A DNA stretch of 64,000 nucleotides from Lepisosteus oculatus (taxonomy: Eukaryota > Chordata > Actinopteri > Semionotiformes > Lepisosteidae): positions 14,687,817 through 14,751,816 of the forward strand of contig NC_090699.1 in the NCBI RefSeq assembly GCF_040954835.1, given 5' to 3'. This document shows positions 1 to 64,000 of this stretch, one piece after another. Position numbers and translations under genes: made by a program. How positions within the stretch are numbered: the first letter of the stretch is position 1; the number at the start of each line of letters is the position of its first letter. The notes beneath the pieces were generated by a model. That model was given only the letters and a program-made list of their open reading frames with translations. It had not been told where the DNA came from and searched no databases.

Positions 1-1230
1 TGGTGAGACAGAATACAGGATGGTCTCAGGTTCGAGAAAGAAGCTGAAACAGATTTTGCATCCTTAACAAGGTTCGGTAAGTCATTCCCCAGTTTAAGGG
101 CTGTGTGACTGAGAGCTCTGCCACCTGCACATTTCTGTTCATCTGACGGGTTTTGAGATACCCAGCATCCTTTGACTGGAACAGTCTTAGTGATGCTTAC
201 GGAAACGTAAGATCACTTAGGTGGCTAAGCTGTCTTCGTATGTGAGCACAGACCCTTGAGATGTATGTGGTGTCATATGAGAAGCCAGTGCAGTGAAGGC
301 AGGATGTGGATGATGTGATTGTGCTTCTGTGTTCTAGTCAGATCATTAGAACAATTCATGTCTTTGAACGTTCCTAATCTGGAGTGGACATTCTGAATTA
401 GCTGTGTTTCTGAGATGTGGAAAAGAAACACCAGGCACCCTCTTTCTATGAGAATCAACATTAAGCTCAGGGTGAAACTTTTTGCCGAGTTACTGTATAG
501 TATTTTTCACTGTTTCTGTGATGCTCACAGTGTGATCAGCCACATTAGAAAGGGGCTGTGACATGTGATGATGAACTTTTATTGGCCCAATGATAAGGAC
601 TTCAGTTCTGTTTATCCGGCAATAGTTAATAAGTGGCTTCCAGTAATTTCTCTGTTTCCTGTGTTTCATTTCAGCTTCACATTGGTTCTGAAAGTTGACA
701 CTTATCCAAGACGTACTGTTTATTGGGCATGTTGAAACTGGTTCTTAGCCTGAAATCTAAAACCATTAGAAGGGTTACAAACAACAGGAGGCCATTCACT
801 CAGTCTAGCTACTGTAGTTAATAATCTATCAATCTGGTTTAAATCCTTCTTTAAAACTAAATCCTGTTGTTTTTAAAGAAGCCCAAATATAATGATCAAG
901 AACACAGTTGGACAGTTGTTGACGTTGACCCACAGGCCCACAACCGGCTAAAGAGCTGCCCCTTCCTCTGTGTTTCAAACCTACTTCACTCAGTAGTTTA
1001 AACTAAGTGTGAAGTATAATGAAGAGGAATGCGTGAAGATACTCTCACTTTTTCTACGAAAGCTATAGTTTTGGAAATCTTTTAAATAATGGTGCTCCTA
1101 CAGAAGTCCTCCAGTTGAGCGATCTGCATAAAGGACCCACAGAATCTAAAAGCTTCGCAACTCAAGGGCAAAGTACCCATAGATTGTGCCAAAGCGATTT
1201 GAATCAAATGGCTTTTTTTATTCCTTTTAT
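1..1230. other. Intergenic, no gene recognised
   Basis: I see no coding exon, RNA gene or clear repeat in this AT-rich stretch upstream of the first Ly6 gene. All frames are short and broken by stops. Old transposon sequence cannot be excluded. Confidence 0.4.
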
Positions 1231-1234
1231 TTTC

Positions 1235-1457
1235 ATCCTCCTCGGCGACGAGGGTGTGGTTTCCATCCCCAGGGGCGACTGCTTGGCTGTAATCCTCCGA
1301 TTTTACTGTTTTGTTTTTATGTTGCCTTTTTTCTTTGCTGGCAGAGTTTATTTTTGTCGTCATTCCGTAAGAATAGGGGCAGAAGCTACAGTATATAAAG
1401 AGACGGGACGTGTGTGCCGCTCATCTCAGACTGACACCCCGTGTGCGCTGTGAGCTG
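1235..1457 (+). promoter_or_regulatory. TATA promoter and non-coding first exon of Ly6 gene A
   Basis: A TATA box (TATATAAA, 1392-1399) stands about 30-60 bases before a short segment that ends in a consensus donor (GAGCTG|GTGAGT, exon end 1457). The next acceptor is at 1746, just before the first coding exon of Ly6 gene A, so this is read as promoter plus 5'UTR exon. The same block occurs as an inverted copy at 5630-5935, which shows it is a discrete conserved unit. The transcription start is inferred. Confidence 0.6.
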
Positions 1458-1776
1458 GTGAGTCAACACGGTGTGCGGTCCTGGCTTCAGAGCCGCCGGC
1501 CTCTGGGAGCCTGAGAGGAGCCGTTCCGAGGGCTGATTCTTATTATTTTATTATTATTATTAACTCAAAGGAAATTGGGCTGCGTTCTGGCCCGATGAGC
1601 CGATTTGTCTCAGATGTGGAAAGCGTTTCTTATTCTTATTCTTGAAGCGGTAGCATGAGCTCATTCCTCTTTTGAAACGAAACTGCAAGTATTCAGTGAA
1701 AATGAAATACTTATGGGTATGATTTTGACATTTTCACTCTGTACAGACCCCAATATTGCTGTCGTACTCCAACAAG

Positions 1777-3794
1777 ATGAAGTCGCTGCTGTTCCTCGCT
1801 GCCGTCCTGCTGCTGTCTCTGAGCTGGGGTGAGTTCGCTCTGTCTCCGAGCTTCATGTGACTCTGTGTTATTCACAGTGGTCACTCACTGCCCCTTTTAT
1901 CAATACAGCAGGTACTGACAACAGTTCTCCTCGCACAGACAGACTGGTCATTTCAGACAGGATCAAGGACACTGATCTCACAGACAGACTGGTCATTTCA
2001 GACAGGATCAATAACACTGATCACACAGACAGACAGACTGGTCATTTCAGACAGGATGAAGGACACTGATCTCACAGACAGACTGGTCATTTCATACAGG
2101 ATGAAGGACACTGATCTCACAGACAGACTGGTCATTTCAGACAGGATCGATGACACTGATCTCACAGGCAGACTGGTCATTTCAGACAGGATCGATGACA
2201 CTGATCTCACAGACAGACTGGTCATTTCAGACAGGATCGATGACACTGATCTCACAGGCAGACTGGTCATTTCAGACAGGATCGATGACACTGATCTCAC
2301 AGACAGACTGGTCATTTCAGACAGGATCGATGACACTGATCTCACAGGCAGACTGGTCATTTCAGACAGGATCGATGACACTGATCTCACAGACAGACTG
2401 GTCATTTCAGACAGGATCGATGACACTGATCTCACAGGCAGACTGGTCATTTCAGACAGGATCGATGACACTGATCTCACAGGCAGACTGGTCATTTCAG
2501 ACAGGATCGATGACACTGATCTCACAGGCAGACTGGTCATTTCAGACAGGATCGATGACACTGATCTCACAGGCAGACTGGTCATTTCAGACAGGATCGA
2601 TGACACTGATCTCACAGGCAGACTGGTCATTTCAGACAGGATCGATGACACTGATCTCACAGGCAGACTGGTCATTTCAGACAGGATCGATGACACTGAT
2701 CTCACAGGCAGACTGGTCATTTCAGACAGGATCGATGACACTGATCTCACAGACAGACTAGTCATTTCAGACAGGATCAAGGACACTGATCTCACAGGCA
2801 GACTGGTCATTTCAGACAGGATCAAGGACACTGATCTCACAGACAGACAGACCGGTCATCTCCGACTATCAATAACACTGATCTCACAGACAGACTGGTC
2901 ATTTCAGACAGGATCAATGACACTGATCTCACAGACAGACAGACTGGTCATCTCCGACTATCAATAACATTGATCACACCGATAGACTGGTCATTTCAGA
3001 CAGGATCAATAACACTGATCATGCAGACAGACTGGTCATTTCAGACAGGATCAATGGCCGTCATTATGAGTTTCAAACAACTTTGAGCAACACTGGTGGA
3101 AAATTGGGGGCACTGAACACAGAAATGTTAGCTTTTCCATGGTTTAACATGTATACATGCAAGGAAGAAGGGAGAGAGATGAAGCATACTCTTTTAGGGT
3201 GCCAGGTGTTGGCAGAAATGAAGTAGAAAGAAGCGATTCAGTGATGAGGTGGAGTGATGAGAGAGAGGCCATACCTGCTCACCAGACTCTCTCCTCTTGA
3301 CTCTGTCCCCCTGGCCTGCAGGAGAGGCCCTGAGGTGTAACAACTGCATGGGTCAGCGACAGGGTGCGGTCCCTGGCAGCTGTACAGTGCAGACGTGCAC
3401 GGATGATAACAACGTCTGTGTGTCTGCGATCTTCCGCCCTCCTTTCTGTAAGTCAAGATACTGGGTCTGTGTGCTGGCTTGGTCAGTGTGTCTCTATCAG
3501 CTAATACACACAGTGTGTCTCTATCAGCTAATACAGTGTGTCTCTTACAGTTAATCTTCAGAATGTCTCTTTAATATATCAGTGTATCTGTTTGACACTC
3601 CTCGTGTCAGCTGTGTGTGCTGTTTTGAAGGTCAGGGAAGTGGCTCAGCCCAGCGAGAGTGCAGTCTAACCACCCCTCTCTGTCTCTCTGCAGCGGGTGC
3701 CATCCGGAGGTGTGGCAAGTCCTCAGAATGCGCCATGCTGAGCATGGGAGGGAACTCCAGGGTTTCCTGCTGCAAGACCGACCTCTGTAACTGA
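1777..3794 (+). CDS. Secreted Ly6/uPAR-family three-finger protein, gene A
   Basis: Three coding exons: 1777-1828, 3322-3447 and 3694-3794. All junctions are GT-AG and phase 1, giving 92 residues. The ATG at 1777 lies 30 bases inside an exon that opens after the acceptor at 1746 and begins a typical signal peptide (MKSLLF, then a Leu/Ala-rich core ending SLSWG). The mature part starts with LRCNNC and has ten cysteines, ending SCCKTDLCN, the CCxxDxCN hallmark of the Ly6/uPAR (LU) fold. Translation stops right after the final CN, so there is no C-terminal hydrophobic GPI signal and a secreted product is expected. It is paralogous to the gene at 12516-13877. An AATAAA at 4015 follows. The ligand and specific role cannot be read from the sequence. 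Fold and exon structure are secure; the orthology is not. Confidence 0.88.
1925..3060 (+). repeat. 45-bp minisatellite in intron of Ly6 gene A
   Basis: About 24 copies of a 45-base unit (core ACTGGTCATTTCAGACAGG, then ATCGATGACACTGATCTCAC). The central copies alternate CAGGCAG and CAGACAG and are nearly identical; edge copies are degenerate. Because 45 is a multiple of three, several frames stay open across the array, but no splice or start context supports translation. Confidence 0.95.
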
Positions 3795-4014
3795 GCCGTG
3801 GCGGGAGGGGGGAGAGACCCCTCTGGGTCAGGTACGGGGAGTCTCTTGTTGTCCCAGGGGGTTGTTCTTACCTGATTCTGGCGAGTGGCATGAGTGGGAG
3901 TAGGGCTGTGGTGCGTGGAGCCCGTGTGGAGCCCACAGGCCCTGGACACTGTGTCTGTGTCAGACTGCTGTGTGTGGAGCAGACAGCCCCTCCTCTGATG
4001 TTAAACTCTCCTGC

Positions 4015-4020
4015 AATAAA
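4015..4020 (+). terminator. Polyadenylation signal of Ly6 gene A
   Basis: AATAAA 220 bases after the stop codon. The same signal in the same context lies at 14101-14106 after gene B. A (TG)n run follows at 4057-4108. Confidence 0.7.
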
Positions 4021-4052
4021 CTGGATTGGAATCAACATCACACTCTGACTCC

Positions 4053-4056
<4 letters not shown>

Positions 4057-4108
<52 letters not shown>
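4057..4108. repeat. (TG)n microsatellite
   Basis: Uninterrupted TG dinucleotides just beyond the gene A poly(A) site; the paralogous position after gene B (about 14141-14173) carries a shorter run. Confidence 0.95.
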
Positions 4109-4110
<2 letters not shown>

Positions 4111-4789
4111 AGATAACTGATCGAGATGATTAATGACTCATCTCACCTCCCTTGCTATTGAGTGCATCTGTTTATTTTTTACTTAATTTCATCTATTTTC
4201 TGTAATTCCCTTCGACAGTGATTTCCGTGCATCACTTTGTAAGTTACGATAAGCAGGGATCGTGGGAATGTCTTGAGACTGACATATTTACACGTCTGCT
4301 TATTTCCACACTGATCGTTCATAAACCTCTGTGAGAATGCGAGAAGACAAAGCTTCAGTGAGAAGGAAACCGCCAGAGGAACTTGGCTTTGCTGCCTGAT
4401 AGAGTGCGCGGGTGCACAGACAAGCAGCACTGAGGTCATCCTGAGGTGCAACCAAAAACGGGATCGCGCAACCCAGGAGAAGCGCACAGGCTGTTTAGGG
4501 TTCTGTAGCATTCCAGTTTATGTTGTGTGCGTGTGTGCATGTGTGCGTGTGAGATATTGTTGTTTGATCTGTGCTGTGATGTGGTTGAGTCTGGGTTGTG
4601 GTGCTCTAGCAGTGCTGTCCTGATGCTGGTTAGTGTCGGTGTGGCTCAGGTCAGTGAGCCTCAGGACCAGCTGGCTCAGGGGGGCTCTGTTTTGGGCTCA
4701 GCAGGCCTTTGTGGTGGTAGGAATTTTGGTCGCTGGTTTTAAGGTGTAGCCAATACTTTATTACTCTTTTCTGTATGTTTATCAATAGT

Positions 4790-5066
4790 GGGTACTGGCC
4801 TAATTCGGCCCTGCACCCGTCGTTAGGTGTTTTCCCTGCACACGGAGGATGTTTCTACAGATCTCCATGTGCAGAGTTTCTGTGGGGTGTTTGTCCCATT
4901 GAGTGTACTCCTGGTCTGTGAGGGGACCCCACACTTCATTGCCGTATAGGGCAATGGGTTGGATAACACTTTGAAATATTTGGAGCCAGATTCTGTCTCT
5001 CTCTGCGGGCGCGGGAGTGCTGTGCTGGCTGTGCCGAAGTTCAATAAAGCGCAGTTTTTCACTCAA
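4790..5066 (-). mobile_element. LINE fragment (3' part of reverse-transcriptase ORF), minus strand
   Basis: On the minus strand a frame of about 88 codons contains LYGNEVWGPL and WDKHPTETLH, matching the C-terminal region downstream of the RT domain in fish non-LTR retrotransposons. It is a truncated, non-functional fragment. Confidence 0.65.
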
Positions 5067-5149
5067 CGAGTGTCTGAGTCACCGAGTCCGTCCTCGCCGA
5101 ACCCGAATATATTACAATAAAAATCAGCCCTCGGAACGGCGAGTTCAGA

Positions 5150-5628
5150 GCAGTGTCGTGGAAACCTTTACGGTTAGAATAAAGGAGCCGCAGAAAGTAT
5201 TCTCGATTACTCAGTAAGGTCTTTATTCATATTGCAATATGGGAAAAAGCCATCACCCGTTTGTGCAGAGAAGTGAAAGCTGATTCAAAAGCAAGCAGGG
5301 AGAGCCCTTGTTTTATATCTTTTTTTAAGCTGATGCAACACTTCAAGGACAGGCAAAGCAGTAATTTTCCATTCCTTATAGGTTTTTGCTTTAGTTTAAG
5401 CAAAGAAGAGCAGTTATTCAAATAGTTTCTCATACTCCCTTCTTCAAGCAGCAGAGATAAACATTATTAAAACATCCCGTGCCCTTGACGAGTTGGGTGC
5501 TCTCACACTTTGTTCTACGTATCCGGCTGCGTATCCGGCAGCACAGCTCTGTCCGTAAACAACATTTTTAGTATACAACACTTTTTATCAGTAACTTTCC
5601 ATTACAGCAGTCGAACCGCCTCCTCTCA
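5150..5628. repeat. LTR-like dispersed repeat
   Basis: A segment with GGTCTTTATTCATATTG near its start resembles the inverted poly(A)-signal region also seen at 22100-22150 and 26840. It sits between the LINE fragment and the inverted Ly6 promoter. The family is not identified and target-site duplications were not found. Confidence 0.3.
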
Positions 5629-5629
5629 G

Positions 5630-5935
5630 GCTCCCAGAGGCCGGCGGCTCTGAAGCCAGGACCGCACACCGTGTTGACTTACGAGCTCACAGCGCACACG
5701 GGGTGTCAGTCTGAGATGAGCGACAAACACGTCCCGTCTCTTTATATACTGTAGCTTCTGCCCCTATTCTTACGGAACGACGACAAAAAAAATAGTTGTC
5801 GTTTTGCGAAACTCTGCCGGCAAAGAAAGGAAGAAGATAAAAGCAAAACAGTCAAAACGCAGGATTGCAGCCAAGCGGGAGCCCCCGGCGATAGAAACCA
5901 CGCCCCTCCATCCCACAGAAGCTCCGCTATGCCCG
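5630..5935 (-). promoter_or_regulatory. Inverted copy of the Ly6 gene A promoter and first exon
   Basis: Read on the minus strand, this repeats 1235-1530: the same upstream block, the same TATA box (minus strand over 5741-5748), the same 5'UTR and the splice donor region. The donor here reads GAGCTC|GTAAGT, closer to consensus than GAGCTG|GTGAGT of gene A. No matching Ly6 coding exons follow on the minus strand within the window, so it is an orphan promoter or the remains of a lost inverted gene copy. Confidence 0.7.
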
Positions 5936-6284
5936 CCCCCCACGGTAATAACCACGCCCACATCGCAGAGGACACGCCCACTCACCCGTCCTTCCACGCC
6001 CTCCGGTAGCGCCCGGTTGAACGTGCGACAAGCGCCTCGGGGTGACAACACAGGCACGGAGCCAGCTCATTCCCGTTAGTCATTTGTGTGTTTTTTGGGG
6101 GATGACTGCCGATCTGGGAAGAAACGTACATCGCAGGAGTACACCGAGTGCTATTGTGCAAGCGTGGACAACGAGCCAGAAAAGTAGTCCGAAGGAGGAG
6201 AAAAAGATGGCTAGTTCTAATAGAGGTGTACACAGCAGGTTGGCATTTGACTTTTCCATCTGTGCCGATATATGTTCGACATCT

Positions 6285-6400
6285 GTGCCCTCACACCCTG
6301 AAGAAGGCTCCACGACCGAAACGTTGTTTTCTTTCTTCTCTTTTCAGCAGGGAATAAACCTATCACTTGTTCCTTTGCAGCCTGCGCATGCTGACGCAGC
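6285..6400 (+). repeat. Dispersed repeat with GAAGAAGGCTCC/GAAACGTT core
   Basis: The pattern CTGAAGAAGGCTCCAC, then CCGAAACGTT, TTTTCAGC and AATAAACCTAT, ending near TTGTTCCTTTGCAGC, recurs at 11660-11815, 15628-15700 and 16425-16505 in either orientation. It is an interspersed element of unassigned family. Confidence 0.6.
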
Positions 6401-6579
6401 TCCCCTCCCGATGTTATGCTGTGAATGTATTTTGCTTTTACTTTGCTTATCTTTACTTATCTTTTTGGCATTTATAACAGAGAGCTCAATCAGAATCAGT
6501 CAAGTGCAAAGCAGTCCCAGGTGAGACAAAAGAGCACAAGACAGCCCAGAGACAAGAGGAGTTCATTCTGCCCATCTGG

Positions 6580-6770
6580 CCTAGTAATAGTTCATTGATC
6601 CCAGGATCTCATCCGGCTGTTTCTTGAGAGAAGTCAGGGAATCAGTTTCAATAACATGGCTGGGCGGCTTGCTTCACTCTCCCACCACCCTCTATGTAAA
6701 GTAGTGCCTCCGGCTCTCCATTTTAAATGCTCTTCGGTGTAGTTTCTGCTTGTGCCCAACTGGAAATTGC
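6580..6770 (-). mobile_element. LINE 3' tail ([19 protein letters not shown] family), minus strand
   Basis: The minus strand matches a repeat family found also at 12245-12375, 24040-24170, 25865-26310, 40635-40760, 45045-45150 and 62500-62745. The best-preserved members encode [10 protein letters not shown], then [10 protein letters not shown] and SFKKQL, which resembles the extreme C-terminus of CR1/Rex-type RT proteins. Confidence 0.5.
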
Positions 6771-7149
6771 ACTTGGTGGCAGAGGAATTTAGCCGCGGGT
6801 TTCCAATGGTCCGAACTGGTAGGTGTTGCTTAACTGTTGAACCAGTTCGGGCTGTCTGCCTGTCAATGTCACTGGTAATGCAGTGGAAGGTCAGCGGTCT
6901 CTCATGAAAGCAGTGCCGTCACAAAGCAGTCTCTGCTGAGGTTTGAAGGCACTGGTCACCAGCAGATACGGGCTGAACTGTGTCTTTTGGGATTTGAACC
7001 AGGAGTACTGTGATATAGCTCGTGACCCGGCCAGGGGGGGTGGGAACTGTCCTGTTTCTTTTACTCGAGTCCCGGGAGTGTTCTCCTGCACTGCTGCGTC
7101 TCTCTGCTGTCCATTTTTCATGAGACTGGACACTTTGATTTGCGCCATG

Positions 7150-7692
7150 TCTGCAGGAAGTCATTGTCACTGTTCTGCTCTGTCACTGTACTGTACTGCT
7201 GTCTCACTGTACTGTACCGCTCTGTCACTGTACTGTACTGCTGTCTCACTGTACTGTACCACCCTGTCACCATACTGTACCGCTCTGTCACTGTACTGCA
7301 CTGCTGTCTCACTGTACTGTACCACCCTGTCACTGTACTGTACTGCTGTCTCACTGTACTGTACCACCCTGTCACTGTACTGTTCTGCTCTGTCACTGTA
7401 CTGTACCACCCTGTCACTGTACTGTACCGCTCTGTCACTGTACTGCACTGCTGTCTCACTGTACTGTACCACCCTGTCACTGTACTGTACTGCAGTCTCA
7501 CTGTACTGTACCACCCTGTCACTGTACTGTACTGCAGTCTCACTGTACTGTACCGCTCTGTCACTGTACTGTACTGCTGTCTCACTGTACTGTACCACCC
7601 TGTCACTGTACTGTTCTGCTTTGTCACTGTACTGTACCACCCTGTCACTGTACTGTGCTGCTCTGTCACTGTACTGTACTGCTGTCTCACTG
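7150..7692 (+). repeat. 21-bp minisatellite (CTGTCACTGTACTGTAC)
   Basis: Tandem roughly 21-base units of alternating types: CTGCTGTCTCACTGTACTGTAC, ACCACCCTGTCACTGTACTG and CGCTCTGTCACTGTACTG. Long frames on both strands arise only from the multiple-of-three period. The monomer is the reverse complement of part of the unit in the next array. Confidence 0.93.
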
Positions 7693-8039
7693 CTGAAGGG
7701 TTAACAATTTTTTCTCTGTACAGCATGTTCCGCAAAACACTATCAGCTGCTGATAAGATCAGGGTGCTGCAGACACAAAGAATAGCTTGTTTTAAGAATC
7801 CCAAAGAATTGTTTTTGCGCAGAAGGCCAATTGTAACTACCTGTTTTTAGAAAACTCTGATATACTGTAGTTCAATTACGTAGACATCTTCTGATTAAAG
7901 TAGAAGTTTGCTTAACAAATAGAAATGAATTAAGATTATTTTTTTTTCTTTTTGAGACTTAAGCTATTTGTATTCCTCATCAAGTACAAGGTCAGCAGTA
8001 ACCTTTCTTATCAGAACCAACCTCCTAATAGCAGTTTCA

Positions 8040-10782
8040 AAGTTGCACAGTGACAGAGGGACACACTTCAGACACAGTGCAACACAGTACAGTGAGACAG
8101 CAGTACGGCACAGTGACAGAGGGACACACTTCAGACACAGTGCGACACAGTACAGTGAGACAGCAGTACGGCACAGTGACAGAGCGACACACTTCAGACA
8201 CAGTGCGACAGTACAGTGAGACAGCAGTACGGCACAGTGACAGAGCGACACACTTCAGACACAGTGCGACAGTACAGTGAGACAGCAGTACGGCACAGAG
8301 ACAGAGCGACACACTTCAGACACAGTGCGACAGTACAGTGAGACAGCAGTACGGCACAGTGACAGAGTGACACACTTCAGACACAGTGCGACACAGTACA
8401 GTGAGACAGCAGTACGGCACAGTGACAGAGGGACACACTTCAGACAGTGCGACAGTACAGTGAGACAGCAGTACGGCACAGTGACAGAGCGACACACTTC
8501 AGACACAGTGCGACACAGTACAGTGATACAGCAGTACGGCACAGTGACAGAGCGACACACTTCAGACACAGTGCAACACAGTACAGTGAGACAGCAGTAC
8601 GGCACAGTGACAGAGCGACACACTTCAGACACAGTGCGACACAGTACAGTGAGACAGCAGTACGGCACAGTGACAGAGCGACACACTTCAGACACAGTGC
8701 GACAGTACAGTGAGACAGCAGTACGGCACAGTGACAGAGCGACACACTTCAGACACAGTGCGAGAGTACAGTGAAACAGCAGTACGGCACAGTGACAGAG
8801 CGACACACTTCAGACACAGTGCGACACAGTACAGTGAGACAGCAGTACGGCACAGTGACAGAGCGACACACTTCAGACACAGTGCGACACAGTACAGTGA
8901 GACAGCAGTACGGCACAGTGACAGAGCGACACACTTCAGACACAGTGCGACAGTAGAGTGAGACAGCAGTACGGCACAGTGACAGAGCGACACACTTCAG
9001 ACACAGTGCGACAGTACAGTGAAACAGCAGTACGGCACAGTGACAGAGCGACACACTTCAGACACAGTGCGACACAGTACAGTGAGACAGCAGTACGGCA
9101 CAGTGACAGAGGGACACACTTCAGACACAGTGCGACAGTACAGTGAGACAGCAGTACAGCACAGTGACAGAGGGACACACTTCAGACACAGTGCGACACA
9201 GTACAGTGAGACAGCAGTACTGCACAGTGACAGAGCGACACACTTCAGACACAGTGCGACACAGTAGAGTGAGACAGCAGTACGGCACAGTGACAGAGCG
9301 ACACACTTCAGACACAGTGCGACAGTACAGTGAGACAGCAGTACGGCACAGTGACAGAGCGACACACTTCAGACACAGTGCGACAGTACAGTGAGACAGC
9401 AGTACGGCACAGAGACAGAGCGACACACTTCAGACACAGTGCGACAGTACAGTGAGACAGCAGTACGGCACAGAGACAGAGCGACACACTTCAGACACAG
9501 TGCGACAGTACAGTGAGACAGCAGTACGGCACAGTGACAGAGTGACACACTTCAGACACAGTGCGACACAGTACAGTGAGACAGCAGTACGGCACAGTGA
9601 CAGAGGGACACACTTCAGACACAGTGCAACACAGTACAGTGAGACAGCAGTACGGCACAGTGACAGAGCGACACACTTCAGACACAGTGCGACACAGTAC
9701 AGTGAGACAGCAGTACGGCACAGTGACAGAGCGACACACTTCAGACACAGTGCGACAGTACAGTGAGACAGCAGTACGGCACAGTGACAGAGCGACACAC
9801 TTCAGACACAGTGCGAGAGTACAGTGAGACAGCAGTACGGCACAGTGACAGAGCGACACACTTCAGACACAGTGCGACACAGTACAGTGAGACAGCAGTA
9901 CGGCACAGTGACAGAGCGACACACTTCAGACAGTGCGACAGTACAGTGAGACAGCAGTACGGCACAGTGACAGAGCGACACACTTCAGACACAGTGCGAC
10001 ACAGTACAGTGAGACAGCAGTACGGCACAGTGACAGAGCGACACACTTCAGACACAGTGCGACAGTAGAGTGAGACAGCAGTACGGCACAGTGACAGAGC
10101 GACACACTTCAGACACAGTGCGACAGTACAGTGAAACAGCAGTACGGCACAGTGACAGAGCGACACACTTCAGACACAGTGCGACACAGTACAGTGAGAC
10201 AGCAGTACGGCACAGTGACAGAGGGACACACTTCAGACACAGTGCGACAGTACAGTGAGACAGCAGTACAGCACAGTGACAGAGGGACACACTTCAGACA
10301 CAGTGCGACACAGTACAGTGAGACAGCAGTACTGCACAGTGACAGAGCGACACACTTCAGACACAGTGCGACACAGTAGAGTGAGACAGCAGTACGGCAC
10401 AGTGACAGAGCGACACACTTCAGACACAGTGCGACAGTAGACTGAGACAGCAGTACGGCACAGTGACAGAGCGACACACTTCAGACACAGTGCGACAGTA
10501 CAGTGAGACAGCAGTACGGCACAGTGACAGAGCGACACACTTCAGACACAGTGCAACAGTACAGTGAGACAGCAGTACGGCACAGTGACAGAGCGACACA
10601 CTTCAGACACAGTGCGACACAGTACAGTGAGATAGCAGTACGGCACAGTGACTGAGCAACACACTTCAGACAGTGCGACACAGTACAGTGAGACAGCAGT
10701 ACGGCACAGTGACAGAGCGACACACTTCAGACACAGTGCGACACAGTACAGTGAGACAGCAGTACGGCACAGTGACTGAGCC
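8040..10782 (+). repeat. 61-63-bp satellite array with 3 x 21-bp higher-order structure
   Basis: About 44 copies of a unit built of three related roughly 21-base parts: CAGTGACAGAGCGACACACTT, then CAGACACAGTGCGACACAGTA, then CAGTGAGACAGCAGTACGGCA. Length variants arise from presence or absence of a CA step. Variant-carrying copies recur at a spacing of 1112 bases (for example CAGTACTGC near 9217 and 10329), so a large block has been duplicated inside the array. There is no coding potential beyond repeat-driven frames. Confidence 0.95.
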
Positions 10783-11200
10783 AGGGATTTAGGCAGCCGG
10801 AGTAAAAAGGTTTGCTGTGCAGAAATAGAAGCATGGACAACAAATATATGTGCTTTACTTTTTACTCTTGCCTGAAAACACCACGATCAGCACCTTGTTC
10901 TAAAATCGTACGTGTACTTTTTCAAAAGATTCCTCTCCTGCTGTTTTTAATCATGTGCAACTTAATATTCACGTTTGTTTTTCGACGGTTCTGCTCCAGG
11001 CTCTGTTTTAATGTAATTTGTCACGATTACGAAAATTTGGGTACATTTTGCTCCGCCGTGATTGTTGTCTTTGTTGAAAAAAAAAACAACAGATTGCATA
11101 CGGTAGGATCTTATCCAAACTCGTCTTGGACTGGCCTGTGAAACGGGGCCGGAATATGTAGGGGGGTCCCGAGGTCCACCTGGGCGTGTCCCACACGACA
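10783..11200. other. Unannotated spacer
   Basis: Unique-looking sequence between the satellite and the promoter of Ly6 gene B. No exon, RNA gene or repeat recognised. Confidence 0.35.
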
Positions 11201-11204
11201 CTCT

Positions 11205-11494
11205 CTATTGCGGAGGGGGCGTGGTATCCGAGCGTTTGTTTTCGCAGCCCCAGGGTTGTGTTACGGTGAAACGTAGTGGGCTGTGTTCCAAACGCGTGTT
11301 GTTCTGAGTACACACAGAGCTGAATACAGGAACAGGCGGTTTAAACTGGAATTCATAAAATGTTTGTTTTCGAGTTTTACCGTTCGGGTTGTGCAAAACA
11401 CTGTTTCGAAACACCAGGAGATCGACTATAAAAGAGAGGGGCACGTTACTCGCCACAGACCAGATCCTAATAGAGTCCATCCATTGGAGAAAAG
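11205..11494 (+). promoter_or_regulatory. Putative TATA promoter and non-coding first exon of Ly6 gene B
   Basis: TATAAAA at 11427-11433 is followed by a short leader ending in a donor (GAAAAG|GTAGGT, exon end 11494). Acceptors at 12480 or 12513 lead into the first coding exon of gene B. The arrangement parallels gene A, although the promoter sequence itself is not obviously the same. Inferred, without transcript support. Confidence 0.5.
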
Positions 11495-11654
11495 GTAGGT
11501 CTTTTGATTCTTATTCATTCTATCTTGATTACCTTTATTGTTGATAGGAGTTCAAGTCGTACTTGAAAGAGCAATGCAGCTGTTTTGTGTACAATCTAAA
11601 TCAAGGGACGTTCTGTGAAAACTGTATAATGCTCTAGTAAACAAGTAATAGGTT

Positions 11655-11815
11655 TGTTCCAGGCTGAAAAGAGAAGAAAGAAAACACAATGTTTCGGCCG
11701 TGGAGCCTTCTTCAGGTGTGAGGAACCTGAAGAAGGCTCACACCTGAAGAAGGCTCCACAGTCGAAATGTTGTGTTTTCTTTTTTCAGCCTGGAATAAAC
11801 TATTACTTGTTCCTT
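11655..11815. repeat. Head-to-head palindrome of the GAAGAAGGCTCC repeat
   Basis: Two copies of the dispersed repeat lie in opposite orientation with almost no spacer: GGCTGAAAAGAGAAG and GCCGTGGAGCCTTCTTCAGG on the left mirror CCTGAAGAAGGCTCC and TTTTTTCAGCCTGG on the right. The result is a hairpin-forming inverted repeat with arms of about 65-70 bases. Confidence 0.75.
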
Positions 11816-11904
11816 TGCAGCCTACACATGCTGACGCAGCTGCCCACCTGCTCTAGTAAAGCTTATTTAGAATACTGTGTACAATTTTGTACTGTGCACC
11901 CTTT

Positions 11905-12120
11905 GAGCACCAAGAAGTGTTCTGCACTGACAGGCTGGAGGAACTGAATCTCTTTAGTCTGAAGGGAGTATCCCACACTGACAGGCTGGAGGAACTGAGT
12001 CTCTTTAGTCTGAAGGGAGTGTCCCACACTGACAGGCTGAAGGAACTGAGTCTCTTTAGTCTGAAGGGATTGTTCTGCACTGACAGGCTGGAGGAACTGA
12101 GTCTTTTTAGTCTTGAACAT
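11905..12120 (-). repeat. 51-bp minisatellite, minus orientation
   Basis: Four copies of a 51-base unit (ACAGGCTGGAGGAACTGAGT and CTCTTTAGTCTGAAGGGAGT). The same unit in the other orientation lies before the third PR/SET exon in both cassettes of the PRDM9-like gene (37690-37925 and 41615-41885), so it travels as part of a dispersed element. Confidence 0.85.
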
Positions 12121-12244
12121 GTAAGAATACTCAGGGATAAATATTCAGAATCCTTAAATGCCTTGACCAAAGCCAGCCCTGAGAATTTCTTCACAATAAA
12201 CAGTGAAAAATCAACAAGAGGAATTGAAGACAGAGAGTAGGATG

Positions 12245-12378
12245 TGGTTCAGTCAGGACAGGAGGCACTATTCTACACAGAGGGTGGTAGGAGTGTGAAA
12301 CGAGCTGCCCCGGTCATGTTGCTGGAGCCGATATGCTGGCTTCTTTCAAGAAACAGCTGGATGAGACACTCAGATGAG
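12245..12378 (+). mobile_element. LINE 3' tail fragment
   Basis: Member of the family described at 6580: TTCTACACAGAGGGTGGTAG, then GTTGCTGGAGCCGATA and CAAGAAACAGCTGGATGAGA. Truncated and non-coding. Confidence 0.5.
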
Positions 12379-12515
12379 ATGCCAGCAGCCACGTGAGTCA
12401 GGTGGGGGCAAAACGACCACCTCTCGTTTGCAGTCCTTCGTACATTTAAAGTGCTCCTGTGCTGCTCTTTCACCCTGCAGTGTGCTGCTCAGGAAAACGC
12501 TCGGACGCTGCAGAG

Positions 12516-13877
12516 ATGAAATCCCTGGCACTTCTGGCTGCTTTTCTGCTGGTTTTTCTTTCCTTTGGTGAGTCCACGTCCCCCGGAGCAGTCCCGCACA
12601 GTCAGACCGTTGGCTGTGCAGAGAAAGGGGCAGAGTGACGGGGCTTGGCTGGGGCAGGGTGGAGGCGAGAAGCACAGGGGTGGGGAGGCTCGGCCTGCTG
12701 TTGCTTTCGGGAGAGACGTCCAGTTCTGTGCAGGAGCCTCAGTGTCTCTGTCCCCCTGGCCTGCAGGAGAGGCCCTGAGGTGTTACCACTGCCTGGCTCC
12801 GGGACAGGGTGGGAGGCCTGGCAGCTGTCGTACCACGGTGGAGACGTGCACGGGTTTGAATGACGTCTGTGTGTCTGCGATCTTCCTCCCTCCTGCCTGT
12901 AAGTCAAGATACTGGGTCTGTCTGCTGGCTTGGTCAGTGTGTCTCTATCAGCTAATATAGACAGTGTATCTCTATCAGTTAATACAGACGGTGTGTCTCT
13001 ATCAGTTAATACAGACAGTGTGACTCTATCAGCTGATATAGTGTGTCTCTATCAGCTAATACACACAGTGTGTCTCTATCAGCTAATACACACAGTGTGT
13101 CTCTATCAGTTAATACAGACAGTGTGTCTCTATCAGCTAATACAGACAGTGTGTCTCTATCAGCTAATACAGACAGTGTGTCTCTAACAGCTAATACAGA
13201 CAAGTGTGTCTCTATCAGCTAATACAGACAGTGTGTCTCTATCAGCTAATACAGACAGTGTGTCTCTATCAGCTAATACAGACAAATGTGTGTCTCTAAC
13301 AGCTAATACAGACAGTGTGTCTCTATCAGCTAATACAGACAGTGTGTCTCTATCAGCTAATACAGACAGTGTGTCTCTATCAGATAATACAGACAGTGTG
13401 TCTTTATCAGCTAATACACACAGTGTGACTCTATCAGCTGATATAGTGTGTCTCTATCAGCTAATACAGACAGTGTGTGTCTATCAGTTATTTTTCAGAA
13501 TCTGTCTTTAATATACCAGTGTATTATAATGTCTGTTGTCTAATTGTATTGTCCATGTCTGTTTGTTATTTGTGCCTATTTTTTTTCTCTAATGTTACTG
13601 GGTACAGCTGAGCAAGTAAGCATTCCAATACACGTGATGTATATGGCAAATAAAGAAATCTTGAATCTATTTGTTTGACACTCCTCGTGTCAGCTGTGTG
13701 TGCTGTCTTGAAGGTCAGGGAAGTGGCTCAGCCCAGCGAGAGTGCAGTCTAACCACCCCTCTCTGTCTCTCTGCAGCGGGTTACTTCCGGAGATGTGGCA
13801 AGTCCTCGGATTGCCCCATCCTGAACATGGGAGGCGTCATCAAAGCCTCCTGCTGTAGGACCGACCTCTGTAACTGA
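12516..13877 (+). CDS. Secreted Ly6/uPAR-family three-finger protein, gene B
   Basis: Three coding exons, 12516-12567, 12767-12898 and 13777-13877, all phase 1, giving 94 residues. The architecture matches gene A, with middle exon 6 bases longer. Signal peptide MKSLALLAAFLLVFLSFG; mature LRCYHC through SCCRTDLCN with ten cysteines. There is no GPI-anchor tail, so it is probably secreted. The first loop (LAPGQGGRPG against MGQRQGAVPG) and the third-exon segment (PILNMGGVIKA against AMLSMGGNSRV) differ most from gene A, while the cysteine frame and exon ends are kept, as expected for a three-finger scaffold with variable loops. AATAAA lies at 14101. The partner is unknown. Confidence 0.88.
12930..13492 (+). 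repeat. 27-bp minisatellite in intron 2 of Ly6 gene B
   Basis: About 20 copies of a 27-base unit (CAGTGTGTCTCTATCAGCTA then ATACAGA). A two-to-three-copy remnant lies at the same intron position in gene A (3484-3545), so the seed predates the duplication and expanded only in gene B. Confidence 0.93.
13505..13665 (+). repeat. Possible LINE 3' end
   Basis: A TTGT/TTTA-rich tract ending in GCAAATAAAGAAATCTTGAA, a style of tail seen on fish non-LTR elements, inserted in the gene B intron and absent from gene A. Family not assigned. Confidence 0.35.
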
Positions 13878-14138
13878 GCCGTGGCGGGGGGCGGGGGAGA
13901 GACCCCTCTGGGTCGGGCACGGGGAGTCTCTTGTTGTCCCAGGGGGTCGTTCTTACCTGATTCTGGCGAGTGGCATGAGTGGGAGTGGGGCTGTGGTGCT
14001 GTGGAGCCTGTGTGGAGCCCACAGTCCCTGGACACTGTGTCTGTGTCAGACTGCTGTGTGTGGAGCAGACAGCCCCTCCTCTGATGTTAAACTCTCCTGC
14101 AATAAACTGGATTGGAATCAACATCACACTCTGACTCC

Positions 14139-14176
<38 letters not shown>

Positions 14177-14490
14177 AGATGACTGATCGAGATGATTAAT
14201 GACTCATCTCATCTCCCTTGCTATTGAGTGCGTTTGTTTTTTAATTTTTTATTTAATTTCATCTGTTTTCTGTAATTCCCTTCGACAGTGATGTCCGTGC
14301 CTCACTTTGTAAGTTACGAGAAGCAGGGATCGTGGGAATGTCTTGAGACTGACATATTTACACGTCTGCTTATTTCCACACTGATCGTTCATAAACCTCT
14401 GTGAGAATGCGAGAAGACAAAGCTTCAGTGAGAAGGAAACTGCCAGAGGAACTTGGCTTTGCTGCCTGATAGAGTGTGCAGGTGCACAGA
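13878..14490 (+). repeat. Duplicated 3' flank, copy 2 (partner 3795-4490)
   Basis: Near-identical to the sequence after Ly6 gene A, including the stretch TTCCCTTCGACAGTGATGTC. The shared block ends near GCACAGACAAGC. Confidence 0.85.
14101..14106 (+). terminator. Polyadenylation signal of Ly6 gene B
   Basis: AATAAA 224 bases after the stop codon, in the same context as the gene A signal, followed by a TG run (about 14141-14173). Confidence 0.7.
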
Positions 14491-14589
14491 CAAGCTCAGC
14501 ACACTCTGACCCCCTCTGTTAGGTGTGTGGGTGTTGAGATGATTGATAGTGACAGTGTATGTGTCTCTGCCCCATAACTGTGTCCATGA

Positions 14590-14755
14590 TGTCCGCAGTA
14601 TTCTCCTATAAAATGACCATGATGTCCTCAGTATTGTCCTATAAAATGACCAAAATGTTTTCAGTACCGTCTTATAGTATGACCAGGATATCCTCAGTAC
14701 CGCCTTATAGTATGACCATATGATGATCTGAGAACTGTCCTGTAGCATGACACTG
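14590..14755 (+). repeat. Short tandem repeat, about 31 bp
   Basis: Five degenerate copies of a unit like TATAAAATGACCATGATGTC followed by CTCAGTATTGTCC. Confidence 0.75.
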
Positions 14756-14759
14756 ACGT

Positions 14760-15600
14760 CTTAATTACAGCCCTGTACAGTTTAAACATTTGCAAGATGC
14801 ACAGAACACTGAACTCGGCGTGTTAAAGAAATGATCACTCTCGCTTTTGGAATAATCTTCAGACAGCCTTGATTGTGATGGTTTAAAGTTCTTGCTTTGA
14901 TAAACAGCGATGTTCCGTCTTCGGTTTCACCTCGAGCTGTACTCTGGCTATGAAGGTGTAGTTTTCTGACGTGTGACCCCAGAGGAAATTCTTGTTCAAG
15001 GGGGAAATTAGATGTCGGCCTCTAATGGTCCAAAGTTAAATTCATTGGTTCCGAGCTGCTCTTGTTCCCCAGATATAGTGCCTTGATTTTCAGGTGATCA
15101 GGAGATTGTGTACAAGAAACTGCTCCGTTAGTACCACACTCTGAATATTTAACAGTCAATTAAATTACTGGATATGAGGACAACAACCTGGACAAATATT
15201 GCAGGCATTTAGTCCAAGAGTATTTTTTGTGCAGTTGTGTGAATAGTAAAATTAAATCTGTCTCCAATATCTTACTATAACCACAAGAGTTGCTTCTTTA
15301 GACTTAAGAAGGCAACAGCAGGAAATGATTGCTTTTTCATTAAAAAGGGCTTTAACTACTATAGCTCATCGTGATACTTAGTCAATATTTTTTCAAACAG
15401 AAGAAACAATCGAAGCGGTTTTTCATTTTTATCCTTTTTAAATCAACATTCAATTTTAAACAAATAGATAAGACACGTTTCAACCGGTCGCTCGAGTTAT
15501 GTTTAAAAGTATTAGAACAAGAAACTTCCTGCTTTAAAAGACCAGTGCTGTACTGGTGTTCGTAACAAAACCTTCTTAACAGTGCCTGGCTTGGTAGCCG
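14760..15600. other. Intergenic, no gene recognised
   Basis: AT-rich sequence with many stops in all frames; no exon, RNA gene or identifiable repeat. Confidence 0.35.
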
Positions 15601-15627
15601 AGAGAGAGAGTCTTGATCATCCCTGGT

Positions 15628-15700
15628 CAGCGGCCGAAACGTTGTGTTTTCTTTCTGCCTTTTTTCAGTTATGGAATAAACCTTTACTTGTTCCTTTGCG
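15628..15700 (+). repeat. Dispersed repeat, GAAACGTT core
   Basis: GGCCGAAACGTTGTGTTTTC, then TTTTCAGTTATGGAATAAAC and TTGTTCCTTTGC: another copy of the family at 6285. Confidence 0.55.
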
Positions 15701-15709
15701 ATAGACACA

Positions 15710-16410
15710 CGTATGTCCACAGAAGCTCAAGTGTCAAGAAAGGATATGGCTGCAGGTACGAATGGGGACTTGAGTCTGCTGGTTTGGGAGCTGGGGAGTC
15801 GGTATCTGCGCTCTGATGGGTTTAACTGGAAATGATGAAACAAGGGGGGTGAAGGATCCTCCCAGATGGATTTTGCTTTTCGCGAAACACGTGAATGAGA
15901 GACGGAGGAGAGGGGCTGGAAGATCAGCCCCAGGGACCTTCTGACACATTTTCACCAGTCTGCCCAGTTTGTTCTTGCCTCTCAGAGTCAGGTAACCAAA
16001 CCAGCAGATCCGGGGAAAAGTAAGAACAAAACCCACAATGAATCATCGACCTTAAAATACTTCAGCTTCCTCAAGAAAAAAAAGATACTGTTGACCTTTC
16101 CTGAGGACCAGGCCAGTATTGGCTTCGAAATTAAGCTGGAAGTCCAGGACAGTCCCCGAGTACTTGCATTGCTCTACCAGCTCCGCTGAAGCTCCCCCCC
16201 ATGTAGGTAAGGGTGGGAGTGCTGGGTGTTTTTCCTGAAGTCAATTATCATGTCTTTGGTCTTGGACCCAGTGAGCTTGAGGCGGTTTTGTTCACGCCAG
16301 GCCACAAACTCATCGACGACGGGCCTCTGGCTCCTTCATTCTGCCTGCAGCAGGTTAACAATGACAGAGTGGCCAGCAGATTCGATGAGGTGTCCTGAGA
16401 GGTGATTGCT
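15710..16410. other. Spacer with possible minus-strand LINE remnants
   Basis: No host exon recognised. On the minus strand there are fragments in the style of fish LINE ORF2 (a hydrophilic stretch followed by stops), too decayed to name. Confidence 0.2.
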
Positions 16411-16419
16411 CATTCAATG

Positions 16420-16510
16420 GAACAAGTAATAGGTTTATTCCATGCTGAAAAAAAGAAGAAAGAGAACACAACATTTCGGCCGTGGAGCCTTCTTCAGGTG
16501 TGAGAGAGAC
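16420..16510 (-). repeat. Dispersed repeat, GAAGAAGGCTCC core, minus strand
   Basis: GTTTATTCCATGCTGAAAAA, then CATTTCGGCCGTGGAGCC and TTCTTCAGGTGTGAG: reverse-complement copy of the family at 6285. Confidence 0.55.
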
Positions 16511-17249
16511 AGGGCAGTAGGCAAAGGTAAAGTAGCGGGAGAACAAAGGTTGGGAGAGAGGAGGAGTGAGAGGCGGGAGCAGGGGACAGAAAGAGAGGCC
16601 AATCAAGAGGTGAATTAGCTCATTCAATTGGTAGTGTAAAGGACAAAGACTAAGGGAGACAAAACACATCCTGTGGAGGGGGGTGAGGAGGGACTCAGTG
16701 GAGGAATGCCTTTTGATGGCTAAGACATTGTTGACTCCCACCCTCTGGGTTCTGTCTGTCGGGAGATCAGTATCCCAGCTGACCAGACTGGAGATGAAGA
16801 GCCAGTGCCCGTCACCAAGTCGCCCCCAGCATGTCCAGTTTGTCAAATGCACAGGCGCAAGGAAATGCTTATTCGCATGTGTGCTCCACTGCAAAGACAC
16901 TAAGGAAACACCCCAAAAAACATAAAACACCGGGCTGCAGCAGCAGCAGCAACACAAGTCGGCGGAGCGTCTGCGTCTGCAGATTTAAAGACACTGGAGG
17001 CAAGAGGAGAAGCGGGGCGGCGGGAGGCAGTCCGGCAACAAACTCAACTGAGCCCCTGTGCGAAAGCCTTTCGAACTTCCGGGGCGCCGAACAGCGCACC
17101 CGTGGAAATGCAACTGCAGCGGACGACGATCTATGCCAGCACGCCTCCCGTGTAATTGGGTTGTAGATCGCAGCCTCACAACTGGACGGCACTTCTGCGT
17201 GGACGGTGCGAGCGGGGAACTGGCGGAGCCACGGACTGCAGCGTCTTAC

Positions 17250-17480
17250 CCGCCAGCTCCTAATTGGCGCGTTTCGTTCCGCCTTAAATGCTGCTGCGGT
17301 GATGTTATGTCGCCTTTCGCCGGTAGATGGCTCTCTTCGGTCTTTTTCAAAATGTGCTACTCCGGATGCTATTACTGCACATATCCTCAGTAAAGGGGAA
17401 GGTCTATGCAAGTAGTGACTGTCCAAATCGCATTTCTGTATGAAATCGAAAATCGAAGGCCACGTGGCATGTGAGGATTT
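17250..17480 (+). repeat. Left arm of a large inverted repeat around tRNA-Ala
   Basis: CGTTTCGTTCCGCCTTAAAT, then GCTGCGGTGATGTTATGTCG and GACTGTCCAAATCGCATTT reappear in reverse complement at about 18190-18420 at moderate identity. A second pair in direct orientation (about 17530-17690 and 18030-18160, sharing TTTTGACAGTCTG and CACCTCGGTGTCAGAATTGT) lies between the arms. Confidence 0.65.
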
Positions 17481-17714
17481 ATAGTCAACAAAATAGCGCA
17501 CCTTCTGTTGGTCTGCTTTTTAAAAAAACAGTACAGTAACATTTCCCGTACTTCAGGGTTTTGACAGTCTGTCACATGGTCTCTCACACCTCGGTGTCAG
17601 AATTGTGAGACGATCTTACACGGGAGGGCCACAGCAAATCAGCAGAAAGTGCAATCACTGTTTGCCGATGCGTTCTCTCATGCCATGTTCAGGGGGTTAT
17701 TGTCAGCACAGCGA

Positions 17715-17787
17715 GGGGGATTAGCTCAAATGGTAGAGCGCTCGCTTAGCATGCGAGAGGTAGCGGGATCGATGCCCGCATCCTCCA
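17715..17787 (+). tRNA. tRNA-Ala (anticodon AGC)
   Basis: A 73-base sequence that folds as a complete tRNA. The acceptor stem GGGGGAT pairs with ATCCTCC with one G-T pair. The A box TAGCTCAAATGG, the anticodon arm CTCGCTTAGCATGCGAG with AGC in the loop, and the T arm with B box GGGATCGATGCCC are all present. It matches the standard vertebrate tRNA-Ala-AGC, and the TTTT after it is a Pol III terminator. It looks intact. Confidence 0.96.
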
Positions 17788-17794
17788 GCTTTTG

Positions 17795-18015
17795 GGCGGA
17801 GCGGTGGCACTGTGGCTAAGGATCTGCGCCTGTGGCTGGACAGGTTGAACTATAAATTTATACAGCATGAAATATATATGCTGTATAAATGGCTGACCCT
17901 ACGCTCTGACCCCCAGCTTCTCTCCCTGTCTGTGTGTCTCATGGAGAGCAAGCTGGGGTCTGGGAAAAGACGAATTCTTTATGCAATAAACTGTATATGG
18001 CTAATAAAGTAATCT
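17795..18015 (+). mobile_element. tRNA-derived SINE
   Basis: GCGGAGCGGTGGCACTGTGG head, then CTGTATAAATGGCTGACCCT, CTCATGGAGAGCAAGCTGGG and a tail TATATGGCTAATAAAGTAAT. The same family is at 22766-23070 (plus) and 51748-52010 (minus). This copy starts seven bases after the tRNA-Ala gene. Confidence 0.7.
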
Positions 18016-18189
18016 TGTCTCAGAAAACGATACAGTACAATTTCCTGTATTTCAGGATTTTGACAGTCTGCTACATTGCACCTCGGTGTCAGAATTGTGA
18101 GATGATTTTAAAATCGGGGGGGGGCGTAGTCACAAGCAGAAAGTGCAATCACCTTTTCCCAGTGCAAGCTCGTGTTAGTGTGAGTTTTT

Positions 18190-18420
18190 ACAATTGGTTT
18201 GCGATTTTCTGAAATATATTCCGTACAAAAATACAACTTGGACAGTCGCTATTTGGATATCCCCTTTCACTGAGGACGCCCACTGTATTGCACCGGGATT
18301 AGCACTGACCCGAGAGAGCCGCCTACAGGCGACAGCCGACATGACATCACCGCAGCCGCGTTCGAGGTGGAACGAAAAACGCGAATAAGGAACCAATTTC
18401 TGCCTTGTGAAAGAAGCGCT
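18190..18420 (-). repeat. Right arm of the inverted repeat around tRNA-Ala
   Basis: Reverse complement of the 17250-17480 arm at moderate identity (shared features include GCTGCGGTGATGTCATGTCG on the minus strand and a GACTGTCCAA block). Confidence 0.6.
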
Positions 18421-18961
18421 AACCGGACAGAAAATGTATTAGAAGTTCGATTTTCACCTTTTACCCACATTCTGGAAATTAAAATGGGCAGAACTTCAAA
18501 TTAAGGGGCGTTTGGGGCGAAGTCGATGATTTCGTGGTTTCTGTTTTGTCGCGGACAACAGCGCATGGGGCTGTCTGAGCGTGAACATTTGCAACCCTGA
18601 GACGCCTTGTTTTAGCCTCTGGAGGGGAGACAGAGACACACACACACCGCGTACCGCCCCTCCGAGGTGACATCACGGAGACCTCCTTCGTTATACAGAA
18701 ATTCCGGGGGAAAGGACGGACGGAGGAGGAGGAGGAGGAGTTGGTGGTAGTGGTAGTGCTGGGGGGGGGAGAGACGGAGGAAAAACAAAACCTCAATTTT
18801 AGCCCCCCCACCCACGTGCGAAACACGGCTCCGTGCAAGCGCGAGGCTGAGCATGACCGATGATTTATGTCCGGGCAGAGCAGGAGAGGTGAAGCCGCTA
18901 GCGAAAACACGGATGTGCTCCGAGGAGTGACCGGAGCCCGGCGCGGACGCAGTGGCAGACG

Positions 18962-18986
18962 ATGTGGACGGGAGCCGCTGCACATG
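18962..18986 (+). CDS. Candidate first coding exon of the PRDM9-like gene
   Basis: Within the CpG-rich region, ATG at 18962 opens eight codons (MWTGAAAH) and runs into a consensus donor, CATG|GTGAGT, leaving phase 1. That matches the phase-1 acceptor at 23212, and joining them gives one open frame. The neighbouring ZNF gene also has a phase-1 junction between its first exon and the homologous module exon. The evidence is only position, phase and donor quality; a different first exon is quite possible. Confidence 0.3.
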
Positions 18987-19368
18987 GTGAGTTCGAGACA
19001 GCCTCTCCTCCTCCTCTTCTATAATGGCTTTTATGGTCGAGCTTTGGGGGGGGGACGCGCGGTTGGGTTGGGTTGGGTTGGATCTGAAGAGAGTGGGTCC
19101 CGTAGTCTGTAACGCAGACCTGTGCGCAGGAGGGAGCACCTCCGGAGACGCAGAACTCGCTCGCTGTGCAACGACAGTGGACTGCCCACGTCTCTCAAGT
19201 ACGGCAGACAGAGCTGGCCTGCGGATTTCATCGAGTAAACCTGAAACATTGAGGTCCGAAACGTTCCGCGTCTTAATCTGAGCAGATGCGGTGCAGCCGA
19301 GGCGGACCACGTCTGCCCCTCACAAACATGGCTTTTCTGTACCCAAACCTGCCTCTTTATTTATCACG

Positions 19369-19382
19369 GCCGCCATCTTGGA
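19369..19382 (-). promoter_or_regulatory. YY1-type motif
   Basis: GCCGCCATCTTGGA, the reverse complement of the YY1 consensus AAGATGGCGGC, inside the CpG-rich region. Confidence 0.45.
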
Positions 19383-20234
19383 TGTGGTCCGCAAAACGCT
19401 CCCTTTCGGTTCCCCTCTTTGCTAAATCGTCGTTTTGGATAGCGTGCAGGAATGTCTCCGTGAAAATACTGGGTGTGCCGTGTGCTCAATCCGGCAAGAA
19501 CACCTTGTAAAACAACGCCGGTTTGTTACGGAGGCGCCGGCGAATCGCGTCATGTGATACGTCACGTGGGGCTGAAGCCGCGTCACGTTGTCCAGGCGAT
19601 GAGGGGGGGTTGGTACTGAGGGTCGGTGCGTCACAACAAACAGGCCTTGGCTGAATGTTAAATCACATTTTATTAAAAAAAACGGAACTTTAAAAAGATT
19701 AAGTAGTCATCCGTTTTGTTGACCATTTGGAAATTTGCGTTACCCCTCTCCGCGTACGTGTGCCACCGGACAATGTCTAGGTCTGATTAAAAACAAGACA
19801 ACACAGCAGTCCTCACTGCATGACAGGGTTCGTACGAGACACCTGCGCTATTAAAGGTGCAACAGATACTTGCTTTGCGTGTGAATGACACGTTCCAAAA
19901 CAGAATCCAATCCACTTTGTATAAAACTCAGGGCGAAACCCATTGAATTATTCCAGAGTAATGTCAACATGCGTCCCATGCAGCGTTCGGCACCTTACAC
20001 CGGTGAAGTTTGAGGAAAGAGGTTTTGGTTGACTGGCTACCAGTGCGGACTCAGAACCTCTATTAGCGCCGATCACGCCTCCGCAGTCTAAAGACATGTA
20101 AGCTAAAAGAGTATACTGAGAAAAATGTTGAAAACAAGAGTGAAAGGGTATATCAATGATAAAATAGAACGGTGCATAGTTATCACTGAGTTTAATCTTG
20201 TAAACATGGCTTTTGTTCTGTATGTTGAATTAAA

Positions 20235-20705
20235 ATCAATATCTGGTGAGCACTGCTGCCCCGCAGCTCTGGGGCCCTGGGTACAATTCCTGGGGGTGCT
20301 GTCTGTGTGGAGTCTGCATGTTCTCTCTGTGTTCACGTGGGTCTCCTCCTGCTGCTCCGGTTTCATCCCACAGTCCAGTGACATGCTGGTGTGTTAATTG
20401 GCTTCTGGGTAAATTGGCCCTGGTATGAGTGTGTGTCCTGTGATGGACTGGCGTCCTGTCCAGGGTGTGTGAGAGTGTGTGTGAGTGTGTGTCCTGTGAT
20501 GGACTGGCGTCCTGTCCAGGGTGTGTGTGTGTCCTGTGATGGACCGGCGTCCTGTCCAGGGTGTGTGTGATTGTGTGTCCTGTGATGGACCGGCGTCCTG
20601 TCCAGGGTGTGTGTGAGTGTGTGTCCTGTGATGGACCGGCGTCCTGTCCAGGGTGTGTGTGAGTGTGTGTGAGTGTGTGTCCTGTGATGGACCGGCGTCC
20701 TGAAT
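20235..20705 (-). repeat. Dispersed repeat with tandem GTGTGTCCTGTGATGGAC units
   Basis: A core like GTGGAGTCTGCATGTTCTCT followed by repeated GTCCTGTGATGGACTGGCGT and CCTGTCCAGGGTGTG units. Relatives occur at 43500-43660, 44900-45030 and 45540-45760. A short subunit has amplified in tandem in this copy. Confidence 0.65.
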
Positions 20706-20709
20706 TGTA

Positions 20710-21225
20710 GTCAATTCAAAGTACAAGCTGGGACTTTCCCATTAATAGAATCAAGCAGTTACACAAAAAACAAGCCCAGAGGAGGAAGATTTTCTTGAGG
20801 AGTGATACCACTCCACAGGAGTTGTATATTTGTGCAATAAGGCATTAAGCAAAGATGTTGCAGAACAAGGACAGCTTATTAACAACTCCAGCTATCCACT
20901 CCCCACTAGTCCTTGAACATTATTTTAAGGTGCGGCGCAATTTCAGCTCCACAAATCTCATCTGACAACTCCTGTCACTCCTCAGGCACGTTTTCTGCCC
21001 AACAACAGCTAAGAGCTCCAATATGCTCTTAACTCTTTCCTTCAAGTGTGAGACTTCCCTTCACCTGTCTCACTCACACTCCCCACCTCACCTCATCTAC
21101 ACCCCTGCTGCAGCTCCCTGGTTCATTCCTGGAAACAGAGAGGGGGGCTGGGCAGCCTGATGCTCTCAGCTAGACAGGGAGTCACACCAGAGACAGGAGT
21201 TTCTACTTACCTCACCCCTCTATCT
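20710..21225. other. Intergenic, no gene recognised
   Basis: No exon, RNA gene or known repeat seen; contains CT-rich tracts (about 21050-21130). Confidence 0.3.
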
Positions 21226-21229
21226 CATT

Positions 21230-21730
21230 TGTTAGAACTGTTGTAACAAACAAATACGTCCTGGACCCCGAGATGAAGCTGAACAAGTGAAAGAAGTTTA
21301 TAGGTGCAGAGCTTCAGTTTATATAGCAAACTGCAGCTGTTTCTGACGCAAACTGTTACCTTGGTGACGGGGGGGGGGGAGAGGTCACCTGTGTTCGGAC
21401 ATTCCCAAGACCTTGAACACTTTGAATGGCCGGTCTCATCTTCCCACGGTTAGGGAGTCTCCAGCTCGCACTTGGGAATCTCTTATCAGTGAACTCCCAT
21501 CCCTGCCGTACCTCCAAAGTGCTGGAGCGTGTTTTGTACCAGAAGAAGTCTTTGCGCCGAAAGAAATCGGTTAACCCCCCTTTTCTCACATCTCATATCT
21601 TTCTTCAGAACCAAACTACTGAATTGTTAATACTTATAATTGTCTGGCATGGCCAGACCTTGCTGGGACCCGATCCTGTTCTTGATTTGAGTCTCCTGGT
21701 CTTGTGAGTCTGGCCGCCCAGCTCGTTACA
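21230..21730 (-). mobile_element. LTR-like repeat, copy 1
   Basis: TCTGGACC-type start, then TTTATATAGCAAACTGCAGC, CCGGTCTCATCTTCCCACGG and TTGGGAATCTCTTATCAGTG, shared almost base for base with 24450-24845. The boundaries TGTTGTAAC and GTTACA are compatible with TG...CA termini of a solo LTR, probably minus strand. No target-site duplication was found. Confidence 0.45.
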
Positions 21731-22079
21731 GTAGTGGAGCTCTCTGCAGTCCTGGGAGAAGACGGGCAGATGGATCGCACTCGGGGGAAAAAGGGGGGCA
21801 CAGGGAGAGAGATGGGATGTTCACGACTTCTTCTTTTGATGCTCTGGTACTTGTGATACTTCTTTGAGACACTTCAGGCATCTTTCTCAGGTAGTTTTCT
21901 TACGTTTGAACTTCTGGTGGAGTAAAGACCTGCGTGTCTTCTGTGCACGTTGACCACCATAGTGTCCAGTGTTTATGTGTGTGTGAACAACTGTCAAGCT
22001 GTATGTACTGTACAGCACTGGGCCGTAAGTGAGCAGCAGTGTTCCTGTTGTCCTACCTGTCGTTTATGCACCGGCTAAT

Positions 22080-22560
22080 GTCGAAGAAAAGTCTTCACTC
22101 AGGTGAGGTGCGGTCAAGCAGAGTCCTTTATTCACACGCATGGGGAGGATATAATCATGCAGGTCTGAGAGCAGCCTCTCATACAGATCTGTGAGGAACC
22201 TCTCCACCGAGATGATAAATGCAAAGAGTTTTATACAGCAAATTCACACAGGAAAGCTCATTCTAAGTTTCCATATTAAGAGTTGTTTTTCTCTCTACAA
22301 ACATTTCTTTGTAATTGACCACGTTCTTCTTAAGAAGCAGTTCTACTTTGCATATAGACAAAAGGAAGAATATAAATAAAAGGTGTGAAATGAGAGACAT
22401 TCTGCGGTTTGTAATATTAATGTCAAAAGGTCAAATAATATGCTTGAATTATCCTTTTATACTGTTGCTAAGCAAAAGGCATATGAGCTAATAAAACTGG
22501 TCACTATTTTATAGACTTAATAAAAGAAGGCAAATGCTAAAATTCTTCCTCGCTAATGAT
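22080..22560. repeat. Possible LTR-like repeat
   Basis: CAGAGTCCTTTATTCACACG near the start resembles the TTTATT-rich segment of other LTR-like repeats here. The rest is AT-rich with no gene. Confidence 0.25.
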
Positions 22561-22765
22561 TTGACACACGTTCACACTGGTCTTTCCCTGTGTGGGTGCT
22601 GTTCTGCGCTGTATTGAGGTGAAATCTGTGCGTCTGGGGAAACGCTGGTCGGTTCCGGAACCGGCTGGAGATTTCGCCTTCTTGAGCGCTTTCCGAGGAA
22701 ACGAAGTCAGCGCGTTTCGCGAGGGCGAGCCGTGCCGCGTGATGTCTGCTGTCACTGCGCTGCGG

Positions 22766-23070
22766 TTTTCGACATACCGGGCAGGTCTGTCGCCTGTTCC
22801 AGAGTCCCAGTTCGAATCCCACGGCCGGCAGAGGAATCCTACTCCATGGGGCCCCTGAGCGAGGCCCTTCACCCCAGCTGCTCCAGGGGTGCTGTATAAA
22901 TGGCTGACCCTGCGCTCTGACCCCCAGCTTCTCTCTCCCTGTCTGTGTGTCTCATGGAGAGCAAGCTGGGGTCTGGGAAAAGACACATTCCTAATTCAAG
23001 AGATTATATATCAGAGATAGATAATACTTTATTAATCCCGTAGGGAAATTGCTGATGGCCAATAAAGTGA
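22766..23070 (+). mobile_element. tRNA-derived SINE, interrupted
   Basis: GTTCGAATCCCACGGCCGG (B-box region), then CCCCTGAGCGAGGCCCTTCA, CTCATGGAGAGCAAGCTGGG and a tail TGGCCAATAAAGTGATGTT. About 45 bases containing ACTTTATTAATCCCGTAGGG, the reversed tail of a fish LINE, interrupt the tail near 22990-23035. Confidence 0.75.
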
Positions 23071-23212
23071 TGTTGTATAAAGTATAAAGTATATAAAGTA
23101 TAAAGTATATGGCCAATAAAGTGATGTTATGTTATGCAGGCAGGCGCCACATGCGATCTGCCTGCGTCTTGAGAGCCGTAAAGAGCCCACCCCCCCCCCC
23201 CTCTGCCCACAG

Positions 23213-23872
23213 GAGCTGCGGAGGAGCCCGCCGTCGCCGAAGAGGAGCCCTCCGGGCCGGTTATCGTGAGGGTCTTCGATCAGGAGTGGTGTCGCTCCCT
23301 GTGGGGCCTGGAGGAGCCGGCCGGCGAGGCCGCGGCGGCGGCGGCCCTCGTGCCCGGGAGCGCCGAGGTGAAACCGTGCGCCGCGCCCGAGCGGGTCGTG
23401 GACCCCAGCGACATCAGCCCCAGCGCCCTGCACGCCGCCGTGAGGGACTCCCAGCTGAACATCGTCCAGGTGGAGGACGACGTCCCCGGGCTGGGCGCCT
23501 CCTGCCTCTACCTGGTCCCCTCCGCGCCGGGGGAGGGGGAGCAGGAGGAGGTGGGGGCCCCTCTCCGCGGTCGGGAGGCCGGGGCGGGGCCGGCCGAGGC
23601 CGAGGAGCCCGGGAAGAGAGAGCCCAAGGAAAACGGGCTCGTGCGGATTTACACGGGCGTGTGCGAGCAGCTCATGGCCCTGAACGAGGGGGACGGGAAT
23701 CTGGACCCCGGCCGGCACGCTCAGCGGGAAGCCGGACGGAACCCGCGATGCCCGCCGGCCTGCGCCCCCGCTGAATCGCTGTCCTGTCGGAGCGCTCGGC
23801 CTGGACGCAGCGCGGCAGAGCTCGGGCCCGGCGCGGATCTCGCCGCGGGGGAGAGCATCGCGCCTGTCAAGC
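23213..23872 (+). CDS. PRDM9-like gene: N-terminal module exon a
   Basis: Phase 1 in and out, 660 bases, acceptor after CTCTGCCCACAG and donor GC|GTAAGT. It encodes [15 protein letters not shown], then a Glu/Ala/Pro-rich acidic region, a segment with [13 protein letters not shown] and LYLV, and [16 protein letters not shown]. It is paralogous along its length to exon b. GC content is high, as for most exons of this gene. The function of the module is unknown; acidic and psi-K-x-E-like segments suggest a regulatory or SUMO-linked role, which is inference. Confidence 0.7.
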
Positions 23873-26800
23873 GTAAGTAGGGCTGCTGCCTCTCTCCACC
23901 AGGGCCAATCAGGCGCTGAGAGAGAGGCAGCAGACCAAATCTATTCTTCGAGTAGTCGGGCCCCCGAGTGCCCCCCCTACGCCTAGAGTAGACGTACGAC
24001 CCCCCACCCGTGAAAAGTTTTTGTAAAACAAAAATTAACTCCCGTCCTGGTTTGAGACTTTCATCCAGATGTTTCTTGAGAGAAGCCAGGGAATTGACTT
24101 CAACAACATGGCTGGGCTGCTTGTTCCACACCCCTACCAACCTTTGTGTAAAGTAAGACCCCACCCCCCCTCCTGGTAGAAGGATACTCCAGCAAGAGTA
24201 CCAGAGTATTTGGCTTCATCAGCATGGCGGTATATCTTGTTTCACACTCCTGCCACCCTTTGTGTAAAGGCTTACATGCTCTTCTCAGCTTTCTCAGTCA
24301 GACTAGGCTGTTGTGCATCTGGATGAAGGGGCTGCTCTGTATGTATCTCAGTATTGTCCCCACTTTATTCCCGGACTTCAGAAAGCCCAAACCCCCTGAC
24401 TGGGGGGGGGGGATCGTCCCAAGGAGAGGCACTTAGATGTTTTAGTGAAGCTGTTATAACACACAAGTAAGTTCTGGACCCCGAGATGAAGCTGAGCAAG
24501 TGAGTTTTATTGCACGCGAGGAACAGTACATTCAGAATTGCTCGAAGTTTATAGGTGCAGAGCTCCAGTTTATATAGCAAACTGCAGCTGTTTCTGACGC
24601 AAACTGTTACCTTGGTGATGGGGGGGGGAGGTCATCTGTGTTCGGACATTCCCAAGACCTTGAACACTTTGAATGGCCGGTCTCATCTTCCCACGGTTAG
24701 GGAGTCTCCAGCTCGCACTTGGGAATCTCTTATCAGTGAACTCCCATCCCTGCCGTACCTCCAAAGTGCTGGAGCGTGTTTTGTCCCAGAAGAAGTCTTT
24801 GTGCCGAAAGAAATTGGTTAACCTCACATCTCATAGCTTTCTTCAAAGCCCCGACGTCCAGAAATAAAATACACTCGTGGCCGACGGCTGATGGATCCGG
24901 CTGTGCGTGATCACTCGCTCATTCCTGGGCGTGTCCAGGCTGGGGCGGAAGGTTTCATCCAGTCGGCGAAGCTGCGTCTCGCCCCTCCTAGGGGCTGGCT
25001 GTGGAAGGTCCCCTCCCCGCTGCCCCGGGGCTGCGAGTGAGAGAGCCGTCTCCCCTGTCTCTCTGCAGGAGCCCGGGAGGAGGCCCTCGCCCGCAGCGCG
25101 CAGGGGCCGGGCCCCGTCATCAAGAGGGTCTTCGACCAGGAGTGGTGCAGCTCCCTGTGGAGCTCCGCCCAGCCGGCCTGCGAGAGCAGCAGGGTCCCCC
25201 GACCGGACCGCCGGGACGCTGCCCACGCCGGGGCAGGGGTCTCCGAGCTGCGGGGGGCCGCGGTGAAGCAGGAGGTCGATGAGCGGAGGGGGTTTCCCAC
25301 GGCGGCGCCGGGCTCCCACCTGAGCTTGGTCCAGGTTAAAGACGAGCGCCCTGACCTGGGCACTGCCCCTCTTTACTCTGCCCGTGCCCACCCTGCGCCA
25401 GGAGAGCGCCGGTCTCTCCGTGTGAAGGAGGATGTGTCCGGGCTGGCAGGGGGGCCCATCAAGAGGGAGGCGGTCGAGGAGGAGCTGGTGCAGGTGTGTA
25501 TGAACGCGGAGGACAGCAGGCCGGATTCCAGGCCTCAAGCGGAAAGGACGCCCCAGTGCGCGAGGATGCCCGCCAGCGACCGCAGGACCCCCGGAGGCGC
25601 CCGTGTGGCCTTCGAGCGGGCGTCTGAGTCGGTGCCCGCCCAGATCAAGCCCTTCCTGCGCAGGGTGAGGTACACGGTGTACCACGGGCCCGGGGCAGAG
25701 ACCGGGTGCAAGCAGGAGCTGGACAGGGAGGAGGGACAGGGGGAGCCCACCGTCGTCGTCGTGTGTAAGTGTCGCCGCCTCACTGCTTCCTTCAGCTTCC
25801 AGCTGGAGAGAGAGTTAGGAGCACCCAGGGCAGAGGTGAATGCAGAATACTTTCGGGTGGCAGGAGGGTAGAACAAGCTGCTCAGCCATGTTGTTGAAGC
25901 CGATACCCTGGCTTCTCTCCAGACACAGCTGGGTGAGACCCTCCAGTCAGGACAGGAGGCTCTTCTTTACACAAAGGGGGGGTTGGGGTGTGGGACAAGC
26001 TGCCTAGCTGTATTGTTGAAGCCGATACCCTGGCTGCTCTCCAGACACAGCTGGGTGAACTCCTCCAGTCAGGACAGGAGACCCTTCTTTACACAAAGGG
26101 GGGGTTGGGGTGTGGGACAAGCTGCCTAGCTGTATTGTTGAAGCCGATACCCTGGCTGCTCTCCAGACACAGCTGGGTGAGCTCCTCCAGTCAGCACAGG
26201 AGGCTCTTCTTTACACAGAGGGTGGTGGGAGTGTGGAACAAGCTGTTGTTGACACCTGTACTCTGGTTTCTCTCCAGAAACTGCGGGATGAGATGTCAAA
26301 AGGCGCAGAAAAATAACTATTTTGTTTACGTGCATCAGTGCTTCTCAAACTGCAGGCCTTGGAAATGCTTTTGTGGTTGCCCAGCTGTTGTCTAAGCTAT
26401 AGATTAAGGAAACGGCCTTGAGATAATGACTGGAATGTGTTGGCTCAAGGTCTCAGGCTCTGTGGAAGTGAGGCATGAGTTGACTTTGTAAAAGCTGCAG
26501 TACTGGGAGTCCGTTCATAACGAGGTCGTTAAGAGAAGGCCTGTTCCACTCTGAAACAAACCTGCCTGCGTCTTGCTGTGCAGTATCACAGAGCCAGAAA
26601 GCCCCAGCAGGTTTTGTCCAGTCTGTCCTGCAGGGCAGTCTCAATGCCATGCTGCTGTTTGTACAGAGCTCGGTAAAAGCAGAATCTGCAGGAAGCCGTC
26701 TCCTGCTCAGCTACTGAAGAATTTCCCACAGGAATAGCTCTCAGGCTCTGGATTGATCCTTTTAATCAGCTCAGGTGAGGCAGGTAGCCTTGTTGTGACA

Positions 26801-29800
26801 GAAGAGTTCTTGCTCCGGGATGAGAGTGAAAACAGATAGGCTTTATTATGTGCCTACAAGGACCGCCTCCAACGGTAGGGGTGTTCAGAGAATACAAAGC
26901 ACGCAGCTACCTTTAGACAGCCCAGTAACGTCAAGATTTCCATGGCTACAAGGAATTTGTCAGGGTGTATGGTTAAGATCGTGTTCAGAACAATTGGCCA
27001 TTAAGAGAAGTTGTGGTTATCTGTCTGCCCAGAATTCCAGAGGTCATGATGCTTGCCCTCCCTTACAGCCTTGAAATACGCTGAAGTTTCAAAGATAATC
27101 ACAATTCCCGAACACAGACCTGAGCCATGTAGATATACCCCAATCATCAGGATTATAGCTGTGGCACTTTTGGCCCTCGTCATAAATATGTTGGCCTCAA
27201 TCAGTGATATGTTCAGAAGTGTCAGGAGCATAGGTGCAGCTTTCAGCACCTATTACAGCACCATGTGCAGCCAGCAAGTAATCAAGAGCCACCCAGTTTT
27301 GCATAGCAACCGTTCGGAGAGCTACCATTTCATCGTTTATAGCTTTTGTCCCCTCAGAGGTTTCCTCAGCTAATTTTTCTCAACAAGCAGCCATGTTAAT
27401 ACATCCCCGAGCAAGCGTAGCTATCCCATACATGGGGAAAGAGATGGCACGGGATCGCTCGGTCTCCGTAATCTCCCGTTTAATTAGCAGCACCTATACC
27501 CATAGAACAGAACAACACATTCTCACTTTTTCGGCCAGGTCACAGTATTATTACACTGAACTGTATCTTAGAATACTGCTTCTTCCCTTTCGGACAAAAC
27601 ATTTATCACCTTAACAGCGGATTATCAGCCTAATAGAGGGTGGCCTTGAACTGTGATTGTAGTTCTGGTTTTCTGGAGTCTTTCTGGAGAAGTGTTGTGT
27701 GAGACCCCAGGACAAGTAAGGCACTAGCAGCCAAACAAGCTTGCATAGGCCAAAGGGCCTCTCCTTCCTCACCTTTGTGTGTTTGTTAATTGTGTTTGTT
27801 TTGGGCTTTTTTTTTTATTTTCCACAGTGCAAACAGGCGCCCAGGCACCTTGCAGAACGGGGTCCGGCAGCTGGCCTGTCCGTCAGATGAGAACCCCCAG
27901 AATGAGACCGTTGGCGCCCCTGAACACACCCCAGGTCATTTTTTCTGCTTTTTCAGCCTTTCTGCTGGTTATAGTCTAGTGCAGCGGTTCTCAAACTTTT
28001 TGGACCAAGTGCCACCCCTGATCAAACCAAGTGCCACCTCCAGGTCATCTTCTCATAGGAACCCCAGAAAATCTCAATGACCAAACATGACTCACACACG
28101 CCTATAATACCAAATTTTACTGAGCACTTAGTTCATTTGGATCGGAATGGCCTGTAGCTTTTTTCTGACACTTTCTAACACTAGCAGTGCTGTCTGTGTC
28201 AGGCTCAGTGTCCGAGCTAGTGTTGGCGGTCGGCGGGATTAACATACACACATTTCCTACCCTCAAACACAGTGCCAAAGCGAAAGTGTAAATTCACAGC
28301 GGAACTAAAAAACTCAGTTTCCGTGTTTTCGAAGTGGCAGAGCAGACTGGGAAGCTGAGTGTTTGATGTGCAAGCCTGCTACGTTTGTCTCCGTGGCAGA
28401 TAAAGGAGTAGTTGACTTGCAAGCTCTTGTTGACTCGGACAAACACAAAAAGGCCATTCGGGGAGAGGAGTTCGTCAACCAAATGAACAGATTCTTTTGT
28501 CAAATCTGGCAGCAAAAGAGTGGATGCTGTTATTGCAGCAGAGCGGGCTTATGCATTTCACACAGTTAAATCTCATCACAGTTACTTTACCAATGAACAT
28601 GAAACGTGGGGTATTTTGAAAACCCTCTCCATCCCCATCCCCTTTCCCAGACAAGGCAACAGGACAGTTCCTCAGGGTGTCCTCTTGTCTTGATGTGGCC
28701 GATGTATAATCCTGCTGGTGCTCAGCGGGTGTGCGTGATCTGTCTGAGCCGGCGTCTGTACTCTTGGCGTCTGTTCCTTTCAGCCAGGACATAGTACTTG
28801 ATTTTTGCGAGGTGTTCAATTTCAAGCTGCGTCTCTGGAAGCTCGAGAGGAGTCTGCACACTCGAGTATTAGCGCGCGCTGTATCGACGTAGCACAGTAC
28901 GTGCGCTGCGTATTTGACACACAAACGCATTTTTGCCCCCGTCTCAAGCTTTCTGAAACCGATTAAGTCAATTCCTGATGAAAACTTGAAATCATTTCAG
29001 CCAATTTTTAATTTAAAAAAAAAATTTTTTCAGTGCACACAACAAATTTCCAGAGTCGTCTGGCGTACCACCTGGGGGGTGCTCCGTGTACCACAGTTTG
29101 AGAACCACTGGTCCAGTGCTCACAACCCAGTTCTCTCACCCCCTCCCTGTGGCAGACATTCCAGTTCCGTCACAGGATGAACCGAGGGGCTGTGGTCCGT
29201 CTGTCCCGGGACCCTGCAGCTCCTGAGGGGGCCTCTGGCCCCGGGACCCTGCAGCTCCTGAGGGGCCTCTGGCCCCGGGACCCTGCAGCTCCTGAGGGGG
29301 CCTCTGGCCCCGGGACCCTGCAGCTCCTGAGGGGCCTCTGGCCCCGGGACCCTGCAGCTCCTGAGGGGGCCTCTGGCCCCGGGACCCTGCAGCTCCTGAG
29401 GGGGCCTCTGGCCCCGGGACCCTGCAGCTCCTGAGGGGGCCTCTGGCCCCGGGACCCTGCAGCTCCTGAGGGGCCTCTGGCCCCGGGACCCTGCAGCTCC
29501 TGAGGGGGCCTCTGGCCCCGGGACCCTGCAGCTCCTGAGGGGCCTCTGGCCCCGGGACCCTGCAGCTCCTGAGGGGGCCTCTGGCCCCGGGACCCTGCAG
29601 CTCCTGAGGGGGCCTCTGGCCCCGGGACCCTGCAGCTCCTGAGGGGGCCTCTGGCCCCGGGACCCTGCAGCTCCTGAGGGGGCCTCTGGCCCCGGGACCC
29701 TGCAGCTCCTGAGGGGGCCTCTGGCCCCGGGACCCTGCAGCTCCTGAGGGGCCTCTGGCCCCGGGACCCTGCAGCTCCTGAGGGGGCCTCTGGCCCCGGG

Positions 29801-32800
29801 ACCCTGCAGCTCCTGAGGGGGCCTCTGGCCCCGGGACCCTGCAGCTCCTGAGGGGGCCTCTGGCCCCGGGACCCTGCAGCTCCTGAGGGGGCCTCTGGCC
29901 CCGGGACCCTGCAGCTCCTGAGGGGGCCTCTGGCCCCGGGACCCTGCAGCTCCTGAGGGGGCCTCTGGCCCCGGGACCCTGCAGCTCCTGAGGGGGCCTC
30001 TGGCCCCGGGACCCTGCAGCTCCTGAGGGGGCCTCTGGCCCCGGGACCCTGCAGCTCCTGAGGGGGCCTCTGGTCCCGGGACCCTGCAGCTCCTGAGGGG
30101 CCTCTGGCCCCGGGACCCTGCAGCTCCTGAGGGGGCCTCTGGTCCCGGGACGGGCCGTCGGAGACCCCCTGAGACTGCGCCAGGCGATACCTCGGTGATC
30201 TCGAACCCTTTGTTCTGCACGCAGGGGGCCGCGGAGACCCGCCTCCCGACAGAGCGCGGCGCCGAGGCCGGATGCGGTGCGGCGCGAGCAGGTGAGAGCG
30301 CAGGGCGAGGGGGGGGCTGGCCGCATGGGGCTCCGGCGGGCCTCTGGCAGGGGTCCGGCTCGCCCTTCAGAGCCCAGAGTTGGAACACCCCCATCCTGCC
30401 TGCTCTCGTCAGACTGCGTGAGCGAGGGGCGGCCAAAACCGTCTGAGGGGTACTTCTGAGTGGAATGAAACAGGTGGGGGGGGGGGAGATTCCCAGCATT
30501 CCTTCATGGTGAGGCAGTCGGGATTTAGTGGGGAGGGACGCGTTTCCTGATTAGCAGGCTGGCTCACGAGAGAGAGAGATGGAGTGTAGGGTGTGTGTGG
30601 GGGACGGGTCGGTCCCGGAGAGACACTGGCCATAGGGAGCTTGTGGGGACGGGTCGGTCCCGGAGAGACACTGGCCATAGGGAGCTTGTGGGGACGGGTC
30701 GGTCCTGGAGAGACACGGGCCATAGGGAGCTTGTGGGGACGGGTCGGTCCTGGAGAGACACGGGCCATAGGGAGTGTGTTGGGGATGGGTCGGTCCCTTA
30801 GAGACACTGGCCATAGGGAGTGTGTGGGGACGGGTTGGTCCCGGAGAGACACTGGCCATAGGGAGTGTGTGGGGGACGGGTTGGTCCCGGAGAGACACTG
30901 GCCATAGGGAGTGTGTGGGGGACGGGTTGGTCCCGGAGAGACACTGGCCATAGGGAGTGTGTTGGGGATGGGTCGGTCCCTTAGAGACACTGGCCATAGG
31001 GAGTGTGTGGGGGACGGGTTGGTCCCGGAGAGACACTGGCCATAGGGAGTGTGTGGGGGACGGGTTGGTCCCGGAGAGACACTGGCCATAGGGAGTGTGT
31101 GGGGGACGGGTTGGTCCCGGAGAGACACTGGCCATAGGGAGTGTGTGGGGGACGGGTTGGTCCCGGAGAGACACTGGCCATAGGGAGTGTGTGGGGGACG
31201 GGTTGGTCCCGGAGAGACACTGGCCATAGGGAGTGTGTGGGGACGGGTTGGTCCTGGAGAGACACTGGCCATAGGGAGTGTGTGGGGGACGGGTTGGTCC
31301 CGGAGAGACACTGGCCATAGGGAGTGTGTGGGGACGGGTCGGTCCCGGAGAGACACTGGCCATAGGGAGTGTGTGGGGGACGGGTTGGTCCCGGAGAGAC
31401 ACTGGCCATAGGGAGTGTGTGGGGGATGGGTCGGTCCCGGAGAGACACAGGCCGTAATGAGAGCTGTGTTGGGGTCTTGGGGGGCAGGTCAGTCCGAGGG
31501 CAAGAGGTCCCATTCAGAGTCCTCCGAGGAAAGCAGCACCACAGGAGGGTACTGCCTCCGGAAGAAGCAGAGAGTCGATTACAGTGAGGAGCCAGAGCTC
31601 AGCGACTGCTCGGGTGAGTTTAACACCACTCAGCTTCCCACACCCCTACTCTTACTGACAGTGTCCTGGGATCTGGACTGACCAGCAGTCAGGACACCCC
31701 TACTCTTACTGACAGTGTCCTGGGGTCTGGACTGACCAGTCAGGACACCCCTACTCTTACTGACAGTGTCCTGGGATCTGGACTGACCAGCAGTCAGGAC
31801 ACCCCTACTCTTACTGACAGTGTCCTGGGATCTGGACTGACCAGTCAGGACACCCCTACTCTTACTGACAGTGTCCTGGGATCTTGACTGACCAGCAGTC
31901 AGGACACCCCTACTCTTACTGACAGTGTCCTGGGGTCTGGACTGACCAGTCAGGACACCCCTACTCTTACTGACAGTGTCCTGGGATCTGGACTGACCAG
32001 CAGTCAGGACACCCCTACTCTTACTGACAGTGTCCTGGGATCTGGACTGACCAGCAGTCAGGACACCCCTACTCTTACTGACAGTGTCCTGGGATCTGGA
32101 CTGACCAGCAGTCAGGACACCCCTACTCTTACTGATAGTGTCCTGGGATCTGGACTGACCAGCAGTCAGGACACCCCTACTCTTACTGACAGTGTCCTGG
32201 GGTCTGGACTGACCAGTCAGGACACCCCTACTCTTACTGACAGTGTCCTGGGATCTGGACTGACCAGCGGTCAGGACACCCCTACTCTTACTGACAGTGT
32301 CCTGGGATCTGGACTGACCAGCGGTCAGGACACCCCTACTCTTACTGACAGTGTCCTGGGATCTGTACTGACCAGCAGTCAGGACACCCCTACTCTTACT
32401 GACAGTGTCCTGGGGTCTGGACTGACCAGTCAGGACACCCCTACTCTTACTGACAGTGTCCTGGGGTCTGGACTGACAAGTCAGGACACCCCTACTCTTA
32501 CTGACAGTGTCCTGGGATCTGGACTGACCAGCAGTCAGGACACCCCTACTCTTACTGACAGTGTCCTGGGATCTGGATTGACCAGCGGTCAGGACACCCC
32601 TACTCTTACTGACAGTGTCCTGGGATCTGGACTGACCAGCAGTCAGGACACCCCTACTCTTACTGACAGTGTCCTGGGATCTGGACTGACCAGCGGTCAG
32701 GACACCCCTACTCTTACTGACAGTGTCCTGGGATCTGCAGTGATCAGTAACCATGGTTAATATATAAATTGGCTAATAGGCCTTGATTTATTGTCTCATC

Positions 32801-35800
32801 CGGTCCCCAGTCGCATTACTGGGTGAGTGTGTGGGGGACTCATGCCATACTGGGCCACTGGTTTGGAAGTTCTGGTCCAGAAAGAAGAGTGCCCACTACT
32901 GGTCCGCTAGCACCACTGTCTACAGCGACCTGGTGTCCAGGCCCCCCATCCCGTCGCTGTCCTGCCTGGTGCAGTGACCCGAAGGGGGGATCCTGCAGAG
33001 TGGCGCTCCGGCTGAATCCCTGTGTGTTCCCACAGGTCTTCTGGACCAGGAAGGAAGAGCGAAGAGCTCGGCTGAACAGACAAGGCAAGCAGGTGAGGAA
33101 GGCAGGGCTGAACCGCAGGAAACCTCGCATCTGTCGGGCTGTCTTGAGGGGTGTGTGGGGGTCTGGGGTACGGGATGGCCCATCGTGAGGGGTGTGTGGG
33201 GGTCTGGGGTACGGGATGGGCCGTCATGAGGGGTGTGTGGGGGTCTGGGGTACGGGACGGGCTGTAATGAGTGTGTGTGGGGCTCTGGGGTACGGGATGG
33301 GCTGTAATGAGTGTGTGTGGGGGTCTGGGGTACAGGACGGCCCATCGTGAGGGGTGTGTGGGGCTCTGGGGTACGGGATGGGCTGTAATGAGTGTGTGTG
33401 GGGGTCTGGGGTACAGGACGGCCCATCGTGAGGGGTGTGTGGGGGTCTGGGGTACGGGACGGGCCATCATGAGGGGTGTGGGGGGGTCTGGGGTATGGGA
33501 CGAGCCATCATGAGGGGTGTGTCGGGCTCTGGGGTATGGGACGAGCCATCATGAGGGGTGTGTCGGGCTCTGGGGTACGGGACAGGGCATTATGAGGGGT
33601 ATGTGGGGGTCTGGGGTACAGGACGGCTGTCAGGACGGTTGTGGGGCTCTGGGGTAGGGGAGGGGCCATCATGAGGGGTGTGTCGGGCTCTGGGGTACGG
33701 GACGGGCTGTAATGAGTGTGTGTGGGGGTCTGGGGTACGGGACGGGCCGTCGTGAGAGGTGTGTGGGGGTCTGGGGTACGGGACAGGCCGTCGTGAGGGG
33801 TGTGTGGGGGTCTGGGGTACGGGACGGGCCGTCGTGAGGGGTGTGTGGGGGTCTGGGGTACAGGACGGGCTGTAATGAGTGTGTGTGGGGCTCTGGGGTA
33901 CAGGACGGGCTGTAATGAGTGTGTGTGGGGCTCTGGGGTACAGGACGGGCCGTCGTGAGGGGTGTGTGAGGGTCTGGGGTACAGGACGGGCTGTAATGAG
34001 TGTGTGTGGGGGTCTGGGGTACAGGACGGGCCGTCGTGAGGGGTGTGTGGGGGTCTGGGGTACAGGACGGGCTGTAATGAGTGTGTGTGTGTATATTGGA
34101 GTTTTTGTGACAGTTCTGTCTGAGGACAAGAGGTTCCAGCAGCAGAGCACCACCAGCACCACCAGCACCACCAGCATCACCAGCACCACCACCAGCAGCA
34201 GCACCCCAAGAGAGAACAACCCGCAGAAGAAACGACGAGTCCACTTCAGCGAGCTGGCGGAGTCCGACGAATACTTCTGTGAGTGAGTCTTTGGCCAAGA
34301 CGGGCAAATTCACACGCCACACAGCTCGGCCTCCTGTTCTGACGGGGCCTTTGAAGTCCTGGGAGCCCCGTCCCTCTGCCTCTAGGGGCCCTTCTCGAAC
34401 CCGTTCCTACCGACGAGCCGGCTGGGTCTCCCCGCGCCCAGTGTCTGACGAGGTGTGGGGGCTCAGGGATCAAGTCAGCATAGGGGGGTCCCCAACCCTG
34501 GTCGCAGAGAGCCCGGGTTCCGACTCCCATCTCGAACCTGAATTTACTGCACCCTGGGCCCCCTAGGACAAGTAGAGCTCATCTGCACCCCAAAAACCAT
34601 TTACTTGCCTACAGGCCTGTAGATCCCTGACTTTTGCTCCGGGTGTGGAAGAGTCTGCAGCAGTAGAATGGGGAGTCTTCAGGCTGCACTGATGTGCCTG
34701 GTGTTGTCTGACCCTGCGCCGTGTCCGCTGTCCCCGTCTGTTCCAGTCTGCCCGGAGTGCAAGTTCTTCTTCTTCGAGGAGTGCGAGCAGCACGGCCCGG
34801 CCCGATTCGTCAAAGACACCCGGGCCGAACTGGGCCTGGAGCGGAGGGCTCGGCTCACGCTGCCTCCGGGCCTGAGCCTGCGGGACTCCAGTATCCCCGG
34901 AGCGGGGCTGGGGGTCTTCAACGTGGACTCACTCGTCCCCAGAGGGGCGCACTACGGGCCCTACGAGGGGGAGCCCACCAGCAAGGAGGAGGCCATGCTC
35001 AGTGGGTACTCCTGGATGGTGAGTCACTGAGGCCCGAGCTCACAGCCCCGCTGAGACCTGTGCTGTCGGCTCGTACCCTGTACCTGCTATAAGTGCTCAC
35101 ACTGGTATTGACTCGTACAGTTGGGTTTATGAGTCCTCAGTGTGGATACTGAGACCAGGGCCTGTAGCGCTGTCAGCTCGTACCCTGTACCTGCTATAAG
35201 TGCTCACACTGGTATTGACTCCTACAGTTGGGTTTATGAGTCCTCAGTGTGGATACTGAGACCAGGGCCTGTAGTGCTGTCAGCTTGTACCCTGAACCTG
35301 CTATAAGTGCTCACACTGGTATTGACTCGTACAGTTGGGTTTATGAGTCCTCAGTGTGGATACTGAGACCAGGGCCTGTAGCGCTGTCAGCTCGTACCCT
35401 GTACCTGTTATAAGTGCTCACACTGGTATTGACTCCTACAGTTGGGTTTATGAGTCCTCAGTGTGGATGCCGAGGCCAGAACCCATCAAGCTTTTGTGTG
35501 GACACACTGATCTTAAAGCTGAAAGCATGGCTAGTATAACACAGCACAGTGACACTCTATGGGCTTCGCAGAACTGGTTGTGCCATTCCCCTATTAGGCA
35601 TTTAGCCACTAGGAGCTGCAGAGTGGTGCTCTTGCAAAGTAAATTCACGTTCAACTCTTTACTCACTGACTGACTCTATAGCCCTACAGGCAGGAGGTCA
35701 GTGTGGAGCGGTTTGGACTCATCCTTCACCTTAGGGGTCCCCAGGGTCCCTAGGTTCTACGGGAGCCCTGGTCTAGTCATTGGGGGTGTCTCCAGACCTG

Positions 35801-38800
35801 GTTCTGGGGAGCCCCGGTCCAGTCAGCTCAGGCATCTGTCTCCTTACCTGCTCTGAGAGACCTGGTCCAGTCAGTACAGGGGTTCGCATCCCTGGTTCTG
35901 GAGAGCCAATAGTGAAGTCAGTACCGGTGTCTGCAGCCTTGCTCCTCTTCTAGTGATCTAGAGCATTTATTTGTAAAGTTTACCGTCACCTGTAACCTGC
36001 TGTTAAACAATCAGGCAAGTAATCTATTCTCATCAATTCAGTCAAGAAATGTCCAGTCTTTGAAGGCTGAAGGGTGTGTATATTTTCATTTGAAATGACA
36101 TCAAACAAACCAGCTGTTTAATTGAACAATGCAATGGTTCCATATCTATAGAAATTGGGTGAGCTGTTAAATGGTAGTGTTTTGTTCATTCTTGTGTTTA
36201 TAATCGCACCCTGCCACCCGCGCGCGGACCCTCAAGGAGAGTTTGATGAGTGTATAACTGGAAGTATTTGATACAACAGGAAGTCAGATATTTGCGTATT
36301 TTTGCGTATATTAATACTGCACTGCATTTCCACAGATCTACAAGGGAAAGAATCAAGTTGAGTACATCGATGCCAAGAGCGAGACCAGCTCAAACTGGAT
36401 GAGGTGAGAACTGCCGACATGGGACTCCGGCGTGGAGTATCTGCTTGAGCCTCTTCCAAGTGGCTTCTGTTTTAGCTGAGATGGTAGCTCCTGACCAGCC
36501 AGTGAGGCGGCCTTTCCCCGCAACGTTTAATCCTGACTGTGATGGTCCAGTCCGCCCCACGCCTCCTGTGTCTCGTCGGGCCAGGGGGCCTGGGTTCTGT
36601 AGTGTTGAGGGGACCAGGAAACGTGGGACTCCACTGCCTGCCCCCCTTATAGAGCTGGACTGGGGCAACAGGGGTACAGGACCTCACTGTCGGTGGGACT
36701 CGAACCCACAGCCCTCCAGTTGACTCGCCCACTGTGCGAGTCTTGTGTTGTACTCGAGAGAGAAAATGGGGCACGTTACACGACGCGTGTTAAAGGGAGG
36801 TGCCGGCGATGCCTAACAGGGAACGAGAAAGCTGTAAATAAGACCAAGTGGCATCTCCGAGGGCGGACACGCAGCGACGTCCGCGACGGGTTCGACCCCG
36901 AAATGACCCCGCCCGCTGCCTTCTGCCCCTGGCTGTTCCGCTGTCTTCCAGCGCGCCCCTGCGGCGCGCGGCGCACCGGTCCCCAGCCCTCGGGCCCTAA
37001 ACCGCCCCCTAGAGCCGAGAGCGCAGTTTGTCGTGCCACGCTGTCGTGGGCGAGGCGTTGCAAATTCCAAAACTGGCCCCGCTCACGGCTTCGGAACCAC
37101 GGAAGCTGTTCGGTAAGACATTGTGTTTGTGTAGCAGTCATTCTGCCCCTTTTCTGTCCTTTAATTCCCTTTCCACAAGATGGCTGTTCTTAACTGCAAA
37201 ACAAAAATGGTGGAAACCCTGTCCCTGTGCCTGATAACGACGACGATTTTGATCTCATTTTAAATCACTTTTTCCCCATTTCTATCCTCCTATCTCTTAC
37301 TTTCTCCTTATGTATGTGTGCTTCTGTCTGGGCACAAGTCTGTCTCTTCAGTGTTTAACTGCTGTATTGTGAAGCTGGGGCACAGTAACATGAGAGGGGG
37401 GCTTTCAGCCAGTCAACTCTATTGGATAGTTACACGTAGATTCATCGAAGGGTCTCATCCCTGTTTCTTGAAGGAAGCTGGGGTATTGGCTTCAGCAACC
37501 TGATAGGGTAGTCCGATACTTCCATAGCCCTTTGTGTAGAAAAGTGGCTTCTATTCTCAGTTTTGGATGACTCTTCCACTTAATTTCCACTTGTTTCCTC
37601 TGATTTGTGTTTCAGTGAAGAAAGTAATTCAGATTGTCAATGGCCTGGGACACTTGCGTCAGGCCCCCTCGTTAGTCGTCTCTGTTCAGGATGAAAGAGA
37701 CTCAGTTCCTCCAGTCTGTCAGTGTAGGACACTCCCTTCAGACTAAAGAGACTCAGTTCCTCCAGCCTGTCAGTGCGGGGCATTCCCTTCAGACTAAAGA
37801 GACTCATTTCCTCCAGCCTGTCAGTGTGGGAAACTCCCTTCAGACTAAAGAGACTCAGTTCCTCCAGCCTGTCAGTGTGAGGCATTCCCTTCAGAATAAA
37901 GAGACTCAGTTCCTTCTGTCTGTCTCTCGCCCTCTCAGGTTTGTCAACTGTGCCCGCAACGAGGCAGAGCAGAACCTGGTGGCCTTTCAGTACTGCGGCC
38001 AGATCCTGTTCCGCACCTGCAAGGCCATCTCACCGGGCTGTGAGCTGCTGGTGTGCTACGGGGAGGAGTACGCCAGACACCTGGGCATCACCTGGGACTA
38101 CATCTGGGAGAGGAAGTGCAGGCCCACAGGTGATGACACATGCCTATCTCACGCTCTCTCACGCACACATCTCTTCCTCAAAGACTCTCTGCTTATTGTG
38201 CTCTTTCTCTCCAGGAGAGAGTCTTGAGGTGCTTCCTTGTCCGAAGTGCCCGGTCACCTTCATTGCCAAGTTTCACTTCTTCAAGCACATCAAAAGGATC
38301 CACCCCCAGGAGTACTCGCGGCTGATGACCTCTGGATCGCTCGCCACTCAGAGCCTAGAGCCGCCGAAGAGACAACAGAGCCCTGCGGTCCCGGAGGTGC
38401 CCAGTGCCCCTACAAAGGCTCAGAGCACCGAAGATACTCGGGACTCTCATAGCAGGAAATGCTTGGATTCAGAAAGTCAACTGAAAAGGCACCAGCAGGC
38501 TCCCATAAAGGCTGATGACTACTTGTGTAAGTTGTGGTGTCTCAGGGGGAATAGATAAATGTAATAAGTACGAAAGTACTCACACCACACACTCTTCTTT
38601 TATTTTCGTGAGGTTTCCTCCTTTTCTTTCGTTCGTCCGTCTTCCAAACCAGTTCCCAATCCGTTTTCTCTGTCCGTGTTCAGTCCATGTTCCAAAAGTT
38701 CGTAAAATCCAACAAATCCGCGCGGTGTCCAAATCACAAGCCGTATACCGTTATCCTTTATTTATTCCGTAAATCCGTTGTCCTTAAATCTTTGTCCACT

Positions 38801-41800
38801 CCAACGAAACTCCACTATCTTCTCCAAAACGCATTCACCTACTGGCTTCCGCCCGGTTCACTGTTTCCGGGGCATATACAGTATATTTTGTTTCCTGATG
38901 AGACCCACCTGCGTCTCGTTGTCTTTCAGACTGAGCCCTTTCCATCTGCGGGTCAGCTGGTTTCTCTTAGCGGCCATCTTGGTCAGGTCTAAGTCAAGTA
39001 TAGTGAGCAGATCGTTCCTAAAATACCTGTCCTGGATGACCCTTCCTCTGGTCCTCTTACAAAGTAAATCTTCTGACCGAGACGTTGTGACTGGATAGGA
39101 CCACGCCAGTGCACGCCACCACAAGTGGAACCCTGCTAACATGGCACCTTATTTGTTTGTGTTTTAAGTGGTCTGACTTTCATCTTCCCGAACCAATTTT
39201 TTTTTTCCTTTACCTGGCGGCTTTCTCTCAAAGCCAGCTCTCAGTACCTCTCATCTCCTTCCCCTTTTCGCTCTAACTTCAGCCTTGACCAAAACCACGG
39301 TAGGAAGCCCACTGCAGTCTGACAGTCCTTTAGGGAATCTGTATCCCACTTTTAACACCACGATGTGACAACGCCTGTACACCACCATTATCTCAGCCCT
39401 GCCAGCACATTATCTTAGTTTTTCCGCATTTTAAATGCGTCCGTCTTTCATTGTTCAGATCGGGTGCACATTCCAGGTTTTTTTTTCCATTAGTAGCCCT
39501 TCTCTGAAAGGCTTTCTTTCAAAGCCACCTTCTCTCTGCTCATCGAAATCTTTGTTTTGCTAGTTGACATCTTTTTTTTTTTTACTTTAACAACCTGACC
39601 TGGAAGGGATATGTTGCAAAGTGCGTGTTCACTTTTTTTTCTACTCGGTGACCAGTCTAACGCTGTGTTATTCGTCTGTCCCTGGAAGTCTGTGCAGAGT
39701 GCAAATCTTCCTTCATCAAGGAGTGCAAGCAGCACGGCCCGGCCACCTTCATCGGGGACACCTGGGCCGAAGTGGGCCTGGAGCGGAGGGCTCGGCTCAC
39801 GCTGCCTCCGGGCCTGAGCCTGCGGGACTCCAGTATCCCCGGAGCGGGGCTGGGGGTCTTCAACGTGGACTCGCTCGTCCCCAGAGGGGCGCACTACGGG
39901 CCCTACGAGGGGGAGCCCACCAGCAAGGAGGAGGCCATGCTCAGTGGGTACTCCTGGATGGTGAGTCACTGAGGCCCGAGCTCACAGCCCCGCTGATACC
40001 TGTGCTGTCGGCTCGTACCCTGAACCTGCGATAAGTGCTCACACTGGTATTGACTCGTACAGTTGGGTTTATGAGTCCTCAGTGTGGATACTGAGACCAG
40101 GGCCTGTAGTGCTGTCAGCTCGTACCCTGAACCTGTTATAAGTGCTCACACTGGTATTGACTCCTACAGTTGGGTTTATGAGTCCTCAGTGTGGATACTG
40201 AGACCAGGGCCTGTAGTGCTGTCAGCTCGTACCCTGTACCTGCTATAAGTGCCCACACTGGTATTGACTCGTATACCCAACTCTGTAAGACCACAGCGAG
40301 GATAATTAGGATGATGTTACCCCCTGAAAAGAAAGAGTGAATGCAGAACTTTGTAAATTAACCAGTTAGCAGTTTTATTCAAATACATGACGGGCATATC
40401 TGCAGAAGCCTTGTGGGTAATTAATGGCAAAGGCAGGCTGCAGAAACAGGTGCTAGTCAAACAAATTCAGAAATGCACACTGTGCCAAAGTGACTCGCTC
40501 AGCGGGTTTTTATACTGATGAAAGGCATCTGGCCGCACCCGTTTAGTTTCTGCACTAGCTGTCCTTTCGACACGCTGGCCGCACAAAGGTAGGTGGAAAC
40601 TACAGGGAAGTGTATTTAGAAGAAACCGTAAGAGGCACCTTCTTTACACCGAGGAAGGTGGGGGTGTGGAACCGCCTGTCCAGCCATGTTGGTGCAGCCG
40701 ATAGATACCCTGACTTCTATCAAGAAACATCTGAGGGAGATCATCCAAGCAATTGGCAACAACTGAGAACCCAACGGGCTCGTGAGGCAGACCAGCCCCG
40801 TCTTGTTTGACCTGTCCCCTGCTCTCCCGAAAGCTGCTGCTTGGGGCGTGCCTGTTGACACTGTGCTGTTTCCCCAGATCTACAAGGGAATGAAAAATAT
40901 CGAGTACATCGATGCCAAGAGCGAGACCAGCTCAAACTGGATGAGGTGAGAACTGTCTGCAGCTGCTGTACGGAAGAGGAGCCCACTAGTCACAGTCTCT
41001 CTGACCCAGCTTTAGCAGTCATGCTCTTCCCGAGAGGGAGGGGCCCCTGCAGTGGAATACTGTCCCCCTGCCCCTGTGTGCAGACGCTGCCGTCAGCCCG
41101 CATAATAATAATAATAATTAATAATAATTAATAATTGATTACACTTATATAGCGCTTTTCTGTACACTCCACTCAAAGCGCTTTACAGGTAATGGGGATC
41201 CCCTCCACCACCACCAGTGTGCAGCCCCACCTGGATGATGCGACGGCAGCCCCCACACAGCAGCTATCAGTGGGGAGGAGAGCAGAGTGATGTAGCCAAT
41301 TCATAGATGGGGATTATTAGGAGGCCATGATTTTTGTACTTGAAAGGAATAGGTGAGGCTTATTTCAGGCTGAAAAGAAAAGAAGCCATTTGTACTTGCT
41401 AAGAATACGTTTTTGTACTAATAAACCAGAGAAGAGCTGTACACACAGTGACACGTTTGTCGATTTTCAGTGCGTACAGATGGCACCACTCTCTTCCTGT
41501 CTTGTTGTTTCTCCAATGTATGAATCAGTCTGAGTAAAAGTCTGTTTCTTTTGCACTTGTTTTGGGATTTTGCATACTTACATCAGTAAATTCTGTTCAG
41601 GACTTAGTTCCTTCAGTTTGTCAGTGTGGGACACTCCCTTCAGTCTAGAGAGACTCAGTTCCTCCAGCCTGTCAGTGTGGGACACTCCCTTCAGAATAAA
41701 GAGACTCAGTTCCTTCAGCCAATCAGTTTAGGACACTCCCTTCAGAATAAAGAGATTCAGTTCCTTCAGCCTGCCAGTGCAGGAAACTCCCTTCAGACTA

Positions 41801-42597
41801 AAGAGACTCAGTTCCTCCAGCCTGTCAGTGTGGGACACTCCCTTCAGGCTAAAGAGACTCGGTTCCTTCAGTCTGTCTCTCACCCTCTCAGGTTTGTCAA
41901 CTGTGCCCGCAACGAGGCAGAGCAGAACCTGGTGGCCATTCAGTACCGTGGCCAGATCCTGTTCCGAACCTGCAAGGCCATCTCGCCGGGCTGTGAGCTG
42001 CTGGTGTGCTACGGGGAGGAGTACGCCAGACACCTGGGCATCACCTGGGACTACATCTGGGAGAGGAAGTGTAGGCCCACAGGTGATGACACATGCCTCT
42101 CTCACGCACACATCTCTTCCTCAAAGACTCTCTGCTTATTGTGCTCTTTCTCTCCAGGAGAGAGTCTTGAGGAGTTCCCTTGTCCGAAGTGCCCGGTCAC
42201 CTTCATTGCCAAGTTTCACTTCTTCAAGCACATCAAAAGGATCCACCCCCAGGAGTACTCGCGGCTGATGACCTCTGGATCGCTCGCCACTCAGAGCCCG
42301 GAGCCGCCGAAGAGACAGCAGAGCCCTGCGGTCCTGGAGGCGCCCAGTTCCCCTGCGGAGGATCAGAGCACCGAAGATATTCCGGACCCCCTCCGCTGCT
42401 CCCACTGCGGGAAGCGGTTCGGCTCGGAGCGCCGCCTGAAGACGCACCAGGAGACCCACCGGGGAGAGGGACCGTCTCCGAGTCCCAGCGGCGAGGAGCG
42501 CGAGAGGACATACCGCTGCGCGCAGTGCGGCAAGAGCTTCGAGAAGCTGGGCGGCCTCAAGAGACACAAACATGCGCATACCGCAGAAAGGCCGTAG
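23213..42597 (+). CDS. PRDM9/PRDM7-like gene with two tandem PR/SET domains
   Basis: Proposed exons: 23213-23872, 25069-25764, 27828-27934, 30225-30291, 31488-31613, 33036-33092, 34114-34278, 34747-35018, 36336-36403, 37939-38129, 38215-38526, 39689-39960, 40878-40945, 41892-42082 and 42158-42597. All junctions are AG/GT with matching phases. With the candidate first exon the frame holds for 1238 residues. Order of parts: two N-terminal modules, two SSXRD-like basic exons, PR/SET 1 (about 635-812) with C2H2 knuckle, PR/SET 2 (about 916-1093) with knuckle, and two C2H2 fingers. PRDM9-family proteins are nuclear histone H3 methyltransferases (K4/K36). The PR/SET exon set and CxxC...CxxxH pre-SET knuckle match PRDM9 clearly. 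No KRAB domain is recognisable and the finger array is very short. Exons 27828 and 30225 are the weakest; skipping both also preserves the frame. The alternative is two separate transcripts, each using one cassette. Confidence 0.75.
23885..24175 (-). mobile_element. LINE 3' tail fragment, minus strand
   Basis: The minus strand reads [17 protein letters not shown], then SLASLKKHL, the same family as at 6580 and 12245. It lies in the first large intron of the PRDM9-like gene. Confidence 0.55.
24450..24850 (-). mobile_element. LTR-like repeat, copy 2
   Basis: Direct-orientation partner of 21230-21730. This copy keeps about 50 bases (GAGTTTTATTGCACGCGAGG and following) that copy 1 has lost. Confidence 0.45.
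25069..25764 (+). CDS. PRDM9-like gene: N-terminal module exon b
   Basis: Phase 1 in and out, 696 bases; acceptor after CTCTCTGCAG, donor GT|GTAAGT. Encodes [15 protein letters not shown] near its start, [13 protein letters not shown] aligning with [13 protein letters not shown] of exon a, then several psi-K-x-E/D sites (VKQE, VKDE, VKED, IKRE, CKQE) of SUMO-acceptor type. Exons a and b are tandem duplicates. The equivalent exon of the ZNF gene at 48273 has the same phase-1 entry and VIERVFGQDWSSALW. Confidence 0.7.
25865..26310 (+). repeat. Tandemly amplified LINE tail, about 122-bp unit
   Basis: Four successive copies of the LINE-tail family (GTTGAAGCCGATACCCTGGC then CTCCAGACACAGCTGGGTGA), each ending with CTTCTTTACACA. 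The repeat-tail family has become a small tandem array inside an intron. Confidence 0.75.
26795..27600. repeat. LTR-like repeat, uncertain
   Basis: GATAGGCTTTATTATGTGCC near the start, similar in type to the other LTR-like repeats. No coding remains were recognised. Named only on general composition. Confidence 0.25.
27828..27934 (+). CDS. PRDM9-like gene: possible linker exon
   Basis: The acceptor TTTTCCACAG after a T-rich tract and the donor CCCCAG|GTCATT bound 107 bases that read through in phase from exon b (phase 1 in, phase 0 out). The encoded segment is Pro/Arg-rich and resembles nothing I know. A different frame looks equally protein-like, so this exon is tentative. Confidence 0.35.
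27982..29110 (-). mobile_element. Deleted hAT-family DNA transposon
   Basis: Terminal inverted repeats CAGCGGTTCTCAAAC and GTTTGAGAACCACTG bound 1129 bases, flanked by 8-bp target duplications GTCTAGTG and GTCCAGTG (7 of 8 match). Inside, on the plus strand, codons near 28524-28585 read [20 protein letters not shown], a motif of hAT transposases with a ZBED/SCAND3-like relationship. Stops and frameshifts make it non-autonomous. It sits in an intron of the PRDM9-like gene. Confidence 0.85.
29200..30155 (+). repeat. 34-35-bp GC-rich minisatellite in intron
   Basis: About 27 copies of GGGACCCTGCAGCTCCTGAG followed by GGGGCCTCTGGCCCC. The units are 35 bases (five G) or 34 bases (four G), so frames shift between copies. 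It is very G/C-rich with repeated CCCGGG. Confidence 0.95.
30225..30291 (+). CDS. PRDM9-like gene: possible linker exon 2
   Basis: Acceptor TGCACGCAG and donor GCAG|GTGAGA bound 67 bases, phase 0 in and phase 1 out, compatible with the exons at 27828 and 31488. Ala/Arg/Glu-rich ([14 protein letters not shown]). No homologue recognised; tentative. Confidence 0.35.
30585..31455 (+). repeat. 45-46-bp minisatellite in intron
   Basis: About 19 copies of GTGTGTGGGGGACGGGTTGG followed by TCCCGGAGAGACACTGGCCA and TAGGGA. Period 46 or 45 depending on the G run. Long minus-strand frames here are repeat artefacts. Confidence 0.95.
31488..31613 (+). CDS. PRDM9-like gene: SSXRD-like exon a
   Basis: Phase 1 in and out, 126 bases. 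Encodes [14 protein letters not shown] and then [19 protein letters not shown]. This resembles the end of the SSXRD region of mammalian PRDM9 ([20 protein letters not shown]): a Y-x-LR plus basic cluster followed by an acidic stretch. It is paralogous to the exon at 34114 (shared SE-x-KR start, KK-x-RV core). Role inferred as the nuclear, chromatin-associated basic segment. Confidence 0.6.
31625..32745 (+). repeat. 51/54-bp minisatellite in intron
   Basis: About 21 copies of GTCCTGGGATCTGGACTGAC, then CAGCAGTCAGGACACCCCTA and CTCTTACTGACAGT. 54- and 51-base units differ by one AGC triplet, so frames stay open on both strands; not a gene. Confidence 0.95.
33036..33092 (+). CDS. PRDM9-like gene: short exon
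   Basis: Acceptor GTTCCCACAG and donor GCAG|GTGAGG, 57 bases, phase 1 in and out, encoding [18 protein letters not shown]. It contains a DQE reminiscent of the N-terminal module, but this may be chance. It keeps the frame whether included or skipped. Confidence 0.45.
33140..34085 (+). repeat. 41-bp minisatellite in intron
   Basis: About 23 copies of GTGAGGGGTGTGTGGGGGTC followed by TGGGGTACGGGACGGGCCATC, alternating with a GTAATGAGTGTGTG type. Confidence 0.94.
34114..34278 (+). CDS. PRDM9-like gene: SSXRD-like exon b
   Basis: Phase 1 in and out, 165 bases. [11 protein letters not shown], an expanded Ser/Thr tract encoded by AGCACCACC repeats, then [20 protein letters not shown]. The end joins the next exon to give DEYFFCPEC, which aligns with DDDYLYCEMC of human PRDM9, so this exon stands where SSXRD meets the PR/SET domain. 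The KKRR cluster could serve as a nuclear localisation signal (inference). Confidence 0.72.
34747..38526 (+). CDS. PR/SET cassette 1 with post-SET knuckle and decayed finger
   Basis: Exons 34747-35018, 36336-36403, 37939-38129 and 38215-38526 (272, 68, 191 and 312 bases). The pre-SET knuckle [16 protein letters not shown] keeps CxxC, C and H. The core contains [61 protein letters not shown] and [10 protein letters not shown]. Relative to human PRDM9, Y276 (GPYEG) and Y357 (CYGEEY) are kept while Y341 is F. The last exon has the post-SET knuckle [20 protein letters not shown]. After that, [18 protein letters not shown] is a finger that has lost three zinc ligands compared with cassette 2. The exon ends DDYLC at a strong donor (TTGT|GTAAGT, phase 1), the same phase with which cassette 2 begins. 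Confidence 0.85.
35060..35480 (+). repeat. 107-bp tandem repeat in cassette 1 intron
   Basis: About four copies of a roughly 107-base unit (CAGCTCGTACCCTGTACCTG, then AGTGCTCACACTGGTATTGA and ATGAGTCCTCAGTGTGGATA). The matching intron of cassette 2 has about 2.5 copies (40005-40275), so the duplication carried the intron. Confidence 0.9.
36640..36770 (-). mobile_element. tRNA-related SINE fragment, minus strand
   Basis: The minus strand has GGGTTCGAGTCCCACC, a B-box/T-loop motif, in a context that does not fold as a full tRNA. It lies in an intron of the PRDM9-like gene. Confidence 0.35.
37690..37925 (+). repeat. 51-bp minisatellite before cassette 1 exon 3
   Basis: About 4.5 copies of GAGACTCAGTTCCTCCAGCC followed by TGTCAGTGTGGGACACTCCC and TTCAGACTAAA. 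It runs to within about 15 bases of the acceptor at 37938; the same arrangement occurs in cassette 2. Confidence 0.9.
38527..39688. other. Intron between the two PR/SET cassettes
   Basis: 1162 bases from the donor GTAAGT after 38526 to the acceptor CCTGGAAG before 39689. It contains no SSXRD-like exon, start codon in promoter context or poly(A) signal that I can see. That favours reading through rather than two independent genes. T-rich tracts near 39198, 39480 and 39570. Some sequence may be old LTR (CTTCTTTTATTTTCGTGAGG). Confidence 0.5.
39689..42597 (+). CDS. PR/SET cassette 2 with post-SET knuckle and two C2H2 fingers
   Basis: Exons 39689-39960, 40878-40945, 41892-42082 and 42158-42597; the first three have exactly the lengths of cassette 1 (272, 68, 191). 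The pre-SET knuckle is [16 protein letters not shown]. The remaining core is nearly identical to cassette 1, with Y276 and Y357 positions kept and Y341 as F (QILFRTC). The post-SET knuckle [20 protein letters not shown] is followed by two intact fingers, [20 protein letters not shown] and [20 protein letters not shown], and a stop at 42595. Mammalian PRDM9 has a long near-identical finger array; here there are only two dissimilar fingers, so sequence-specific DNA targeting of the usual kind is unlikely. Confidence 0.87.
40005..40275 (+). repeat. 107-bp tandem repeat in cassette 2 intron
   Basis: Two to three copies of the same unit as 35060-35480, directly after the duplicated first PR/SET exon. 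Confidence 0.9.
40635..40765 (+). mobile_element. LINE 3' tail fragment
   Basis: GGTGGGGGTGTGGAACCGCC, then CAGCCATGTTGGTGCAGCCG and CAAGAAACATCTGAGGGAGA: the family at 6580. Present in the cassette 2 intron but not at the same place in cassette 1. Confidence 0.5.
41100..41340 (+). repeat. Dispersed repeat (TATATAGCGCTTTTCTGTAC type)
   Basis: ACACTTATATAGCGCTTTTC, then CAAAGCGCTTTACAGGTAAT, CACCTGGATGATGCGACGGC and GGGGATTATTAGGAGGCCAT. A common fish interspersed repeat by its look; AT-trinucleotides precede it. Family not assigned. Confidence 0.65.
41615..41885 (+). repeat. 51-bp minisatellite before cassette 2 exon 3
   Basis: About five copies of the unit described at 37690-37925, again ending just before the acceptor (41891). 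Confidence 0.9.
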
Positions 42598-42599
42598 CG

Positions 42600-43480
42600 C
42601 CGGGCCCGCCGACCATCCGCGGCAGGGGCGGAGCGGGACAGCCGCGCTGCGGACCCCCGGCTTGGGGTCGGCAGAAACCGCCAGGAAATTCCCCCCGAGA
42701 GCGAGAGAGCGAGAGAGCGAGATGCAAAGCGCTGTAACTACTGACCCCAGTTAGACAAGGGCTAGTGTCTCGCCACCACCCTGAAAACGCTGAGCTCTGC
42801 GCCACACGTTCGCTTTGTTCTCAGGAATCAGTCCCTGTCTGAGCTCACTGTGTCACCCTCACCATTTCACATTGTTGTGTCACGTCAATACATATACCTT
42901 CCCAAGATCTCGGAGAGTGGGGCTTTGGAGCATGGAAGTATCTTCCAGTATTGCTGCGGGTGGTTGACCTGTATCATCGGTGTTGAGGAAAAGTCATCCG
43001 AGACGGTTACAAGTTCCTCCTGTAAGGGGTTTCTGTTTAAAATCGAAGTTCTGCGTGCAGATGGACTTTGATGGAAACTGCTTCTGAGAAGAAGTGTTGT
43101 TTTATACCGCCACTAGACGCACGACGTAGGTCGTCGTCACTTAAGACCAACGATTCTCCCCCAATTTCTGGTTGATTTCTACCGTTCCCCGACACTGTTG
43201 ACGATTGGCCTTAGTTTGCCAGAATCCTTAGTTCCGAGGCTGCCTAGGACTTATTAACCAGGCTGAGGAGAAAAGGTCTTTGAAAAAGTCATTGTTTTTG
43301 CACAAGTAAAAGGTGTTTTTACCCCGCTGTGCAGCGGTGGTGCCGTTGGTAAACACTGCCCATGTTGAATATGGCGGAAGGTCTAAGTGTGTGGAGTCGC
43401 AGGAGAGAGGTGTGTCTGCTCACCCCAGCTGAATCCCTTGCACGTCTTTTTCAGTCCAGCCAGCCCTTTGACATTCCCCT
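42600..43480. other. 3' flank of the PRDM9-like gene
   Basis: No further exon seen and no clear AATAAA close to the stop. GC content falls sharply after about 42750. Confidence 0.3.
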
Positions 43481-43489
43481 GGACAGCTT

Positions 43490-43760
43490 GGTGGCTTGAC
43501 TGTGAGCGCTACTGTCTCACAGCTCAAAGCAGCCGAGTCCCGGGTTTGAATCCTGCTCGGGCAGGCTGGTCTGCACATAGTTTGCATGTTCTCTCTCCGC
43601 GCTTGTGTGAGTTTTGGCGGTTTTCCTCCTGCCTCTCCTGTTTGGGCTGAGCGGCTCCTTTAAATGGTCCCAGTCCAGACAAGCCCCGCCCCCTGGCTAC
43701 TCTCCACCGGACTGCACCACTGCAGATAGGGTGGGGGGGGGGACCGGGATGTACCATCGG
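43490..43760 (-). repeat. Dispersed repeat with TTTGCATGTTCTCTC core
   Basis: GTGAGCGCTACTGTCTCACA, then CGGGTTTGAATCCTGCTCGG and ATAGTTTGCATGTTCTCTCT: a tRNA-like B-box region plus the repeat also seen at 20235 and 45540. Confidence 0.5.
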
Positions 43761-44423
43761 CTGTGTTAATCCATGGTCTTTCTTATTGAGGTTCCCTGTT
43801 CTGACATTCTTGCTGGTTCTAAACAGTTCTCAGTTTCTACACAGTTCTCAATTTCAGTGCGGCGTCTGGTCAGTGCGAGGTGTGTGTGCCTGTACAGGAG
43901 CATGTGAGTGCGTGACGCTACCGTTGTGTGTAGCACTTCTGTTTTATTTTTCTTCGTTGGAATTGTTTATAGAGCCTGGGTTGTTGTCCTACACTTGGTA
44001 TAATACTAAAACGCCCCTAGAGAAAAAGCGGCGCACTACTCCTACTGTCTCTGTCGGCATGCACCATGTGACCATAAAAGCCTGCGCAATGTATATAAAC
44101 GTGTACATAAAACATTTTCAATAATCACGCTCTCCTTGTTTGCATTTGCTTACTGTGCGCGCGCGTTTTTTGGACGGCCACTGTCTTCTCTCCCTTGGGG
44201 GACGGGTTCGAGATCCTGACTGTACAGGTACCGGTTGGAAGAGTCTCGCTTGTCCGCAGGAGAAAACGAGGGCAACGCCAGACCCATCTCGTGTGAAAAC
44301 CACACACGCGCATCTTGATGTCTTTTTACAGACTCGGCCGGGGCTGGGAAAGTGATCGGGACCCACGGCCCGTTCCTTTACCATCACTAGTTTTCCGGCC
44401 ATCCGTTTTCTAACGGCACTATA

Positions 44424-44900
44424 GATGGATACTTTATTGATCCCGTGAGGGAAATTGCAGTGCAACAGCAGCTCAACACAGCCACAGTCTAACGAATGAT
44501 ACAATAATAGTAATACAAGACATACAATACACTCAGCACAGTGAGAAGTGCACTAAAAGGAGCTACTCACAGTCCAGGACACACAAAGAACAAACCAGAA
44601 CAGTACACAAAAAAAAACATTGCACAATATGACTATAAATATAAATGTATTGCACAGGTCCCTGGCATATATTGCACAAAAATGGTTGTAAACGGGAAAA
44701 TAAAAAGAAAAGATGTAGCAGTTTACTGTTCAGGCCAGAAACAGGTCACTGTTTATCACATCTTCTACCATTATCTGGTGGAAGATGCGATAGTCTCTCT
44801 CAGCCTTGAGCTGGAAGGTCACACGAGACTTCTCCAGCAGATCTGTGATCAACACAAGACACTACCTGGAACAAACACTTGACATCTCACAAATACAGTC
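44424..44900 (-). mobile_element. LINE 3' region, minus strand
   Basis: It begins ATGGATACTTTATTGATCCC then GTGAGGGAAATTGCAGTGCA, the reversed 3' end typical of fish Rex/CR1-type LINEs. A partial copy of the same tail lies at 22995-23035. On the minus strand the following sequence is non-coding. Confidence 0.6.
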
Positions 44901-44904
44901 CCAA

Positions 44905-45190
44905 GCAGAAATCTGGCCCATCCATCTGTTTTCGAACCGCTTGACCAAATACAGGAGGGCGGGGGGGCCGTAGACAGGGTACAACCAGGAATGGGACACC
45001 AGTCCATTGCAGGGCAGACGGGCACACACTCCCATCGGGGAGTTCTTACACAGAGGGTGGTGGGAGTGTGGAACAAGCTGTCCAGCCACGTTGTTAAAGC
45101 CGATACCCTGGCTTCTTTTGAGCAACAGCTGTATGCGATGCTGGGGGTTGATGAGCTATTATCTACCACACAGGCCAGATGTGCCAGATA
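44905..45190. repeat. Composite of two dispersed repeats
   Basis: A reversed CCATCTGTTTTCGAACCGCT/GGGACACCAGTCCATTGCAG repeat is followed directly by a LINE tail (ACACAGAGGGTGGTGGGAGT, GTTAAAGCCGATACCCTGGC, GAGCAACAGCTGTATGCGAT). Confidence 0.6.
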
Positions 45191-45534
45191 GCCTCGTTGG
45201 TAAACTTTCTCCAGTGCTTGAGATGTGATGACGCCATCACAGTGCATTCCCTGGTTTAAAAGGAGCCCATTGTCCAGAATTACCCACTTTAAGACGAGCA
45301 CACACTCCTCCCAGGGCCAGTTTCCTGTCTTCCAGCTGTGGGAGGGTGCTTGCTTTTTCTTCAAGAACGTGTTTTCTCTTTAGCAGACCCCTCTGCTTTT
45401 AAGAGATTTTTCATTGATCAGTTTTGCTTTGTGGTTCTGCATCGTGTGTGCATTGCAGTGGTTTGTATCTACCAAAGAACTGGAGAAGGGATACCTGTGA
45501 GCCAGTTTCAGATCTCCACTGTATTTTCATAAGG

Positions 45535-45860
45535 AGATCTCGAGTAGTAGTGAGCATTGCTGCCTCACTGCCCTGGGTTTGATTTCTGGGGTGCTCTCTG
45601 TGTGGAGTTTGCATGTTCTCCCTGTGTTCTCATGTGCTCCAGTATGAGAGTGTGTGTCTGTGTGTGTCCTGTGATGGACCGGTGTCCTGTGCAGGGTGTG
45701 CGTCTGTGTGTCCTGTGATGGACTGGTGTCCTGTCCAGGGTGTGTCCTGCCTTGCTGTAGCTTACGAGGATGGGCTCTGTCTCCCCAGCCAGACTATAGT
45801 AAATGAAGAAGTTAGAAAATGGATTGTTGGACGAGCCGTCTCAGAAGCACAAACTGGCTG
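45535..45860 (+). repeat. Dispersed repeat, GTCCTGTGATGGACTGG type
   Basis: GTGTGGAGTTTGCATGTTCT, then GTCCTGTGATGGACCGGTGT and GTAAATGAAGAAGTTAGAAA; the same family as 20235-20705, with fewer tandem subunits. Confidence 0.6.
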
Positions 45861-46359
45861 ATGTGGTAAGTTGGTGTTTTTTTTAAACATTTTTGACACT
45901 TCAACGCCCAACCCGGAGGCAGAGCCATGTTTAAACAGCTGACGAGGCGACATATCAGTCCTTAGATGTATAATCGGAGTCGTTAACTGTTTTTCGCCAA
46001 ACCCCAGACGTGCTTCATGCTCACGATTTCAGAGTGACCTGGAACAGCAGCAGTTCTCAAGCCGGGTACTGCTGAGCGACGGCCGGCTCTGAAGCTCCAC
46101 CTGACCCGACCAACTGGTTTGTTTGAGACTTTCTCCGCACTCCGCCCTGACTTGGATCAGTACAGATCTTCACGGTAGCCGCTTCCTATAGAATCAGCAC
46201 ACCCCCACCCGCCCACTCAAAGATCAGGATACATCTTCTGTTTTAAAGCTTTTACTGTCTCTCTCCGGCCCCGTTCTCCATTGAATCACCAGTAGCTTCG
46301 CTTGGACATTTCGCTGCTGTATCACAGGGGTTTTAAAGGGACTCTGACCTAGAGCTACT

Positions 46360-46731
46360 CTCTTATTCGATTAAGCGCCTCCGTCGCGGTTCAGTTGCGT
46401 GCAGCTGCCTCCTAGTCCGCGGTGATTGGCCAGCCAGCGATCGCGTCACCACTCCTTTTGTGACGCAACATTCCGATTACGTCAACTTTTCCTCCTCGGT
46501 GTGTTGATCAGGATTGTTTTGGTTATTTCGTGGCGGCGACGTGTGTGTGTGTTTTTAAAAGCACGGGGCGCACCACCACCAGCGCGGTAGCTGTGCTGAT
46601 TTTCGGTTCCTGCAGGAGGGGAGGCGGTGTTTTTCCCTTTTTTTTCCGCTCACACTAGAGCAGAGCAGAGCTGAGCTGAGCTGCCGCCCCCGGGGACTGG
46701 GCGAGAGGCTTTGTCCGCGACAGACGGCGGC
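46360..46731 (+). promoter_or_regulatory. Promoter of the C2H2 zinc-finger gene
   Basis: CpG-rich DNA before the ATG at 46732, with an inverted CCAAT box (GTGATTGGCC, about 46421), and TGACGCAACA and ATTACGTCAA (CRE/ATF-like) near 46460-46485. No TATA box. The start site is not resolved. Confidence 0.55.
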
Positions 46732-49700
46732 ATGTCCGGCTCCGTAGCGGCGTTCCAAGCCCGGCTGGCCTCCGTCATGGACAGCCTGGCCAGGGCCGGC
46801 CTGTGCGAGATCACGAAGCTGTTCGAGGCCGAGATGTCTCGGACGCGGACGGAGAACGAGACCCTGAGGCGGAGGCTGGATCGGCTGGAGGCGGGCCAGG
46901 GGGCGCGGCGCGTGACCAGCCGCTGCGTGGGGGTGCAGGTTTGCGTGGACAGAGCTGGGACGGAGCCCACGGGCACGGCCGATGGTGAGAGCTTGGGAAG
47001 AGGTGTACGAGAAAACCAGTGTCGCGCCGTGCATCGTTTGTGAACGAAGCCGCGCAGACCTGCAGTCTTTCGTTATTCCCAAAGCGCCCGCCAGTCGCCG
47101 CAGGCGGGCGGGACCGGGCGGAGCTGTCGTTCCCACGTGCTTTTGTTGTGGTGCAGAAGTGTCTCTTGTTTCCACTTCTACTTGTAATCAGCGCCCGGGA
47201 CAGCGGACTTTAATTGGGTCATGAATGATAAGAATGTTAATTAATCAAATCCCCTCTAGTAGGCTTGTTCAACTGAAGGACCGCTTCATTACTGACTACT
47301 GATGGATAACTGCATGACATTCATTAGTATTTAAAACAAAAAACGCAAAGTGTTGTGAAGGTTTCCAAGCTCATCGATAAACTTGCAAAACTGCGGCGCA
47401 GCAAAACCGACATTTTGACGTTCTGAGCAGTGTTGCAGAGCAGTGGAAATCTGCACCTTCTTTTGCCTTGCTGTGATGTACCAGTAGTCTGATGACACCA
47501 TCGGGCATTACTCGAGGCAGTACATTTATGATCAAGTTCATTGTATTAGTTCTTGGAAGTCTTGGTAAAAGGTGATGCTTTAAGACTTTTTACTCTAAGC
47601 AGGGCTGTCCAGTCCTGGTCCTGCAGGGGTCAGTCAGTGTGTCTGCAGCAGGGCTGTCCAGTCCTGGTCCTGCAGGGGTCAGTCAGTGTGACTGCAGCAG
47701 GGCTGTACAGTCCTCGTCCTGCAGGGGTCAGTCAGTGTGTCTGCAGCAGGGCTGTCCAGTCCTGGTCCTGCAGGGGTCAGTCAGTGTGTCTGCAGCAGGG
47801 CTGTCCAGTCCTGGTCCTGGAGGGGTCAGTCAGTGTGTCTGAACCCAGGCTGTCCAGTCCTGGTCCTGGAGGGGTCAGTGTGTCTGCAGCAGGGCTGTCC
47901 AGTCCTGGTCCTGGAGGGGTCAGTCAGTGTGTCTGCAGCAGGGCTGTCCAGTCCTGGTCCTGGAGGGGTCAGTGTGTCTGCAGCAGGGCTGTCCAGTCCT
48001 GGTCCTGGAGGGGTCAGTCAGTGTGTCTGCAGCAGGGCTGTCCAGTCCTGGTCCTGGAGGGGTCAGTGTGTCTGTAGGGTATCCAGGTCTCTGCTTCAGA
48101 TCTGAGAGAAGCTGCTAAACTGCTCCAATGAAGCCAGTAACCAGCTGGGTCTGGGTTGGAGTGAAAACCTGGAGATGCACTGGCCCTCTGGGACCAGGCT
48201 GGGGCACCCCTGCTCAGACAGAAGCACCATGGGCTCTTAGTGCTCCTGATGTGGTTTTCTGTCTCCCCACAGCGGCGCAGACGGGCAGCTCCCCCGTGAT
48301 CGAGCGAGTCTTCGGACAGGACTGGAGCAGCGCTCTCTGGACAGACGGAGAGCTGGCGTCCGCAGGCGGGCTCAGTCCGGAGCGGCCTGCAGTCCGGATT
48401 CCAGGAAGCAGGTCCCTCCCTCGCAGCCGGGAAGAGGCCGGAGAGCCGCTGGCGGGGGTAGGCTGGGGACAAGCTGGACAAAAGTTCAAGACGCCGATTA
48501 AAATTTAGGAACGAGTAAAAAGTGAATTCCGTGTTGCAAAATAGAAAGGGGGAAGGGCTGTTGAGCTGTTTCCTCTGGTTTCTCTGGTTTCCATCCACAG
48601 TCCAAAGATATACTGGTAGGTTAAATGGTTTTTAGGAAAATGGGCCTGATGTGACCAGTCAGTGTGTCTGCAGCAGGGCTGTCCAGTCCTGGTCCTGGAG
48701 GGGTCAGTCAGTGTGTCTGCAGCAGGGCTGTCCAGTCCTGGTCCTGGAGGGGTCAGTCAGTGTGTCTGCAGCAGGGCTGTCCAGTCCTGGTCCTGCAGGG
48801 GTCAGTCAGTGTGTCTGCAGCAGGGCTGTCCAGTCCTGGTCCTGGAGGGGTCAGTCAGTGTGTCTGAACCCAGGCTGTCCAGTCCTGGTCCTGGAGGGGT
48901 CAGTCAGTGTGTCTGAACCCAGGCTGTCCAGTCCTGGTCCTGGAGGGGTCAGTCAGTGTGTCTGCAGCAGGGCTGTCCAGTCCTGGTCCTGGAGGGGGTC
49001 AGTCAGTGTGTCTGAACCCAGGCTGTCCAGTCCTGGTCCTGGAGGGGTCAGTCAGTGTGTCTGCAGCAGGGCTGTCCAGTCCTGGTCCTGGAGGGGTCAG
49101 TCAGTGTGTCTGCAGCAGGGCTGTCCATTTCTGGTCCTGGAGGGGTCAGTCAGTGTGTCTGCAGCAGGGCTGTCCAGTCCTGGTCCTGGAGGGGTCAGTC
49201 AGTGTGTCTGCAGCAGGGCTGTCCAGTCCTGGTCCTGGAGGGGTCAGTCAGTGTGTCTGCAGCAGGGCTGTCCAGTCCTGGTCCTGGAGGGGTCAGTCAG
49301 TGTGTCTGCAGCAGGGCTGTCCATTTCTGGTCCTGGAGGGGTCAGTCAGTGTGTCTGCAGCGGGGCTGTCCAGTCCTGGTCCTGGAGGGGTCAGTCAGCG
49401 TGTCTGCAGCGGGGCTGTCCAGTCGGGTCCTGGGTAAGCCCGAGCTGCGCCCGCCTGCCCACTATCCGGGTTGGATTAAACGCTGCTCTTCCTTTGTTGT
49501 TGCAGCTCCCAGCCGCGGACGAGCGCTGGCCCGGACTGCAGCAGGGCTCCGGGGAGCCGGCCAGTCAGCACGGTGACGAGCCGCGGGAGGGGGAGAGAGG
49601 CGTGGCGGAAGACAGGCGTGCCAAGACGGGCGGGGGTGGCCCAAGCCCGTCTGGGGCCATGCAGGGGCCTGTGCGCTGTAAAGAGGAGCAGGAGTCCCAG

Positions 49701-50489
49701 CCCCTCTGTGTGAAAGAGGAGGCGGAGCCCCAGCCCGTCCAGAGCTGGAAGGGTCCCCCTCTGGGCTCCGGGGACCTCGGCGTTAACGGGCCGGACCGCA
49801 GGCGTGTCAAAGAGGAGCCCGAGCGCCAGGCTGCCCGCGGCGAGGAGGAGGGGTCGCGGGCGGCCACTTTGACGAGACCATGGTGCCCGGGGCCGGACAG
49901 CGAGCCGCCGCCGCCGCCGCCGCCACGCGGGCCCTGCGGCCCCCCCGCCCCGCCTGCCGAGAGCGAGGGCGCGGCCCCCCCACTCCGCTGCGCCCACTGC
50001 GACAAGAGCTTCCGCCGCCCCGCCGACCTCAAGAGGCACAGGCACACGCACACGGGCGAGAGGCCGCACGGCTGCGCGGTGTGCGGGAAGAGCTTCCGGG
50101 TCAAGGGCTCGCTCCGGGACCACCTGCGCACGCACACGGGGGAGCGGCCCTTCGGCTGCGCCCAGTGCGGCAGGAGCTTCTCCCTGAAGGCCAACTTCAA
50201 GAAGCACCAGCGCACGCACACGGGGGAGAAGCCCTACCGCTGCGGCCACTGCGGCAAGGGCTTCCCGGAGAACATCTACCTCAAGATCCACCAGCGCACG
50301 CACACGGGCGAGAAGCCCTACCGCTGCGCCCACTGCGGCAAGCCCTTCCGGCGCACAACGGACCTCCGCCGGCACGAGCGCACGCACACGGGCGAGAAGC
50401 CGCACCGCTGCGCCCACTGCGGCAAGGGCTTCAGCCGCTCGGAAAACCTGCGCGTGCACCTGCTCAACACCTGCGGCAAGAAGACGTAG
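46732..50489 (+). CDS. C2H2 zinc-finger transcription factor, six fingers
   Basis: Exons 46732-46984 (phase 1 out), 48273-48457 (phase 1 in, phase 0 out) and 49506-50489: 473 residues. Exon 1 encodes FQARLASVMDSLA, EITKLFEAEM and a short coiled coil ending ENETLRRRLDRLEAG, the N-terminus common to many fish C2H2 genes. Exon 2 carries VIERVFGQDWSSALW, the module shared with the PRDM9-like gene. Exon 3 starts with acidic KEE and VKEE motifs (SUMO-acceptor-like) and a poly-Pro tract. Six fingers follow from about residue 305, joined mostly by HTGE(K/R)P linkers; finger 6 ends H-x4-C (C2HC). Predicted to be a nuclear sequence-specific DNA-binding regulator. The ATG at 46732 is preferred as the first in good context. 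ATTAAA signals follow at 50651 and 50676. Confidence 0.9.
47600..48212 (+). repeat. MITE-like element whose left end has expanded into a 49-bp minisatellite
   Basis: About ten copies of a roughly 49-base unit (CAGGGCTGTCCAGTCCTGGT then CCTGGAGGGGTCAGTCAGTG and TGTCTGCAG) run to about 48075. They are followed by TGAAGCCAGTAACCAGCTGG, GGAGTGAAAACCTGGAGATG, CACTGGCCCTCTGGGACCAG and GCTGGGGCACCCCTG. The end is an inverted copy of the unit start, as in terminal-inverted-repeat elements. It lies in intron 1 of the ZNF gene. Confidence 0.8.
48655..49430 (+). repeat. 49-bp minisatellite in intron 2 of the ZNF gene
   Basis: About 16 copies of the same 49-base unit as in intron 1, including the rare GAACCCAGG variant. 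Since 49 is not a multiple of three, the long frame across it cycles through three peptide phases; it is not an exon extension. Confidence 0.93.
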
Positions 50490-50650
50490 CGCTTGCGGGG
50501 GGGCTGGGCCCCTCACCTCCGGGCTGCACGGCTGCTGGGCTGCATGAGGGGAATGTGGGCGAAACCTTACCTGGACTGGAAACGCGTGAACTGCTGAGAT
50601 ACTGTGGGCATGCTGACGGCACTCCAGGAGTGTCCAGTGTGTCATGTTTT

Positions 50651-50681
50651 ATTAAAAACCAATTGTTTTTTAAGGATTAAA
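50651..50681 (+). terminator. Polyadenylation signals of the ZNF gene
   Basis: Two ATTAAA hexamers, at 50651-50656 and 50676-50681, about 160-190 bases after the stop, with T-rich sequence between. A common variant signal; likely the gene end. Confidence 0.5.
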
Positions 50682-50689
50682 TGTGCTTT

Positions 50690-51745
50690 TTGCACCAGTG
50701 GAGGGGTAGCTTCTTGCCGTCTTCATGGACTTAAGTATGAGTGTGGATGTTGTGTCGTCACGTACATCTCCTAGATGGAGTAGGGAAACAATCGATGAGG
50801 CCAGCAAAATGAGAGGATGCGGAGTTAAAAGTGTAAAGCGAAGAGTGAAACGTTTATTCTGAAACTACAGGCCCAGTACTGGCTGATTTTGGACCGGGAA
50901 GTGGAGTACAGATAAAGGGTGATTGCTCAGGGGGTGGTGATGTTAGTAGTGGGGTACCTCTAGGACCACTGATCTCATGATCCAGACTCTGGTACAGTTA
51001 CAGATATTACAGGAATTACAGATATGAGATGGAGAATGCCGAGACTGAAGAATGGAATTAGCTGTGCAGGCTTGGGAATATATTGACCATGTTCGTCAAT
51101 TACACAGACGTTCGATCAATTTCCGCAGTACAGTAAGAAAAAAAGCAGGTATCAGTGTGCAATGAACAGAAAGAACTAGTTCAGAATTGGTAGCAATTGA
51201 AAGCAGGTTTTGAGGTGAGATTTAAAAACATCAGCAGAAAGGGGGAGTCCTTGATTGGAAGAGCCAGGAAGAGTGATTCAAAAACTAGCGGCTTCCACTG
51301 GGAGTTTAGGTCAGGCCACACAGAGACCGCAGAATTGATCAGGGTTTTTCTTACAGCGCTGGAGGACCAGCCTCTCTCTGTACGGTGCGTAAGGAGTGTT
51401 CCTGGAGAAGCACAGAGCCACAGGGCTTTATAAGGACACCCGCACAGGGGTGTGGGGGAAGTTATTTTGTTAGGATGGGCAGAGCTCTTTCTTCTGTATA
51501 GAAACAGATGATTGGAGGTGCCCTCTCCACGGCCAGCCTTACTCCTCCATGAACTCAGGTTTGCCCAGAGCTCTCTGAGAGCCGTTACTTAGCTAGAGGG
51601 ATAGTGGCCCGCTTCTTCCACGCTCATCTCCCCCGAGATCCGCAGGGAGCCCCACAAACCCACAGCCCCCTAACGTAGGGTGTAGGGTCCGTCAGATTTG
51701 GAGGAGCCTAGAGCCAGCGGAACTAAGTGAGCAAACTGGGACTCT
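50690..51745. other. Intergenic, probably old LINE sequence
   Basis: No host exon. The style of 51180-51430 (purine-rich, with GGAGTCCTTGATTGG) and its position beside minus-strand LINE sequence at 52.6 kb suggest decayed element DNA, but no motif proves it. Confidence 0.25.
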
Positions 51746-51747
51746 TG

Positions 51748-52010
51748 AAGATCACTTTATTGGCCCTATACAATCTCTTGAATTAGGAATGTGTCTTTTC
51801 TCAGACCCCAGCTTGCTCTCCATGAGACACACAGACAGGGAGAGAAGCTGGGGGTCAGAGCGCAGGGTCAGCCATTTATACAGCACCCCTGGAGCAGCTG
51901 GGGTGAAGGGCCTCGCTCAGGGTCCCCATGGAGTAGGATTCCTCTGCCGGCCGTGGGATTCGAACTGGGACTCTGGAACAGGCGACAGACCTGCCCGGTA
52001 TGTCGAAAAC
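51748..52010 (-). mobile_element. tRNA-derived SINE, minus strand
   Basis: Reverse complement of the 22766 family: ACTTTATTGGCCCTATACAA, then CCCCAGCTTGCTCTCCATGA, GCATTT-type core and GATTCGAACTGGGACTCT (reversed B box). Fairly complete. Confidence 0.75.
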
Positions 52011-52589
52011 TGCATCTACTTATGTTTACGACGTTGTTGCGCTTATGCTTTGGGGTTACTGTGTTACAACACTGTGGTACCTTGGCGGGTTTTTACCATT
52101 CTCCGGCCCAAGACGTGCACAATAAAGAGCAGACGTCTGCGAGACCTGTCCGCCTCTGTCCCTGGTTTGGCGTAGCACTGCCGAGAGCATTCCAAGGGCC
52201 AGTTATCTCCCCAGTGCGCTGCGCGGAGTCACGCTCACCACTCGCGTGCAGCACCTGGCTCATCAATAAGAGTGTTTTCAAGTCAGTTCTGTAAGAGACT
52301 GGTAGCCCGTGCTAGAGGTTCAGCACAGGAGAAATCAGACTTGGTCAGCACTCGAGCAGCGCGGCTCTGGACGTGCCGGACTTTCTGAAGTCCTTTCTGA
52401 GATGGTCAGAGCTGCCAAAGCGTTGTAGGAGTCTGGGCTTGAGGAGACAGAAGCCCGCAGAAAGAGGGATAAGTGGTCTTCAACAGGATGTGTTTCACAA
52501 ATGGATGGAGGATGTGCTGGAGACTTTGTGGACATGTGATTCGAAAGCCGGGGAAGAGTGAAAAATCACCTGGAAGGCTTTCAGGATTT

Positions 52590-52900
52590 TCAGGGAACAA
52601 TTTCTGTGTCACCACAAGTAACTTGTAGACGGTCTAATTTTGCAACTTGAACGCCGATCAAAATCACCTCGGCTTCATTCTTCTTTATTTGCCGATCATT
52701 TTGAGCCATCCACCACTGTGTATCTTCAAGACGTTCGATCAGTGTTGATCGAGCAGTCTGAGGGTTAGGTGATGTATCTGTTTGCAGGCAGAACTGAGTA
52801 TCATCAGCATAACAGTGGTAGTCGAGTTCTGCTCTGATAAACTGGCCTAAGGGCAACACATGAACATTGAAAAGTTGAGGGTCAAGGATTAAGCCCTGGG
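52590..52900 (-). mobile_element. L2/Maui-like LINE reverse-transcriptase fragment, minus strand
   Basis: The minus strand encodes LPLGQFI, YHCYADDTQFCLQ (the RT catalytic YADD box) and WMAQN. Flanking minus-strand sequence up to about 53470, including a stretch near 53400 with GTCAAACGCTGCTGAAAGGT, may belong to the same decayed element. Confidence 0.75.
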
Positions 52901-52904
52901 GGAC

Positions 52905-54590
52905 TTCGGAGATGACAGGGGCCGGATCTGATTTAATATTGCCAAATTGTCTGTTAGAAAGTTAGGACTTAAACCACTGCAGTACTTTGCCCCTTAGAAT
53001 TGCATAATGCTGGAGTCGGTTCATGGATTTCACTAGGAGCGACACCACCCAAGCTGAAAGCATCATGGACTGAAATTTTGGCTTAAACCGCTTGGCTGAA
53101 GGCTGGCCTCCCGGGCCTTAGGACAAGGAGACCAGGACCCCCATGCAAGGGGCAGCTGCAGAGGTGGAGGTGGGATACAAGAGACATACGAAAGAGAGAG
53201 ATTTTTATTTGCTTTGGCAACACTGATTGTACCCATCAGTCATGCTAATAAAGCACCTTGAATTGAATTGAGATAGGGATCTCGTAGGTATTTCTAGAGT
53301 TTGGGAGAAGAATGGATTGTCAGGAGCGATGGCTGATTACTGACAGCTGAGGCTGATTGAACTTGGTTGTTGTCATCCCTCCTGATCTTTTGTTAGAAAC
53401 TCCATGACGGTGTCAAACGCTGCTGAAAGGTCTGAGAGAGTGAGAGTGGAGGGAGAGCCAGCATCGGCAGAGGGGAGAGGGTCATTAGCAGCTTTCACCA
53501 CAGCAGTTTCAGGACTCTAGGCAGCCCTAAACCCCGATGGGCAGGTTTCGCACAAGGAGTTCAGACTTTATACAAGCAATTGGGATGTTTCCATGTGTTC
53601 CAGTAGTTTTGCTAAGGTGAAACTTTAAAGTAGGGGTAACATTTTAAGATCGACATTGATTGAGGCAAGACTTTTTCAAAAGAGGGGTCATGCTCAGTTG
53701 TGGGGGAGTTGATGAAGTGGATGGGGATGAGATTATTATAGAACAAATGGTAGGAGCTAGTTCTGAGAAACCCCTCCTACCTACTTGAGAACTACATATA
53801 GAAAACTGTTGTTCATATTTCCATTCAGAGCTAAATGAGTCAGAGCAGAGGGGGTCAAGCTCTGAAAGTCTGAAAGCATGGCTCCAGAGTAAACTGAAGA
53901 ATAAAGAATTGGCAAGGCTTATCAGTTACATTTGTTATGGTCTGCCCAATAGTGTTGATCTTATTCTGAACAAGATATAGGAACCTGTTCCATAACTTGA
54001 CTGAGGGAGTGAGAGGAGATCTAACAGGGACTAAAAGCTGGCTTACGTTCCAAAAGAGATGTAAAGTCATTTTCCGTGACAGAACGGGCCGACCTCAGGT
54101 CGTTATTGTGACTGGATAAATGGTGTTTATAAAGCCTCAAGGTGAACTGAGAACCCTTTTTCCCCCACATACATGTCTGCAGCCAGGGGTGTCCATAATT
54201 CATAGCTCATCAGCAAACCAAGGAGAGGACCTGGCATTTGAGACCCATCGAGCTGTGAAGGTAGTACTGAGTGCAATCTTAGCACGATCTTCAGGCAGCT
54301 CATTTAGAGAGGGCTGATGATGTGCGGACTGAAACAGACCGGTTGTGGTCTAAAGGGTGAGTCGGGTACATGTGTGTGCCGAGATAAACCTAAACAAGTC
54401 TTAACTTAGACACTCCGCGAACTGCAACGCTATATTTCGGAGTTAGACTCAGCGTCGATGAGTGCATTTCACACCACAATAAAAGTAAAATGTGCACAGT
54501 AACTTGTAAAACGTCCGGTTTACATCACAAAATAGCCGAAAAAAGACAGGTATGTGTAGCTCCATATTCTGTGATTCACAGCGAGGCAAC
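52905..54590. other. Repeat-derived region, no gene
   Basis: Many stops in all frames. Contains LINE-like stretches (53380-53700) on the minus strand. No host exon or RNA gene seen. Confidence 0.3.
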
Positions 54591-54599
54591 TAAACTTCT

Positions 54600-54835
54600 G
54601 GTGAGGGTGATGTGGCTTTTTACATTGTAAACAAGCAGGCTTGTGAGTACATCTCTTTTAATCCACTAGAAATATTGCTCTCCAATTCAAGAGTGTTTTG
54701 CCGCCAAATATTACTTGTTAACTCTGCATGCAGATCACGTTGGAACATTTCTGCAGTGAAATGTCTGCTGCACAACCTGTACTTATTCATGCGTACATCA
54801 GATTGCATTAGTCAGTACAGGGACTGCTGTGACTC
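54600..54835 (-). mobile_element. THAP-domain transposon fragment, minus strand
   Basis: The minus strand encodes NKYRLCSRHFTAEMFQRDL, the C-x2-H plus following F of a THAP zinc finger as in P-element/Kolobok-type transposases. A diverged copy lies on the plus strand at 61905-62110. Confidence 0.55.
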
Positions 54836-55149
54836 AAGACAGGGGTGAGGTTGATCTGCGGGAATTCAATAAGGACTGCCTTTGTTTTCTTCAAATAGAG
54901 GAGTTTATTAGGTAAAAAAATAATACAAACAAAAAGGCCTATGGAAAGACAGAAAGAGAAAAGGTTGGAAAGTAGCTACGTTACAGAAGAACTAAGTGCC
55001 GGTAAACATGAATTCCAATGTGAGGCAAAAGGCATAAAGTGACATTAAATTCTTATCCAGATAACCATTTTACACCGTCTCTATCAAGCAGTGAACCCAA
55101 GCACAAGATAAATGTGAACTATCCCTGTAGGAGGTGCACAGTGCACAGA

Positions 55150-56045
55150 CTGGAGAAGCCTGGTGTTTTCACCAGGCTTGGATCACCACAGAGCTGTGTC
55201 TTGTCCCCTCTACTGTACATTTACAGTAATGAGACTTCTCATTAAGTTTGCTGATGACACAGCTCTGGTCAGTTTATTAAAGGACACAGCATACCATCAT
55301 GGGCCCATTCTAAATGATTTTACTCACTGGTGCAACGAGTTCTCCCTAAAGTTAAATGTTTCAAAAACAAAGGAACAGGTTATTCATTTTAGGAAAAATC
55401 CCACAGCCCCTCAACCCACTACAATTGATGGTCAGCCTGTTGAAATTGTCGACGACTGTAAGTACCTGGGACTGGTCATCGCCAAAAACCTGAAATGGGA
55501 CAAATGCTGTGACACGATCTATGAAAAAGGCCAACAGAGACTCTTCTTTCTTTGGAAACTCAGCTACTTTAAGGTAGATAAAACTATTCTTACACAATCA
55601 TTCATTTAAAGTGTCTTAACATACTGCTTCACTTGTGGGCTTGGCAACATAAGTACCGGTAATTGTAATAGGCTGGGTAAATTAGTCAATATAAGTGGCA
55701 AAATAATCAGGAATAATCAAATCAACTTAAGCATCCTCTACACACAGAGGGTGACTAAGAAAGCCAAAAGCATCAGGGAGTGTGTGTCTCACCCCCTCCA
55801 TTGTGAATTCACACTTCTCTCACCTGGGAGACGCCTCTGTGCCCCCAGGTGTAAAACCACCAGACTCAGGAAATCTTTCATCCCCACTGCGATCACACTC
55901 TTAATGCAAAGTAACCACTTTGTCTCTTGTCTCTTTCTCCTGTAACACTGCTGTATTCTCTTCCCTTTGATGTGCATTGTCACTGGGTTGTGTTTGACTG
56001 TGCCGTAAAACAAATTTCCCCTAGGGGGCAGCAAAGCTTGAATTG
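55150..56045 (+). mobile_element. Rex1/CR1-like LINE, 3' part of ORF2
   Basis: In two frames: GSPQSCVLSPLLY, then LIKFADDTALVSLL (RT catalytic box), WCNEFSLKLNVSKTKE and YLGLVIAKNLKWD, and about 100 residues later SLHPL-type C-terminal region with CVSHPLHCEF, LLSPGRRLCAPR and SFIPTAITLL. A frameshift separates the first motif from the FADD box, and further stops lie near 55608. Ends CCCCTAGGGGGCAGCAAAG. Inactive. Confidence 0.8.
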
Positions 56046-56049
56046 AATT

Positions 56050-56490
56050 GTCCCATTGCTTATCTCTTGGATAGTGGGGAAGAAGGCAGCTCTTCTCTTC
56101 TCTTCTCTTCTCTCTGTCCCATTGTCCTCAATATTATAAATGAATTCTTGAGCACTGGCGTTGTACCAACGGTCCTCAAAACTGCTTCCATTACCCCCGT
56201 GCCAAAAAAGCCTAACATGGCTCTCGACAATCTTAACAATTTTTGCTCCATCTCCAACTTACCCTTTCTTGCAAAAATTCTGGAACGTGCTGTCACATTT
56301 CAGTTACATAACCACCTCATGACAAACAACCTTTTCGAACCCCTCCAATCTGGCTTCCGTCAACTTCACAGCACAGAAACTGCCCTGGTCAAAGTCACTA
56401 ACGATCTTCTAATAGCTTCTGATTCTGGTTCTCTTTCTATACTCATCTTTCTTGATCTCAGTGCTGCTTTTGACACTGTTTTTCATCGGT
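56050..56490 (+). mobile_element. L2/Maui-like LINE reverse-transcriptase fragment
   Basis: [20 protein letters not shown], then [38 protein letters not shown] and [16 protein letters not shown] domains 1-3 of L2-clade elements. The frame breaks at 56484, right after the first catalytic block. Confidence 0.85.
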
Positions 56491-56499
56491 GCGTAATTA

Positions 56500-57035
56500 C
56501 GCACTAACTGAAACCCGGGGGGACCGCTGTGTACACATGTTCACACCGCAAGAAATACTGCTCAATACGGCTTAGTGCGACAAACCCGTATAAGACCATA
56601 GGAAGCAGAACAGTGCAGTCTCCAATTACCCAGACTGTAAGCACGGGAATAAAGCTTTGTTTGTTTTCTGAAACCCTTTCTTTATGTCCTGTTTTCATTC
56701 AGGTAAGGGTCAACTATATTCACAATACTATTGACAGCAGGAAGATTAAAGTATTTTTTTGTTCAAACCGATTTTTTACACAGAACACTGACATAGCGTT
56801 GCGTTCTGAATCTCTTTTTCTCGAGCTTTTATTTAATGTGGCACAATGAACTGGGATACTGGGATTCTGTTCACAAGCCAATAGCATTTAAACCACAGCA
56901 CCCACAATGCTGCAAGTAAGTGTTTTACACACTAAGCAGGTCCTCTGATCTTTCCAAGCCTTGCTTTGGGTTGTGAAACCTCTTTTATTTTGTTATGATT
57001 AATTTTTCAATATGGCACCATTAGACATGTAATAC
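56500..57035. other. Unannotated spacer
   Basis: AT-rich, no gene or identifiable repeat. Confidence 0.3.
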
Positions 57036-57039
57036 ACTG

Positions 57040-57200
57040 GAATAGGGGATACACTGGAATGTACAATGATACATTGTAGGATACAATGATTTAAACAGCT
57101 TGTGGCAGCAATACCTAAAACATGGAAAATGAGATGAAATACTCAAAATACAGGCTATTTTCCTTCCATATACTGTATAAAGAATCACCTCTGGCTGAAC
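57040..57200. repeat. Dispersed duplicate, copy 1 (partner about 60685-60840)
   Basis: ATACAATGATTTAAACAGCT, then TGTGGCAGCAATACCTAAAA and CAGGCTATTTTCCTTCCATA occur in both places in the same orientation with few differences. The partner lies within the L1-like element, so both are probably copies of that LINE family. Confidence 0.75.
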
Positions 57201-57539
57201 AAAGTTGTGTCCTGCCTTGCGCCTGTTGCATGCTGGGACGGACTCCGGCTTCAAGGCAGGAAGCTGAAAGGCTCGACTCACTCGACAGACGAATGATTCC
57301 AGGCACGCTTCCCCTGCGCCACTCTGCTGTCGGTCAGTGTATATCCTGTATAGTTTCCACATGGATCATATAATCCTAAAGGTGTTGTGTTTTTGCAGAT
57401 AATAAAATCTTTACAGTAAACACAAGCCACATAGATTTACAAGCCAGATGGATTATATTCAATATGACGTTAAACTAGAAAGAGCATTACCCTTATCAAT
57501 TTATAAAGTCTGCACCAAATGCCGATCATTCTGTCTGTT

Positions 57540-58395
57540 CTGGGTCTGTCACGCTCGTGAACACCTCCAGCTCTTCCTTGTTCTGTACTCATCCCCTGCA
57601 CCTGCCTCCGGTTCCTGCCTGCCGTGCTATAGGAGCCTGTCACGCCCTCTGCAGCCAGAGGGCGCTCCTTCTCTGTCCTGTCCCTAGTTTCCGGTCTGCT
57701 GTCCTTCCTGTCCCTCTCTTTCCCTTGGGCTATATATTTCCGGGTCTTGCACTCTGTCCTCGCTCAGCATAGACGTTTGGCTGTCCTGAGACCCGCCTTG
57801 CACCAGGGCGCCCCACGTCCGCTCCCTGAGGGCCAAGGTTTCTATACGGCATTCCTGAACTCCTTGCACTAATGAGCCCGGGCCTTTTTCCCGTCTCGCC
57901 GCTACGCATATGGGTCTTTTCCGCTCTCCTGCTCCCCACGGTTAGTCCCTTTGGACGTCCGTGACAAGCCAGGCGATCGGGGCTCAGCTTTGGAAGATGG
58001 ACGCCCGGAAGCCCGCCTACCCGCGAGTCCAGGAGCGACTCGACGGCACAGGCTTCATCACGGCGTCCTGACCATCTGAGCCTGGGATTAGGGAGCGTCT
58101 GGTCCCGTGGCCCCCCATTTATTTCCCAGATTCTCCGCCGGATCCCGCTCCGGCTTTTAACTATCAGAATGGATCACCCAGCTTTGGACTTTTGCTACAT
58201 TCCTGGATTTGCCTTGGACTCCCTTGGACTGTTTTCCTCGGCCACACCTCCTCCGAACACCCGCGCACCGTGAACACGCCCCCTGTTTTCCTTCCAGCCC
58301 CTTTGCATGCTTTTTTCCTCGTGTTTTCCTCACTCCTCCCCAGATTGTACTATCTGCTTAGGGTCCTGAAAGAACGCTTCCTTACAGGATCCTTG
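57540..58395. repeat. CT-rich repeat-like segment, possibly an LTR
   Basis: A pyrimidine-rich segment with TATATATTTCCGGGTC and a run of short CCT/GGACT motifs (57540-58395), typical of fish LTR leaders. No coding region or paired LTR identified. Confidence 0.25.
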
Positions 58396-58419
58396 CTAGA
58401 TTGTTAGACAGCGATGATT

Positions 58420-61370
58420 ATGCCATTATGTCTGGAGATCTTAATTCCATTTTAAACACTGCAATAGTTTGGAAGAAAAAATGCATATTGGGAAGGATCA
58501 TCCCAAAGCCTTGACTGCTATCTCAGATATTGTAGATGTGCGGAGATTAAAGAGTACTAAACAAGATAGATAGCAAAGCAGGCAAGTAGAATCGGTCCTC
58601 TCCTTATATGGTTTCCAACAGTGTCAAAAGTTAACAAAACAACAACTACTGATTCTTTCAGGTCTGACCAGCAACCTGTTGGATGACAGTTTCCAAGCAG
58701 GTGTGGATATTTGGAATTTTAACCCGTTACTGATGAAAGAAAATACAAACTTTTACCACAGCAAGGAGATATTTGGAGTATGACGTAGGTACTGTGTGCA
58801 AAAGTGCTCCTTGTGGGCACGTTATAAGTTACAGCTCAGGGTAATGAAAGCAAGCCCCCGCAGAAGAAAAACAACTTCATCGAGTTCTCAGAAACTCGGG
58901 CATGCTGACAATAGGAAAGCAACTCCTTGAGCTATATCAGAAAAAATAGCAAATAAGAAAAAAGACCTTATTAGGAGAACACATCTCTTGTTTTTTCAAA
59001 TCAAGCTAGATGATTGGAAAAAAGTTGAGAAATGTACTAAATTATTTTTAAAATCTCCAATACAGCATTCCAAAGAAATAGACGACAAAACGTGGTAAAA
59101 GTGGTACTCATGAAGCTATTGCTGAGCCACTTGCGATCGTGTGCTCTCAAAGCTCTGTTCCTTTCAGCAATTGCCTGTATCTCTCTCGCATGCTTCTTGC
59201 CAGATAAAGAGGACTTAAAGTTGTCAGAAGAAGAAAGAGAGTCACTTGACGGTCTTATTACTAAGGAGGACCTGTCTCAAGCAGTTTGGTCTTTTAAGCA
59301 TTACAAGACACAGCCTTTTCATGAATTTGTTAAAGAGCCACTCCTGTCATGTTTTGTCTTCCCGTGTGGCGAAGAAGGCTTACAGGTACACAGATCGAAG
59401 GACTGATAGCTCTATGTGCTGAAACAGGATGCAGAAGGGAATTATTAGGACACTGTAAGCTTGTAGAACTGGAGACCTTCCAGTGATATGACACCAATGT
59501 TTCAGCAAAGTGTTTTGTAAATCCATTAAGAAAAGTGTTGCATAGAATTACACAACAGGACCAGTCTGGAGTTTTTAACCGGGCTGATATATTGCAGATG
59601 ATATTAGCAAAAGTGTGGAGATAATAATTATTATTATATTATTCTAGGATTGATTTTTCTAGCAGATTTGGAGAAGGCATTTGATAAAGTACACCTTGAC
59701 TATCAATTTAGCTGTCTAGATTATGTGACCTTTGGGGAATCCTCCTGGAAATGGATGAAGATCAATCTTGAATAATGGGTTTATCTCTAGAAGAATACCC
59801 CCTTGTTAAGAGGAACGAAACAAGGATGTCCCCTCTCCCCCATATCTGTTCATAATTGCCAATAGAAATATTGCCATTAAGGGTAGACTCAATGATCCAG
59901 TCACAGGTCAAGAGATTAATCATCTTGATTTAAAAGCAGCTACGTTTTGCCAATGATACAGACTTAAGCCTAAATTGTCTTCGCTGTTGGCTTTAGCTGA
60001 TGATCTCAGTTGTTTCTCAGATACGTCAGGACTCAAACCAAGCTATGAGAAATGTGCTGTTCTGTGTGCGGATTCTTTAAGAAGATCTTTTTTTGCTTCA
60101 GTGTAATCTGACAATAAAATGGTCTTTCAATAAAATGTGAAAGTTTACAACATACTGTATGTCTCCCATCTACAGCTGTGGTGTATTTAATTCATATGAA
60201 CAAAAGAGTTTTCCATTTATTTGGAATGATAAAGTACAGTGTGGGTGGCCTAAAATGAATTGACTTGAGAGCCTTGAATGATGTTCTCAAACCTGCCTTG
60301 ATTCCTAAACTGCGTTTCAATAAGGTATGGGTTCATAGTGAATTATTGAGATCTTACCACACAGCTGTTGAAAAGGGCTTATTTCTCTTGTTGTAGCTGC
60401 AGCCCCGTTCGTTTTAAGATGATAAGAAAAGATCTGTGACTCAGAGCATCAGGATTCTCAGAAGTGATGGTGCAGCATGGGTTAGAGTTTCAGTTTAAAC
60501 CCCTGAGACACTGGCTGATGAGCAGCAGCTTGTCCATTAGCAGATCCTCCAGCTGAACTCAGATATTCATACATAGTAAATGGAAATTCCCTTGTGTGGA
60601 ATTTAATGATGCAGAAATAGTGTTATCTTTATTAAAGCTCTCATTGACACTAATGGCACCCTCACGCCTTCTTTAACCTGTGCAATGAAACATTGTAGGG
60701 TACAATGATTTAAACAGCTTGTGGCAGCAATACCTAAAACATGGAACAATATCTTGAGTAGATGAAATACTCACAATACAGGCTATTTTCCTTCCATATA
60801 CTGTATAAAGGATCACCTGTGGCTGAACAATATTTACATAAATAAGAAGGTCTGCATCTCTTGTACAGAGATTAAAGGCTTGTGGTCTGGTCCAGTAAAG
60901 ATACAGAACAGCTGGGGATATATTTCAGATATGCCAGTTCCATAGAATCAAGTATTTAACCTGATATACTGTATAAGACCATTATGGATCTCTCTATTAG
61001 AATTATTCAGTTTAAACTGCCTCATAAAATCTTACCGGTTAGTAAAAGGCTGAATCTCTGGGGTTTGGAGAGCTCACTTCTCCTCCCCTGAAGGTTTGGC
61101 CCAACAGAGTAAGTTCTGGTTCTGCCCGGAAGTAGCCTTGTTTTGGACCCAGACTGAGCGATGGGTCTCTTCTTACGGTTCTGCCTTCCCAGTGGATCTA
61201 TTAGCTGTGCTCTTAGGAGACTTAAGAAGCAACGCCGAAGACATAAGAAATCTAATCACGATGTTTGGAACAGCCTTTATTTTTCAAACAAAGCCTTTCA
61301 GAAACTTACAGGCGAACTGCTGTCTCAATTTCTCAGACAGGTTATGAAATCCCAGTAACAGAATAAATTC
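58420..61370 (+). mobile_element. Decayed L1-clade LINE ORF2
   Basis: Scattered blocks in order: KEDLKLSEEERESLDGLITK and DLSQAVWSFKHYK (59210-59310), FLADLEKAFDKVHLD (about 59650-59700), GCPLSPYLFIIAN (about 59825), DLSCFSDTSGLKPSYEKC (about 60000-60055), and a C-terminal DVWNSLYFSNKAF block near 61260. This matches the L1 ORF2 order before and within the RT domain. Many stops and frameshifts; dead. Confidence 0.75.
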
Positions 61371-61470
61371 ACTGACGGTGTAGAACATTTTTTACAATTG
61401 TCAGATTAGCCCCAAAATAGGAACATTTTGACAGTACTGTGAGTTGCTATGTGGTTGCAAACTCACATTC

Positions 61471-61910
61471 GCCACTGTTGTCACACACCCCCGGTATCGC
61501 CTTGGGCGAGAGCGAGGGTTTGTGAGAATTGTGTCATGAAGCTGCTCTTTCTGCTCACTAGTCACTGTACTCTCACAATCGCCACTGTTGTCACACACCC
61601 CCGGTATCGCCTTGGGCGTGAGCGAGGGTTTGTGAGAATTGTGTCATGAAGCTGCTCTTTCTGCTCACTAGTCACTGTACTCTCACAATCGCCACTGTTG
61701 TCACACACCCCTGGTATCGCCTTGGGCGAGAGCGAGGGTTTGTGAGAATTGTGTCATGAAGCTGCTCTTTCTGCTCACTAGTCACTGTACTCTCACAATC
61801 GCCACTGTTGTCACACACCCCTGGTATCGCCTTGGGCATGAGCGAGGGTTTGTGAGAATTGTGTCATGAAGCTGCTCTTTCTGCTCACTAGTCACCGTGC
61901 TGACGAACGT
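61471..61910 (+). repeat. 110-bp tandem repeat, four copies
   Basis: Unit starts at 61471, 61581, 61691 and 61801 (GCCACTGTTGTCACACACCC, then CTTGGGCGAGAGCGAGGGTT and TCATGAAGCTGCTCTTTCTG). Copies differ by only a few bases, mainly in the CCCCCGG/CCCCTGG and GGGCGAG/GGGCATG positions. Confidence 0.95.
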
Positions 61911-62110
61911 AATGCGATGCAGCGAATTAAATACAGGTTGTGCAGCAGACATGTCAGTGTTCCAACACGTTCTGCATGCAGGGTTAACAACTAAGTAGTA
62001 TTTGTTGGCAAAACCACCTCCAAGTCAAGAGCGATATTTCTATTGGATTAAAAGAGGTGTGTTCACAGGCCTGCTTGATTACAATATTGTGGGGCTGCAA
62101 CACGTCACTG
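61905..62110 (+). mobile_element. THAP-domain transposon fragment, plus strand
   Basis: IKYRLCSRHVSVPTRSACRV aligns with the minus-strand fragment at 54600-54835, and nucleotide similarity extends through TTTCTATTGGATTAAAAGAG. Starts directly at the end of the 110-bp array. Confidence 0.5.
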
Positions 62111-62499
62111 GAAGTTTTGCTGCCTCATTCTGAAATGCAGACAGTGACAGCGATATGGCACAGCGCAACCTGGAAATTTGGTCTATTTTGTGATGTAAAT
62201 TGGGGGTCTTACAACTTACTGCGTGCAGTTGACTTTCGATGTGTTTTGAAGTGCGCTCATCAATGCCGATGCTTTCTAACCCCCGAAATATAAAAATAGC
62301 CTTGCAGCTCCCCTTTAAGTCTGAATGACTTTAAGATGTTTGGAAAATGCTGTTCTATTGCATTCAGGTACCGACCAGGCATCTGAAGAAGGACCAGGAG
62401 CAGCTCTGTATCAGAGACAGAATAGGGAAATAAGGGCAATCAGATAGGGATCCAGAACAGTAACACCGGCTGAAAAGAATCACAAACTCCACTCAGGAA

Positions 62500-62745
62500 G
62501 GTGTGAACTTTACACAAAAGGTGGTGGGAGTGTGGACCAAGCTGACCGGCCATGATGTTGAAACCAATGTCCTTGCTTTTCTCAAGAAGCAGCTTGGTGA
62601 GATTCTCCTATCAGGGCAGGAGGCTCTCCTTTACACAAAGTGTGGGGGGGGTGTGGAACACCCTGCCCAGACATGTTATTGAAGCTGATACCCTGGCTTC
62701 TTTCAAGAAACAGCTGGGTGAGATAGTGGGATTAATGAATTAATT
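62500..62745 (+). mobile_element. LINE 3' tail, two tandem copies
   Basis: Two consecutive units of the 6580 family (ACACAAAGTGTGGGGGGGGT, GAAGCTGATACCCTGGCTTC, TTTCAAGAAACAGCTGGGTG). The second encodes FTQSVGGVWNTLPRHVIEAD. Confidence 0.6.
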
Positions 62746-62759
62746 ACTTTGCTAGCAAA

Positions 62760-63175
62760 TGGGCCTCCTCTCCTTTGGAACTTTTCTGGTGTTCTTATCT
62801 TTTTAGAAATTTTAATTTGTGTGACCAAAAACAGACCTCTGCAGTTTTGCAGTTATCAGTCATCTTCCCTCTTCCTGTAAGAGAGGGGAGGTTTAGTGAT
62901 AGGCCCAAAGATCTTTCTCACACCACACACACATCTCCAAGACATCAACCACAAGCTGTGACCAGCCATCGCTCGTGGTCTGTAAACATTCTCTTAATCG
63001 AGCTGGTGTGGTCGAGCTGTGAGCTGTAACGCCCAGAGGGGAGAGTAGTGTTCATCTGTCAGATCTGATAGTACTGTTTGGTGCAGTTTTCGTATGAGAA
63101 AGTCATCTTGATGGGGTCAGCAAGCACCTCTGTGCTTGGCTGGTGCCTACAGATCATACCAGGACTGTGAGCTCT
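62760..63175. other. Unannotated spacer
   Basis: No gene or RNA recognised. Probably upstream, decayed part of the adjoining L2 element. Confidence 0.3.
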
Positions 63176-63177
63176 TA

Positions 63178-63705
63178 AACTGCAGTATGTCCAAAATTCA
63201 GCAGCCAGAATCCTGACCAGGTCGAGTGCAAGTGTTCACATTACTCCTATCCTGCAGTCCTTGCACTGGCTTCCGGTCAAATTCCATGTGGACTTTAAAA
63301 TCCTCATGCTCACCCATAAGGCTCTGCATGGCTTGGCACCTCAGTACCTGTCTGAGCTATCGCCCTGCTCCCCACCTCGCAACCTTCCCTCTTCTAATTC
63401 TGGTCTCCTAACTGTCCCCCAAGCCCGTCTACATTGTATGGGCGACAGGGCCTTCTCCTGTGATGCCCCCAAGCTCTGGAACTCTCTGCCCAAGGATATC
63501 AGAGTCACCTTCTCTAAACTCCTTCAAATCCAGACTCAAAACCTTCTTCTTTAGAAAAGCCTTTACTTAGTACCACCATCCATGGTCTCCTCTGTATATT
63601 GAAATTGTGTTTTATCTTGTGTATTCTTCTTATTTATTGTTGTTGTCATCCTGTAAAGCACTTTAAGAAGCCACCTTTAAAGGTGCTATATAAAATAAAG
63701 TTTAT
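63178..63705 (+). mobile_element. L2/Maui-like LINE 3' end with 3' tail
   Basis: LQYVQNSAARILTR, then LHWLPVKFHVDFKILMLTHK, LHGLAPQYLSEL and PKLWNSLPKDIR: the typical C-terminus of L2-clade ORF2. Followed by the 3'UTR ending TGTAAAGCACTTTAAGAAGC and AGGTGCTATATAAAATAAAG. The reading frame before the stop at 63554 is intact over about 125 codons. Confidence 0.9.
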
Positions 63706-63802
63706 TATTATTATTATTAATAATAATATTATTATTATAATAATAGTATTATTAATAATTATTATTATTAATTATTATTATTAATAATTATTATTATTAA
63801 AG
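63700..63802. repeat. (ATT)n microsatellite, LINE tail
   Basis: ATT/AAT trinucleotides directly after the L2 3' end, as expected for its simple-repeat tail. Confidence 0.9.
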
Positions 63803-64000
63803 AGCCAGACTTCTGCATTCCAAGCCAAATTCCCAGCAAGGCAGCAGATTGGCAAACTTTGAAGACAGTTTTTGCAGGCTGGCACCCCGTCAGGGCAGTT
63901 CTGCAGTGACAATAGAGACAACATTTATAAGAAAGAAAACCAGCGGCTGTTTTGAATTCATAGACTAGAGGACTTTCAGAGATCTTTAGAGGTGGCATAT

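What the first reader, a model, noticed from the sequence alone, without database searches (positions are those of the whole stretch)
34747..42597. A PRDM9-like gene with two complete PR/SET domains in one reading frame
Two full PR/SET cassettes lie 1.16 kb apart on the same strand. Their first three exons have identical lengths (272, 68, 191) and identical phases. The last exon of cassette 1 (38215-38526) ends in a strong GTAAGT donor in phase 1, exactly the phase of the first exon of cassette 2. The junction gives DDYL-F-CAEC, which matches how the SSXRD-type exon meets PR/SET in cassette 1 (DEYF-F-CPEC) and in human PRDM9 (DDDYLYCEMC). No promoter, start or SSXRD-like exon lies between the cassettes. 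A tandem double PR/SET protein would be new to me; known PRDM proteins have one PR/SET domain.
Basis: partly seen in the sequence, partly recalled or inferred. Interest (0 to 1): 0.93.

Follow-up and report, generated by a model that had tools for sequence, protein, structure and literature searches.

The report
Gar PRDM9-like gene, two PR/SET domains
A PRDM9-related gene of the spotted gar carries two complete histone-methyltransferase (PR/SET) domains in one reading frame, joined by an exon that looks like the scar of an old internal duplication; RefSeq already predicts this protein, but my paper searches found none that describes it.

Summary
Two PR/SET cassettes with exon lengths 272/68/191 lie 1162 bp apart in one frame. 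The window is Lepisosteus oculatus: the conceptual double protein is 100% identical over 100% to RefSeq 'PRDM9-like isoform X5' (P0001), and isoform X2 (P0121, standing for 5 sequences) is double too. The lists of three protein searches show no single-cassette spotted-gar product.

What I add: exon 38215-38526 is a chimera. Its larger part is homologous to the zinc-finger exon, into a decayed finger (0 of 500 shuffles). Its last ~22 nt match the end of an SSXRD exon (random 9-mers 3e-5). So a tandem duplication probably joined two exons and with them two PR/SET units in frame. Cassette 1 groups with Atractosteus, cassette 2 outside (95/89): the duplication probably predates the gar split. Gene conversion seems to have kept blocks 95-100% alike.

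It is a partial PRDM9 paralog: no KRAB hit, Y341 is F in both domains, two tandem fingers. Expression was not seen. Other predicted proteins also have several PR/SET domains (11 of 270, gar included): a variant, not a new category.

The parts
23212..23874 (+). 5' exon of the gene: N-terminal module PVIxRVFxQxW, in isoforms X5 and X2
   Evidence: tblastn of P0121, 100% over 221 aa
25041..25871 (+). Open frame holding a second copy of the N-terminal module (motif at 25116); part of P0121 (X2), absent from P0001 (X5)
   Evidence: read by eye; motif; not among the 97%-filtered rows
27827..27934 (+). Coding exon LQTGAQAP...
   Evidence: tblastn, 97% over 36 aa
30225..30291 (+). Coding exon [12 protein letters not shown]...
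   Evidence: read by eye
31488..31613 (+). First SSXRD-like exon ([16 protein letters not shown]...)
   Evidence: aligns to the bowfin stretch of P0155, 0 of 2000 shuffles; no Pfam SSXRD hit
33036..33092 (+). Coding exon [18 protein letters not shown]
   Evidence: read by eye
34102..34278 (+). Second SSXRD-like exon ([17 protein letters not shown]), phase-1 donor, joins cassette 1; X5 starts at 34102, X2 at 34114
   Evidence: 0 of 2000 shuffles against bowfin
34747..35018 (+). Cassette 1 PR/SET exon A1
36336..36403 (+). Cassette 1 PR/SET exon B1
37939..38129 (+). Cassette 1 PR/SET exon C1 (Y341 position is F)
38215..38526 (+). Chimeric exon D1: zinc-finger-exon part to about 38504 (one intact finger 38238-38303, then a decayed one), SSXRD-exon end from about 38505 to 38526, phase-1 GTAAGT donor
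39689..39960 (+). Cassette 2 PR/SET exon A2
40878..40945 (+). Cassette 2 PR/SET exon B2
41892..42082 (+). Cassette 2 PR/SET exon C2 (Y341 position is F)
42158..42597 (+). Last exon D2: isolated finger 42181-42246, tandem fingers 42397-42459 and 42517-42579, stop

Best explanation
One PRDM9-like gene with an internal tandem duplication of its PR/SET unit. Shown: the two cassettes, the open joined frame, matching RefSeq models, and the mixed likeness of exon 38215-38526. Inferred: the duplication (or a later deletion between two whole copies) joined a break inside the first tandem finger of the zinc-finger exon to a break near the 3' end of an SSXRD exon. The fused exon kept the SSXRD donor in phase 1, so splicing into the second PR/SET exon was in frame at once and the first cassette lost its stop. 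Cassette 1 shares derived residues with Atractosteus that cassette 2 lacks, so the event probably predates the split of the two gar genera. Gene conversion later evened out blocks of the two copies. The product is one chain of 1010-1238 residues: N-terminal module(s), SSXRD-like stretches, PR/SET-1, a 108-residue linker, PR/SET-2 and two terminal fingers. Most likely work (inference): a chromatin factor that brings two tethered, probably weakened or changed, PR/SET domains to DNA. It is probably not a hotspot-setting PRDM9; that role would fall to the separate gar PRDM9 with a KRAB-like start and 12 fingers (P0009).
For: Double protein identical to RefSeq X5 and contained in X2. Open frame and splice sites. 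Exon D1: 60-nt block with the first tandem finger of D2, 0 of 500 codon shuffles. The tail APIKADDYL scores 11.6 on an SSXRD-end model and -15.6 on a finger-linker model; the DNA match to the end of exon 34116-34278, donor included, was reached by 0 of 1000 shuffles. Tree: c1+Atractosteus 95/89, c2 outside, the three together 100/100. Residues 6F, 19R and 132C shared by c1 and Atractosteus are found in 0, 1 and 8 of 213 other domains; the c2 residues S, T and R in 130, 26 and 114. Conversion: exon A codons 36-90 differ at 1 of 165 bases and the next intron is 304 of 313 alike, against 19 of 105 bases different in codons 1-35 and 18-28% agreement just upstream.
Against: No transcript evidence could be read; RefSeq X models are predictions. 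The A2 acceptor is AAG. Atractosteus spatula's one model found (P0002) has a single PR/SET, joining A-C like cassette 1 to D like cassette 2, so either that model skips the inner block or that species lacks it. dN/dS between the cassettes is 0.54 (0.0543/0.1017 rounds to 0.53), so constraint on both copies is not proven. The introns before A1 and A2 show only weak likeness (whole introns 2 of 200 shuffles, last 100 nt 135 of 1000). On the whole 32-residue tail, the likeness to the bowfin SSXRD stretch is not significant (p 0.11) and to the gar one only p 0.016; the case rests on the last nine residues. The function is inferred only. The structure model was too poor to use (mean pLDDT 44).
Confidence: 0.72

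Rival explanations
1. The true main product is single: C1 (38129) is spliced straight to D2 (42158), or SSXRD (34278) to A2 (39689), and the double form is rare or a prediction artefact.
For: These junctions keep the frame (A+B+C = 531 nt, D1 = 312 nt; lengths, remainders). The Atractosteus model P0002 has exactly the A1-B1-C1-D2 make-up: it agrees with cassette 1 in exons A-C at 15 sites to 1, and with cassette 2 in exon D at 9 to 2, Fisher p = 1e-4.
Against: No spotted-gar model of a single form in the lists. D1 keeps a good phase-1 donor and an open frame although its second finger is dead; cassette 2 keeps an open frame.
Confidence: 0.19
2. Two neighbouring genes: cassette 1 ends at the stop 10 codons past 38526, and cassette 2 is a 5'-truncated duplicate or pseudogene.
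For: In-frame stop just past the donor. D1's second finger is decayed. Cassette 2 has an odd residue at a conserved site (I at 129, where 199 of 213 other domains have F).
Against: RefSeq models run through. The exon end is SSXRD-like with a matching donor. No AATAAA or ATTAAA in 38521-39690, but none was found after cassette 2 up to 43600 either, so this is weak. No 5' exon for cassette 2 was seen.
Confidence: 0.07
3. Assembly artefact (uncollapsed haplotypes).
For: The cassettes are alike, and reads could not be inspected.
Against: Likeness stops 12-16 nt before exon A and inside introns, coding dS is 0.10, and cassette 1 and Atractosteus form a clade without cassette 2.
Confidence: 0.02

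Closest known systems
PRDM9, complete (KRAB-SSXRD-PR/SET-zinc-finger array), e.g. gar P0009 and the solved PRDM9 chains
   Same: PR/SET sequence (4ijd, E 2e-68), SSXRD-like exon before PR/SET, isolated finger and then C-terminal fingers
   Different: Two PR/SET domains, no KRAB hit, Y341 is F, two tandem fingers and not a long array
Partial PRDM9 paralogs of fish (PRDM9-beta and the partial holostean ortholog of Baker et al. 2017, PMC5519329, passages seen)
   Same: No KRAB found and a catalytic tyrosine changed, as in that class
   Different: Two PR/SET domains; SSXRD-like exons still present. Whether this is the very gene that Baker et al. listed I could not tell
Predicted multi-PR/SET proteins of catfish (P0003, P0006, P0011, P0013, P0016, P0122), red deer (P0014) and the snail Physella (P0123, P0126)
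   Same: Two or three complete PR/SET domains in one predicted chain
   Different: 6 of 7 catfish linkers end in residues like an SSXRD end (such as HNDYLY, DDEFLY), as would fit serial whole copies or merged neighbouring genes (not tested); the gar linker is a finger exon fused to an SSXRD end
Tandem PRDM9-alpha copies of salmonids (PMC11703093, passages seen)
   Same: Tandem copies with gene conversion between them
   Different: Described there as separate gene copies, most of them incomplete or broken

Membership tests
PRDM9, complete | PR/SET domain of PRDM9 type | tested here: met
PRDM9, complete | KRAB domain | tested here: not met
   P0121 has no KRAB hit at E 0.1; P0009 has a weak one, below the cut-off, in the same call
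PRDM9, complete | SSXRD motif | tested here: inconclusive
   No Pfam SSXRD hit, but P0009 and P0155 show none either among the rows listed, so Pfam is blind here; two exons align to the bowfin stretch (0 of 2000 shuffles each)
PRDM9, complete | Tyrosines 276, 341, 357 | tested here: not met
   Y, F, Y in both cassettes; position 341 is Y in 199 and F in 15 of 214 other domains, P0002 (F) included
PRDM9, complete | Long tandem C2H2 array | tested here: not met
   Two tandem fingers plus one isolated finger per cassette
PRDM9, complete | Directs meiotic breaks | not testable with these tools
   No recombination or ChIP data
Multi-PR/SET PRDM9-like protein | Two or more complete PR/SET domains in one open frame | tested here: met
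Multi-PR/SET PRDM9-like protein | Expressed as one chain | not testable with these tools
   No RNA or protein data

The most novel reading that the evidence does not exclude
An obligate double PR/SET PRDM9 paralog, born in one step from an exon-fusing duplication before the living gars split, and kept ever since as a tethered pair of methyltransferase domains that acts like a built-in dimer.
Probability: 0.4. Interest if true: 0.75.

Novelty: new variant of a known kind. Interest (0 to 1): 0.56.

Why it matters
If expressed, it would be a vertebrate histone methyltransferase with two tethered PR/SET domains, testable for bivalent or dimer-like action. It also records how an exon-fusing duplication can double a domain in frame, possibly in a single step, in a gene family tied to recombination and speciation. 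And it suggests that multi-PR/SET gene models need not all be wrongly merged neighbours.

Tried and rejected
I first took the DDYL likeness for chance, because the exon tail reads as a decayed finger. The finger-linker model failed and the SSXRD-end model fitted, so I dropped that view. Controls that were less clean: the tail also scored above shuffles against another zinc-finger gene (0.4% of shuffles reach it) and, less, against the plain intron 38560-39688 (1.8%), so single alignment tests are somewhat loose here. Structure prediction of P0001 gave mean pLDDT 44 and pTM 0.27 (collected again); I drew nothing from it and ran no fold search. The search of the window's own genome was tried seven times and never answered. 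Intron comparison was mixed: A-B introns beyond the shared block no likeness (80 of 100 shuffles), B-C introns some (0 of 100). Paper searches (9 of 10 used): PRDM9+teleost+SSXRD+zinc finger 7 papers; PRDM9+'two SET domains' 0; PRDM9+'two PR'+zinc finger+fish 83, of which 15 listed; Prdm+'two PR domains' 1, on PRDM16, passage seen, not a parallel; PRDM9+Lepisosteus 4; four of Prdm/PR domains/evolution/multiple PR/metazoa 59, of which 10 listed; gar rates and dates 30, of which 8 listed, none opened; PRDM9+'internal duplication'+SET domain 2, one on an 89-base exon duplication in primate PRDM7, passages seen; PRDM9+gar+holostean+zinc finger 1. Passages were also seen in PMC5519329, PMC11600626 and PMC11703093. 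Papers outside that library and supplements were not searched. A first exon script used shifted borders and was replaced. The first motif-model script stopped with an error after its first results; one search replaces it.

Full report
What was checked. The eight exons named or implied by the finding are present with the stated lengths, phases and strand. The joined frame of exons A1 to D2 is open. Both PR/SET domains match Pfam PRDM2_PR (E 7e-46 and 2e-44), and cassette 1 matches solved PRDM9 chains (4ijd, 2e-68). The two cassettes share 94.3% over 601 nt (34735-35331 with 39673-40273) and 92.4% over 749 nt (37696-38444 with 41649-42387).

What organism and gene. A protein search with the conceptual double protein (603 aa) returned P0001, 'histone-lysine N-methyltransferase PRDM9-like isoform X5 [Lepisosteus oculatus]', 1010 aa, 100% identical over 100% of the query. 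A second search found P0121, isoform X2, 1238 aa, which stands for 5 member sequences and also holds both domains. I saw only that representative. X2 and X5 differ in a 5' exon and in four residues made by two acceptors 12 nt apart before the second SSXRD-like exon (read). Three searches admit protein lengths of about 332-1055, 555-1767 and 177-563. Their lists (120 of 806, 120 of 186 and 100 of 100 hits) show no spotted-gar protein with a single cassette of this gene; the first two scored only the candidates sharing most words. RefSeq X names are predictions, and I could not see what RNA support they have.

The joining exon. Exon 38215-38526 begins as the zinc-finger exon: 60-nt windows up to about 38435 are 87-100% like the matching part of 42158-42597. 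Beyond 38444 similarity falls, but a 60-nt ungapped block with the first tandem finger of D2 remains (score 43 against a shuffle mean of 21.7, 0 of 500). That finger has lost both cysteines and its last histidine. The final stretch, APIKADDYL, does not behave like a finger linker: -15.6 on a model of 341 distinct linkers, whose lowest real score is 4.4. It does behave like the residues before PR/SET in PRDM9-like proteins: 11.6, against a median of 20.0 for the real ones and a maximum of 3.9 for finger linkers; random 9-mers reach it at 3e-5. The SSXRD-end sets came from 238 of the 270 proteins (149 distinct 9-mers for the 8-position version, counts; the number for the 9-position version was not printed). 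Left out were the two gar models and rows whose match did not start at the first cysteine. In the 8-position version, 233 of 160,956 windows in the 270 proteins reach the score of PIKADDYL, 205 of them at a PR/SET junction; many of the other 28 look like SSXRD ends by eye. At DNA level, the end of D1 with its donor matches the end of exon 34116-34278 with its donor (0 of 1000 shuffles); 13 of the last 19 coding bases agree (binomial 2e-4 with an assumed 27% background). The whole 32-residue tail gives a mixed picture: finger of D2 0 of 2000 shuffles, exon 34116 p 0.0055, gar SSXRD p 0.016, bowfin SSXRD p 0.11, exon 31488 p 0.53. I read the exon as a fusion of a finger exon with an SSXRD exon, whose donor it keeps.

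Age and later history. In 253 aligned residues 28 differ between the cassettes. In exons A-C, Atractosteus spatula P0002 agrees with cassette 1 at 15 sites and with cassette 2 at 1 (at 1 more all three differ); in exon D with cassette 1 at 2 and with cassette 2 at 9 (Fisher p = 1e-4). At site 6 cassette 1 and Atractosteus have F and cassette 2 has S; of 213 other domains none has F and 130 have S. At 132 they have C against R (8 and 114 of 213). At 19 they have R against T (1 and 26). Other sites point the other way: at 7, 10, 13, 95 and 129 it is cassette 2 that departs from the common residue. A tree of 32 domain rows, picked by me from 216, puts cassette 1 with Atractosteus (95/89) and cassette 2 outside, all three together 100/100. 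So cassette 2 probably branched off before the two genera split. One model stands for all of Atractosteus, and conversion can mislead. Conversion is suggested by the patchwork: codons 1-35 of exon A differ at 19 of 105 bases, codons 36-90 at 1 of 165, and the following intron is 304 of 313 alike, while sequence just upstream of exon A agrees at only 18-28%. Over 253 codons dS is 0.102 and dN 0.054.

Domain content. Y276 and Y357 are kept; the Y341 position is F in both cassettes and in P0002. Among 214 other domains (P0002 included) it is Y in 199 and F in 15 (the numbering is my own count, recalled from mammalian PRDM9, and fits the motifs aligned). P0121 has no KRAB or SSXRD Pfam hit; P0009 and P0155 show no SSXRD hit there either, so that test is blind. 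Two SSXRD-like exons, 31488-31613 and 34116-34278, each align with the bowfin stretch of P0155 (0 of 2000 shuffles each). D2 has two tandem fingers. The N-terminal module is doubled too. So three parts of this gene are present twice.

Against what is known. Baker et al. 2017 (PMC5519329, passages seen) show two alternative PRDM9 forms in holosteans and a partial spotted-gar ortholog without KRAB and SSXRD; the partial holostean ortholog has a changed catalytic residue. No passage that I saw speaks of two SET domains in one protein. Whether theirs is this gene I cannot say: their ZF table uses arrays of at least four tandem fingers. Of the 270 proteins gathered here, 11 have two or more complete PR/SET domains: two gar models, six catfish, one red deer and two of the snail Physella. 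That is what three searches listed, not a census. A paper on teleost PRDM9 (PMC11600626, passages seen) reports strong PRDM9-alpha amplification in catfishes, which fits merged or serial copies there. Six of 7 catfish linkers end in SSXRD-end-like residues.

How it may work. Shown: architecture and sequence. Inferred: a two-domain chain is made; both domains fold (they are close to solved PRDM9 in sequence; the structure model was too weak to help); the F at 341 changes or weakens methyl transfer; the two tandem fingers give little DNA specificity. I expect a chromatin role outside hotspot choice. Single forms made by exon skipping remain possible, because these junctions keep the frame, and the outer halves (A1-C1 and D2) are those that match Atractosteus best.

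Noticed in passing
window 23260, 25116, 48296 (+): A module PVIxRVFxQxWxxxLW occurs twice in this gene and once before a run of five C2H2 fingers (49989-50387); pairwise 0 of 2000 shuffles, no Pfam hit over it in P0121. Possibly a gar zinc-finger-gene N-terminal domain.
   Followed up: partly
window 31488-31613 and 34102-34278 (+): The SSXRD-like exon is present twice in one gene; the first copy lacks the DDYL-type end.
   Followed up: partly
window 29122-30221, 30599-31552, 31632-32834, 33135-34123, 34955-35575, 37645-38046, 39897-40410, 41598-41999: Minisatellite arrays (units 35, 46, 54/51, 41, 107, 51 nt) fill many introns; the 107- and 51-nt arrays are shared by both cassettes.
   Followed up: no
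P0009 and P0001 (contig length 66802294 for both): The 12-finger gar PRDM9 with a weak KRAB hit sits on a contig of the same length as this gene, so possibly the same chromosome.
   Followed up: no
P0123, P0126 (Physella acuta): Snail predicted proteins with three complete PR/SET domains.
   Followed up: no
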